Origin: Carallia brachiata
Taxonomy: Eukaryota; Streptophyta; Magnoliopsida; Malpighiales; Rhizophoraceae
Direction: 5' to 3'
DNA length: 64,000 bases
Assembly: GCA_021464245.1 (NCBI GenBank)
Contig: JADCRB010000038.1
Location: 4,454,924 to 4,518,923, forward strand
Of the stretch, positions 1 to 64,000 are shown piece by piece. Under the pieces are notes generated by a model. It was not told the DNA's origin. It worked only from the letters and a program-made list of their open reading frames with translations, and made no database searches. The translations under genes and the position numbers were made by a program. Every line of letters begins with the position of its first letter. Position 1 is the stretch's first letter.

Positions 1-559
1 GTTGATGGTGAATCTATTATCAACATGATTATGTGAACTTCATTTTCATCCATAACCCAAAGTTAATAGTCTCTTGTAATTAATCGGTTAATCCTACTAA
101 TATGGGTTAGTGGTAGGCGGGCATTGTGGCATGAGATACCCTCAGATCTAGTTTTAATAAAGATAGACTCTTTGGTTTTTTTGAATTATATAAAAAGGAA
201 TATCATTTTAAAAAAGATAGACATTCCTATTGATTTCTATATCTTCCATATTTAACAAAATAATGCCTCAAATGAAAATCAAGCTTTATAAAGTTGAAAA
301 ACTTATAGAGAGATGATCTATACATTGAGAAGAGAAGTGATTCGAAAGAATGCCCTCTATCCTTAGGACACTCTATTTATACATGAGCAAACATTGAGCC
401 TTAATGGCTTATGACATAAGCACTTATGTTTCCAATCACATTACTGAGTTGTGACGTGAGGCCTCACATATGATTCCAATACAAGGTAATCATTAAAGTT
501 GAGCATCTAAAAATATATATATTCCTTGTCTGCCACCTTCACATGCTTCCAAACTTTCT
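1..559. other. Gene-free AT-rich stretch
   Basis: No supported reading frame. The stretch around 300-420 has the look of retroelement or viral leader DNA (CTATTTATAC at about 371), but no terminal repeats or coding similarity could be confirmed. Confidence 0.4.
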
Positions 560-1015
560 CAGTTGTAAAGGTAGAGATCACATCTCCATAATCTGGTCTT
601 TATTATTGTTTGCAGGATTTGATTGTGATAAGGACTCTTCATCAGAGATTTCTGATAATGGTTCTTGAAGTCTCCTCTTGTATTCTTCTTTTGAACTGGC
701 AGATGCTAAAGTTGCTTGCAACTTTTTCTTTGTATTATGAAAAGGGGTAATCGATGAATCGTCATTTCAAACTATGTTTTGTTTCACTGGCCACTAAGTA
801 ACCTTGGCAAGACATACTTTACCATTTGGTAATCTTTTCCACTATCTAACATTTATTTGTCGTACTAACATTGGTGGATAAGGCCTTAGATGAACTTGTT
901 TGATATTGAATGTCTAGCTCAGAATCCATGGAATATCAAATATGACTGTAAAATATCGTGTAATATTTACAGGAGGATCATGGATTGCTTCTATGAATAA
1001 TTTGAATACTTCTAC
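560..1015 (-). pseudogene. Decayed polyprotein fragment, possibly endogenous pararetrovirus-like
   Basis: Read on the minus strand, this stretch gives a broken protein with the segments VIFDIPWI, RPYPPMLVRQINVR and KKKLQATLASASSKEEYKRR, interrupted by at least three in-frame stops. The order (an FDIPW block, a proline-rich LVRQ block, a helical K/E-rich ASAxSKEEY block and then an acidic serine-rich tail) reminds me of the N-terminal polyprotein region of caulimovirid-like sequences integrated in plant genomes. That identification is from memory of family style and is uncertain; it could be another retroelement ORF. It abuts the copia LTR at 1024, so it was probably the target of that insertion. 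Confidence 0.35.
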
Positions 1016-1023
1016 GGTCTTTT

Positions 1024-1233
1024 TGTTAGATTTAATTAACTTAACACTACAACTTTATTAAATTGAATAATTTCATACAACAATAACGAGAAGCACACAC
1101 AAAAAACATAAATTACACGTCCTTATGTACTAGTAACAACAAAATCCTAATTCTATCCGAATAAGAAAACACACTTAAAAAACAAGTTCTAGTCAAATAA
1201 TAATTAAGAATTAAATCTAGATTAACTTCAACA
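1024..1233 (-). repeat. 3' LTR of the minus-strand copia element
   Basis: A 210-bp terminal repeat that on the minus strand starts TGTTGAAGTTAATC, directly after a polypurine tract (AAGGGGGGA), and ends AAATCTAACA. It matches the LTR starting at 6801 on the plus strand over most of its length (TGTTGAAGTTAAT..., TCTCRTTATTRTTGTR...). The matching 5' LTR is absent. Confidence 0.8.
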
Positions 1234-1241
1234 TCCCCCCT

Positions 1242-2670
1242 TAATCTTGATTGGGTGATGCTCGCGTTCCTAACATCTGCTTCAACTTCACAAACGCATC
1301 ATTCTTCAATGGTTTTGTGAGAATATCTGCAACTTGATCTTCAGACTTACAATAAACCAATTCAATCTCTCGCTTTGTCAACTTGATCTACAGAAAATGA
1401 AAACGAGTATCAATGTGCTTACTCCTTCCATGCATCACTGGATTCTTAGCTAAATTAATAGTAGAATATTATCAACAAATATCTTCGTAGGACCTTCAAC
1501 TGAAACATAAATCTCACTTAACAAATTCCTCAGCCATTTTGTGGCATATCTCTTCTGGCAAATAAAGATTCCATCATCTCCTTGAATCACTTCAATGCCA
1601 AGAAAGTATGACATTAGGCCCAAATCAGTCATCTCAAACTCACTCATTATCGACTTGTTAATGTCTTCAATCATTCTAGGATTGTTGCCTGTGAAGATCA
1701 AATCATCAACATATAAACACACCAACAAGATATCGCCATCACCATTAACTTTCACATATAAGGCATACTCAGACGGACACTTTTGAAAATCAGTTTCATG
1801 GAAGAAAGAATCAATGCGCTTATTGCATGCTCTAGGTGCTTGCTTCAATCCATACAATACTTTCTGCAACTGATACACCTTCTTTTCACTTTCTTCTTTC
1901 ACAAAACCTGGAGGTTGTATAACAAAAACTTCCTCTTCAATTGGACCATTTAGAAAAGCTGACTTCACATCCATTTGATGAATTCTCCAATGATTCTGAG
2001 CAGCCAAAGCAATAATAAGTTTAACAGTTTCCATGCGAGCAACAAGTGAGAAGACCTCATGATAGTCATAACCAGGACATTGTTCAAATCCTTTAGCTGC
2101 CAATCTTACTTTGTACCTCTCTACTTCTCCATTTGACTTCCTCTTTGTCATGAAAACCCACTTCACATCAATAGCTCTATAACCTCATGGGATATTAGTA
2201 AGCTCTCAAGCCTTATTCTTCTCAATTGCCTTAACTTCTTCATTCATTGCATTTACCCACTTAGGGTCTTGAATCGCCTCATCAAATGACACAGGTTCAC
2301 AATCTACAAACATCGCAAAATGCACCAGATCCCTATTATCATTAACTATATCATCAAGAATTATGTCATAATCTTGTAATCTAACTGATTGTTGGGGATT
2401 TTTCCTCAGTCTTTGATTCTCTTGGGAGCTTGTGGTATTGGATTCTCAGCAGGAACTAGGACAACTTCCCTATTTGCATTAGGTACCACAACTTGAGACT
2501 CCTGTTCTCCTAAGATAGCAACAGGATGTCTCTGAGAATCATTATGCTCTTTAACCTCAAATTTCCATGCTTCATCTTCCGCAAAAGTCAAATCTCTACT
2601 CGAAATCATCTTCTTTCTCAAAGGATTGTACAACTTATATCCTCCTTTGGAATAACCAAGCAAAATTGTC
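1242..2670 (-). pseudogene. Copia RT-RNase H region, internally deleted
   Basis: The reverse transcriptase part (about 1546-2166 and upstream linker to 2670) shows KWVF.TKR, RLAAKGFEQ, HQMDVKSAFLNG, LYGLKQAPRA and the catalytic CLYVDDLIFTG box. After FICQKRYA the frame jumps straight to KWLRNLLSEI, which belongs to the C-terminal part of RNase H. Compared with copy B at 6031-6508, about 460 bp are missing, covering the RT thumb, the connection and the start of RNase H. The remaining RNase H tail (TRFHFL, DQV, CKSEDQVADILTKPL) is out of frame or interrupted, and it ends just before the polypurine tract. The linker 2406-2675 holds ILLGYSKGGYKLYNP, typical of the integrase-RT junction. Confidence 0.85.
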
Positions 2671-2671
2671 T

Positions 2672-4675
2672 TCACCCCAGATCATCTAACTTCGTCCTCG
2701 TCTCAGCAGGAACATGTGCATAAGCAATAGAACCAAACACCTTCAGATGCCTCACACTAGGCTTGAAACTAGTCCATGCTTCTTTAGGAGTGATATTCTG
2801 AATACTTGCTGTTGGGCACTTGTTCAACAAGTAAACAGAACAAAACACAGCTTCTGCCCAAAGGGGATTGAGCACTCTTTTGGCCTTCAACAAACTTCTC
2901 ACCATATTCATGATTGATCTATTTTTCCTTTCAGTAACTCCATTATGTTGTGGTGTGTAGGGAAACGTGACTTCATACTTTATCCCTTGTTCTTCGCAGT
3001 ATTCATTGAATTCATTGGAGACATATTCACCACCACTATCAGTCTGCAAAACCTTTATATAACAGCCACTTTGCCTCTCAACAAATGCCTTAAACTTCTT
3101 AAAGCAATCAAATACCTTAGACTTCCTCGGCATGATATAAACCCATGTCTTCCTCGAAAAATCATCAATGAAGGTGAGAAAATACCTATTGTTTCCAATT
3201 GATGGAACATTCATCGGACCACAAACATTGGAGTGAATAAGATAGAGTGGATGCCTTATACGCCAAGTTCTCCTTTCCACAAAAGGCAATCTGCTCTGTT
3301 TTGCAAGGATACAAGCCTCACATATCTGGTTCGGATGATCAATCCTGGGCAAACCTTTCACCATATTATCTTGTGCAAGCACCTTCAAACTGCGAAAATT
3401 CAAATGACCAAACCGAAGATGCCACAACCAAGATTCGTTTTTCACAATAGCACTCAGACAAGTGTAGACATTTGTGACAATATCAACTCGAAACATCTGG
3501 TTCTTCGTCAAAGGAGATTTGAGAATAAGTGTACCTCTGCCATCAGTAATTGAAAGACAATTATCACGCAGCATAATGTTATACCCCTTTTCAAGCAATT
3601 GGCCCAAACTGAGAAGGTTGCTCTTCATATCTAACACATAGAACACATCTGAGATATAATTGTGGTCTCCATTCTTCAACTTGATGAGAATTCGCCCCTT
3701 TCCCATCACTGGAACGTTACTATCATCAGCAAACTTAACCGTGGAGTTGATTGACTCATCAAGATCAACAAAGAGCTCCTTCTTTCCACACATATGATTG
3801 GTGCATCCGGTGTCCAGGAACCATGTATTGTAATTTGGCGTTTCAGTAGCTGCAGTAACCATCATGAGAGCTTGATTTTCATCACCATTTTCCTCTTGTG
3901 CACAGTGAGTTGTCTGATTATTCTCCTTTGACCAACACTCATGAGAGTAGTGGCCATGTTTACGACGCAAATAACACTCAACATTAGATTTATCTGGCTT
4001 TCCTCTCCCTTGACCTCTTACTTGACGTCGGCCTCCACCACGACTTCCGTTTGTGTGGTCCGTATTCCTTTGATAATTTTCTCCACCTCCATAATTCTTG
4101 TAGTGACCTTCTCGACCTTGATTGTTGTCGGATCCATCATGTCCTCGTCCTCTTCCTCTTCCATGAGAGGAATTCTGCCTCTGCTTTGATTGATCATTCT
4201 GTTCGCCTTTGATGGAAGCTTGGCTTTGGAGGGCTTGTTCTACTAGCTTCTCAATGTGCTTTTCATTCATGCGCTGCTTGTGAGCTTGCAACGTGCCTGT
4301 CAATACATCAACTAACATCTGTGACAAATCATGGGCTTCCTCAATTGCAACCACGATGTGCTCATATCGCGGTTTGAGTGTCCTTAAAATATTCTCAACT
4401 TTAACTTGATCATTAAGCTGCTCTCCATAAACTTTTATCTGATTCGTGAGGGCAAGAACTCTACTGATATAAACTGAAACTGATTTTGAGGTTTGCAGCT
4501 GCAATAACTCAATCTGACGTCGTAAGGCTTGGAGTTTTACCTTCTTTACTTTATCCGCACCTTGAAAAGACGTCGTCAAAATATCCCATGCTTGCTTTGA
4601 TGAAGTTGCTCCTGCAGCCTTCTCAAAATTATCATCATTGACTGCCTAATGAACAAAATAGAGCACCTTCATCAT
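2672..4675 (-). pseudogene. Copia gag-protease-integrase region
   Basis: An open frame of about 635 codons from 4579 to 2672, with gag similarity continuing upstream to about 4675 past one TAG stop. In order: a UBN2-type gag ([12 protein letters not shown]...), an RG-rich basic stretch, a zinc knuckle [14 protein letters not shown] in which the second Cys is Arg, a protease motif WFLDTGC at about residue 255, a GAG-pre-integrase motif ([10 protein letters not shown]) and an integrase core. In the core the expected first catalytic Asp appears as Asn (IHSNVCGPM), while TDSGGEY and NGVTERKN keep the second Asp and the Glu. The Cys and Asp losses suggest the enzyme was inactive before the frame was broken. 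Encodes the capsid and integration machinery of the element in the usual family. Confidence 0.88.
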
Positions 4676-4677
4676 TG

Positions 4678-5410
4678 ACATAATGGAGTTGCCGAGAGGA
4701 AGAACATGTCAATCATGAATATGGTTAGAAGCTTATTGAAGGCCAAATGAGTGCTCTATCCCTTTTGGGCAGAAGTTGTATTGTTTTCTGTTTACTTGTT
4801 GAACAGGTCTCACCAGAAAGTATTCAGAATATCACTCCTGAAGAAGAATGGACCGGTTTTAAGCCTAGTGTGGGGCATCTGAAGGTGTTTGGTTTTATTG
4901 CTTATGCGCATGTTCCTGCTAAGGCGAGGACAAAGTTAGATGATCGAGGAGTGATGACAATTTTGCTTGGTTATTCAAAAGGAGGCTATAAGTTGTTTAA
5001 TCCTGTGACAAAGAAAGTGATACTTTTGTAGAATGAAGCATGAAAATTTGATGTTGAGGAGCAGAATGATTCTAAGAGACGTCCTATTGCTATCTCAGGA
5101 GAAGAGGAGTTTTAACTTGCAGTCCCTAATGCAAATAGGAAAGTTGTCTCAGCTTCTGCTGAAAATCCAAAACCACAAGCTCCCCAAGAGAATAAAAGAT
5201 TGAGGAGAAATCGCCAACAGTCAGTTAGATTGCAAGATTATGAGGTAATCCCCGATAATGCAGTTAATGATGATGGGGATTTGGTGCATTTTGCAATGTT
5301 TGTAGATTGTGAACCTGTATCATTTGATGAGGCAACTCAAGATCCTAAGTGGGTGAATGCAATGAATGAAGAAATTAAGAAAATTGAGAAGAATAAGACT
5401 TAGGAGCTTA
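4678..5410 (+). pseudogene. Copia integrase C-terminal fragment and linker
   Basis: The frame at 4678-5031 gives [33 protein letters not shown] and ILLGYSKGGYKLFNP, the end of the integrase core plus the C-terminal domain. The linker then continues with an acidic Q/E-rich stretch, RRNRQQSVRLQDYEV and SFDEATQDPKWVNAMNEE, which normally leads into RT. Frame breaks occur after 4730 and stops at about 5029, 5113 and 5401 separate it from RT. Confidence 0.8.
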
Positions 5411-6787
5411 CTAATATCCCACGAGGTCACAAAGCTATTGATGTGAAGTGGGTTTTCAAGACGAAGAGGAAGTCCAATGGAGAAGTAGAGAGGTACAAAG
5501 CAAGATTGGTAGCTAAAGGATTTGAAAAACGTCCTGGTTATGACTACCATGAGGTTTTCTCCCCTATTGCTCGCATAGAAACTGTTAGACTTATTATTGC
5601 TTTGGCTACTCAGAATTGTTGGAGAATTCATCAAATGGATCTGAAGTTAGTTTTTCTCAATGGTCCACTTGAAGAAGAAGTTTTTGTAAAGCAACCTAAG
5701 GTGTATAAGTTGAAGAAAGTGTTATATGGATTGAAGCAAGCACCTAGAGCATGGAATAAACGCATTGATTCTTTCTTCTATGAAACTAATTTTAAAAAGT
5801 GTTTGTTTGAGCATGCTTTATATGTGAAAGTTAATAGTGAACATGATATTTTATTGTTGTGTTTATATGTTGATGACTTGATCTTCACAGGCAAAAATCT
5901 TAGAATGATTGAAGACTTTAAGAGGTCGATGATGAGTGAGGTTGAAATTACTGATTTGGGCCTAATGTCATTCTTTCATGGCATTAAAGTGATTCAAGGA
6001 GATGATGATGAAATCTTTATTTGTCAGAAGAGATATGCTATAGAGTTGTTGAATAACTTTCGAATGCATGATTGCAACCTAGTGAGAACACCTGTTGAAG
6101 TTGACACTAAATTATCAAAGGAATGCAATGAAGCACCTGTTGATTCTACACACTTCAAGCAAATTGTTGGAAGTTTGAGGTACTTGACATGCACAAGGAC
6201 CGACATATCTTATGGAGTTGGTTTGATTAGCAAGTTTTTGGAGTCTTAAGAGCACAATCTTAAGGGGACGTTTGATCATGGCCTACTTTATACTTCATCA
6301 AAAAATTGTGCTCTTGTAGGCTACTCTGGTAATGATTGGGGTGGAAATGTTGATGATCGAAGAAGTACTTCTAGTTACTGTTTCAATTTTTGGTATAGCT
6401 GCTTGTTCATGGTCATCAAAGAAACAATCTATTGTTGCACTTTCAACTTGTGAAGCAGAATATGTAGCCGTAGCTTTTAGTGCTTGTCAACTTATTTGGT
6501 TGAGGAATTTGTTGAGTGAGATTCATATTACAGTTGAAGGTCCTACGAAGATATTTGTTGATAATGTTTCTGCTATTAATTTGGCCAACAATCCAGTTAC
6601 GCATGGAATGAGTAAGCATATTAATACTCGTTTTCATTTTTTGAGAGATCAAGTTGATATAGAAGAGATTGAATTGACTTATTGCAAGTCTGAAGATCAA
6701 GTTGCAAATATTCTCATGGAACTGTTGAAGTATGATGCGTTTGTCAAGCTGAAGCAGATGTTAGGAATGCGAGCATCACCAAATTAG
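5411..6787 (+). pseudogene. Copia RT-RNase H
   Basis: RT frame 5443-6249: KWVFKTKRKSNGEVERYKAR, HQMDLKLVFLNGPLEEEVF, LYGLKQAPRAW and CLYVDDLIFTG. Compared with copy A, about 10 residues after EVFVKQP (the PPGFVKEE part) are deleted in frame. A stop at 6247 and a frame change separate RT from RNase H (6332-6787: CSWSSKKQSIVALSTCEAEY, VDNVSAINLANNP, TRFHFLRDQV, CKSEDQVANIL). RNase H is largely intact and ends at 6787, just upstream of the PPT. Confidence 0.85.
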
Positions 6788-6800
6788 GATTAAGAGGGGA

Positions 6801-6970
6801 TGTTGAAGTTAATTCAAATTTAATTCTTAACTGTTATTTAAGTAGAACTTCGTTGTTTAGTGTGTTTCCACAGTCAGGTAGAATTAGGATTTTGTTGTTA
6901 CTAGTATATAATGACGTATGATTTATGTTTTGTGCGTGTGCTTCTCATTATTATTGTGTTGCATTATTGA
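6801..6970 (+). repeat. 3' LTR of copia copy B, 3' end lost
   Basis: Starts TGTTGAAGTTAATTC directly after AAGAGGGGA and matches the LTR at 1024-1233 (inverse orientation) until about 6970, where it runs into T-rich low-complexity DNA. The last 40 bp of the LTR are not recognisable. Confidence 0.7.
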
Positions 6971-7093
6971 TATTTTTTTAATTTTATTTTTCTGTTTTTC
7001 TTTTTCTTTTGTTGTTTTTTAATTATTATTTTTAATTATTTTTTATTACTTTTTTTTAGAGAACAACCAGTGCTAAACTGGTTCTCACATGTG
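6971..7093. repeat. T/A-rich low-complexity tract with hairpin
   Basis: An A/T-only-like stretch separates the copia LTR from the gypsy-associated DNA. At 7059-7086 an imperfect hairpin (GAGAACAACCAGT / ACTGGTTCTC) marks the edge. No gene. Confidence 0.5.
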
Positions 7094-7805
7094 TCAGCGA
7101 GCTCTGCGGGGTGCAAGGAGAAGCTCCAAGTTAACTAGGTCATCGATAAATGTGCTGGTAGTCCCACTATTGGCCGATCTCCTTTGGCAGTTGACATTGC
7201 CAGGGGAGTGGAAAAAGCACAAGACTACCCTTGGTAAAGTCTGCGACAAAGGGCAAAGGCTTGTCGAAATAATCTGCGATAGAGCGAAGAACTCCATTCA
7301 ACGTCTTCGGGAGAAGAGGAGGAGGACTTTCCTTACTTGTTTCACAATGGAGGGAGTTTGTCCAATTTTCTTCTCGGATCACGATCTCTGTCAGAGAAAA
7401 TGTCATGCTTATCAAAGAGGGAATGCTTGATGACTCACCGTGCTCTATATGACGCTATTGTGCATTAGAATGACTTAGAGGGACAAATGCTATGGGTATC
7501 ATCGGACTAAAATCCTTAGCAGAACTCAAAGGAGAACTACTATTGGTGAGGTCGACAACTGGGACAATGGACGTGGTGGAAACAGGTGAGGATTTGGGAA
7601 AACGAACCTTTTGCTCTGTTTTTGCCCTATACCTCTGGTTGCAAAGCCAGAAGTAAACATTCTTGGGTTCTATTTCTCCATCATATTGTAAAATTGGGGT
7701 AAGACGAAAAATCTCCTCTTCCAAAGTGCGATAAGCCTTTTCTAAAATTTCCAACTGTTGTGGGACTGGCCTCCACTGTCAGTGTTGCGGCACATCATTA
7801 GCCAT
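7094..7805 (-). pseudogene. Decayed WUSCHEL-like homeodomain ORF at the 3' end of a Tat gypsy element
   Basis: Minus strand, ATG at 7805. One frame runs to 7167 with only two stops (TGA at 7779-7781, which one C-to-T change in a CGA codon would explain, and TAG at 7455-7457). The homeodomain reads QWRPVPQQLEILEKAY, then EIFRLTPILQYDGEIE and PKNVYFWLCNQRYRAK. G.IE.KNV(Y/F).W..N is the WOX-class signature; the helix 1-helix 2 loop is about six residues shorter than in the ORF at 60593. Further on, SLVLFPL resembles the WUS box (TLxLFP), and after a frame change near 7170-7190 the end DDLVNLELLLAPRR resembles the EAR-like tail of the 60593 ORF. It lies about 600 bp downstream of the pol end of the gypsy element, on the same strand. 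In host genes WUS-type proteins are nuclear transcription factors that maintain stem cells; activity of this copy is not expected. Confidence 0.72.
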
Positions 7806-8399
7806 GCTCTAATGTTTGGTGACTAGCCTCATCTTTTTTAGGTGAGAGAAAGGTGTAAAAACCTGAGGAACTGAAAAGGTCGAAAACTAAATGTAGAAAC
7901 TGAAATGATGATCCAGATCATTAGTTTTTGAACGTTCATATATATACCCCCTTTTTTTTTATTGGACCTCCTTTTGGGCCATTTAGCTATCTCTTCCAGG
8001 CTGTTTCTGAGTTGGGATTGTGGGCCACTGAGGGCATTGGGTCATTTTTCGTTTATATCTCTTGTGATTGTGCCTCCTTAAAGGAATTGCAAATTGTCGA
8101 CTTTTCATTTTGACCTTCTTGATAACCCCACATTTAGAAAATGGTCATTATTTCCACAAGTCTCACATATTGACACATTTCAATTTATAAAATATGGTTA
8201 AATTAATTGCATGAGAATGCACATGGAAATGCTTTGTATGTAGCTGAGCATGTTGTGTTTCATAGTTTTGGGCAATCAGGTTAAAAAGGGCTACTGAGAC
8301 CTATAACATTCTTAGTAAACTACAAGAGCTGGCTTTGATCTCCTTTTGTATGCAAATGCAGTAAGAGTTTGTCTTAGTCCCCAACCATTATCTAAACAA
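7806..8399 (-). other. Untranslated part of the gypsy element between pol and the WUS-like ORF
   Basis: About 600 bp with no supported frame, running from the pol stop to the ATG of the WUS-like ORF. No tandem repeats like those at 59.7-60.3 kb are visible here. Confidence 0.5.
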
Positions 8400-9760
8400 A
8401 ACATTTTTTGACTACATCTGAGTTGATAGGATTTAGGATATCCTCACCATCCATATTAGTCAAAATGAGTGCACCTCCTCAGAATGCATTTTTTACGACA
8501 TACGACCCTTCAAAGTTTGGTGCCCACCTGCACTGTGGATCATTTTGATGCGGCAAAAGTGTCTAGAGGACCAAGTCTCGTTCTTTAAAATTCTGGGACA
8601 CATCTTTTTTTGATGGGCTTGTCTCATTTGCCTATGATATAACTAACCATAACAAATAGCATTCAGCCTCTTTTCCTTTATGAGATTCAATTGTTCGTAT
8701 CTAACTTTACCCATTGAACCTCATCTAACTCTGTTTCCATCAAGACTCTCGATGAAGGGATTTTCACTTCGACTAGGAGAACTGCCTTGGTTTTATAAAC
8801 CAATGAGAATGGTGTTGCCCCTATTGGTTTGCGCACAGTAGTACAATATGCTTGCAAAGCGAAGGCAACATATACTGCCCATTTTTGTACGTCACAGTCA
8901 TTTTCTCGATGTTTTCTTGATGATTTGGTAGAGATTTTTATTTGCTGCTTCAACAGCTCCATTCATTTTTGGTCTGTATGGAATAGTATTATGATACTTG
9001 ATCTTGAATTTCTCACAGAGTTCTGTCATCATTTTGTTGTTTAAATTGGTTATATTGTTGATCAATCGCTTTGGTACACCATATCAACAAATAATGTCTC
9101 TCTTTATAAAGTTGATCATTACTTTACGGTTGACATTAGCATAAGAGGCTAATTCTACCCACTTCATGAAGTAGTCAATTGCCACTAGAATGAATCGGTG
9201 TCCATTTGATGGCTTTGGTGTTATAGGACAGCTCACATTCATTCCCCACACGAAAAATGGCCAAGGAGATGTCATAGTATGCAATGGAACAGGTGATGCG
9301 TGAATTTTGTCTACGTGAATCTGACATTCGTGACATTTCTTTGCGTACCAAAAACAATTTGACTCCATAATTGACCAGTAATACCCTACTCTTAAAATTC
9401 TCCTAACCATGGAAAGACCACCAGCATACGACCCACAAAAACCTTAATGCACTTCTCTCATTATGGTTTCTACCTCAGTTGCATCTACACATCGTAACAA
9501 TAAAACATCATGGTTGCATTTATAAATAATATCTTTGCTGAGGAAGAAATTCATGGCCATTCTTTTTAAGATCGTCTTATTATGTTCAACTGCCACTTCA
9601 AGGTATTCCCGAGTATTCAAGTAGTGCTTTGTGTCATGATACCAAGGCTTGTTATTTGCTTCCCTTTCTATGTACATACAATGAGCAGGAGTATGATGAA
9701 TATCAACTTGAATCACTTGAACATTGACGTCTGAACCAATTTTGTACATTGCTGCCAGTG
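8400..9760 (-). pseudogene. Gypsy (Tat) integrase
   Basis: In minus-strand order: the linker with PWYHDTKHYLNTREY and LLRCVDATEVETIMREVH (9444-9749); the zinc-binding end CHECQIHVDKIH; the core with PWPFFVWGMNV, GHRFILVAIDYFMKWVE (9084-9410), where the first catalytic Asp of the usual WGxDV is replaced by Asn; then GATPFSLVYKTKAVLLVEV (8687-8962); and a C-terminal domain (WAPNFEGSYVVKNAF, GGALILTNMDGE) ending at about 8400. Several stops and frame changes. It would insert the cDNA copy into the genome in an intact element. Confidence 0.85.
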
Positions 9761-10200
9761 TTGCTAGGGCATCAAATATTTGATTATTCTCTCAAAATAT
9801 GTGATTGAAGGTAATTTGATCAAATTACTCCATTAACTGTTTAAGGTATTGATGATATGGGACAAGTTTGTGATCTAGTTTTTCCCATTCACCAAACAAC
9901 TGATAGATAACCAATGTTGAATTACCATATACCTTGACATTTTTCACTTTCATTTCTAAAGCATAGCATGAGCCCAAGGCATAGGCCTTATACCCTGCTA
10001 CATTGTTGGTTCATTCAAACTGTAATTTTACTACAATTGGATACTGTTTTTCATTAGGAGAGATTAGAACTGCTCCTATCCCATGCCCTAGTGCATTGGA
10101 CATTCCATCAAACTACATCTGCCATTCGTATACTATATCCTTGTCATCTTGATTTTGATCAACAACTAGAATATCTTCGTTAAAAAAGTCAAAATGCATC
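9745..10200 (-). pseudogene. Second RNase H (aRNH) of the Tat element
   Basis: Minus-strand reading with scattered stops: FDGMSNALGHGIGAVLISP, EMKVKNVKVYGNSTLVIYQL, GEWEKLDHKLVPYHQYLKQL and a NQIFDALATLAAM tail. This is the plant-type RNase H that Tat elements carry in addition to the gypsy RNase H. The first acidic residue (FDG) is kept; the AEYEA block has become AGYKA. Confidence 0.8.
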
Positions 10201-11460
10201 AGCTTGTAATCAAGGATAGCTCAATCTGCTAGAAAATCAAAAATCACACTACCTTTGACTGCTTTGTGACTAACATATGGTATAGCATACTAAATCAAAA
10301 AACCTGCCAACAAGCTATTTGCCTAGATGAGGCTAGTTTCTTAAAGATGTATTTGATGGGGTCCTCCTTAGCAATGAGCCAAGTTGTATTATATAGCATG
10401 TATTGTCTAAGCCTACGAGTAGTCCATGCCAAGGCACAACAAATTCTTTTCATGTCTAAGTATCTGACCTCATGATTAGTAAATTTCTTGCTGAGATAGT
10501 ATATGGTCCTTTCCTTTCTACCAGTCTCATCTTGTTGACCCAGAACACAGCCCATACATTGATCTCGAATGGTAAAATATAATAAGAGAGGTTGGCCTGG
10601 GACTGGTGGCACCAAAACTGGAGGGTTTGATTGGTAATGCTTGATTTTCTCAATAGCCTCCTAACACTTGTCATTCCACTTTTTTGAAGTAGGCCAAATA
10701 TTGGTTCACATGTTGCGGTCAGCTATGATATAAATCTTGTTATATAATTGAGCCTTCAAAAGAAACCCTACACCTCCTTTGGTGTTGAAGGTATTGACAT
10801 TTCTTGTATGGCCTTCATTTTGTCAAGATCAATTTCTATGCCCTTTGACTAACAATAAATCCCAACAACTTGCTTGAAGTTGGTCCAAATGTGCACTTGG
10901 TAGGATTATGCTTGAGTTGGTATTTCCTCAGACGATCAAACAATTTTTGAGGACCAGCAAGTGATCTTTTCTAGCTTTGGATTTGGGAATCATATCATCC
11001 ACATACACCTAAATTTCTTTGTGCATCATATCATGGAAAAGTGTTACCATTGCCTATTGGTAAGTAGCACCAGCATTTTTGAGAGTTAATGGCATAACTT
11101 TACAACAAAAAGTACCCCACATCGTGACAAATGTTATTGTCTCCATATCTTCATATGCTATTTTGATCTGATTGTATCCTGAGAATTTGTCTATAAAGGA
11201 AAACGTTGAGTAACCTAATGTATTATCCACAATAATGTTTATGTGGCACAACGAAAAATTATCTTTTGGGCTAGCTATGTTCAAATCTCTGTAATCCACG
11301 TACATGCAAAGCTTGCCATCCTTTTTGGGTACTAGAATAATGTTAGCTACCCATTCAAGGTATTTTGCTACCTAAAGGAAACCAGCATCCAACTGTTTAT
11401 TGACCTTATCTTTAGTAAGATCTCTGGTTTAAACCTTCTTAGCTTTTACTTGACTGGTCT
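10201..11460 (-). pseudogene. Gypsy (Tat) reverse transcriptase and RNase H
   Basis: RT at 11054-11305: YVDYRDLNIASPKDNFSL, FSFIDKFSGYNQIKIA and VMPLTLKNAGATYQ, followed in other frames by an RT palm remnant near 11000 (VYVDDMI-like). RNase H at 10295-10615: GQPLLLYFTIRDQCMGCVLGQQDE, IYYLSKKFTNHEVRYLDMKR and WLIAKEDPIKYIF. The D of the usual LPHID/FMDGFSGYNQ pattern is present (FIDKFSGYNQ). Multiple frameshifts between segments. Confidence 0.85.
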
Positions 11461-12499
11461 GCATTCTGGCTTCAATGGTAATATGTAAGCTACTATGTCA
11501 GTATTCAACCATGGCATATCTTGGTACATCCAATCAAACATGTTAGCATATTCTTTAAGCAACTAGATCATTCTCTCTATGCTATCTTGGGGAAGTTGTG
11601 TACTAATTTTGACTTCTTTTAGATTCTCCTCAGTGTCTATATTGATTAGTTTGACAGGCATTTTTTCAGTTATGGATTGTTTTTCTTCTTGCTCCACCAA
11701 ACATTAAAACTTTGACAGAACTTCTTCCTCTTCAGAGTCACTCAGGATCATCTCATTAATTGGAAGTTCAAAAGTGGCCTCCATGCAAGTACTAGTTATG
11801 CTATCAGTCTCATTCTCATGGGTCTTGTATGAAGAAAATGGCTCAGAATGAACAAAACCTGTTATATTGGTATAAAGGAGATAAAAAAAAAACAACCAAC
11901 AGTCTAGAAGAACCATGGACTGTTATTATTTGCAATTCATATAACCATACATTAATAATTGACATATGACAAGTAATTGCCCATTTTATTTTGATAATTA
12001 TCCCTTGAATGCCATGGGCATAAGTAGACATGTGGGCTAGACTATATTGCTCTATGAGAGACTCAAGGGACTGGGGAATCTCCCAAGCCTGCCAATTGCC
12101 AATAGGTATGTCAGAATGATAAGGCTAGATAAGTGGGATTGAGAGAGGATCCACTTCTTCTTCTCCTTTAGAGACCATATGAATGACTAACTTATTGAAC
12201 ACCTTAGCAATCTTGGTTGTGTGATCTTTTGCATCTTCAGTCTGATGGATGAATCCCACACTTTTGAAGCGATGAGATAGAGGAAGCAAAAGTTCACTAG
12301 TAGGATCATTTGCTGAATATGGAAGCCTATCTGCTTGGGAAATATGACCACAATGAATAATGTCATCGATTATAAAGCGTCCCCATTGGACAATGGCTTT
12401 TATTAGAGCTGTGATATCCTGAAGATGTTTACCAATCCTTTTTTGGGATAGTAACCATTTCTCATCATCATCGTTGCTGCTTTTGTCAAGGCTTTAAAT

Positions 12500-13010
12500 G
12501 ATTGTTGAGGAGAGTTAAGAGATGGATCACCAATCCACAGAACTATATTAGCATTTCAAAGCAGTGAAATGTACATTCTGGTCCCAGTTCAGCTGCCTCA
12601 ACATATGGTACATTTGGGGCTCTTGAAACTAGCATGCCAAACTCAACGCCCATTTCAATTAATTTATTGTCCATTATAAATTTCACTTTTGATATAAGCT
12701 AGAAGGAATAGACCCAATAGAATGGATCTAAGGACTACAAACGACAACTGTATGTGGCTTGCATGCCCATGATTTGAAATTTGACATAAACGTACAAGGT
12801 CCCACATGAATAAGAATTTTAGGAGTTCTTATAACCTCTCATTTGGTCCCATCAAATGCTTTACCAATCATGTGACCATAAACTAGAATAGCAATAACAA
12901 CTGGCAATTAAACTAAGGCTCCTTTGGGCATAACATTTAAAGATGAACCATTATCAATGAGCACTCGAGACATATCTGCAGCCACAACACAAAACTGATA
13001 TATGCAGTGC
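12500..13010 (-). pseudogene. Gypsy (Tat) protease region
   Basis: Minus-strand RVLIDNGSSLNVMPKGAL near 12900-12970, then PKILIHVGPCTF and WIHSIGSIPSSLYQK down to about 12660. LIDNGS with Asn in place of the usual Thr/Ser after Asp is normal for Tat-lineage proteases, which also show the downstream WIHxxGxxPSxLHQ block. Interrupted by stops. Confidence 0.75.
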
Positions 13011-14012
13011 CTTAGTATAGTTTCACCCTTCAGTAGGAATTTCCTCATCAGAGAAAGAGATGCAATTATTGGCCACTATGTTATTGACAATATGGTCAAA
13101 GTTGTCGAGAGATATATCAAGAGAAACATAAGCTTGATGCAGCATGTGTGGTAAAGCACAATGATGTAATTCTAAATTCATCAAAGAAAAGATTGAGATT
13201 TTGGCTGACGTTCTATTATATTGTATTTACTATGCTTGATGAATTTTAGAAACTGTCTATCATCATTATTGGTGATTGTACCTTTGGACCTCACATTCTA
13301 TTTATTTGAGGGCTTTACTCTTTGTGTGCTTTTAGGAAAAATCTCTTCAACGTTCTCAAATGTCATAATGCCCTTCAACTTCTGTTCCCTGAGACTTTTT
13401 GTATATTCTAGTGTAGCATCTCCCACTTCGAGTCATGCCCCTTACTCTAGTAATATCAGACACAACTACAGGTTCTAAAACTGGAATAGCTGGTGGATTT
13501 TGAGGGACAACCTTGCAATTGTTTTCCCCACATTATCGTCTTTTGTGGAATAGCTGGTTGAAAGATTTTTGGTGCTACCAAGTTCTTTTGATGTTTTAAG
13601 GGTGGACCTTGTTGTATTGCTGCTTCCACTTCCAAGGTATTAATTTGAAAGTTGGCTTTAGAGTAACTGCTTGGACAGATGTCAATATAATTTACTGTCT
13701 TATGGTCAGATAGTGGATTTTATTCATATCTGGCTTATTCTCTATCTTTGGAAAATGAATCCAACTGCCATCTTTCAGTTCTTGGACCCTGTGTTTGAGT
13801 GTCCAACAATTCTCAGTGAATGCCTAATTGACATTCATGGTATTCGCACTAGGCATTGGTGTCGTACCATTGGGGGCAAAGAGGCCACGTTGGGTCTCTT
13901 TTAAGGACTATGACTAATTCGTTTTGAATGAGCCATGGTAGTAATTCAGAATAGGTCACCAGAGTAGGGTCAATCTTTCTGCTTTTTTGTCTTCTTTGCT
14001 CTGCAAGGTTAT
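13011..14012 (-). other. gag-protease spacer of the gypsy element
   Basis: No clear domain. Short open stretches only. By position it corresponds to the C-terminal part of gag and the gag-PR linker of the Tat element. Confidence 0.4.
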
Positions 14013-14800
14013 TTATGGGTGCTCAAGCGCAAACATTAGGCTGAAAAGGTCTGAACTGAGTATTTTGGTAAAACAATAGGATTGCCAAATTAGGAGGTTG
14101 TTGCCTTGGTCTAGGGTTGAATTTTCCTTAGGGATTGCTGAAGGATTGATAAGGGGAACGAATTGCAGATCGAAAATCCGCTTTACTATTTGAACCTCTC
14201 TTTTTTTCTTTCTATTAGTGTTGACTCGTTTTGTATTCTCACGAGTAGAGTCAACAATCTTGCCTTTACAAATTCTTTTATCAATTCTTTCACCAGTAAT
14301 CACCAAATTAGCAAAGCTCCCTGAGGTACTTCCTACCGTTCGGTCATAGTAAGGAGCTTTCAAGGTACTAAAAAAGGTATAGATAAGTTCTTTTTCCAAG
14401 AGAGGGTGTTGAACCTACATAACCTCATTATGGCAACGTGGTGCATATTGCTTAAAAGTATCTTCAGGCTTCTTCTCTATGGCTTGAAAGTCTAGCTAGG
14501 TCGGCTCTAATTTGAGATATATTTGAACCTTGCTTTGAAAGCAGATGCCAATTCCTTCCATGTTTTGATGCTCTTCCTATCCAACTTTGTATATGAGCAG
14601 GAAGCTACACCTATCAAGTTGTCTTGAAAGTAATGTATAAGCAGTTTCTCATCATAAGCATATGCTACCATTTTTTGAATGTACATTGTTAAATGATCAA
14701 CTGGTGGCCCTATACCATCATATTTCTCAAGCTCAAGTGTCATGAATTTTGAGGGTAAAAACATATCTTAAACAAGACATCCAGAAGTCCATAAATGTCC
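14013..14800 (-). pseudogene. Gypsy (Tat) gag
   Basis: Frame 14507-14764 has LEKYDGIGPPVDHLTMYIQK, DEKLLIHYFQDNLIGVA and SIKTWKELASAFKARFKYI, the retrotransposon gag fold of Tat elements (usual W-Y of the FQDSLTGAALxWY block lost). It continues in another frame at 14013-14399 with EKELIYTFFSTLKAPYYDRT and GSFANLVITGERID, the typical gag C-terminal segment. Truncated by stops. Confidence 0.8.
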
Positions 14801-15767
14801 TCGCCCTTGATGGGTCAAATTCTTCTTATAGAGAATCGATCTTTTGTTTCTCCAAATCCTCCTTGACCTTCAAAATTTTAACATTTGCCTTGGGTTGAAG
14901 GCCAAACATAGCATCTACCTAAGGATTGACTAGAGCAAATTCAGGCATATAAGACTTAACACCTGATCCCCGTGCTATTGTTATTTGCTCTCCAACTAGA
15001 TATATGATTGGAAAAGGATGTGCTACGGACAATCAAGGGGTATACGGCACTTAAGAGACCATGGGTGTTGGAATAGATTGGAACAAACTTGACAATGCTA
15101 GTATTGTTTCTTAAGGTTATCAATCGTTAGCGACTATTTTCCCTTTCATGAGAGCTTGCATTATCTGCTACACTTGTTTCTTCAGCTCATTCATAGAAGT
15201 CTAAAATTTGCCTATTCATCCAATGAATTCCTCGATTCTGTCCTCCATTTTTTGAGTGTGTGACTGAGTCAAAATTGCACGTTGTGCCAATTATTATCTG
15301 TACCTATATTTTATAATATGGTTGAAAAGTGATAACAAATGTGATGCAAATAATGCATGATATTTGTAGGAATAATATACGTGAGTCACTTAATCATAAG
15401 CCAAAAAGGCTTAATAATCAAACTTGTTTTGTTAATTACATTCTTTCGAAAATTACAACAGGAGGCCAAAGAGTGCCTAACTCCAAGCTTTCTCACACTA
15501 AGGTCATATTGCTTGCATTTCGCCCTCTTCTTAATCAGACTCATTATCAATGATATCCAAGGTCCTCAGAATTGATATCACTTTTTGAAATAATACCAAG
15601 GTCGTTGAAATTTTCTTTAAAGATTAGGTAATACCCTGCTGCCTAGATTGATAGTTCCATTAAGGTCATAGGTATTCACATTGAGGAGGCCTTGAGGAAT
15701 AGTTTTTGGGGCAACCCTATTGCACTCGTAGAGAGTAGTTTTGATGTCGCGCCATGAATTTGGATCT
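14801..15767 (-). other. 5' region of the gypsy element between gag and the upstream ORF
   Basis: No supported domain. Minus-strand residues are rich in short K/E stretches near 14820-14900 and resemble a gag N-terminal leader, but stops are frequent. Confidence 0.35.
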
Positions 15768-17480
15768 TTAAAGATCTGACAATCTATTCACAGGAAAGTT
15801 GCAAATCCTTCTAACATATGGGTACAAATACATTGTCATTCCATCACCTCCAATCTTGACTTTCAAGAGCAAATGGAAGATCCAAAAAATATATGATTCA
15901 TTGGAATTCTTGAGAAGATTTCCATTCTGAGAGTGGACTAAAAAGATTGAACCACTTATAAAGCTTGGAGTGTGCCTCAGGATTATGTTCCCAATGCCTC
16001 GTGAAAGCATTAACCCATGGTTGATTAATAATCATCCCAATAAAATATTTCCTGGCTAGATAATTGAGTATGCAGAAAGCCTCCTTCGAAAATTTTGGAA
16101 GCGCTTGGGTAGAATGAAGAAGTACTTCAAGAAAAGATACTGTGGATGCCAATCAATGTAGTTAATTGGGCCATAGTCAATCTCATAATGTCGAAGGAGA
16201 ATACAATGCAGCTTAACTATCATGAATGTTTCATGTTAATGAAAGGCATCTATTACAATCCTCATTACCAACTCTGGTGGAAGATTAAAAATTGAAAAAC
16301 TCGACTGTCCTACAAAAATAGATTGTTCTAGAATTCTGTGGGTTTGTCCTTCCCAATCTTCATATTCGTATAAAAAATCCTCAAACCTTTGAACAAAAAA
16401 CACTAAAGATGGATAAATGGGGCTTGCCAGATCTACGTAATTAGGAAGCTGAGGTTTTCCTACTTCATAAGACTGAATGTTGAGATTTATTGCTCAAAGT
16501 TTGTTTGGCATGAGGAGAACTTTTCCTGTGATCGAATTTCCTTGTAAAACCTGGTGAAAGCTGATGCATTCAGATGTGCTATGTGAATTGCTTTGGTGCG
16601 ATCGGCAACAATCAGTTGGACCCATGAATGGAAAAAGGATCACACTTTGAATGATGCATTTGTAGTGTAACTCCCCATAAATATGATTGGCAATCATTAC
16701 GCCTTCAAGGAATCCTCCAGTGGGAACATTACTTGACATCTCTTTGACAGTAGATACTCTGGGATTGACATTCTCCATTGAAAACATGTGTGTTGCCTTG
16801 AACATATATGCTTGAATGACTATTTGATGTGCAAACAAAACTCAAAGGTTAGTATGATGGTTAAATTACTATGCAATATGATATCACGTAAAAACATTAT
16901 TTGTTTCGCATAAAGTTAGCTATAGTTCTCATAATATAGTCACAGCTGGAAGATAGATCAAGAGTCATAGCATACAATTACTCATAGTTTGAGTACAATA
17001 CAAGGAAGAAGAACAGGACAACTTTTTCTAGTGAAAGCAATATATGATCATATTGACGGCTTGCCTTCTCGAGGAATCGAATCAAGTATTCTCCATGAGG
17101 GTGAAAAAGAGTGACCTTACGCCTCACCTTTTTTGCCTCTTTAGCCATATGACTAACTTTTTTACAACTTCTCGGATTTGTTGGGTCAGGCTGTCAATTT
17201 GAACTTCTCTTATTTTACTCTATTCCCCCAACTGAACTATCTCTTTTTCTAGATTTCGATTCTCCTTTGTCACATTTTTTTTCCTTGCTGGCCCAATCAA
17301 GCTGTAAGCCATGCCTCAATTTCTCTTTTCAGACTGTCTGAGTTCCTTGGTGAGATGTTCAATAGTCTCGCGGTCAGCATTCCTTTGGCAACTTTGTAGT
17401 TCATGATATGCCTGCCTCACTCTCATGAGCTCATTCTAAAGCTTTTGGTTTCCCAATATGTCATCATTGTTCTTAGGTGG
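15768..17480 (-). pseudogene. Unrecognised extra ORF upstream of gag in the Tat element
   Basis: A series of minus-strand frames (17480 to 15768) that together look like one decayed protein. The N-terminal part near 17100-17450 is coiled-coil-like (LTKELRQSEKR, RNLEKEIVQLGE, SLTQQIREVV). The middle (16494-16838 onward) includes NVPTGGFLEGVMIAN, and after a stop PNYVDLASPIYPSLVFFVQRF. The C-terminal part (15898-16152) has WVNAFTRHWEHNPEAHSKLY and WFNLFSPLSEWKSSQEF. Tat elements often carry an additional ORF 5' of gag; I do not recognise this one's family and give no function. The order of the pieces could also reflect two separate ORFs. Confidence 0.5.
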
Positions 17481-18308
17481 AAAATGACATGTGTTTTGTC
17501 ATAGTTGTACATACGCTATGCCCTAGGCGTATTTTGTCACATCAATCTCTATTCACCTATCCCTCTTAGGCTAAGTTAGATCGTGTTTCCTTAGATGTAT
17601 TCATAATTATGTTTTATTCATCTTGAACAAACATAACCGGTACCAACAAATAGATACATTGGATGCTAGACAACAATAGGCTTCTTTTTACACACATATT
17701 CCTTAATTATAGTCCAACGACTTTCCTAGACATATTTTGGTGATCATTCTCCCCTAGAGAGTATGTCATTATATTTGCTTTTCCTCATAAAATCATCGTA
17801 AAGATCTTAGTTCAATTGTTACCGAGTTTCTAATATGTAATCTCTGTGCGAACCCTCACTCTCGAGTGACCAACTAAGATCTCACATCTCGGGCTATCAA
17901 CAGGTTGTATAAAGAATAGGATTCTATGCTGACTTTTATCTACCAAAACCTCATTTTGATCTTCTCAAGGTGACCATTTCTTTATTTATACTTGCTCACG
18001 TGATGGTCTCATCTTTACACACTCTCTCAGCGTTAGAGGCAATTGTCCGCGTGAGTGGACCAATCATAACCCGTTTGACACACCTTTTTTTTTTCTTACT
18101 TACACTTGTGCTAGGATTGATTTCAAACCAATCACATGTAACTCTGTTCAGATGACACAACAAGAAGAGCACTTCTTCTCATTGTCATAATCCCATATTA
18201 CCACATCATTTTATATGTTATTTTGTCATACAGACAAAAACATGTGACTAACTTTAATTTGTTTTCTTAGTAATTGGGTTTGTTATCATCCCATCAGCAC
18301 ATCTCACA
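17481..18308. other. Noncoding, LTR-like stretch
   Basis: No gene. Mixed sequence with TG...CA-type motifs (TGTCATAG near 17498) that could be the 3' LTR of the decayed minus-strand copia described below, or the remains of the gypsy 5' LTR. No partner copy was found in the window. Confidence 0.35.
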
Positions 18309-19091
18309 GAGTTACATTCGTTTGTAACATATAATTTTTGACAAAATTGTACTTGGTATCAATAAGTTGGTTCCACAACTATATTTGGGAACTTTGGTAT
18401 ACACTATAGTCATTGACTATGACAATGTACTTTGACCTTTTTCAATTAGTCACTAATATTTTCATATGTTCATAAAAGCTCTTGAAACCAAACCACTACT
18501 TGTTTTGCATTCAAGTAAGCCACAAAATTAGTCCTTATGACCACATAGGCTTCACAAGTTTGATCCTGCTACTATGTGAAATGGCACCATCATTAGCAAG
18601 AACATGCATTGTGATATTGATTTACATTTATCAATATCTCACTCTTAGTTGTCATCCAAATGACCAATTGAGTGTCAAATGATTCTCTTGATGACATAAG
18701 GAGTTACATTCATTTGTGACATACAGTTTTTGACAAAATTGTACTTGGTATCAATATGTTGGTTCCACAACTATATGGGAACTTTGGTGTACACTATAGT
18801 CATTGACTATGACAATGTACTTTGACCTTTTTCAATTAGTCACTGATATTTTCATATGTTCATAAAAGCTCTTGAAACCAAACCACTACTTGTTTTGCAT
18901 TCAAGTAAGTCACAAAATTAGTCCTTATGACCACATAGGCTTCACAAGTTTGCTTCCAGCTACTATGTGAAATGGCACCATCACTTAGCAAGAACATGCA
19001 TTGTGATATTGATTTACATTTATCAATATCTCACTCTTAGTTGTCATCAAATGATCAATTGAGTGTCAAATCATTCCCTTGATGACATAAG
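18309..19091. repeat. 392-bp tandem duplication
   Basis: Two adjacent units, 18309-18700 and 18701-19091, near-identical over their full length (both start GAGTTACATTC and end GATGACATAAG; differences are single bases such as ATATTTGGGAACT/ATATGGGAACT). No open frame. By position it may derive from the 3' part of the decayed copia that follows on the minus strand. Confidence 0.92.
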
Positions 19092-22000
19092 GAATATCTT
19101 GTAATGCTCTTAAGATACGAAGACTCTATACAACTTGTCGACAAATTTCATTTGGATTTGACTGGTAACACCATACCAGTTTTATGACATAAGATATTTA
19201 GTTGAGTACATATTACAGTGCATGTCATACTATCCATAGTATTGGAAAATTACATGTGTTTCATGTCTTGTACTTTTTGTGATTGGATACCTTTTAAATC
19301 TAAGATTTTAATCACCATCCATGAGAAAAAATTACAAACATACTTTTAAATCTCTTGATATATCTAAAATGATCCTCATTGACCATTTCCAAACCAAAAG
19401 GGATTATTACACGATGGAAACTAAAAAACCATTGCCTAGAAAGTTGTTTTATACACCAAGTGACCTTTACAACCTGCACCTTTGTGCTCAAGGTCCCAAC
19501 AATAAAATCTAATGGTTGTTCCACTCAGATTTCTATGTCTAGGTCCCTAATGGAAAAATGGCTTTAATGTCTATCTAGTATAATTCTAAACTTATAATAG
19601 CCATCACAGCTAAAAATTAAATGAATTAAGGTAAAACCTTTACTGTGAGAAGGATTCCTTATGGTTTATATCCTCCCACCAGGTTGGCCTTTTGCTACTA
19701 TGCGAGTCTCACACCTTTTTATTGATCTATCTACCTTACATACAATATTGAGAACTTGATTATTCCCAACAATTTAGTGTCCTTGAGATAAATCTACCAA
19801 GTCTTAAACATAGTGAGATTTTACGGATTCCATCTCCTTTTCAACGCTTGTATCTATTATTTTTTATAGGGCATGATAGAGCTTCAACTATGTTTTAGGC
19901 TCTTTTTCTCATAAAGAGTAATCATAGAAAACTATCCCTAAGACTGAAAATGCTGATGTGGGAATAATTATAATTACTCTTGTGTAATACGAGTTCTCGT
20001 AACCTTTACGCAACTTTTGGTATAACGTTCCCACTAGAGACAAGAGCTTAAGGCATTTCCTCATTTTGCTCTATCGAATGATCTAGTGTGTTGCCACCAT
20101 TTAGATCTCTCATCTAATGAAGATGAAAGAACTTTATTGTATCACCCCTACTAAGAAAATTTAAGAATGTAACGTCACGTGATTCCAACTTTTAAATACT
20201 TCCATTAACTTACTCACCAATAAACACATCCTTTTTGAGTGTTGATGAAATTTTATTGATTTTTTTTATATATGTTTTAAACCCAACTTTCTTGTCTATT
20301 GACCTTAAAAGGATGAATAGCATAAGTTGTCGACCCTAGGGCTTAAAATTATTCAAGTCGTGCTTTCAACCTTACCATAACTCACACGATGTGGAAGTAA
20401 TGAATTTAGAGGGCATTCGGTTAACCATATAAATGCACTAATTGAAACATCTCTCCAACAATTTATTGAGAGCCTTGTTCTTGTCATCATTTATCTAACC
20501 ATTTTCAATATAATCATATTCCTCTTCTTAGCAATGCCATTTTGTTGCAAAGCCCACAGATGGTTAGTGGTTAACTATATTTTCTTATTACACAGTTCTT
20601 AAACTATCATAAAGATTTGCATTCATGGTATGCTATTAGGATTTGATTCTTTTGACAATTGATACTCTACCATACTTGAATATTTTAAAAGTATGGTTAA
20701 TACACTACCATAATTAAATCTAATACTTTAGATTTATGGGAGATCAAATAGATACAACCATAATGCATATAATCATCTATGCTTTTGTGACTTCATGCCT
20801 TGCCCTCACACTTGTTGGATCACATATGTCAAAATGGACTAGTTATAATGAAAATTTAGCTCTAAAAGCCTCGTCAAATAGTTTTCAAATTTGTTTTTCC
20901 TATCGGTTAATATTGGCATATATGCTATTCCTCTTTAGCGGGTAACTTCATAGGACTATCTTTAGCTAATCCTTCTAACAAGCCAAACATTTGCATTTAT
21001 AACCTTATTGTTACAAGATGCAATTGGGAAAAACACTTATCGTGGATATTCAATACATCATATTGAACATTCAATCAAAAATTAATTATCTAAAATATGT
21101 CCAAATACAATAAGTACCATTGTAGATACTACAGTGTTATCTTTGAAAAACAAGCATAAAGCATAGACACAGAAAAGTAAGAATGAGAAAAAGTCCATAC
21201 AGAACATCGTGAAGCGTTAAGGTTCGATTATTGTGCAATTCTAAATTGCAAGTATCAACCACTTTGACTTTCACTTGCATATGGTTCCATACACACACCT
21301 TTTTTGGATTAACTTCAATTCGATGAAACTTCATGTATGCTTCTCAACATTTAGCATTATGTTCAACTGCTCGAGTCTATAATCCAAATTGGATTTGATT
21401 TGAGAAATGAATTGAGTTGGAGACATAAGCTAAACTATGAGAAACAAACTCAAAGGACTTAATTTCTGCATCAATGCATTCATGAGTGGGAAAGACTAAA
21501 TTTCACTACCATTGTAGTACTTTGGTTTTATCCTTTCCCTTGCTATTGCTTTACTAGCAATAATCAATTTGGTTCTTCTTCTATGTTAGCTCATTCCCTT
21601 TACCTTTCAAGTGACACATGTAATGTTATTACATTTTGAACTAGAAACAACCTTTAAACGAATCTCAACTTCAACTATATTCACTTGTCTAGGGTGCTAA
21701 TCTCTAGGTACTTTTTTGTAGACTTAAATGGCATGAGATATTTTCAAAGGTCTTACTTGCATCAATTTTTTTATTTTATTTCAATGTTCTTCCATTCTAA
21801 AGGGATTGCACAAATGTTAGTTAATCTATTGCACATTCATAAAGAGTATTGATTAACTACTTTGAATTCTATCAACTTCTTTTAGCACAATCAATTAGAT
21901 TGCACAATAGGTTATTGTCTCATATTATATGACTTTTGCTTAGAAAAGTCAATGTTGATCATGAGCTTTCTCAAACTAATAGTGGAGATTTCATAACTTG

Positions 22001-22100
22001 TTTTTTTTAGCCAATCACATCTATAAAGAAGTCTCATAAAACCCACAGATGATTCATCCTTTACATATTCAAGTTACATGAACCACACTTCATTCTTTGA
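19092..22100 (-). mobile_element. Heavily decayed copia element
   Basis: Minus-strand remnants in copia order. Around 21137-21334: WNHMQVKVKVVDTCNLEL and TLTLHDVLYG, the protease/GAG-pre-integrase segment. Around 20400-20560: LWALQQNGIAKKRN then an MVR-type helix and a TECPLNSLL-like block, the end of the integrase core. Below 20300 only scattered RT-like residues remain. Stops occur every few codons. No LTRs could be paired. Confidence 0.6.
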
Positions 22101-25020
22101 AGCCTTTTAAGTTTAATGATCTCACATTCATTAGGTTGAGATACTCTTCCCAATGACTGATTTCAATGTGATCGATGATTTCCAATACTTTAAGCTATTT
22201 ATGCTTAATTTAGCCATACAATACTATGTATTGTAATGTTGACTATTTCACTGAACCTTCTTGCTAAATTCATTTATAGTGATTTTTGTAGCCACGGTTT
22301 GAGACATTTGTCACAAATTATACTAGCATTCAATTATTTATTTTACACCATTCTTAAAATAAATTAACAATAACTAAACACTAGCAATAGAATTGAAAGT
22401 TTACTGTGTTCACAATCATCTTCCATCATACTAATATTAAGTTGTATTAATTTATTTCAAATTGTGTAAAATTTAAGTTCTTAAATGAAGATTCCTTGAA
22501 TCCTACCAACTTAGCGAACACCCACTAAGAACAGACTTTTTTATAATTTCAAGTTATGCACGTCACATATGTATAACAAATATTCCACAAAATAAAAACA
22601 CATATTAACATGATAAATATGCAAAAATTACAAACAGTAGATAATTATATATAGAACATCAAACAAGCAATAACATATGCAATGAAAAAGCATTCACTAT
22701 TAACATTATTTAAGAGGGACATTAAATTAATACTTCATGAAATTTACATGAGCGCACACGTAGTGTCTCTACAATAATTTCATAAATGACCTATATTTAT
22801 ATCTCATAAACTATAATAGTGTCTCTAACTTTGCAACAACCAACATGCCTTGCATATTTTGAGACTAAGTGGTCAACAAGTATTTTTCATACTAACGTAT
22901 CAATTATTATGCTTTATGCCTCTTTAATGGCAGTCTAATAATTTGAAAAAAAAAAAATCAAGCATCATCCACATTATGTCCTCTCGTTAATCGTGTACTC
23001 ATATTCTTTTGTGCATTAATTAGTGAACACTTGATTTTAAACATATTCCAATATTTATTAATAAAACTTATTTCACTTTTTGAAATTATCAAAAAAATAC
23101 TTTCTTTCAAAAAAATTAAGTGCTCTCTTAGTCCTCAATTTTGTTATTTAATGCACTTAATTTTAATCTCTTCAGTCAAACTCTTTAAAGACCATAATAG
23201 GGTATTAGAAAGAAATCAAATAAAATAAAGTAATTTTTCATTATCCAAAAAAATATGATTTATGATAAACTCTTGTAGAGCATCAAATTAGAAAAATTTT
23301 GGTGCAAATCTCATGTTTTTCTAATATTTATATGATTTACTTTGAATTTTCAAATATATAATCTATTTTTCAAAAAAAAAAAATAAGTGCCATGTGGCAT
23401 GACCTAATTCGCTGATTATTGTTTTGCTTGCCACACATCGGCGCCTCATTCGTTGGACAAGTTTATTAAGTGGAAACATTACCATTAACTTTGACATGTG
23501 GCAAGATAATTGGTCTAAGAAGTCATCAAGTCATCTTCTTTATCTCACATGAAACGTTTCACACATTGATTGGCGAGCTCATTCTGCAAGTGTGTTCCCT
23601 TCCACACACTATCAGCCACTAGTAACTTAACTTCCACTCACCGGCGGCAGAGAGTGTATGCCACTCCCTGACTTCTAATCATCGGATAGTTTCAAATTTA
23701 GCCGACTACCATATTTTAACGTCCTAAGTACATCTATGAACTTAGTTTATCCAAAATTAGAAATGAAAATTGAGTTTTGCATAACCATTAGAGTCCGAGA
23801 CTAGGATAGAAAAAATTCGTTATTCATCTTCTACCTCAAAATTTCAGATCGTTCTAAAACTTTAAAATGTAATTTTTCTCGAATAGTGTATCCAAATTTA
23901 ATGAAACATAGACCATTAGAATGCTCTTAACGAAGCTTTCCATAAGTAATTTTTTCTCACAAACTATCCAACCAAAAATCATAAAAAAATTCACAGCACA
24001 TTAAGCACATCATAGGCTACCTACATGTAATTTTTTATAACTAGAAACTCATGTATGTGAGAGAAACAATTTTTATCATTTTCTAACTTGGAAGAAATCC
24101 AAAAATTGCAAACCAAAAGATAAATAGTAATTTTCATAAATCCTATTCATGCCAGAATTAGCCCTAATACGCCCCAATGTTGAATATAATTAAAATGATG
24201 CAGAATGGAGGAAATCTTATCTCTTGTAGACCTCCTAGCCCAAACGAGGATTGATCATTGGCAACTGTACGATATTCATCTTACTTGGCTGGAGTGACAC
24301 AATAGTATATTGAGCATAGCCCATTTTTCACAGCATAGGAGACTCTAGCCTTACAAATCAATGGAGCAATCTATATGTTGGCTTTTGGGAAAAAAAGGTT
24401 CTGCTTCATTTTTTTGGTGAAGCGTTAGTCTGTCTTTCTCTGCAAACTGAAGGAGAGGTTATTTGCAGTTTATTAACGGAGAGGTTGTTGTAATTCCCTC
24501 AATTGTTCCCTCCCACACTTTTTTTGTTTTTTTTTTCCTTATTAGGTCGGGTCAGACCATCATGAGTAGATCGACCTGACCCATAAACCAACAAAACTTA
24601 AACGAGATAGAAATAAAGTTGCAGCCTATAGTTATCATGTATCTTTGTCGTTTGGATTCAGATTATCCTTCTTTTTTAGTGAAAGATTTAGATAATATTA
24701 TAATTATGTTTTTGGGTTATGTTTTAGTTCAATTATTTTGGAGGCAATCTATGTGATACGTTTTGATTTGTTATTGATTAGGTAAAACTATATGCAACCA
24801 ATATTGAGATTAGGGCTATTCAAAAACTGACTAACCTACTAACAACCGACTAATCAACCCTCACAAATCCACACTTGGCCAAACTTTAAGGGTCTAGATT
24901 GGTTGCTTTAAAATTTTACGATATGTTAGGGGTGGATTGAGTGTAGAATAGGATTTACAATCCCCCAACCAGACTTGATCCACCCTTTATATATAACCAT
25001 AGCCAAAATGCAAAATTCTA
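22101..25020. other. Gene-free AT-rich stretch
   Basis: No supported gene. The segment 23390-23700 is less AT-rich (GTGCCATGTGGCATGACC, CACCGGCGGCAGAG) and looks like terminal-repeat DNA of an unidentified element, without a paired copy. 24180-24600 contains T-runs and a near-palindromic GGTCGGGTCAGACC / GGTCGACCTGACCC pair. Confidence 0.4.
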
Positions 25021-25024
25021 CGAC

Positions 25025-27130
25025 TTTCTTTGTAGATCCGTTATCACCTTTCCATTCCTTGATAGTAGTCGGGCCTTAAATGATCTTTTGAAGAGGGTTG
25101 TTGAAATGGGTTGATTGAGAGGATTTCAATTGGGATAGATGGTACAAATTTCTCACTTGCAATTCGCAGATGACACTATTCTTTTAAGCAGAGCGACCAC
25201 TAAGTCTGGGAAAATTGAAAGAGAATATTGAGGTGCTTCCAATGCTACTCTAGGCTAAAGATTAATTTCTACAAGAGTTTGATTGTGGGAGTAGGGATAA
25301 GTGAACAAGAGTTAAACTTAGGGGCTCAATTCTTGCAGTGCAAGATTGATACGCTGCCTTTTAGATATTTGGTTGGTCTGGTGGGAACAAACCAAAGGGT
25401 TAAAGACATATGGCAGCCCATCATTTGAAAGGTTGAAAGTTATTTGGCTCGATGGAAACTTAGATACCTTAACAAAGCCAGGAGGTTAGCGTTCATCAAA
25501 TCTTGCCTCAATTCATTATCAGTTTATTACCCTCCCTTTTTAAGACACCTAAGGGCACTAGAGAGAGGATTGAAAAGATTCAAAAAGCCTTTTTTTTAGG
25601 GGAGATGTCAAGGGAGTGAAACATATCCACCATGTTGGTTGGGGTTTGATTTGTAAAAAGAAATCCTTAGGTGGTCTTGGCAATAGAAGGATGAAGGGTA
25701 AAAATGTAGGTTTTTTTGGCTAAATGGTTATGGAGGGTAGCGAAGGAAAAAGAGGCATTATGGGTTAAAGTGATTAGAGCAATGTATGGAGAGTCGTCTT
25801 TGTAGCCTCAAAAATGGGGTTTTTATTTGCTCAGTTCCATTCTAACTTTTCCTTTATGCTTGGAAATGGAAAGTTAATTGACTTTTAGAATTATACTTGG
25901 GTGGCCCATCTACCTTTGAGATATCGCTTCCCAATGATATGTGCATTATCAATTGTTAAAAGTGGGAAAATTGTGTCCATTGAGGAATGGGTTAATGAAA
26001 ATTAGAGATGGGAACTAAAGTCGAGAAGGGAACCTTTAGCCTAGGAGAGAGATCATTTTGCAGATTTTTTGAATACTATTGAGGGGGTTGTTATTTGTGG
26101 AGAAGGAAGAGGACCGTTTGATTTGGAAGGGAGAAAATAATGGAGATTTTTCTGTGAAGTCATTTTGTGGTTAGTTGATTGTAATTCAAATAATTTGCAG
26201 ATTTTGGGAAGCTTTATATGGCAAGGATTGGCCTCATTGAAAGTTGAAATGTTTTGTTGGCAATTATTACTTGGTAGACTTCCAATGGGTGAAAAACTCA
26301 ATCACTCACTTGGAGGTAACTTTCCTAATAACCTTTCTCATTTCTGTGGTAGGTGTACTGAATCTATAGAATATCTTTTCTTGCATTGTAATGTTGCATG
26401 GAAGGTGTGGAATTGTTATGTGGCGTGGTGGGATTGAATCATTAATTCATTAATTCATCCATAGGTGCGGAATCAGTTGGATCATTAATTCGTGCATAGG
26501 TTATTTGTGGGAACCTTGGAAATTTATTGGGAAAGGTGTTCTATCAGAGGAACTATGGGTGATGGGGTTCTATTTGATTGCGTGGTCACTGTGGTTGGAT
26601 AGAAATGAGATCACTTTTGATCACAATTCCCTTTTTGTAAATTCCATATGTGACTCAATCAAAGTTAGGATATTTTGGTGGGTAAAATCTAAATAGACTG
26701 ACTGCTCTTGAGGCCAAAGGAAGCAACCCAAAAAACGACCTATGGCACAATGGGAGGCCCCCCTTTCGACACTATAAATTTAACATGACGGTGTTGTTCC
26801 AGCTGTATTGGTCCAGCTGGTATGAGGGGTCTTAAGAGGAGGGTATTGGAAAAAAAGTCAAATGGTGTAGAACTTATGGCAATTAGAGAGGCAACATTTT
26901 TTGGGCAAATTGGGAAGAGGCAAAAGATAGTGATCTTATTATTGAAAGTAATTTCGTTGTTGTCATCTCCTAGTTCAACAAACTGGAGAGCAAACCATGG
27001 AACCTCTTGTCTGTGTTCTATAAGATTGAGCAAGTTTTGAAAGGAAGAGGGAAATTCACTTTCAGATCAAGGGAGTCTCATTTTTTGGGAGATGGGTTGG
27101 CTAATCTAGGTGTGGGAAGGAATACTGATT
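25025..27130 (+). mobile_element. 5'-truncated L1-type LINE
   Basis: Plus-strand remains of ORF2. RT palm: LQFADDTILLS at 25158-25190, followed by the thumb-like part (FRYLVGLVGTNQ). Near 25600-25740: HIHHVGWGLICKKKSLGGLG and a GNRRMKGKN block typical of plant L1 RTs. At 26165-26437: the zinc-binding RVT domain (FIWQGLASLKVEMFCWQLL, GRLPMGEKLN, CGRCTESIEYLFLHC, AWKVWNCYVAWW). A decayed RNase H follows to about 27130. Endonuclease and ORF1 are absent, as expected for incomplete reverse transcription. Stops throughout. Confidence 0.85.
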
Positions 27131-28752
27131 TAGTGATATGACTATAATCTTTTGTACAAATTGTGGAGTTTTGGGTTTATGCTACTAATATGTCTGGCTA
27201 CAGTATATTTTTGAGATTGCTATGGTTGTGAAATAGAGATCAGGATACAACATATAGGAGAATAAAAAGGCTAATGTTATTGCTAAAGTTTGCGTTTTGC
27301 TTTCTTTCTTCCAAGATATTGCTGGATACTAATTTTTTGGTCTTTCTCAATTTTGGAAACTATAGAATGTTGTTTGATTGAATGGATACAATTGCTACAA
27401 TTTTTGGAGCCATATCCTTGTTTTTGCTTTTCAAGGCTGGGTTGAGTGTCTATTTTGTCTTAGTCTTTGTTTCATTTTGGTCTGTACAGTTAACTTTAGA
27501 AAGGGGGTTTTTTTAGATTAGTGGAGATGGGAGATTGAAATCTAGGTAGCTTGTTTTAATGGTTGAATATCCAATGTTATTTGGATATCATGAACAAGAA
27601 TTCACTTTACTGTGCAAAAAAGAAATAAAGAAAAGCTTTTGGGAATGAGCGTCAAGAGGAATAAGGACAGTGAACACTCATTTTCGCAGAGGATTTTGTT
27701 ATGTTCTTTTTGATTTCCTTTTTCTTTTGTACACCCCAGGTCAGATTTGGTTGTGTATGTAAGTAAAATTATATACTCACTAGCTTCAATGCTCCGAGCC
27801 CAAAAAGTTCAAGAAAGCCGACACTTTCCTTTTTAATTTCTTTGTTTTGCATATTTACCTTTTTTTCCTTTGATTATACCCAATCCATCAAAATGGATCA
27901 AATCCAATCTGTCACTAGTGAATTAGATACAGATGGAGAATCGTTCAATTCATTATTAGTAGATTGGATGCAAATATAACATAAAACTGACTAATTTAAC
28001 CTGCGAGCACTCTAATTGAGATTGCATCTCACTGTCGAATCGCATGATATCTTATTGGATTAATTTTTCTGCTGAAATAACTCAATGATATTTTGAAACA
28101 AAACTAAATAGATAAGAAAACAAAAGATTAAAAACAAAAACAAAGAAAGACAAGACCAGATAAAATGTAATTTTGTCCAAAACAAATATACAAGTTTTTT
28201 GGCCGTGCACGTGATTATTTCGATTTAAACGATTAAATGAGGATTTCTTCTAAACGTTGATGTTCCACACTAATGATTATGCTTTATGGGACTAATGTAT
28301 GACAATTTCTCTTAATTAGTTCTTTAGGTTAAGGCATAACCGCTCAACGGACTCAGGTCTCCTACCACAATTGGCTTGTTATGTGTGACAATGTTTCATC
28401 CTCTGAAGCCCTTGAAGGGAACATCAATTGATAAACGAATGCGATTATTTTTTTTTTACGGAAGTATTCAATTAGTGAAATATCTAAGATAGATTTGAGT
28501 AGTGTTCGAACAAAAATGAAATGAGCATGGTTTGTGCACCACACTACAACACCACACTACAGTACTATACTCTACTAACAAAATGCAGCCAGCTAGTAAT
28601 TTACTGCAATTTTATTAATAAAATGTGAAAAAATAAAATTAAAACTTAAAACTAAATAAGTGTTATTTTAGAATTTAAATATATAACTCTTCTATGGTAT
28701 GCGCTAAAAAAAATTTAACTTCGAAAAAAAAATTTCTAATAATATATTTTTA
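27131..28752. other. Gene-free stretch
   Basis: No supported gene or repeat boundary. Contains T/A-rich runs and a short AATCCATC-type repeat near 27885-27990. Confidence 0.4.
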
Positions 28753-29190
28753 CCAAGGTTGTCAAAATCAGACCGGTCATCGAACCGGCAACATTAGTTG
28801 GTCAAGGTTCAACCGGTTGAGCCGGTATTTGAACCAGTATTTAATAATATATATATTTATAAAAAATAATTGAAAAAATGATATTTATATATAGTAGTTA
28901 AACAATAATTTTTTTTTTGTTTTAAGGATTAAATTGAAAGTTTTAATTAACTTAGAACTAAATTGAAATTTTTAGTTAAAATTAGAGTTTTATTATAATT
29001 CAGACAAAATTTTGGGTCAAATTATAATTAATTTTTTTTTAATTGAACCGGTTGAACCGGTCCGATTTTTGACTGGTTTTGACCGGTCCGGTCTGCCCCC
29101 CATTTTTATGCCTAAACCGGACTAGACCTAGAATCGGTCACTGGTCCAACTGGTTGAACCGGCCAGTCCGGTTCAGTTTTAATTACACTG
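28753..29190. mobile_element. CCGGTT-rich MITE-like repeat, copy 1
   Basis: Begins CCAAGGTTGTCAAAATCAGA, followed by dense CCGGT/ACCGG words, an A/T-only core, and a second block of CCGGTT/AACCGG words ending near GTCCGGTTCAG at 29176. The core (AAATTGAAATTTTTAGTTAAAATTAG) is the inverse of the core of the repeat at 43932-44570, so both belong to one family. No coding capacity. Probably a non-autonomous DNA transposon; the superfamily is not settled because no clear target duplication was found. Confidence 0.72.
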
Positions 29191-31720
29191 ATTTTTACAC
29201 AAATTATCAATATAGTTGCATTTTATTAGTAATGATTTACACTTCCTTCGTATGGCCCGTATTGTGCAACTTTTTCCCAAATGGAGGAAATAGAGTGTTG
29301 AACTATCAAGAATTCGATTATTATCCTTAGAAAATATTTTAATACATAATAATACATACAAACTTAGTAGTTAGTAAATTCGCCACATTATTTTTTAAGT
29401 TTTAGAATTAAGGAGAGAAAATTCTTAATTAAACTTTCGTTTTTTTCCAAGATGAATTTTTTATGATTCTTCTCTTTCCTTAATTAATAGCACCTTTTAC
29501 AATTGATACATATCATATCCAAATTTCATCAATAAGTTTAACTTAGACCAAATTTCGTGGAGATCAAAATTTATTAATTACGTTACATACCTAATCATTA
29601 ATGAACAAGGTTTATATTAAATCCTAGTATCCATATTACACTATAACTAGCTTAATTACTTACGTTATGTGAGGATATGTATCTTGTTCTTTTGACCAAT
29701 TCCTAGAAAAATCTTGTCAAGCTATTTCCCAATCTTTTATAAAATACTTGCACCAGTGGTGGTAACACATAATTAGGTATCATAGGAAAATTAATTGTTA
29801 AAAAAAGAACATCCATAAGCAATGTATAAACATAAGCTTCTTTAATTTTGCATTACACCTTCCACCGCTATGGAAGTTCTTTGTCTGCACCAAGACAATA
29901 AGAAAAGAAGTCCTTTCTCTACATCAGGTAGCAAAAAATCCCGTGAACTATAAGCCATGTGACAGATCTATAGGCGGGGATCATCAGCTTGCGATCTTGA
30001 TCCATTTTAAAGCTCTTACCTTTTGTTTTTTTGTTTTTCGAGAAAGAAAAAAAGTATATAGTAAGTAAGTTGATTATTGCATCTATAAGTTGAAACTGAA
30101 AGTCACTCATTGACGTACTCATTCAACCTTCCTCTAGTGATAGTGATGACCCAGCACTTAAGCATTGTTGGGCTCGAATATACCTCCTTCACACCCATCT
30201 ACGTTGTTAATAAATCTGAAAGATTGGAACCTAACATCGCCTAACACCGCGCTTCAATATAAATTTCCTTTTATTTTAGGGCGACAGTGAGAGGATTAGA
30301 ACTCAGATAAATGCGAAATGAAGTACATTAAATTATCATCAAACTACTACCTAACTCTTACATTTGGAAGTATTGGGACATTAAAACAACATATTGGCTT
30401 CCCATGGATTTGTTTTTCGCATCAAGTATACATTTAGAACAAGATGGACTAAATTGGAATGGGACATACGTACGGTACATCGCGAGAGGAATTAATACTT
30501 GATCATTCAGTGGAAATTTAGATAAATCTAAACATGTTGACAAGAATTTTTTTTTTTTCAATATCAGTTGATAAAAATTGCGAAAAAAGAAAAGAGAAAA
30601 ATTAGGACAATATAAAAAATAGCTATATAATAGTCAAAGACAGTAAAAAAAAATTTTTTATTTTAAAATCAAAAATTTGGGTAATACTAAGTATATTAGA
30701 ATAACATTAAGTATATTTAGAGTTTAGTTTGAAAAAAATGAACTTCTGATTATTTATTAGAGCTTAAATTCATTTTTATAACTGCTCTATAATTATTTGT
30801 TGTATCATCTCAATGACACTAAAAACAAAAAAAAAACAGTTATATCGGATTCTTGTAGTTTTATTGCTGGAATTAATTTTGCCATCTCGAGATGGTGCAA
30901 GTGATGCATGGCATCCTTCTCGTCATCGTTTTCCTTTCCATTTATTTTCTTTTTTTAATTTTCTTTCCTTATACTCCCCTTCCCAGATTCCCAATTAATA
31001 TTCCTTTTTCGAGAAATTGAAAACTAATACGCATTGCTTCATCGAACAGACGTACGCTAAAAATGGGTTAATGTAGCAGTTACAAAACGCTGCGTATAGG
31101 ACTAAAATAGCTGTCTACTATTTAAGACAATATTTTTTTGATTGCGGCATTATATCCTTATGAAGCTGTTTTTTCAAGGTTATTATAGTGAAAATAAAAC
31201 CGTCGTATAAAATTTTTATGCCCAGTTCACGCGATCAATGTCTTTTAGAATTTTAATCAACGGCACAAAGGCAGTGGTGTTCATAGGAAAAGACAACGCT
31301 TTTACAATAGAAAAAGCAGTGATTTTGCAATCAAAAAGGCAACGGTTTGTACAAAACAGGCAATGGTTTTATACAAAATGTCGATTTTACTAATTTGACG
31401 CAACGACTTACAATTTGTAGACAACAATTAAACCACTACCTACTACAATAATTTTTTGTCATCCAAACAAATATAAAATCTACATTTAACTTGTTTTTTT
31501 TTTTCAACAGCTAGAGATTTTTATTCATGGCATCCAATTAACAAAATGGACACTCAGCAAGTCAAAATCCCACATAACAACTATCTGCATTTAATTTGTT
31601 TAATCGAAAAAATATACAAATTTGAACATCTAACTAAAAATTATTAGCAATCCATGATTGGTATATCAACAATAGTTCACATCGATATGTGCCCACCTGT
31701 AGTTTAAAAAGAGTGAACCA
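29191..31720. other. Gene-free AT-rich stretch
   Basis: No confident gene. A short minus-strand frame near 29919-30020 starts ATGGATCAAGATCGCAAGC and gives about 28 residues with no known motif. At 31280-31420 the words CAACGGTTTT / CAATGGTTTT recur, as in ends of some DNA transposons, but no terminal pair was found. A T-run at 31490-31510 on the plus strand may be the poly(A) tail of a small minus-strand retroelement. Confidence 0.4.
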
Positions 31721-32209
31721 CTAACATTGTGTTTGGGAGGGGGAAAAAAGGCGAGAGGGAGAAGAAAGTGAAAGGATTAGACTAAATTATTATATTTAGG
31801 AAATATTTGAAAAGTGGGAAGAGAAAAATTTTTAATTATCTCAATCATCTCAGGCCCACCAAAACCAATCTTCCCAAAAATTAGAGGAAAGTTGTTGGTT
31901 GCCTTATTAAATATATTAAATGACTTAATTACCCAATGCATAATTTGAAAATTACAATTCTACCTAGAAAAAACATTTAAATAGAATTTATTATGAAGGG
32001 TAAAATTGTTATTCCAATACATTTTATTTTCCTCCCTCTTACTTTCTACCATTTTTCTAACAAAAGAATTTAAATTTCCTTCCTCCCATTACCTCTTCCC
32101 AAACAAAAGAGAGGATAGAAAAACATTCATCTTCTCCAATGATCCTTTTCCCTACTCTCATCCCCCTCACTTTCATCTCCACGAGGATTTTATCCAAACA
32201 TAGTGTTAG
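31721..32209. mobile_element. MITE with 17-bp imperfect terminal inverted repeats
   Basis: The left end CTAACATTGTGTTTGGG and the inverse of the right end CTAACACTATGTTTGGA match at 14 of 17 positions. Purine-rich (GGGAGGGGG, GAGAGGGAG) on the left and the mirror pyrimidine-rich DNA (CCCTACTCTCATCCCCCTC) on the right extend the symmetry inward. The A/T core has no coding capacity. 489 bp. The end could be flanked by a TA duplication (cTA...TAg), which would fit a Stowaway-like or PIF-like element, but this is not decisive. Confidence 0.68.
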
Positions 32210-32640
32210 TTTTTCTCTTTTAAGGGTCGAGAAGGAGTCAATAACAAAATAGTGAGTGTTACTCAAACTCTAAAGGCTACACCACTTCCTCCTGGGCCTA
32301 TTGTCCATCAAGTTGTTTGAGGATCTTCGACTAGTGGCAATGACAGTACTCTTCTCGGATATGGTCCCCTTCTGTTAATTGATGGCCAACCATCTTCTGG
32401 TATTATTTTTGGTTTTGACGCAAGTTATACTCTTGCTGCCCCTTATTTCCTACTCCCAATTGGCCATGAACTTAGTAGTGGCCTCGGCAAAAATGTGTAG
32501 AATGTAGCTAGAGCCATTGGATGGGTTACAAAGGATTCTAACAAGAAGCAAGAATTAGGGGATGCCATTGAGAATGGATTGACAACTTATCTTAGAAGCA
32601 AAAGGTTGATTTAGTAGAACAACAGGCTGGATCTTCAGAA
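32210..32640 (+). pseudogene. Unrecognised decayed coding-like segment
   Basis: One plus-strand frame reads LKATPLPPGPIVHQVV, a stop, then STLLGYGPLLLIDGQPSSG, FGFDASYTLAAPYFLLPIGH, SSGLGKNV, a stop, and AIGWVTKDSNKKQELGDAIE. Codon composition and length between stops are unlike the AT-rich flanks, so it was probably once coding. I do not recognise the family. It sits between the MITE and the tail of the minus-strand LINE. Confidence 0.4.
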
Positions 32641-33199
32641 CTACAATTTCCAATGTGCTGAAAGACTTTTACTTCGAGGAACGCCATTTTCAGGCAGCTA
32701 CACACTCATAGAAAGCAAACGTGACTTTTGTTAGATAACTTGAAGTAGTTCTCTAGATTCCAAGTTTATAAATGTTGCTTCTAACACATAAATGGATGCC
32801 AAATAGAATTCAATTGGGTCTCATGGCAAAAATGCTTACATTTATATGCAACTTTGACAAAATTTGAATGTGATTTATAGAATAAGACCTCTATTCCTTT
32901 TACAACAAAATATCCTCCTAGATCAAAAGGACACTCACCTAAAGTCCACAAAAAAAAAAAAGGGTAAACAATAAAGAGGAAGAGATCAACAAAAGGAAAT
33001 AGACAAAGAAACAACTATTTGAATTTAGCGGACACATACTAAGTATTGGACACGATAGGCAACCACCACAACGCATCAACCACAGAACCCAAAAAAAAAA
33101 AAAATCAATTACACCCATAACCCTGCTGGCCATGTCAGCATCGTAAAGGGTGTCAGGCAATGGCATCACAGGAGCTGAAAGTGTTGCCTTACTAAGTCT
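32641..33199. other. Gene-free stretch
   Basis: No supported gene. Two A-runs at 32947 and 33093 on the plus strand. Confidence 0.4.
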
Positions 33200-36100
33200 A
33201 TGGCCAATTGGGAGTGAGAAACAAGGGTAGCAGAAGTATAACTGGCACTGAACCCATAAATAATATCAGGAGATGGCTAGTCCTCAACCAACCCAAGTGG
33301 ACTATATATTTGTTTGAATTGTAATTTGGTGTTGGTTTCAATGAGTTGTTTGATTTGTAGAGTGGACAACGGCCATTGAACATCAAGGAAGAAGGATGAG
33401 AGCTGTCCCTACTAGCCTGAGCTAGTCTATAAGCACTCTAAACTGAGTAGTGTCCATTCTGCTCATTATGCCAGAAAAGTCTATCCTCCAAGCCTCCAAG
33501 GCTTAAGAGAATAAAGAGGATTTGTTTGCATTCACTTGACTTGAAACAATGCCTAACCAACCATTCCTTTCACCCACTGTGATCTTGATCAGTTAGGCAA
33601 GAATCAAGCTCCGACTTTAGAACCAGCTGCAGCGAGATAAGACAAAAGCCATTATGAAAAGGTAACCACATATTAGACCAAATTCTTATTTTCTCCTCAT
33701 TGCCAACTAGTCAAAAAACACCCTTGAGAAGAAGTGGCCTCGAGTTCAATATACTCTGCCAAGCAAAGCTAAGAGAACTGCCCAACTAAGCTTCTAAAAA
33801 ATTAGAATTAGAATAGCAGGCTTTAAAGTTTCGAGCCAACAAAGAGCCCTCATTTGTTACCAATCCCTATGACTGTTTACCTAGCATAGCAAGGTTGAAA
33901 TCAGAGAAGTCCCTAAAACCCATACCACCCACAGCTTTTGGCTTAGACAACTGTTCCCATGAAGCCCAATAGATTTTCCTCATCTTTTCTAAGCTACCCC
34001 AGTACAATTTATTAGCCAAAAGAGCTAAATTAGACTAAAGCCCCTAAGGTAATAAATAACAGCTCATACAATAAGTAAGAAATGGACTGGACAATAGCTT
34101 TAATGAGCACTTCCCTCCTTGCTTTTGATAGGAATCTCTTCTTCCATCCCAGTAGCCGCTTTCTAACACAGTCAAGAATGAGATTAAAGACTCTTCTCTT
34201 TGAGCAATAGTCCCCATAGGCAAGCCAAGGTATTTTTGAGGGTTCTTGACTATCGTTAGATTCAAACAATTCTAGATTGCATTTTCAATCTTTAATTGCA
34301 TATTCCAACTAAACGTGTTTTGTGCAAATTTATTTGTTGGCCTGAGGCACAGTCATACTGAGAGAGAATCACCAATAATACCTGTCAATCGCTGACAGAG
34401 GCTCTAGAGAAGATAAGGCTGTCATCAACAAAAAATAAGTGTGAGATAGATGGTGCTTGGCGGCACAATCTAATCCCATGCAGACATCTTTGAAGATGTG
34501 TAGAATCAAGCAAAGCAGAAAAGCCCTTTGCATAGATGATCACCCTGGCGAGAGAGGATTACCCTATCTCAAACCTTTGGATAGGACAAAAGATATCTGT
34601 GGGATAGAATTAACCAAGAGGGAGTACGAGACTGTGGAAACACATTGTATAATTAGGCTCACCCAATCCAAGTGAACCCATTTATGCACAATTGCCTCCA
34701 AAAAAGGCCACTCCACCCTATTATATGGTTTGCTCACGCCTAACTTGAGTGCCATAAAGCCCCGCCTTCCAGAATACTTGTGCTACAAACATGGAAAGCT
34801 TCATAGGCAACTAAAACATTGTCTGTGATCAATCTTCCAAGAACGAGTCTCTGAAATAAAACCAAAGGATAGGCGTTGGTTATTAGCAATGGACTTAGTT
34901 ACAATCCTCATAATTATATTGCAAAGGCTAATAGAGTGGTAGTCCTTGCAGTGCTTTGGGGAAGACACTTTGGAGATCAAAGCCACAAGTGTATGATTAA
35001 ACTGGCCCAGAATACCCTATTATTTAGAATCTTTAGAACCTTCCTTACCTCATCTACACTAACTATATGCGAAAAGGACTAGTAAAAAGACGCTAGTAGT
35101 CCATTAGGACCAGGGCTTTAGAAGGATGGATTTGTTTTAGGGCTAAGAATAGTTCCTTTTCTATGAATGGGTGCAACAAAGCATGATTCATTTCATTCGT
35201 CACCCGACTATGCACATAGTCTAACATGGGTCTAGCATCAATGTCACCACAGGAAGCAAAGAGATTTTCAAAGAATGATGTGAAGCACTCCCCAATACTA
35301 GCTTCCTTGAGACAAACAGAGTCATTTTCTCGCACCAAATGCCAACAAACTTATGTCTTCTTCTTTGTGAGGCAACCTAATAGAAGTATTTAGTGTTTCG
35401 ATGACCATCTTTGCCAAGATGCTCAAGCCCTTTGAGCGCACATTATCTCCTCTCTCCATAATAATTCATCAATCTTGGCTTGAATGCTACAGAGTTTAGC
35501 AAAATTGTTCAGAGTCGACTCTACTTGGTCAAATGTAGTCTGCTGCTTTCGGAACCTTTTCGAATCACTAGTCACATAACCAAAGCTCTTGATACCCAAT
35601 TCGGCTAAAGCTTTCCCAAACCCTTATTTTCGGCAATAATATTAGAGGCCAACAAAGAAGCATCATTAGTAAGCAAAGAATCAGCAACCATATCTTCACA
35701 ACGAGGATTCCAAAGCCACATTTGTTCAAACCTGAACAGACACCACTGATTGAATGGGGGGCATAGGGCCATCCAGTTGAATTACCACAACATGATGATC
35801 AGAACCAAATTTAGAGTGATGTTGTGCAACAATACCAGGATACATATTATAAAATACTGCATTTGTTCAAACATAAACTGACGATGTCGATTGGACGAGG
35901 AGGACATATGGACATCCAATTGAATCACCACAACATTATAATCAAACCCAAATTTAGAGTGATTATGTGCGACAATAACATGATACATATTATAAAATAG
36001 ATTATTGGAAAAAGTTTGATCCAATCTCTTTTGTACATTATCATCACCCTTGCTTCTATTAGACCAAGTGAACCGATAGCTAGTAAAGGGAACTTCAGTT

Positions 36101-38200
36101 AAATGATAGGAACCAATAGCATCAATGTACTGGACGCAAACTCCATCAGCCTTATTCTTGCACCCTTCTCAAAAGCATAACATATTTCATTCATATCCCC
36201 GCCACATAACCATGTTCAGAAGGAGAGGAAGCAAGAATTTTTAAAAGCTCCCAGGTTCGAAATTTATCCTCATCTCGTGGCTAGCCGTATATACACCTGT
36301 GAACTTTCAAGGGATATCGAATTTCTGGTCAATAACTCTAACCTCTATATAGTGAGCTAAAAAAGGTGATGGTGTGATAGAAAACGACCCATTCCAAAGC
36401 AAAGCCAATCATATAGCCACTACTTTCAAAATGCACAACAATTCATGTGCAAACCTCAAGCTGCATTTTCCAAGCTTGACTTCATGACTTTTTAATCTTA
36501 TTTCCATCAAGAACATAAGGTTGGGGACGTAAAGCTATAAGCTTCCGAACTCCGTTGACTATTTGGCGTATCCCTAGACCCTAGCAATTCTAGCTTAGGA
36601 GATTTATGGCTGTTGGCGAGAATGTGCCACAGGCTCCGCCGATGATTGAAGTGTAGAAGATGATACTAAGCACTTGTCATGCTTATTCTTTTTAAATGAT
36701 TGGTGACCAAAATAGAATCATTAAATATGTGTTGAAGGGAGTTCTTTCTCTTCCCAACAACTAAAGCATACTATCCAGCAGAGAATTGACCACTATTGTG
36801 AGTAAGATGCTGAAGGCCAGACTGCATAGAGGTGTCACTCTGTATAGAGAAAAAGCCCCAAGACTTTTGGAAAGCATCCACCTACAATACAAAAGGATTG
36901 AAATTCACTAGTTCCTTTTCAGGCAAGTTAACAACAATAATAACTTTTTTAGGCCTCTTGCATACGGGTCGGTCATGATATCCCTTGTACGAAGATTGTC
37001 ATTCAAATTCCAAATTGGAATAGAGTTGCCAACCTAGAGTGAGTCCACTTGACTATTTGCTATGTCAGCTAAAGGAGGGATTAAGCCAAGCTTGTTTATT
37101 GTTGACAGAACAACACATTCAAAATTCAAAAATTTTTGCCAGCCACAATCCAAAGATGGGGTTACAATAGACTGATTTTCGACAATTTGCTAATCATGCG
37201 GATCTTTCCCAGTTGGTGTAATGATCTAATCCTCTGTTTGGCTTGCAACCCTGAAATTCCCTTTCATGAAATATCATTCCCTAATCTGGCAACATTCAAA
37301 ATTAACAGCAATCGTTTCTGTAAAATATGTGTTTTGAATTTGAATATGCTTTTGCTCCTCTATTGGTGTTGGAACTGTCTTTAAGGAAACAACTGTACCA
37401 GTCAGCCTCTGAGAAGTTGAGGAAGAACTAGAGCCTCCACTTAGGAAGTATATACTGGCTTTCTGGCTTGAGTGATATGGACTTTCTCTGTATGCAACAA
37501 AGGCCTTTTGATGGGTAAGGCCCGAAGGGAATCCCCAAAAGACAAAGTAGGAGCAGCACCAAAATGATCCTCTTCATCATCCAAGGGAAATTAAGCTCAC
37601 AGTCTCAAAAGCAAAAGACATGACATAAGTAACCACAACAGTAATAAAAGTTCGGTAATTTCTCATACTTAAACGGAATCCATAAAAACTCACCCGAGCT
37701 TTGTTTAATCTTAGCTCCTTTTAACAATGGGTTTTGAACATCCAACCTCACCTGGAACTGAAGGAAATATGCCCAGCAACCAAGTTTTTCTTCATCCACG
37801 TCCACAACGGACCCAATTTTGTTTCCATGGGCCACAGGTGACACCTCAGTCATAGCTTTCAAAGAAAGGTCATATGCATGAACCCAAAAATAGGTCCAAA
37901 GTAGCTTGATCTTTGAAGGTTGTTCATCACCCTGAAACTCTTGTAATAGTAGGATGTGTTGTCAAAAAAAACCATGGTCTATTGTCCATAACGAACCACA
38001 TATCCACAGCACTAAAAAAATGAAAGCATAACAAGTTTGAATCCAGCTCTTGAGGCCCAAGCTCTTTTTTTGATTTCTAGGCCAACATCAATTTATTGAG
38101 AAGAGCTCTTGAATTAAAAGATTTTTTTTGACCGGAGACTTCCAACAAGATCAAATCCTTCAGGGGGTGGGGAAGCATCATCAGGTGGTGGAAAGACTAT
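33200..38200 (-). mobile_element. Long, degenerate L1-type LINE
   Basis: Minus strand, about 5 kb. From 38.2 kb down: a DUF4283-like N-terminus (AVDMWFVMDNRPWFF near 37980), the zinc-knuckle domain (VPFKYEKLP-type: WIPFKYEKLPNFYYCCGYLCH at 37605-37700), the endonuclease region (about 35.3-36.7 kb; HLTEVPFTSYRFTWSNR, KRLDQTFSN), a linker (SFFENLFAS; LALKQIHPSKA) and RT (ALISKVSSPKHCKDYHSISL, FFVDDSLIFS near 34419-34430). Then YLGLPMGTIAQ.E and KRFLSKARREVLIKAIVQ at 34030-34269, and the 3' part GGMGFRDFSDFNLAMLGKQ near 33900. ORF1-like and ORF2-like parts are both present, so it is nearly full length, but every domain has stops or frameshifts. No target duplication was identified. Confidence 0.85.
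35718..36000. repeat. 142-bp tandem duplication inside the LINE endonuclease
   Basis: Two diverged units, 35718-35858 and 35860-36000, both starting at CATTTGTTCAAAC and containing CATCCARTTGAATYACCACA and TTTAGAGTGAT.TGTGC.ACAATA. The copies differ at many positions, so the duplication is old, or arose before the element decayed. Confidence 0.7.
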
Positions 38201-39906
38201 GAAATCCTTTGCATCCTCCTGCAAAGGGTTCTCCATACCTCAAAAGCAATGGAAAGAATAGCAGCAAAACCAAGAAGAAAAGAAAAGGGAGGGCAAAAGA
38301 AACAAAAACTATGACTCCCAACCTACGAGAAGGGACCCATACACAATGAGATGATGAACTACAGTTTGCAAACGACAAAACTCTCACCGAGCATTGGCCA
38401 AGGAGAGTTTTAGTTGTCTTTTTGTGACAAATGTGGTTAGCAAGAAGTAATGTAATGTTTAAATTGTAATTCTATTATATGCAACATATCATTATTTTAA
38501 AGAGTTTTTTTGCAAAACTAATTTAAAATATTTGAAAAGAGGTGTCAGATTATTTGGTGGAAGAAAAGATATTTGCAGTTTTTGTGTTTTTCCCCACTTT
38601 GTGGTGATATCTTTTCTTAAAAAAAAAAAAAAAAAGAAAACAAAAACTGTTTTTTTTTTTTTTTTTTTACAATTTCTATTAGTTGAAAAGTCCATGTTTT
38701 AAAAGAAAGAAAAAGGGGTAAAGTTCTCCCTTTTTTTGTTTTTTATTACTTCTTTTATTTGAATGTAAATTCTAAATATCAAACTCAAACTTAAACTCTT
38801 TTTTTTTTTTTTTTTTTGTTTATACTTAATCGTCCCCCTTCCTTTTTCCTTACTTTAATTCCTTTCAGTTCCTAGAACCAAAACCCAAGCTTCGTATATA
38901 TTTTTCCGGAAGTTTCATCTCCATCACATATTTTCTTCATTTGCTTCCCCATGTCATTTTGGTGATTTTCTTAGCTTTTTTTCTAAAACATGTGGATATT
39001 GATACTTCTGCAGATATGACGACTATGGTGGAGTCCTGTCTGAGACCTATCTCAATTTGTTTCTTCTTGTTACAAGGAATTAGGGACTCGTAAATCATTT
39101 CACTTGGTTCCCATTGTAAAGAATGCGTAGTTTATTTTTAACCCTTATACTTTTTGCCTTTGATATCTCTGTTGAAAATTTTATGTCATTTCCTTGAGTT
39201 GGTTTTGAACTCATTTGGGTTCAGTCCTTCGTCATTAACGCAATAGGAGTTAGTGGTTGGCATTGCAAAAGTTATAAATACCAATTTTAGTTTATCTCTT
39301 TCAACATTAATTTGAACTCTGCTTTTATGAATTCTAATTTTGTGGTTCTTTTTCGCAGGCTGATGAACTTGTACAAGGAGACCCTCATTTGGGTACCTTC
39401 GGAAAATCGCTCAAGGCATAAAACTGATGGTCTCATCACATGCACAAGCATAAGAGTCTCATACTTTATATATCACATTCAATTGCTCATTAATGGCAAT
39501 AACAACCAAATAAAATCACAAGTAGTCTCGAAACATTAAGGTTAATGTCATCTTGATATTTTACCCTCTTTTAGCTCACGTACGATAAAAGGAGAAAAGG
39601 AATATACCATCATGACTCAAACAGTAGTACACGACTGCACGCTATGTTAAACCACAAGAGTTTATTTGAAAGAAGAGACTTGAAGGAAAATTTCGTTCAG
39701 ATTTACATTAATGTCCCGCCAAGCCTGGGGCCTCTGATCATCAAATTATCCATCCCTCTAGCTGCTTATGATATTTGATATTGATTTTATATGTAGGGGC
39801 AAATAGGCGATGTCAAGCTTATAGCTTTTCACAAATATTAACTCAAAGTTAACGAACCAGTTACGAATGAATAAATCACCAACGTGATCAGTAATTACTG
39901 ACCTAA
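38201..39906. other. Intergenic DNA between LINE and lipase gene
   Basis: Contains A- and T-runs at 38617-38669 and 38799-38818. On the plus strand, TTCTTTTTCGCAG at 39347-39359 looks like a 3' splice site. It is followed by the frame ADELVQGDPHLGTFGKSLKA and a stop at 39421, and a similar CTTCTGCAG lies at 39014. This could be a relic of a split gene, but no family is recognised and no flanking exon could be confirmed. Confidence 0.3.
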
Positions 39907-42900
39907 TTAATAAGCATCAACATCCTCTTCGTGGTCCATCAATTTCCAAGAACCATCTACTTGTTGGACCATTCCCCTTGTTCTTTTCAATCCGCCATGA
40001 AACTGGCACAAGATACTCGTCCTTTAAACCGTCCATTGTTTTGTTAATGAGAGCGATATCACGATTAACCTCCAAATTAAACCCTCCTTTGGACCCTTGT
40101 GTACCTGCCACTCCATGCAAATATGCCTCCAAATTGTGCCAACTTGACACATTTCCTGGGCTCTTCAAGTACTGGGATTCCGTAGTATCGATGGCCAATT
40201 CTTCTCCCACCTCCGCATATCCTATCAATGGATAGTTTGGGACGATATCCAGAGCATTGCGAACGCGTAAAGCTCGGAGATCTTTGTATCCTGAAAACAG
40301 CTTCTTGAAGTTTAAGTCGCCAACGCGAGGGCTACCAAAGACGATGGCTGTGACAGGACATGCTTTACGTGGATGAGATTTAGGTCTGTTGAATCCATTG
40401 GCCACTATATCCACAGCATTCAGTGTCGCAAGTGCAGCCCCAAGGCTGTGGCCGGTTACAGTTATGCTGATTTCCTCATTTTTGTATTGCTCCACTAATC
40501 TCTTTACCTCATCAATAACCTAATAAACAGCACCTCAGATGAAGAAATAAAAATAAAAATATCGAATAAAATTCAATTAAGAATATATGTATTTCTTATG
40601 TCCATCAAATTGTTTTCTAACCAAAAAGTCTCCCAACAGATTTTGTCTTGCGAGACCGATCTGTTTATAAGTTTCGTATTCATGAATTAATCATTAGATG
40701 TCTCAAGTTCTTCTTGAGCAGCTCCTCTAACCACAAGATTGGAATTCAAATTCCAATCTCATCCCTAATTTTCTCTTTTCTACACCGAGGCTATCAGTTC
40801 CAACTGATTAAAAAAAATTAAAGCTAATACATAATAATTTTAAGTACTTACTAATTTTACTCTTTTTTTATAAGTAAAACTAACTTATATCTAATATTAT
40901 TCAGATATTATTTTTAATTTTTTTATTCAAGTGGACCCTACTTATTGTATAGTATAAAATCATGAGTAATTTACACTCACTTAAAAAATGAACTATTTCT
41001 TATATGTTCACATGTGTCTAAAATAAAGACAAACTGTATTTAGGCGGCAATAATGAATGTATTTTAAACAATCATATTACAACTTATGAACCAAAAGAAT
41101 AGTAATAATTTTTCGTTTCACTTTTTATTGTTACAATTACTCAAAATGTACTTATTGTTGTAATATGAATATTATTTGAATAATTTTTGGTTTAACCATA
41201 AACATTTACTAAAAATAAAGTGGATACAATTCAAACAAGGTTAAAAAAAAGTGACATGACCAATAGGAAAAGATTCTATTTATTACTTATCTTTAATAGG
41301 AAAATCTAATTGTGACTACCTGCCATTAAGTTTCAAGTTAGAATATCGGGGATCGATTATTACTGCCTTTAAACAACTCGTACCAAGGGTTTAATTTAAC
41401 ATGTCGATTAACCAAAACAAGCAAAACAAAACCATGTAGAAGCTTGGTTCAAGGGAAAAAAAAAAAAAACATGCAGAAGCTCTCTCTCTCTCTCTCTCTC
41501 TCCCCGATCTACTAAAACTTTCTTACTGGTGCTTAACGAAATTGAAGGCTTGTTCTCTTTTCGAACTAGTTGGGAAATAATTCAATTTATAGGGAAATTC
41601 AATTCTTCTCCAATTATTATGAATAAAGAAAAATATTTTTAGATGTGTTTAAAATAGCTGTTAGGGTTTCATTAAAAAAAAATTTTATAGCCACATCAAT
41701 ATTATAATTCAAGTTTTAATAATAATCAATTTGTGAATTCCCTCCGGAGTAATAATTTTTTAATTAATTTATGTAAAACACTTTTCAAGAAAAAAAAAAA
41801 AAACACTCGTGTATGATGCAGGTGTACAGCTAGTCCATATATATAATAATGAACTCTAAATCTAAGAGAAACTTTATGATCATAAAAGTATTTTGGCTAC
41901 ATCATTTTGTTTTTTTTTTTTTTTTTTGAGAAGGCTACATCATTTTGTTGAATACGCTAATTTTGCGACAATTGAAAACTTTTTTTTCCATAATGAAAGT
42001 CTATAATACAACGTGGACTACACTTATGATCATCTCATATAGAAAAAACTAAAAAAAAAAAAAAAAACATGAAGACTGGTGTGGGAGACAAGACAGAGAC
42101 AAGTGATGAGTCTTAAAAATTTTTGTTTGGAAAAAATATTATGTGCATATAATTAAAATAAAGTATACAAACAATCTTACAAAATATTTGATGCACACTG
42201 TACTTAACTGTCCTTTATTGTATGCACCTCATAAGTTTTTTGAAAAAAACAAAAACTCATGGAGTTGTCACAATTAGATGAATTAACAAGTTAAGATAAA
42301 TACAAGTCAATGCTTGCAAGTCATAACAACATCTTTCCATGGCATATTAACTGTTCTTTAACTTTTCCCTTACTGGAGAGCTTATGTTATGTCAAAGAAA
42401 ATGTTAAAATTAATCAGGCACGATGGCTAACGAGAGATGGTTTTACCATATTCCGGAGTTAGTCAGGCATTAAAAATACTCAGCATTATTCCTATGTATA
42501 TACATAGATAACATACTTAAATTACCTGATCTCTGGCGCTGGCCTTATTGAAAGGTGAACGCGGATCTTCAGAAGCGTAGATGGAGTACCAACCTTGGTG
42601 CACACTGGGATCACCAGAAGAAGACTTGCCGAGTAATTTTGCAGCCGAGACCAAACCGAATTCAAAATCATTAACCCACTCCAACGTCTGCACCGTGCCT
42701 CTCCAAGCAACGACAATATCCCTCCTCCCCAACGCAGCCTTCCCTTCATCGGTGGCCATCGCAATGTAACCCATCCAATTCGATTCCTTGCTCCAAACCT
42801 CCCTCGACAATGACTTGATCATAAATCCATCAGGGAGCTGGATTTGAGACGTTGCGTACAAGTACTTGGTAACGTTGTACTTGTATGGATGGCCTTTCTC

Positions 42901-43115
42901 TAAACCAACCTTGGAGAAAAGGTCTCCCTTTGCGTATAGGCTGCTTCCTGCATACTTGGAGACCTTCTGTGTGTTGAAAGTGTCATATGTAGCTTGAGCC
43001 ATTTCGCCATAGTGAATGATGTTTCGCCGAAGATCCATGTCTAGAGGATCCAATAAATCCTTCCAATTATCTTCACCACTTAGTTTTCTCCACTCTTTCC
43101 TATGCTGTCCACCAT
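39907..43115 (-). CDS. Phospholipase A1, class II (DAD1-like lipase), two exons, with two apparent frameshifts
   Basis: Exon 1 is 42526-43115 and exon 2 is 39907-40519; the phase-0 junction joins ...SARDQ to VIDEVKRL. The protein is a cytosolic-type (no transit peptide seen) alpha/beta hydrolase that in this family removes the sn-1 acyl chain of phospholipids. Motifs: [12 protein letters not shown] and [11 protein letters not shown] near the N-terminus, VAWRGT (oxyanion side), the nucleophile [16 protein letters not shown] (Ser near residue 230), LDIVPNYP with the Asp, and [14 protein letters not shown] with the His. About 410 residues, the usual length. Oddities: from ATG 43115 the frame reads VDSIGK and then breaks at about 43091-43100 (one base short) before [11 protein letters not shown]. 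In exon 2, four Gs at 39974-39977 shift the tail, giving a stop at 39917; one base fewer would restore the usual family tail and a stop at 39907-39909. Either a young pseudogene or assembly indels. An alternative start at 43038 would avoid the first break. Confidence 0.88.
40520..42525 (-). other. Single intron of the phospholipase A1 gene
   Basis: 2006 bp with a GTAAT donor (CAG|GTAAT) and an acceptor TTTATTAG|GTT on the minus strand. AT-rich with several A/T homopolymers and a CT microsatellite at 41480-41502. No gene or recognisable transposon inside. Confidence 0.85.
41480..41502. repeat. CT microsatellite
   Basis: About eleven CT units in the lipase intron (GA on the sense strand), directly next to an A-run at 41457-41469. 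Confidence 0.9.
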
Positions 43116-43310
43116 GTTTTTCCTCTTCTTCTTGCCTAAAAAGCACCTAACTAGAACGGGCATGTTTCTTCGCGGTGTAGCTGTAGATATGTACCGCTAA
43201 GAAATGAGGCTAAACCTGAACCAGTGCTTGAGAAATAGCTATCCATACACTGATATGGGATGTACGGGTTCTCGAGGAGAGAGGAGCCGTGGTGCTTCTT
43301 GGGGGCTTAT

Positions 43311-43322
43311 GGATATATATTG
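43311..43322 (-). promoter_or_regulatory. Possible TATA box of the lipase gene
   Basis: CAATATATATCC on the minus strand about 200 bp upstream of the ATG at 43115. An in-frame upstream ATG (43163) lies between them. Position is plausible, but TATA-like words are common in this AT-rich DNA. Confidence 0.3.
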
Positions 43323-43368
43323 TAATTAATCGGATATACAGAGACTTGACTTCTATAGCTTTCTTTCC

Positions 43369-43372
43369 TTTC

Positions 43373-43404
<32 letters not shown>

Positions 43405-43931
43405 ACACTATGATCAAGATTTTATCATTTAAGCTGTTTAAAACACGACAACACGACAGCGTATACAGATGGGACATTGCTTTCTTTGGGTTCCATTAGC
43501 TAGTTATATGGGATTACCGTAAATTTCAACTATATATTTCATTATTTTGTAATAATACACAGATTTTTTATAATCACATATATTATTTTATGCAAAAAAA
43601 ATAAACTGTAAATTTTTGTTACACAAAATATAATTGTTATTGTAAAAATTATAAATATTATTGTATATAATTAAAACATATGACGCTACAATATGACCAC
43701 CAACATTTTCCGGCTTTATAATTGATACTAGAACTTGAAATCCATAAAAACCTGACATCTGTATTGCTTGATCTGTTCTAGTCAAAGACTTCTCAGGTTT
43801 AAACTTGCTGAACTTTCCTAAAAGAGTTCAAATTAAGCTATACGATTTGATCTTAATGGCCAGCCGCCCACAACGGCCTATAGTGGAATTTTGGTAACTG
43901 AGACAGTGTGTGGCTTGTCAATGTGTACAAC
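43369..43931. other. Upstream flank of the lipase gene
   Basis: A T-run of about 30 bases at 43370-43400, then AT-rich DNA with no gene. Confidence 0.4.
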
Positions 43932-44570
43932 CCAATGTTAAAAGAACCGGACCGGACCAGTCGATTCAACTGAAAAAACTTGGAAACGGTCCTAAGTCCG
44001 GTCTGATTCAATTTAAAAATAATTCGGACCGAACTGAAAAAAATTAGTCAAAAATCAGAAAAACCGTCAAAAACTAGAAAATAGACAAAAAATCGGACCG
44101 GTTGAACCGGTTCAATTTAAACCAAAACATTTTAAATTATAATTTTACCCAAAACTTCATCTAAATTATAATGAAAACTCTAATTTTAACTAAAAATTTT
44201 AATTTAGTTCTTAATTGATTAAAATTTTCAATTTAATCTTTAAAATTAAAAATTAATATTAAATCACTATTTATAAATATTATTTTTTCAATTAATTTTT
44301 ATAAATTATATTTTGTTAAATATACTAATTGTAATATCCTTAATGTATGTAAATATTAATATAATTCTTAAAATACACTTTATTTTAAATATTTATTATC
44401 ATTCTTATATAATATAACATTTTATATAATTATATAAACTATATAAAAATTTAATTTTTATATATTTAATGTTAAATACCGGTTTAACCGCGGTTTTACC
44501 GGTTGAACCGGTTGAACTTTAAACCTCTCATCTTTCCGGTTCAATGACCGTTCGGTTCTGAAAACCTTGG
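43932..44570. mobile_element. CCGGTT-rich MITE-like repeat, copy 2 (inverted relative to copy 1)
   Basis: Left end CCAATGTTAAAAGAACCGGA; the inverse of the right end reads CCAAGGTTTTCAGAACCGAA, giving imperfect terminal inverted repeats of roughly 20 bp. Internal words TTAGTTCTTAATTGATTAAAA and CTAATTTTAACTAAAAATTT mirror the core of the repeat at 28753-29190. About 200 bp longer than copy 1 because of a larger A/T core. No coding capacity, and no clear target duplication. Confidence 0.75.
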
Positions 44571-45976
44571 TATAATTCGATCCTCCTAGTCAATATTGTC
44601 TTGTGGCCCGTCAAAAAATATATATATATATTGTCTTGTGGAATGTTTGTACGGATCGTCTTTTGGGGTCTTATAATATTAATCATAAGAAAAAAGATGC
44701 ATAATATTAATCATTCGTAAAAGACGGATCGATAATGCAATGTAAACCTACAGCTATTTTTTTTTTTTTTGAACAAGTAAACCTACGCCTAATTATGACT
44801 AGTAAGCACGAGAATAATCATTAATGATAATGCAATGTAGACCTACTTCTACCTTGCATCTAAAATCTATGTCCATTCATTGATGCACTTATCTTTATCA
44901 AGAATGAGAAGATCATCTAGTTCAAGCAAAATTTTTTAGGGGTTTTAAATACCTTTTTTTTTTTTGGTCCATGGTTTTGGATACTAATTGAATACATGGG
45001 AAGTACGTGTGCAGAATAATTTGATCGAAAAGATCACATAAATACATGGCATGCCCTCCAAGTCAGGCAAAGTAATCTTTCAAAGCAATTCATATTCTTG
45101 GCTTAAAAGCTGAAATTGCTACTTTTCGCAGAACTGTAATTTACGTATGATATTAATAATGGAAACCAAGAAAGAATATTTCTTTTTATTTTCCTTCATA
45201 TTTCTTTTGTCCGCATGCATCTGGAAAGAAGTACTTTTTGGTCTCTCGGGAAAGAAGTAGTTTTACTTTAAATATAATGGAATAGTAATAGCAATAATGA
45301 ACTTAATATATTGGCCTACTTTTTCTGGACATACACTTGATATATTCACCTGGTTAGAAATTTGAATTTGTAAATTGGACATTCTAAGTTCCAATATCTG
45401 TAAGAAAAGCAAAGAGATCCTTCTGGAAATTGTATACATTTCTTAGAAATTGTATATAAGTAAATGACTAACGAAAATGTAAACAACTTATAGAAAATGT
45501 AAATGACTTCTAAAATTGCGTTTCAAAAATGAAAGAGTCATCATTGTTTCCGTCTTCGAATCATTTATTTTAAGCTTGATCGGCTTCAATTTTGTAACAA
45601 AGATACTTATTCTTTTAGCTGTGGCACCCATAAAACATAGAAAAGGAGAATACCTTACTTTGAAGTAAACTGCAGGGAAACATCTATGAAAGTACTTGAA
45701 GATGCTTGCAAGTTCAATAAGGCAAGCATTGCAATTTGGGGTTTGTTTGGTATCATTTTTTTTTTTGGGGGGGGGGGGCGCGGGGGGGGGGGGGGGGGGG
45801 GGGGTTAATTTAAAAAAAAAAACAAAGAATACGTTTGACTATGTTGTCTATTTTTTTTAGAGTACCACTACGTAGCCGGAAGAATGTTGACGGAGAAATT
45901 TTTGAATTGTAATTCATTGGATTTATTGTGCAATTCACCATATTACAAGTGCAATTAAAAAAAAAATAAATTACTA
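44571..45976. other. Gene-free stretch upstream of the LTR element
   Basis: No supported gene. Holds T-runs and the G-tract listed separately. Confidence 0.4.
45767..45804. repeat. G-tract
   Basis: Twelve Gs, CGC, then 23 Gs, preceded by a T-run and followed shortly by an A-run. Might form G-quadruplexes, but could also be an assembly or sequencing artefact. Confidence 0.7.
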
Positions 45977-45981
45977 TTATT

Positions 45982-46711
45982 TGTTGGGGAAATTTTCAAA
46001 ATAGAAAAGTCGTGTCCCCTAATTAATTTGGTAGTTATGGATATGTGTCTATTGATGAAAGGACATGTTGAATAGTCGTGTCCACTAAACCCAAAAGACG
46101 CATATCTTGACCAAATAACTACCAAATTATTCTCCCTATAAATATGTGAATTGGCCATTCACATAGTTAATAGAGAAGATAGAATGTTGGGGATATCTTG
46201 GCCAAATAACTACCAAATTATTCTCCCTATAAATATGTGAATTGGTCATTCACATAGTTAATAGAGAAGATAGAATGTTGGGAAAATTTTCAAAATAGAA
46301 AAGTCGTGTCACCTAGTTAATTTGGTGGTTATGGATATGTGTCTATTGATGAAAGAACATGTTGAATAGTCGTGTCCACTAAACCCAAAAGACGCATATC
46401 TTGACCAAATAACTACCAAATTATTCTCCTTATAAGTATGTGAATTAGCCATTCACATAGTTAATAGAGAAGATAGAAAAATCCATAAACTTGTGTGAGT
46501 AATTTTGGATATTACAATAACTTCTCGAGGGCTCAATTTCAGTATTGCAACCTGCAGTTGAGTGTGCTTCATCTTATCCTGTGAGGGAGTTCGCATTATA
46601 CCTTTGTTGCACTTTAGTGAGGGCGAATTTTGCCTTAAGGAAAGTGGCGTTTGTTACACGACTTGAAGCAATTCTTTCATTTCCAATCTCACCCTCTTTT
46701 CTGTTCCAACA
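45982..46711 (+). repeat. 5' LTR of the noncoding LTR element
   Basis: 730 bp, starting TGTTGGGGAAATTTTC and ending TCTGTTCCAACA; the same ends occur at 49936-50573. Preceded by the target duplication TTATT (45977-45981). Inside are three tandem repeats of a segment ending CATAGTTAATAGAGAAGATAG; the 3' LTR has two. The orientation of transcription is taken as plus because the polypurine tract lies before 49936. Confidence 0.93.
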
Positions 46712-47717
46712 ATCTTAAGGCAAAATTTTTTCGTGATTGGAATCTTTACGGAATTGGCTTCTATATCGTGGAATGGACAAGTAAGTTCGTACTTAATTAA
46801 GATACCTCTTTATTTTATTGTTTACAAATTTGGACATCTATGCTTACATGTTTGGTCTACTTGGCACAACCAAAGCATGGAAATAAGATCATTAAGAAAG
46901 CTTGTCATCATTATTGGTAAATATTTAGACATCTGGTTCCCCATGTTTATATAAGTACTCGAAAACTAGCACTTTTGTGCATTAATGTTAACTTTGCATG
47001 TCCATTTGGGTTGAAAACATATTTACAACTAGTCATTAAAGGCCACGGGAATGGTGGGGGAATTGAATAACATAGGGACACATCACAGAAGGGTCACAAA
47101 GTATAAATGGTGTGCATTGCCGCTCCAACGCCTTTTGCTTGCTATCCACATGATTTAAATTGCAAAAGTAATTCAAGAAAAGGTGGGACAATGGTGCATA
47201 AATGCTGGGTCTCAAACACCAATAAGGAAGCCATTCAAGGGGACTTGTTGGCAGTTATTTGTAACCCCTATGACCAGTATAGTTTTAAAAAATAATAATA
47301 ATAATAATAAAAAAATTTTCATGCATCAACTAGCTAAATTAAACAAAGGAAACCAAATTAAATTACATAATTGAAATTTCTGAGTTTGTAATTATAATTG
47401 CTTGTTTTAACGTGCATGGAACTTAATTATGCATCATGAATGAGTGCATTGGACATTGAATATTGTCAATACACGGATATGAACCTAGAAATGAACAAAC
47501 ACCAAAAACACTACTATGCAGTATGTGAACATTGAAAGTCTACATGTCCGTCGTCTCAGTCATGATGTCTGGATGTCTTATTCTAACGTGGCAGCATTGA
47601 TATTGAATTAATGTCATGTTATTCATTTAGTTGTTGATATGACTTTGGCATGCATGATGGATAAAGAACTTATACACATACATATATGAATGATGTTCTG
47701 CATAGGCATTTGTGATC

Positions 47718-47753
<36 letters not shown>

Positions 47754-48540
47754 CAATTTTTAGTTTATTAAATTAAAAAAAAATGCCTTTGATGGTCATG
47801 GTATATTATTGAGTGTACGTCATATGCCCAGGGACAAGGACATGATCTCAATAATAATTTTGTGTATATACATGAATTTTTGCTTTGATTTGCGTAATAT
47901 TTATTTGTGTGTAAATGTAACCTTTGATCAGTGCAAGTCAAGTATGTGATTATGTAAAAAAAAAAAAAAAATTGTGGAATTGTTCCACGAGAGAGGCCCA
48001 TGCAGCCTTTGGAGATTGAAATAAAATATCCTAAAGAAGCGCCTAGGACTTAGGCTGCGGAATGACAAGATGTTATTTCTTCGTCGCTTTACATAGGGCA
48101 TGTGCAAATAATTACTCAACTCATTATATAAAGTGACAAAAATTAGCATTTTGTGACATGCATGGTAGTTATTTACATTGACTTGCATGATAAATTTTTA
48201 TGTGTATACACATAGTTATATATGCATGGTAAATCTTTACATGCATGATTCTTAGCATGGAAGGTAAGAATATTTATATATGACATTTGTTTGTTTTGTC
48301 AATTTTAATTTGATTAAATATGCATGAGATATGCATAAGGCAAGTCAAGTGGAATCGTTCCACGAGAACAAACATAGCCATAGTTGGAATTTATAATTTC
48401 AATCCAAGAGACATAAGAAGATGCACCTTGAGCATAAAAGGAAAAAAAAATTTTCTTTTTTAATTCCTTACTAGCTATGTGTTAGAGATGGAGTTTTTGG
48501 AATTATAATTCCAAAAGACATCAAATTAAAATGTAGAAAG
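46712..48540. other. 5' internal region of the noncoding LTR element
   Basis: No coding similarity. Holds a TA microsatellite (47719-47749) and two short GTTCCACGAGA words at 47984 and 48357. Short frames here are not supported. Confidence 0.5.
47719..47749. repeat. TA microsatellite
   Basis: About fifteen TA units. Confidence 0.9.
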
Positions 48541-48548
48541 GTGACTCT

Positions 48549-48990
48549 TAGTGGAAAGAGTCATTACCATTGATGGGAAAAGACGTGACATTTCATGAGA
48601 AGAGATGTAACTCTTCAAAGGAAGAAACATGACTTTTCATAAGAAAAGACATGACTATTAGTGGGAAGGAACGCGACCCTTTATGGGAAGAGATGCAACC
48701 TTGCATGGAAAGACACATGACTTTTCAAGGAAAGAGATGCGACTCTTCATGAAAAGAAAGGGGAATCTTCAAAGAATTACTTTTCAAAAGAAGACATGAG
48801 ACTCTTTAAAGGAAGAGATGTGACTTTTCATAAGAAAAGACATGACCATTAGTCCAAAGGGATGCAAACCTTTATGGGAAGAGATGCGACCTTTCATATA
48901 AAGAGATGTGAGTCTTCATAGAAAGAGACGCAACCTTTCATGGAAAGAGACATAATCCTTTGTGGGGAAAAGACGTGTTCTTTCGAAAAG
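48549..48990. repeat. 22-bp minisatellite in the noncoding LTR element
   Basis: About twenty degenerate units of consensus close to AAGAGATGCGACTTTTCATG plus two bases (for example AAGAGATGCAACCTTGCATG, AAGAGATGCGACTCTTCATG, AAGAGACGCAACCTTTCATG). 22 is not a multiple of three and the units contain stops in rotating frames, so it is not a protein repeat. Confidence 0.85.
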
Positions 48991-49935
48991 AGTCATGACT
49001 TTTTATAAGTGACTATTCAAAGTCTTTTCACAAGTCAAATTATTTTTTTTCTTTTACAAATAAAAGAAAGTAGTAGATGACTTATAGACAACTATGCGGT
49101 AGCATAGACAAACAAATAGAAATATTGTGACGCTCGTGGATCGCGACCACTAGAGCAAATGCCTTTAATTTATTTAAAGTTAATGACCCTTTAGAGTGAA
49201 AGGGTGAGATGTTAACCGTTATAATAACGGTATCTCTTAGCGTGTAATTTGTGGTACCATAATAAATACAAAAGACTTTCGAAAAGTTAGTTGCGTATTA
49301 AAAGAAGGTTAATCCTTAACTAAAAGGGTTAACAATAACTTGATGAATGAAACATCAAATGAGGGATGAGTTCAAGTCCATAATTATTGATTACCCATGA
49401 TGGAACCTCGACTCAACGCTTGATACAACGTCAAGTCTTGAGTTCAATGAGTCAAAGTACATCATTAGCGTGATTTGAAGCATTATACTCATTTTTTCTT
49501 CATCCCGAAGCTTCATAATGCTTAGTACCCGTAGTTAATTGGGAGGTTGAGTTTTAAAAACTCTTAACAGGCTTGAAATGGTGCTTTATAGCGAGAGCCC
49601 TAGTCTGCCTATATGAATGTGGAATGTGTAGGCCGTTCCAATGAGTTTAAGGACTTGACTTTAAATATTCATGAAAAGGATATGGACACAATGGCCTTTA
49701 ATGTGTCAATTACTAAAAAGAGAAGTATAATGTTGTATAGTCAAATGTGTGGAATATTTCTACAGGATATCAATAAGAATAGTTGGTTCAAAGCTTGTCT
49801 ACCATACTATTCAGATATGTTGTAACGCATATTTCACTACGTAAGGTTCCATCTGTAAGACACCTTACTTATGCAGTTGACTTCCAAAATTACGAAGAAT
49901 CCGTTACATTTTCTTATTTGAAAATGGCGGGGGAT
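48991..49935. other. 3' internal region of the noncoding LTR element
   Basis: No coding similarity found. Contains a small inverted repeat TAACCGTTATAATAACGGTAT near 49214 and ends in the purine-rich tract before the 3' LTR. Confidence 0.5.
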
Positions 49936-50573
49936 TGTTGGGGAAATTTTCAAAATAGAAAAGTCGTGTCCCCTAATTAATTTGGTGGTTATGGATATGT
50001 GTCTATTGATGAAAGGACATGTTGAATAGTCGTGTCCACTAAACCCAAAAGACGCATATTTGGCCAAATAACTACCAAATTATTCTCCCTATAAATATGT
50101 GAATTGGCCATTCACATAGTTAATAGAGAAGATAGAATGTTGGGGAAATTTTCAAAATAGAAAAGTCGTGTCCCCTAGTTAATTTGGTGGTTATGGATAT
50201 GTGTCTATTGATGAAAGAACATGTTGAATAGTCGTGTCCACTAAACCCAAAAGACGCATATCTTGACCAAATAACTACCAAATTATTCTCCCTATAAGTA
50301 TGTGAATTAGCCATTCACATAGTTAATAGAGAAGATAGAAAAATCCATAAACTTGTGTGAGTAATTTTGGATATTACAATAACTTCTCGAGGGCTCAATT
50401 TCAGTATTGCAACCTGCAGTTGAGTGTGCTTCATTTTATCCTGTGAGGGAGTTCGCATTATACCTCTGTTGCACTTTAGTGAGGGCGAATTTTGCCTTAA
50501 GGAAAGTAGCGTTTGTTACACGACTTGAAGCAATTCTTTCATTTCCAATCTCACCCTCTTTTCTGTTCCAACA
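49936..50573 (+). repeat. 3' LTR of the noncoding LTR element
   Basis: 638 bp, TGTTGGGGAAATTTTC...TCTGTTCCAACA, followed by the target duplication TTATT (50574-50578). Lacks the extra block of about 92 bp present in the 5' LTR. Confidence 0.93.
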
Positions 50574-50578
50574 TTATT

Positions 50579-53210
50579 TTCGTTACACAATGAATTCATA
50601 AATTTAAAAAAGCTTTTCAAATGGTTGCAATCCAGAAATTCTTTTGGTAATTTGGCATCCGAAGAACAACTTTTTACCTTTTTTTAAACAATAAGCACTT
50701 CTTTAAAAAAAAAAAAAAACTAAGATGAAAAAATCTCTTGATGCTTTCTTTTTTTTTTTTTTTTTTTCTTTTCTTTTTCTTTTCTGTCGGGTTTTTTTTT
50801 TTTGACTTAAGAGTATATTCCTTCTTCCATCAAAATCTAAAACTTTCAAACCTATGGAACAATAACACATATCTTTCCAGTATCCGTTACCCATTTCCTT
50901 TATTTTTTTGTGCTGTATTCATTTGTAGTTTGCCCACTTCTTGAGAACTTTTTTTTTTTTTTTTGCCTTCTTTTATGGTAATAAACAATGGTCCAATTTG
51001 TCATTTTCTCCTCACATATGGATTATGAATGTGTGGGTATAGAATGTAGAGAGAGCTATGTGCCATCAAAATTTATAACTTAAGAATTTTATTTTACAAA
51101 ATGACAAGATAACCATCAATTAAGTACATTGTAAAGTCTATAAAGCTGAGATCATTATGACAAGGATCAAGTATCTAGAGTAAGTATGAGATCATTACTT
51201 TAAGAACAGTACCTTTTGGGGTATTTATAGATGGTTGGGCGGGCCCTTACTGGTAAGATAGGTGGTTGTACGGAAGGAAAATGAGCCATGCTTGGTTTGT
51301 CAAGTCCGGAGCCCTGGTGACGAACCTAGGGTCCGGGATTAAGCCCGGGGTCTTCATAGGTGAATTATGCTAATGAGATGGGCCTTGACTTTGTGGGCAT
51401 TGGACGTAGGTCTAGTCCTTATCAGAAGAAAACAAATTTCTACTAATAAAACTGAGACTTTGAAGTCTTTTTTTTTTCAACATTAGGTTTCCAAGAAAGA
51501 GGGGATATGATTCTTTTTTTTTTGTAAAGAGACTGCTGGTTTATTGCATTTTTTTGAAATATAATTAATGTGTTGTATTTTATTATGTTCTATGGTTGCA
51601 TGGTCTTTATAGCAACGATATAATAGTTAATATATGAATGTTATTTTAGTTATTATGAATAATTATTATGTAATCTTGTCATCAAAATTATGAAGCTTTG
51701 GAATAATATTTGTAATATTTTCAATTCTAATCCGACTCAATATATGAATTGTCTCACTTTCGTTAACCACAATGCACACTAATAATGTTAACTAATATCC
51801 AAAGTGGCCTAGATATGGCGCTGGAACATAGAGGATCTTGGCTTTATTTGAAATTATTGGTTGCTATTTCGTCTTTCTATGCTAAGAAAAGAGGATGTTA
51901 ATATAGAAATTTGGTGTAAACCTTAAAAAAAAAAAAAAGAATTTGGTAGAGTCAACAACTGTCCTTTCGATTTCTTCTTCAATCGAGTAAAAAGTAGGCA
52001 ATCTTTTATGTTGTGGTCGCTGATAACATTTGTTCCAAGAATAGTTTAACAACCAAATATGTTCAATGGAGTTAAAACAAGGTTGAATAATAACATAATT
52101 AAAATATTATTTTCATTAAATTATTATCAGTAACTTCTTATTTATAATTAAAAAAAAGTGATAGAGGTTATTTTCAACAAATTAATTATACGTTTAGCCA
52201 AAAGAAAAAAGGACTTAAATATAATTTTATACAAAATTTAGGAGTAAATTATTTATATAAATTTTAGAGCCTAAAATATACATATTTTCATTAACTTGGT
52301 GTTGGATATGCATTACTACTAATTTTTATTGGAGTTTCTACATTGCTACCTACTAAAGATGTTTGGTTCCGTGTATTCTAAGGGCATCACACTTTCTCCT
52401 GTCATCTTGATTGCACTCAAGAAGAGTTCTTTTTGTTGAGGCACAATGATAAGTAACTAAGTCAATTCGGTGTATTGATGTTGAATCATGTCTTTAAGTC
52501 TACCCCAAATCTCACCTCAGTCAAACAGGCTTAATGAACAAAATGAAAAGGTTAAAGAAGCCAACAAAAACATAAGTGAAGTTGAATAGTTCGTATTGTG
52601 TCAATTTTCAGAGCTAATAAATCAACACCAAAATAGAAAACTTTTCACCACTAAAAAGCGAAGGCAACAAGGAAATCACCGAGGAAGATGGGGTTTTGAC
52701 AATTACACAGCCAAATCCAAAAACTTCAAAGAAAACTATAATCCAGGAGATGCCTGATAGTATAAATAGTGCAACTACAGAGCTAAATTTATTGAAAAAG
52801 GAAACTATGGTCAAGAAAAAAAAAATAATTATGGGGCTTTCTAATTTGATTCACTTTTTTCTAATATAACTTTCTATAAAGGTCTCATCATTTAGAATAA
52901 GAGTCAACTGCGTTCAACAAATTGGTAGTTATGTTAAAAAACAAAGCAACTTTGATATACTTCTTTGCAACTGTCACAAGTACCAACCGAAGTTAAAGTG
53001 CAAAACAATTAGTATCATCAATAATGTATTTGTTTGTCCATTTATGTAATTAACTGGTTAAAAATATCAATCTGAAATTTTAGAATAATTTTGTATTAGC
53101 TTTTGAGTGTAGTCCCGCAATGGAATAGGAGTTTCACAAATTCTTTAAATACCAGATCATATTTGCTGGGCAGATGACAGGGCTGTCAGAAATGGAGCGG
53201 GAATGATTAA
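50579..53210. other. Gene-free stretch with homopolymers and one GC-rich island
   Basis: T-runs at 50749-50770, 50792-50803 and 50950-50965, and an A-run at 50705-50719. The segment 51220-51420 is GC-richer (GGGCGGGCCCTTACTGG, GTCCGGGATTAAGCCCGGGG) with GTATTTATAG just before it, which looks like part of a solo LTR or a promoter; no paired copy in the window. A plus-strand K/N-rich frame at 52600-52760 was not recognised. Confidence 0.4.
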
Positions 53211-53433
53211 TGTTCACATATATTCAATTACATAGAACAGCACACATATATATAATTACATTTGTCCTAGCCAAAGATAGTGAGAAGCGACAAACTAAGT
53301 CGAGCTATTCTATCAATATATCACAACAAACAAACTGATATATATCAGATTAGAATATAGGAAGCTATCAGAAAGGAGGGAAGGTGGTGAAACATATTTA
53401 TCAAGCAAACAACTTGAGCTTTATCCTTTAACA
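53211..53433 (-). repeat. 3' LTR of a copia (Ale-like) fragment
   Basis: On the minus strand, TGTTAAAGGATAAAGC... to TGTGAACA, 223 bp, immediately after an expanded G-run (13 Gs) that replaces the normal polypurine tract. Contains the TATATATATGTGTGC-type U3/R words usual in short copia LTRs. The 5' LTR is absent. Confidence 0.7.
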
Positions 53434-53990
53434 CCCCCCCCCCCCCGGGATCAAGACGATGGCCACGGAAGAAGATGAAGCTTGTCATGGAGAAAAACAA
53501 AGCGAGCTACAGGAAGCGATTTGGTGAAAACATCGGCAACCTAATCATCAGTAAAAAGAAACTGAATAGATAGTGAGCCAACAGCCATAAGCATGAAACA
53601 CAGGATTGGTCCTGAGATAAATTGCACTAAGATTATCACACCATAATACAATAGGCACTCAAGTTCCTTTAAGAAGGACTGAATCCAAACAATTTCCATA
53701 GTTGCATTGGCGAGAGCCTTGTACTCATTTTTAGTAAAAGAGCAAGTGATTGTTGGCTACTTTTTAGATATCCAAGAATAAGAGAGAGCCTTGTACTCAT
53801 TTTTAGTAAAAGAGCAAGTGACTCTGGGCTGCTTTTTACATGTCCAGGAAATAAAAGAGTTTCCTAAATAAATGTCATAGCCATTGGTGGACCAACGATC
53901 ATCGGGACACACAGCCCAGTCGCTAAGGAAGGTAGATTGAAACTGTGTTTTGGGCTGTCGAGAGATGCAACGCAGCATGCAGAGAGTTTT
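53434..53990 (-). pseudogene. Copia RNase H fragment
   Basis: Minus-strand pieces: FLSDWAVCPDDRWSTNGYDI, GNSFISWTCKKQPRVTCSFT, NEYKALSY (53757-53978), then ALANATMEIVWIQSFLKEL, and VADVFTKSLPVARFVFLHDK before the G-run. This is the C-terminal RNase H of a copia element of the Ale/Retrofit style. A 72-bp tandem duplication (53712-53783 and 53784-53855) repeats the KQPRVTCSFTKNEYKAL-coding stretch. Stops are present, and the rest of the element is missing. Confidence 0.8.
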
Positions 53991-55408
53991 TGATGTGCTG
54001 ATTTTTTATACCACTTACCTAGTAAACAAATATAATATGTCGTTTGCTTCATTTGTTGGAGTGAACAACCATGGGCAATCAATATTGTTAGGTTGTGCTC
54101 TATTGAACAATGAGAAGACCAAAACTTATAAGTGATTATTTGAGACTTGGATGAGTTACATGGGTGGTAAAAAAGCCTTAAGCCATATTTACAAATCAAT
54201 GTAGAAATATAGGTAATGCCATTCAATTAGTTTTTCCTGGTATTAGACATCAATGGTGTATATGGCATATTGTATGCAAAGTGCCGCTGAAATTTGGAAG
54301 GCATCTTGATTAAGAGGATTTCAAGGAAACATTTACAGATTATGTATTTGATTCATTGACTGTTGAGGAGTTCGACAGTCGATGGGGAACTATGGTATTA
54401 GATTATAACCTGCAGCCGAATGAATGGATTAGCACATTGTATGAGAGCAGGGATATATGGGTCCTAGCATTTGTGAAAGGGTATTTTTGGGTAGAAATGT
54501 CTTCAATACAGAGAAGTAAAAGTATGCATTCTTTTTTCGATGCACATGTGCATTCCCGTACCACGCTAAGAGAGTTTGTTGATCAATATGAGCCAGTGTT
54601 AGACAAAAAATACAAAACGAGGTACACGAGAATTTTGTTTCAGCAAATACGTGGATTCCATTTGTCACTAGGTGGGGCTGTGAGCATCAGCTACGCAGAG
54701 TGTATACAAACAATATATTTAAGGTTTGTGCAAAAATAGCTTACAAATATAATGTACTACAATATAAGGCCTTTGGAAGATGATGGTAAAAAGCGATTAT
54801 TTGAAGTGAGTGAGATGGTTGCAGAAGCAAGTGTGAAAGCAAAGAGGTAGAAATTTCTAACAGTTTCGTTATAGAAGATAAAGAGTTGAGCTACATTTAT
54901 AAACAGTTTGAGTTTGAGGGAATCCTTTGTTGCCATGCCTTGAAGGTTTCTGACAAGCAATGATGTCCTCATAATTCCCGAGAGGTATATAAAGACGCTT
55001 TTCGAAGGCACAAAATATTAAGTATGGGAGCAACAACAATTCAGTGGAGCTGCAAAGGATAAATGACTTGGAGAACATTTTTTATTCTTCTATAGACTTT
55101 GCCATAATGGACATGAAGTGGTTTGAATTCCTGTCGTCGATGATGAAAGAGCAGTATAAAAACCTAAAAGAAATGGTACTCACTCTAAAACTATAATAGG
55201 AGAGGAATCCGTGGCAGTTGAAAATGAACACAATGACCAGAGGGCTACTTCTAGTGTGGAAACATGTGTTAGATATGAGGACCGTACTGTATTCAAACGT
55301 GGAGGGAGACCGAAGTCCAAAAGGATTTTCCAAGCGATGGAGCCAAAGACTGGTATGAAGCAAGCTCAAAAGAAAAAGGCGAGAGTTTGCACTGTTGCCA
55401 CAGAGTAA
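53975..55408 (+). pseudogene. FAR1-RELATED / MULE-transposase-derived pseudogene
   Basis: Plus-strand pieces in FAR1-family order. MULE domain start: LIFYTTYLVNKYNMSFASFV and VNNHGQSILLGCALLNNEKT (53990-54135); the usual FDTTY has become FYTTY, losing the first acidic residue. Then a decayed QDKAM/HRWCLWH stretch, then TVEEFDSRWGTMVLDYNLQ, NEWISTLYESRDIWV and SSIQRSKSMHSFFDAHVHS (54356-54600). A SWIM-type zinc-finger stretch (CHALKV-like) near 54930 is broken. The tail has KRGGRPKSKRIF at 55298-55330, as in FAR1 proteins. FAR1/FHY3 proteins are transcription factors domesticated from Mutator-like transposases; this copy has many stops and lacks the N-terminal zinc finger. Confidence 0.82.
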
Positions 55409-56916
55409 GAGGTTGGTTTTTTCACAACGCAGCTTGTACAGCAAATAAGCTAAATATAAACTACTATCAATGTATGTGGTTTGATTTGTAAAATTTAATA
55501 TGGTTAGCCATGGAGTTAGGTAATTAGTCTATTGTAGAGCATAATTGCAACTTCAAGAGATATAATGACTAGTGCAAAATTCGATTCATTTGCAAGCTAA
55601 TGAAGGCCAACTTGCACAGGGTAGCACAAATGCTCATCTAGTAGGCCATGTAAGTCATACTAACCTTGTGTTTTAGGTTTGGTTAGACATATTGTGTTAA
55701 CATTTAAGTGATCGTAGTAGAAATTTAAAATGTTTGGCACGCCTGATTTTAAGAATTCTATCTGCATGCGTAAATTGGATTGACAACTTTGTAAAATGTA
55801 GTTTGAAGTATCTAGTTTTGTTGTTTGCAATATTGGGGTAAACCAATGTCAAGTATGTATTCAGTTCCTTTTATGAACTATTTCCCAACATTTGTGGAGA
55901 TGGCAACTGGTTGGAACTCTGTGCATGGTTATAATGTGTATAATACGAGTAAAGATGCATTGAAGAAGGTTAGTAGTGATTAATTCCTAAAACAATGTCA
56001 TGTTTTCCAAAGAAACGAGCTTAAAATTTTGTGTGTATGTGCAGGTCTATTTTGGGTCTAGGTTTTTATTCCACACAATGTAAAAAGGTAAAAAGTGTTG
56101 AGTCTAAGATAGTAAGGGGCAAAGAGAGGCAAGGGGGCAAGAAGAGGCATTAATTTTTGATTTCTAACAATGTAAAAGCTTGAAAGAGCACATTGTGACA
56201 TAGGTTGAAAACTAATAAATGAATGTTCAATATCAAGTAGTTGAAAATATGAAAGAATATTGCATGCCAATATTTTTTACTGTAATACATTACTAGAGGA
56301 ATTACTTCGGAATAGGTGAATGTAATATTAGTTATATTCAATTTAATTGCAAAAAAGTTTCCCAGTGCAAAGTTACGCAGTTCAGTTTTGTTCCACAAGT
56401 GAAGTCTGTCGTTGCAAGAATGATGCCTACAAATGCTAAAATGATTTACCAATGAACGGTTAATTTTCCAATTTGTTCCGCCATGGTTTTCGAGGTGACA
56501 AGCTTGGTGTTAACTAAAAACGTACATTATGTTGCCACAACAAACTAATGAATTTTACACCACAATGAATGCTTGATCCCCGACCCCAAATAAATTGCAA
56601 GTAGGCCTCACCAATGCCGAAAATACAAGGTGTCGTTGAGCGACGTGCTCAACCAAAGTGTCAATTGATGAGGTTTGATAATGCAGCTACAAAATAGTTA
56701 ATTGCCTTGGTTGCAAATATAAGATCAGCAATTTCAAAGTGAAGACGTACATTTCCAACAATAGGGATTGTCCATATTATGATATTCATTACACATACTG
56801 TCTCCAATATTGTAATTATAGAAGCCGAACATTTCTTCAAGTTAGGGCCTATAAGGCTATCACCAGTATATGACCATCAAAATGAGGAAAAAACAGCACA
56901 GTTATTATTGGTGTTG
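55409..56916. other. Gene-free stretch
   Basis: No supported gene or repeat boundary. Contains the left flank of the LTR element that starts at 56922. Confidence 0.45.
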
Positions 56917-56921
56917 GTAAT

Positions 56922-57770
56922 TGTAAACACATGAAAAAAAAAAAAAAGAGGAGGCAATCTAGAAGGTCAGCTTCTAGAAAAAGAAAAAATTCAAAGTTAG
57001 GCACCGGCGAGAAGAAAAAAAAAAAAAAAAGGGTCAGCAAAAGGTTGGTGGCACAGTACCACACAGTGCCACCCAAAAAGCCTATAAATAGGCAGAACCA
57101 ATGGCCATTTGCCAAGAGAGAAAAAAAGACAAAAAAAAAACAAAGGACGGGATAGTAACAATTGCAAATTGGAATTGCAAATCCAATTTGCAATTGTCCC
57201 AAAGAGAAAATATTCTCTTCCATACGTTTTATATTTTGGGCATATACACTTTAGACGCCAGTAAGTGCGATCTTCTAAAGTAAAGGCCTACAATATTTAT
57301 CATACACATTTTCAAAAATATTTTGGGTATACACTCTCCAGTCACCTCAAATCAGAATCTGAGAGAGAAAATATCCAAAATATCAAAATACTGCAAATCC
57401 GACTGGGATTAAGCCTCATACGGCCCTCAGCAAAATCCAGGCAGTTCATCCGAGAACAAGTCCCTTCGACCCTCGGTGAAATTAAGCCAGATCGGCTCAG
57501 ATCCGGTCTCTGCGGTTCTTAACCGTAGTCAAAACGTCCAAATCAGATCCATTTTCAGTCTACCCAGTTCAAGAAAAAGCTGTGGAAATTATTTCTGTCA
57601 AGATCAAGCTCGTGCAGCCCTTGACGGAGTCAAAAACAGGAGCATTAATCGGAGGATCTACTCAGAGATCGACCCCACATAAATTTCTTTTTATTTTACA
57701 ATTTTTTTTATTGTAATTTGTTTATGTATTTTGAGTCGAACTGTTACAGGCTCGAAATTTACCCTTCACA
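56922..57770 (+). repeat. 5' LTR of the gag + WUS-like element
   Basis: 849 bp, TGTAAACACATG... to ACCCTTCACA, near-identical to 62150-62997. Preceded by target duplication GTAAT (56917-56921). Contains CCTATAAATAGGC at about 57079, a good TATA box for the element's own transcript, followed by a leader region. Confidence 0.95.
57079..57091 (+). promoter_or_regulatory. TATA box of the element's LTR promoter
   Basis: CCTATAAATAGGC in the 5' LTR (and at the same place in the 3' LTR near 62307). The palindromic sequence fits a plant TATA box. Confidence 0.6.
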
Positions 57771-57800
57771 AATTTTTGCACGCTCGGTGGGACCTCTCCG
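57771..57800 (+). other. Probable primer-binding region
   Basis: Directly after the LTR: AATTTTTGCACGCTCGGTGG. It resembles the TGGCGCC...GGTGGGG primer sites of Tat elements (tRNA-Lys-like), but the expected TGG start is altered, so the assignment is tentative. Confidence 0.4.
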
Positions 57801-57867
57801 CCTCCCATCTTTTGCTCCTCTACAAAAAAATTAGCAGGAATCCAACATCAACGTTGTCACAATCACG

Positions 57868-59263
57868 ATGACAAGCGCAACGAACACTGAAGACAGGATT
57901 GCAGAATTGGAAAGCAGAATTTTCCAACTGCTCAAAACTGTGGAAGAAAAAGATCAACAGATCGCTGCCCTCAAAGGAAAAGCTCCAATCCAAGTTGATC
58001 TCCAGACCCACGAGGCGACGACAATATCCACCTGGTTTCACTCCAGAAGCGACACAGCCGATGTCTTCAATGCTGAAAAACAACCAGGTAGTTCTACACA
58101 GCTGCCACCCTCAATTCTGTAGCTTCGCTATCTGTTCAACAATTGCAGGAAATGATAGCCAATACGATCCGACTGCAACAAGCTACATCTTTCCAAGGAT
58201 CACAGATGTACGTCAAACCGTACACCAGACGGATCGAAAGTCTCAACATGCCTCTGGGCTACCAGCCGCCCAAATTTCAACAATTCGACGGACGAGGCGA
58301 TCCCAAACAGCACATCGCCCACTTCGTTGAAACCTGCAACAATGCAGGGACTTACGGAGATCTCTTGGTGAAGCAGTTTGTTCGTTCACTCAGGGAGAAC
58401 GCTTTCACGTGGTTCATAAACCTTGAACCAGAATCAATCGACAGTTGGGAACAGCTACAACGAGAGTTTCTCAACAGATTTTTCAGCACTCGGAGAACGG
58501 TGAGCATGATGGAGCTTACTAGTGCCAAACAAAGGAAAGGAGAGCCCGTTGTCGAATACATCAACAGATGGCGTGCTCTCAATCTAGACTGCAAAGATCA
58601 TCTTACGGAGACTTCTGCTGTGGAAATGTGCATCCAAGGGATGCACTGGGAGCTATTATACATCCTACAGGGCATCAAACCTCGAACTTTTGAGGAATTA
58701 GCAACTCGCGCACATGACATGGAAATAAGCATCAAGACCTCTGGAGGCACGATTCCCATCCAACTGGGCCAACATGGGGGCAAGAAGTGATGACCATTGA
58801 TGCTTCACCGATAAAAGTTGGAGCTAAAGCAAAAATGAGTCCTCCAGCGCTGGCAAATCAACCGAAACAACAAGAAAAGGGAAGGACGACCTTGCGAGAG
58901 TTGGAACAGAAGAAGTATCCATTCCCCGACTCCGACGTTCCAGACATTCTCGATCAACTTTTAGAAGCTAAGTTGATCAAACTCCCGGAATGTAAGCAAC
59001 CCAATCACAAGAATCGGGTCAATGATCCGAAATTCTGCAGGTATCACCGCACAATCAACCATCCAACCGAGAAGTGCTTCGTCTTAAAGGAGCTGATCTT
59101 GAAGCTCATAGACCAAAATAAAATCAATTTGGACCAGGGAGACATAGTCTCAGTCAACCAGACTGCCGTCCCTTCAAATCCGTCAGAAGAAAGTCAACAT
59201 GAAATTACGCTTGCATGCTGTCAACGCATCCCGACCTGGTTTGATCAAACGGTAAACTTCTAA
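57868..59263 (+). pseudogene. Tat-type gag, broken by two frame changes
   Basis: Starts MTSATNTEDRIAELESR (57868) with a coiled-coil N-terminus (LLKTVEEKDQQIAAL), shifts frame before about 58100, then NTIRLQQATSFQGSQMYVKP and GYQPPKFQQFDGRGDPKQHI, FVRSLRENAFTWFINLEPES, REFLNRFFSTRRTVSMMELT and CIQGMHWELLYILQGIKPRT (58143-58790). After a second frame change at about 58787 it ends with TTLRELEQKKYPFPDSDVPD and the knuckle-like CRYHRTINHPTEKC, stop at 59261. Gag forms the virus-like particle that packages the RNA. About 460 codons in total, the normal length for this lineage; only two small breaks make it look recently inactivated, or affected by assembly indels. Confidence 0.85.
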
Positions 59264-59269
59264 AATTTA

Positions 59270-59402
59270 CTGTGTAAAAAAAAAACAAAAAAAGGCAAAA
59301 AAAAAGAGAAATAAAAAAAGGAAATAAAAAGAAAAACAAAAAAAGCAAAAAAAAAAAGTGCAAAAAAAAAAGCACGAAAAAAAAAGCCAAAAAAAAAAAA
59401 TG
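59270..59402. repeat. A-rich tract after gag
   Basis: Roughly 130 bp that is mostly A on the plus strand, broken by single G or C bases (AAAAAAGGCAAAAAAAAAGAG), starting about 10 bp after the gag stop. Confidence 0.85.
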
Positions 59403-59697
59403 TCTGAAACTTATGTGCAAGTTTGGGAACCCTTCCTCAAAATCCAAATCTAGATTCGGGGGCAAATTTCAAATCCCGACTCAAAACCCAACAAAATTCA
59501 AAGCCAAACATAAATTCGGCTAAACCTGGGCTCAAAGCCCAAATCCAAATTCTAAGTCAAAGTTCAAATCCAGATTCAAGGGTAAAACTTATACCTGAAC
59601 AAAGTCCAGCTCAGCAACTCAACAGCTCAACAAGGAGCTCAGCAGCTCAACAGCTCAGCAGATCCGCAGCTTCTCAGCTGAACAGATCCACAACAAA
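59403..59697. other. Noncoding DNA with short irregular repeats
   Basis: Repeats of CAAA-type words (AAATCCAAATTC, CAAAGCCCAAATCC) and a CAGCTCAACAGCTCAG repeat at 59605-59680. The open frame here has a low-complexity composition (Q/S/N) and is probably not a gene. Confidence 0.5.
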
Positions 59698-60325
59698 GCA
59701 CTCCTGCCTCGCCACGAGTATAAAAGGCGCTAATCAATCCATCACAGTTCAGCACTCCTGCCTCGCACGAGTATAAAAGGCGAAAATCAATCCACCACAA
59801 TCAACACTCCTGCCTCGCACGAGTATAAAAGGCGACATCCATTCGCACTCCTGCCTCGCACGAGTATAAAGGCGATAATCAATCCATCACAGTTCAACAC
59901 TCCTGCCTCGCACAAGTATAAAAGGCGATAATCAATCCACCACAATTCAACACTCCTGCCTCGCACGAGTATAAAAGGCGACATCACAGTTCAACACTCC
60001 TGCCTCGCACGAGTATAAAAGGCGATAATCAATCCATCACGATTCAGCACTCCTTCCTTGCACGAGTATAAAAGGCGACACCACAATTCAGCACTCCTGC
60101 CTCGCACGAGTATAAAAGGCGACACCGCAATTCAACACTCTTGCCTCGCACGAGTATAAAAGGCGACACCACAATTCAACACTCCCGCCTCGCACGAGTA
60201 TAAAAGGCAATAATCAATCCACCACAGTCCACCACAGTTCAACACTCCTGCCTCGCACGAGTATAAAAGGCGAACAATCCAACAAACCTGACTCCTGGCC
60301 GCACGAGTATAAACTGTGAACGGCC
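59698..60325 (+). repeat. Tandem array with a TATA-box-like core (12 to 13 units)
   Basis: Each unit contains CTCGCACGAGTATAAAAGG plus flanking CACTCCTGC and a spacer of 11 to 33 bp (often ATAATCAATCCACCACA or ACACCACAATTCA). Two diverged copies with GAGTATAAACTGTGAACG follow at about 60293-60325 and 60455-60486. The core GAGTATAAAAGGC is an excellent TATA box match. The spacer length changes between units, so there is no single period. The array sits between gag and the WUS-like ORF, a region where Tat elements are known to carry hypervariable tandem repeats. Confidence 0.9.
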
Positions 60326-60592
60326 CAATAGCAAAAAAAAAATAAAAAAAAAATCGGAAGTCCCGATCTGAAAGCCCAAGCGAAAGTCAAAGCCCGAACA
60401 CAAAATCCCAAGTTCCAGACACAAGTCCAGAACCCAAATTCAAAATTCAATCCAACTCCTGGCCCGCATGAGTATAAACTGTGAACGACCCAAAAATATA
60501 AAAGCGATGGAGGGTTTGAGTCTGAAACCCAGCATCAGTCTCAACCGATCTTCACCACACACCAAGACCTTTGCTCCTCTGCCACAAGAAAG
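60326..60592 (+). other. Leader upstream of the WUS-like ORF
   Basis: An A-run, then CAAAGCCC-rich DNA, one last diverged TATA-like repeat (GAGTATAAACTGTGAACG near 60470) about 120 bp before the ATG, and TCACCACACACCAAGACC just upstream. Confidence 0.5.
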
Positions 60593-61204
60593 ATGGAACC
60601 AGTTGCAGAACCTCAAGACAAGGGAGAAGAAAGGTTACCCCGCACAAGGTGGCAACCGACCATGGCACAATTGCAAATTTTGGAGGAAGTCTTCCACAAC
60701 AATGGAGGTATTATTCCTAATGCATCTCAAATTTACCAACTTGCCTCACGATTGCGCCCGCTCGGGGCAATCGAAGAAAAAAATGTGTTTTATTGGCTCC
60801 AGAATCGGAGAAGCAGGAAGAAATCAGGACTGAGAGCTGCTTTTTCCAAAGAACAGTCTGCCGTTCCGATGGTAGATCCCACCGGTACAACTTCACCCTC
60901 AAATGAAGCAGGTCTGAGTTCTACCACTGCAATCGTCTCTCCACGGTATGTTCATCAAAGCCGTAGCCCATGGGAGCATGCATGCTGGTCCTGGTGGTCT
61001 TACGGAGTCAGCCAAGGGTTCATCCCTCCTAGATACTTAAGTCTAGGAGGAATTTTTCTAGCAGAAAGGAGTCATTCCGGCGAAACTTTGCCTCTCTTTC
61101 CAGAATATTCCGGCAGCATCAACCAGCCGAAAAGCGACGTCAACATCATCGGCCCATCAGACGAGGTCGAGCTTGACTTGGAGTTGCACCTTGGGCCCCG
61201 CTAG
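60593..61204 (+). CDS. WUSCHEL-like homeodomain protein carried by a retrotransposon
   Basis: Intact 203-codon ORF, ATG 60593 to TAG 61202-61204. Residues 17-79 form a WOX-class homeodomain: TRWQPTMAQLQILEEVF, an extended loop (HNNGGIIPN), ASQIYQLASRLRPLGAIEE, and the recognition helix KNVFYWLQNRRSRKK. The G.IE.KNVFYW.QN stretch separates WOX proteins from other plant homeodomains; the usual Phe after Trp is Leu. Residues 165-170 are TLPLFP, the WUS box, and 194-200 are LDLELHL, an EAR-like repressor motif, at the very C-terminus as in WUS (WUS is about 290 residues, so this is shorter). A Ser/Thr-rich middle lacks known domains. In host genes WUS keeps the stem-cell niche of shoot meristems and acts in the nucleus, mostly as a repressor. 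Here it lies in a retroelement, on the element's coding strand, with no intron, downstream of the TATA-like array. Expression and function are unknown. Motifs are seen directly; the WUS-clade placement is inference. Confidence 0.88.
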   Translation: MEPVAEPQDKGEERLPRTRWQPTMAQLQILEEVFHNNGGIIPNASQIYQLASRLRPLGAIEEKNVFYWLQNRRSRKKSGLRAAFSKEQSAVPMVDPTGTTSPSNEAGLSSTTAIVSPRYVHQSRSPWEHACWSWWSYGVSQGFIPPRYLSLGGIFLAERSHSGETLPLFPEYSGSINQPKSDVNIIGPSDEVELDLELHLGPR

Positions 61205-62140
61205 GACGACCGACAAGATAAAGTGCAACGACTTTGGCAGCACACAGTAACGACTTCCGCAGCACACGGCAACGACTTCTGCAACACACGGTAACGACTT
61301 TCGTAACCTGCATCAACCGCTGCCTCTTTTGTCTCTTATGGGGAAAAGGGACGTGGAGGACCCTACTCGATTCTGCGTACCTCCTTTTTGACTTTTCAAA
61401 AAAAAAAAATCTCTTTATGTTATGTATATATATCCTACATGCCCGAGTCATAATACTCACCCCTCAGCTCTTCTTTCTCAAAAGAAAATGGCTAGTCTCT
61501 GCACTTGTCTCAGAAGTTCTTCGATCAAGAAGTTGGAGGCGCACGAGCTAAGAAAAGAAGGAGTAGTCTTCTTCGAGGGATCCCTAAAAGCCCTCGAAAC
61601 TCAGTCTCCAACGCCATCGATGTCATGGAGTTCCAACTACTCTCCTTAGTTCACATCTACCGCAGAGGGATGAGAAGCTGCAATCATCCTAATCTTCCTT
61701 TGGATGCGGCGACGTACAGGGAAGTTCCAACTACTCTCCTTACGTCGAAGCAGACTTGGGAATCATCACTACAGTCAGTCTCTCTGTGTGCCGGTTTTGA
61801 AGTTCCAAAGTGTTGGGCCTTCCTCTTGGGGAGGTTCAAGTTCTTTGCCTACCGGATCATCCTCACCAGAGCTTTGGAACTTCAAAGAACCTTTGCCAGC
61901 CTTTGCGAGCTATGGAAGCTCGAATGCACCTGGAGCCAAGGCTTCAATTTCTATATTGGCTGGGCTGCTAACTTTCTCAAGATCGTATCGGATTCCTATT
62001 ACGATCCAACAACAGCAGGCATGGTCAAAGATAGAAGACTCCAAGATTCAATGTTCATCAGGACGTTTCCAAGTTTCAAACTGGACTTCAAACTCGGTTC
62101 GAATCATCTCTGTAAAATTCTTCCTTACCGACCCTTGAAG
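61205..62140 (+). other. 3' region between the WUS-like ORF and the 3' LTR
   Basis: Three 22-bp repeats (61227-61292, AACGACTTYYGCARCACACG plus two bases). Further on, GAAGTTCCAACTACTCTCC occurs near-identically at 61627 and 61722, and related GGAACTTCAAAG/GAAGTTCCAAAG words at 61798 and 61877. Two long overlapping frames (61505-62227 and 61704-62138) have no recognised domains and no clear start; I would not call them genes, though the GC content is higher than in the flanks. Confidence 0.45.
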
Positions 62141-62149
62141 TGGGGCATT
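62137..62149 (+). other. Polypurine tract
   Basis: GAAGTGGGGCATT directly before TGTAAACAAATG of the 3' LTR; the expected plus-strand primer. Confidence 0.75.
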
Positions 62150-62997
62150 TGTAAACAAATGAAAAAAAAAAAAAAGAGGAGGCAATCTAGAAGGTCAGCT
62201 TCTAAAAAAGAAAAAATTCAAAGTTAGGCACCGGCGAGAAGAAAAAAAAAAAAAAAAGGGTCAGCAAAAGGTTGGTGGCACAGTACCACACAGTGCCACC
62301 CAAAAAGCCTATAAATAGGCAGAACCAATGGCCATTTGCCAAGAGAGAAAAAAAGACAAAAAAAAAAACAAAGGACGGGACAGCAACAATGCAAATTGGA
62401 ATTGCAAATCCAATTTGCAATTGTCTCAAAGAGAAAACATTCTCTTCCATACGTTTTATATTTTGGGCATATACACTTTAGACGCCATTAAGTGCGATCT
62501 TCTAAAGTAAAGGCCTAGAATATTTATCATACACATTTTCAAAAATATTTTGGGTATACACTCTCCAGTCGCCTCAAATCAGAATCTGAGAGAGAAAATA
62601 TCCAAAATATCAAAATACTGCAAATCCGGCTGGGATTAAGCCTCATACGGCCCTCAGCAAAATCCAGGCAGTTCATCCGAGAACAAGTCCCTTCGACCCT
62701 CGGTGAAATTAAGCCAGATCGGCTCAGATCAGGTCTCTGCGGTTCTTAATCGTAGTCAAAACGTCCAAATCAGATCCAGTTTCATTCTACCCAGTTTAAG
62801 AAAAAGCTGTGGAAATTATTTCTGTCAAGATCAAGCTCGTGCAGCCCTTGACGGAGTCAAAAACAGGAGCATTAATTGGAGGATCTACTCAGAGATCGAC
62901 CCCACATAAATTTCTTTTTATTTTACAATTTTTTTATTGTAATTTGTTTTTGTATTTTCGAGTTTAATTGTTTCAGACTCGAAATTTACCCGTTACA
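62150..62997 (+). repeat. 3' LTR of the gag + WUS-like element
   Basis: 848 bp, TGTAAACAAATG... to CCCGTTACA, followed by the target duplication GTAAT (62998-63002). Confidence 0.95.
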
Positions 62998-63087
62998 GTA
63001 ATACCCTAGGGCCTCTAGATAATGCAATCTATAGTTAGACTTATCTATTGAAAGCTATGCATGGGGATATGAAGCATGTTGTAATAG

Positions 63088-63529
63088 TGGTGTTCATAGT
63101 TCGGTTTACTGAATTGAACCTTTATATCTATTCCTAAACTGAAATTTTTGGTTATGTAAAATTGAAAACTGTTCATTAACTAAAAATTCGATTAACTGAA
63201 AATTTCTGTTCGGTTTCAGTTAACTCAATTTAATAACAAAAAAAAACCTAACATTATAATTTAAATGAAAAAAAAAATATATTTTTTAGTATATTATTTT
63301 TAACAAAATTGTAACTATCATTATGTATGAAAAATAAATAAGTAATTAATTGAGATATACTAATATTTCATTAACATTTATTTGTTAATAATTGTTGTGT
63401 TATATATATAGTTCGATTTAGTTAACTACAATTTTTTAATATTAAAAATTGAAACTGAACTGAAAATTTAACTCAATTCAGTTCAGTTTTCTCTATTAAT
63501 TGAAATTTTCAGTTTTCTTAAACACCCTA
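63088..63529. mobile_element. hAT-type MITE
   Basis: Ends GGTGTTCATAG... and ...CTTAAACACCCTAT (inverted GGTGTT core), with subterminal GTTCGGTTTACTGAA-like words on the left and AATTCAGTTCAGTTTT on the right, and an A/T core. The flanks TGTAATAG (63080-63087) and TGTAATAT (63530-63537) are an 8-bp direct repeat with one mismatch, as expected for the hAT superfamily. No coding capacity. Confidence 0.75.
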
Positions 63530-63537
63530 TGTAATAT

Positions 63538-64000
63538 TTAAATGATATGGGGAATATTAGGTCAACGCCTTCATAATGAATCATTCTATTTGAGCAACCT
63601 GTTGTTGCCCTGGTTGCATGTTGTAAGATATCATTTAGTAGATGATTGGCCTCCAGTCTACTGAATAGAAGACGATGACATAGTTATTGATTACATGTGA
63701 AGAGTCTAGTGTTGAGTATAGTGTGTCATTAGTTGCTTGGCTTTAGCTAGAAACCTCATATTGGGGAGCACCGCATATATTGGGTTCAGTTGCATCAGCA
63801 CAACTAACTGTTCTATGAAGTTGGGCGATTGTTTAGTATTTTAGCTATTATTATAACCCCAAAGTTTTGTAATCCAAAGTATAGCATATAAGCATCTTCT
63901 GTGATAATTTACACCCACCAAGATCTAATCAACAACAGTAAGACCATCATTGAAAGAAGGATGGGACGTTGGTTGGAGAGGACGAAAGTAATTTTATTCC
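63538..64000. other. Gene-free stretch
   Basis: No supported gene or repeat in the last 460 bp. Confidence 0.45.

What the first reader, a model, noticed from the sequence alone, without database searches (positions are those of the whole stretch)
60593..61204. A retrotransposon carries an intact WUSCHEL-like gene with homeodomain, WUS box and EAR-like tail
Seen: inside a complete LTR element (TSD GTAAT, paired LTRs) an uninterrupted 203-codon ORF has a WOX-class homeodomain (residues 17-79), TLPLFP (165-170) and LDLELHL (194-200), in the order of host WUS. Gag in the same element is broken by two frame changes while this ORF is intact. Known: WUS maintains stem cells, and ectopic WUS reprograms plant cells. 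Inference: this may be a retroelement accessory gene acting on meristem or germline precursors, a plant counterpart of captured cellular genes in animal retroviruses. I am not aware of a description of this arrangement, but I cannot search.
Basis: partly seen in the sequence, partly recalled or inferred. Interest (0 to 1): 0.93.

Follow-up and report, generated by a model that had tools for sequence, protein, structure and literature searches.

The report
Retrotransposon lineage carrying a WUSCHEL-like gene
A plant jumping element carries an intact relative of WUSCHEL, the master gene of plant stem cells, and an older, decayed element nearby seems to carry a similar gene in the same place, which suggests the gene is a lasting part of this kind of element and not a one-off accident.

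Summary
A complete LTR element (56922-62997, TSD GTAAT, LTRs 2.8% apart, gag in three frames, no pol found) holds an open 203-codon ORF with a WUS-type homeodomain (Pfam 46.6 bits; nearest solved structure WUSCHEL, E 7e-16), an exact WUS box (TLPLFP) and an EAR-type tail (LDLELHL). It lies in sense downstream of a decayed Ty3/gypsy gag-RT-RNaseH-integrase region, probably Tat-type. The two genes share a post-homeodomain motif (4 of 5000 shuffles) that two Ipomoea WUS proteins lack, and L for F in WFQN. The homeodomains alone do not show one origin. Best reading: an old accessory gene of an element lineage, encoding a DNA-binding, co-repressor-recruiting protein. The function is inferred only. 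Against novelty: a 2023 meeting report describes more than 1000 WOX copies, mostly between LTRs with TSDs, in a Vigna species. The survey texts I saw, in part, mention no homeodomain; one names only some of its 15 domains. Open: copies in this and other genomes (the genome search did not complete), expression, one capture or two.

The parts
56917..56921 (.). target-site duplication GTAAT, left
   Evidence: read directly
56922..57770 (+). 5' LTR of element A (TG...CA)
57868..58122 (+). gag N-terminal piece, frame 1
58143..58790 (+). gag core piece, frame 3 (Retrotrans_gag, E 2.1e-15)
58787..59263 (+). gag C-terminal piece, frame 2 (no Pfam match, aligns to gag homologues); no pol found after it
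59699..60313 (+). tandem array, TRF period 44 and 12.5 copies, spacing 41-63; most units hold GAGTATAAAAGGCG (TATA-like)
60593..61204 (+). intact WUS-like ORF, 203 aa: homeodomain 17-79, WUS box 165-170, EAR-type tail 194-200
62137..62145 (+). purine-rich GAAGTGGGG before the 3' LTR, putative polypurine tract
   Evidence: read directly; not tested
62150..62997 (+). 3' LTR of element A
62998..63002 (.). target-site duplication GTAAT, right
   Evidence: read directly
14507..14767 (-). element B: decayed gag piece (Retrotrans_gag E 0.0055, below cut-off; 24-34% identity to 8 of 51 plant-type gag queries)
11054..11371 (-). element B: reverse transcriptase piece (RVT_1 E 0.002, below cut-off)
10295..10660 (-). 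element B: RNase H piece (RT_RNaseH E 2.5e-19, above cut-off)
9825..10010 (-). element B: possible second RNase H (RVT_3 E 0.028, below cut-off; three PDB matches at E 0.16-0.24, one of them named ribonuclease HI)
9084..9443 (-). element B: integrase zinc-binding piece (Integrase_H2C2 E 9.5e-4, below cut-off)
7094..7805 (-). element B: WOX-like pseudogene; homeodomain 7778-7617, post-homeodomain motif SIVPVVDLTNSSSP, LVLFP box in the next piece of the same frame, LELLLAPR tail after a frame change; in-frame stops at 7781-7779 and 7457-7455

Best explanation
[quoted passage not shown] Element B is an old, decayed member with pol remains. Element A is a younger, non-autonomous member with gag pieces and the WUS-like ORF, presumably moved by the enzymes of a relative. 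SHOWN: the anatomy of A; two WOX-like genes 53 kb apart, both in sense downstream of gag or gag-pol; and a motif that the two share and two Ipomoea WUS proteins lack. INFERRED: one capture, long maintenance in elements, and function. Most likely mechanism: the protein enters the nucleus, binds WUS-type sites through its homeodomain and recruits TOPLESS-type co-repressors through WUS box and EAR tail. It would thereby either compete with host WUS at its targets, including those behind stem-cell antiviral defence, or tune expression from element promoters, so that the element is expressed in shoot stem cells and their germline descendants. My estimates: anatomy 0.95; accessory gene of an element lineage, not two accidents, 0.65; DNA-binding repressor if expressed 0.6; benefit through stem cells or germline 0.25.
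For: Homeodomain by Pfam, PDB sequence and fold: the first 11 of 39 Foldseek matches are WUS or STENOFOLIA homeodomains. WUS box and EAR-type tail in the order of host WUS; in Medicago HDL TPL binding is lost only when both motifs are mutated (PMC6305195 passages). Second WOX gene at E 3.4e-11 within the window and PDB STENOFOLIA E 1.9e-7, in sense downstream of RT, RNase H, a possible second RNase H and integrase pieces. Post-homeodomain stretch of A against B: 4 of 5000 shuffles reach the score; A or B against two Ipomoea WUS proteins: 2273 to 4771 of 5000. Both have WLxN where WUS and STENOFOLIA have WFQN. Codon positions 1/2/3 are 66/50/38% identical over 82 codons, dN 0.54, synonymous sites saturated, 2 of 2000 bootstraps against. 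Report of WOX copies mostly between LTRs in Vigna. WUS restricts a virus in the meristem (PMC9781121 passage).
Against: On the homeodomain alone B is no nearer to A (score 97) than to STENOFOLIA (105), so two captures are possible, and the codon constraint could then have built up in host genes. The A-B match at the WUS box is not significant (889 of 5000), while A's box matches a host WUS (0 of 5000). The tail match (19 of 5000) is partly family-wide: Ipomoea against B 75 and against A 384 of 5000. Element B's middle piece as a whole does not match A (1175 of 2000). No LTRs were found for element B, so its borders are unknown. Its gag, RT, second RNase H and integrase matches lie below Pfam cut-offs. 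No element copy was found elsewhere, though these collections hold few or no plant genomes or were searched with low sensitivity. No expression data. WUS-type site counts in the LTRs are not convincing after 25 tests.
Confidence: 0.55

Rival explanations
1. Independent passive captures: element A picked up a spliced host WUS transcript, and element B separately acquired, or merely lies beside, another WOX copy. Neither is useful to the element.
For: Gene transduction by plant LTR elements is known (PMC7264820 passages); A's WUS box matches a host WUS (0 of 5000 shuffles) and not B's (889 of 5000); homeodomain scores do not join A and B; B's LTRs were not found.
Against: Same orientation and relative position twice; post-homeodomain motif shared by A and B and absent from the two host WUS proteins at hand; shared WLxN; only two WOX loci found in 64 kb and both beside Ty3 gag or pol.
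Confidence: 0.27
2. A former accessory gene now without function: useful or carried along in the past, with present copies drifting, element A being open only because it is young.
For: A neutral ORF would still be open with probability 0.12 to 0.35 at this age; B is broken; A's gag is broken.
Against: A's gene keeps homeodomain, WUS box and tail while gag has two frame changes; the homeodomain fold is predicted with high confidence.
Confidence: 0.12
3. The protein is mainly a regulator of the element's own promoter, like accessory regulators of complex retroviruses, and not a modifier of host stem cells.
For: TTAAT[CG][CG] sites: 3 in the 5' LTR (7 of 200 shuffles reach it) and 4 in the 3' LTR (1 of 200) (the site is recalled as a WUS site); a TATA-bearing tandem array lies upstream of the ORF.
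Against: 25 motif-region tests were made; TGAATGAA with up to one mismatch occurs 0 and 1 times in the LTRs, below the shuffle means. Tandem arrays in this region are common, about half of the elements of one Retand survey.
Confidence: 0.2
4. Host-beneficial dispersal: the element spreads WOX copies that the plant uses, for example in adaptation.
For: Amplified WOX copies, mostly LTR-flanked, in two coastal Vigna species.
Against: The same report says that a contribution to coastal adaptation is unknown; nothing in this window bears on it.
Confidence: 0.05

Closest known systems
WOX genes inside LTR elements of Vigna marina and V. riukiuensis (work of K. Naito, told in the meeting report PMC10714607, section 7 read)
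   Same: WOX-family genes mostly between identical LTRs with target-site duplications, in high copy number
   Different: One short passage, without element lineage, gag/pol, motifs or age; whether those WOX genes are of the WUS clade or related to these two is unknown. Here two divergent genes exist, one behind a Ty3/gypsy pol.
Orchid Ty3/gypsy elements with a captured AlkB-type RNA demethylase ORF (PMC9289625; passages, sections 12 and 17)
   Same: Element nested in the Tat family with a captured cellular gene as an additional ORF
   Different: An RNA-demodifying enzyme, not a developmental transcription factor; activity was shown in vitro there
Retand elements with antisense TRP28 (Transposase_28) ORFs (PMC11963269; abstract and passages)
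   Same: Long region between pol and 3' LTR, often with tandem repeats, and a presumed DNA-binding accessory ORF; some are non-autonomous
   Different: Their domain-bearing ORFs are antisense; the paper says none of the sense ORFs there (600 bp or more) encodes a known domain. No Transposase_28 in the three antisense ORFs tested here
WUSCHEL / STENOFOLIA (WUS-clade WOX proteins)
   Same: Homeodomain fold, WUS box, EAR-type tail, domain order (motif definitions from passages)
   Different: Inside a retrotransposon; L for F in WFQN; 203 aa against 302 for Medicago HDL; post-homeodomain motif shared with element B
Retroviral captured or accessory regulators (cellular oncogenes, Tax, HBZ), named from general knowledge and passages
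   Same: Nuclear regulator encoded beside gag/pol
   Different: No infection cycle; analogy only, not a membership claim

Membership tests
WUS-clade WOX proteins | atypical homeodomain of WUS type | tested here: met
   Pfam 46.6 bits, PDB WUSCHEL E 7e-16, Foldseek WUS E 5.4e-05
WUS-clade WOX proteins | WUS box T-L-x-L-F-P | tested here: met
   TLPLFP at residues 165-170 in A; element B has SLVLFP, which departs at the first residue
WUS-clade WOX proteins | C-terminal EAR-type L-x-L-x-L | tested here: met
   LDLELHL at 194-200 fits the pattern quoted; the Pfam EAR model is below its cut-off, E 0.019
WUS-clade WOX proteins | placement in a full WOX tree | tested here: inconclusive
   Pairwise scores only, 9 references, 6 of them recalled: A is nearest to the Ipomoea WUS-like protein (170) and AtWUS (167), both without gaps; B shows no clear affinity
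LTR retrotransposon (element A) | paired LTRs with TG...CA ends and target-site duplication | tested here: met
LTR retrotransposon (element A) | primer binding site after the 5' LTR | tested here: inconclusive
   by eye only: no TGG in the first bases after the LTR (AATTTTTGCACGCTCGG)
Autonomous Ty3/gypsy element (element A) | protease, RT, RNase H, integrase | tested here: not met
   no pol domain in the ORFs tested; the gag C-terminal piece and the 61496-62137 ORF have no Pfam match
Tat lineage (element B) | second RNase H besides the usual one | tested here: inconclusive
   RVT_3 E 0.028, below cut-off, between the RNase H and integrase pieces; that order is described for Ogre and Retand (PMC6317226 passage)
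Retand | antisense TRP28 (Transposase_28) ORF | tested here: inconclusive
   none of three antisense ORFs matched it, but element B is decayed and element A lacks pol
Vigna WOX-LTR elements | sequence relationship to them | not testable with these tools
   no plant genome could be searched; the genome search did not complete

The most novel reading that the evidence does not exclude
Plant Ty3/gypsy (Tat-type) retrotransposons carry an ancient, selected WUS-like regulator that works as a stem-cell effector: a retroelement-encoded homeodomain repressor that competes with host WUS, lowering the meristem's defence or prolonging an undifferentiated state, so that new insertions reach the germline. 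It would be a plant counterpart of retroviral regulators taken from hosts, and the Vigna bursts would be a recent outbreak of the same strategy.
Probability: 0.2. Interest if true: 0.92.

Novelty: new variant of a known kind. Interest (0 to 1): 0.7.

Why it matters
How plant retrotransposons get into germline-forming stem cells, which WUS itself protects from a virus (passage), is open as far as I know. An element-borne WUS-like protein with DNA-binding and co-repressor motifs would make the question testable with ordinary reporter, binding and interaction assays. It also warns that WOX gene counts in plant genomes may include element genes, as the Vigna report suggests.

Tried and rejected
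Searches for further copies. Protein search with P0001: 2 proteins of 117 candidates, both Ipomoea WUS; with the A-B alignment: the same 2 of 500 candidates. Only two host WUS proteins came up, so the absence of element copies there means little. IMG/VR scans with P0001, gag, the four-sequence alignment and B's homeodomain piece confirmed no relative; plasmids none; prokaryote genomes none.

A gag search gave 1172 proteins of 1212 candidates at E 0.001 or better, of which the best 120 are listed. All 120 carry a gag domain and none a homeodomain; the named plant records among them are eudicots (Momordica, Cucumis, Malus, Sesamum and others). This suggests a eudicot gag family but does not name the host plant. 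Candidates were limited to about 118-376 aa, so longer fused gene models would be missed.

Rejected: the ORF as a chance reading (homeodomain statistics); a host gene merely beside an LTR (LTRs and TSD bracket it); the 61496-62137 ORF as a third gene (no Pfam match, no second copy in the window). WUS-site counts in the LTRs were not taken as evidence (25 tests). The TATA-like units may be only a repeat-array effect.

Literature searches: (ten, the cap; one search was for antiviral and co-repressor background). The Vigna report was listed and recognised; its source preprint is not held. Passages of a 2026 review of gene capture hold no homeobox, homeodomain or WUS (PMC13317346); a review of additional ORFs holds no homeo or WUS term (PMC7264820, passages). 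In the Utricularia genome paper the passages give WOX family comparisons only (PMC6982007). Supplementary files could not be read. The 121-genome domain screen names only some of its 15 domains in the section that I read, so a homeodomain there is not excluded. The 2019 survey took only extra ORFs of at least 250 codons, so a 203-codon ORF would have been skipped.

Full report
What is there. The ORF at 60593-61204 is real: 203 codons, no internal stop, with a homeodomain at 46.6 bits against a Pfam cut-off of 22.9. WUSCHEL is the nearest solved structure by sequence (E 7e-16) and by fold. In the model, built on four sequences, the ten-residue blocks from 21 to 70 average pLDDT 93-95 and the region after about residue 90 averages below 60; the first 11 of 39 Foldseek matches are WUS or STENOFOLIA. 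TLPLFP and LDLELHL stand at 165 and 194.

The element. LTRs 56922-57770 and 62150-62997 begin with TG, end with CA and are flanked by GTAAT; K2P distance 0.028, about 1.1 or 2.0 million years at two commonly used rates that I recall. Inside are gag pieces in three frames: 21 of 51 homologous gag proteins align across two of the frames, 18 across 3 and 2 and 3 across 1 and 3. Then come an A-rich tract, a tandem array with TATA-like units, the WUS-like ORF and a purine-rich stretch before the 3' LTR. No pol domain was found in the ORFs tested, so element A is taken as non-autonomous.

The second gene. tBLASTn of the ORF against its own window finds a second WOX-like gene on the minus strand (E 3.4e-11), and a homeodomain profile finds these two loci and no other (both were in the profile). 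The second gene has its own PDB support (STENOFOLIA E 1.9e-7, WUSCHEL E 1.9e-5); its Pfam homeodomain score, 17.1 bits, is below the cut-off. It lies downstream of, and in sense with, a decayed Ty3/gypsy region: gag, RT, RNase H (E 2.5e-19), a possible second RNase H and an integrase zinc-binding piece, all but the RNase H below Pfam cut-offs. A second RNase H between RNase H and integrase is described for Ogre and Retand (passage). Gag A and gag B are 24% identical (E 4e-8), so the two elements are far apart.

One capture or two. For one: the post-homeodomain stretches of A and B (SxVPxVDxT...SP) match so that 4 of 5000 shuffles reach the score, against 2273 to 4771 of 5000 for the four comparisons with two Ipomoea WUS proteins; and both have L for F in WFQN (the near-invariance of that F is recalled). 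The LELxLxPR tails match (19 of 5000), but the Ipomoea tail also matches B (75) and A less (384). Against: the homeodomains alone do not join A and B (97, against 105 for B with STENOFOLIA; six of the nine references there were recalled). The WUS boxes of A and B match poorly (889 of 5000) while A's matches a host WUS (0 of 5000). B's middle piece as a whole does not match A (1175 of 2000). Element B's LTRs were not found.

Selection. Over 82 aligned codons, identity falls from 66% to 50% to 38% by codon position, synonymous sites are saturated, dN is 0.54, and 2 of 2000 bootstraps go against it. The gene was coding for a long time between A and B, but if there were two captures this could have been inside host genes. 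The ORF's survival since insertion is only mildly informative (neutral probability 0.12 or 0.35 by the indel rate used).

Mechanism. [quoted passage not shown] The element protein keeps both and the predicted DNA-binding fold, so a homeodomain repressor is the most direct expectation. WUS blocks cucumber mosaic virus in the meristem by repressing methyltransferases (PMC9781121 passage). An element-borne competitor could weaken this, or could regulate the element itself. None of this was tested.

What is known. A 2023 meeting report says that two Vigna species carry many WOX copies, more than 1000 in V. riukiuensis, mostly between identical LTRs with TSDs (PMC10714607, section 7). That is the same phenomenon in outline and lowers the novelty. 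The surveys of which I saw parts do not describe it: extra ORFs of at least 250 codons (PMC6317226, passages); no Retand sense ORF with a known domain (PMC11963269, passages); a 121-genome domain screen whose sections 12 and 17 name no homeodomain but also do not name all 15 domains (PMC9289625); and a review of additional ORFs (PMC7264820, passages). What this window adds is a WUS-clade gene with intact repressor motifs, a link to a Ty3/gypsy gag-pol, and signs of age.

Limits. The genome could not be searched (18 unanswered calls, listed in Tried and rejected), the plant is not identified beyond a probable eudicot (from named gag hits), and copy number, phylogeny and expression remain open.

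Noticed in passing
window 7617-7518, minus strand: Element B's post-homeodomain motif reads VPVVDLTNSSSP, which resembles a SUMO-interacting motif (recalled consensus); element A has the weaker VPMVDPTGTTSP.
   Followed up: no
window 59699-60313: Tandem array with 13 TATAAA matches (both strands counted) upstream of the WUS-like ORF; could be an internal promoter array or only a repeat.
   Followed up: partly
window 1077-6957: Ty1/copia fragments in inverted orientation, 84-86% identical, abutting the end of element B.
   Followed up: partly
window 39920-43146, minus strand: Two exon-like pieces of a class 3 lipase gene (PF01764), a likely host gene.
   Followed up: partly
window 28838-29070 and 44088-44322: Inverted pair of about 235 bp, 85% identical, possibly a small DNA transposon.
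   Followed up: no
window 46193-46711 and 50056-50573; 18309-19093: Direct duplications of 0.5 kb (98%) and 0.39 kb (95%, tandem).
   Followed up: no
protein P0005: A plant-type gag on a 1120-base contig labelled Salmonella enterica, probably plant contamination.
   Followed up: no
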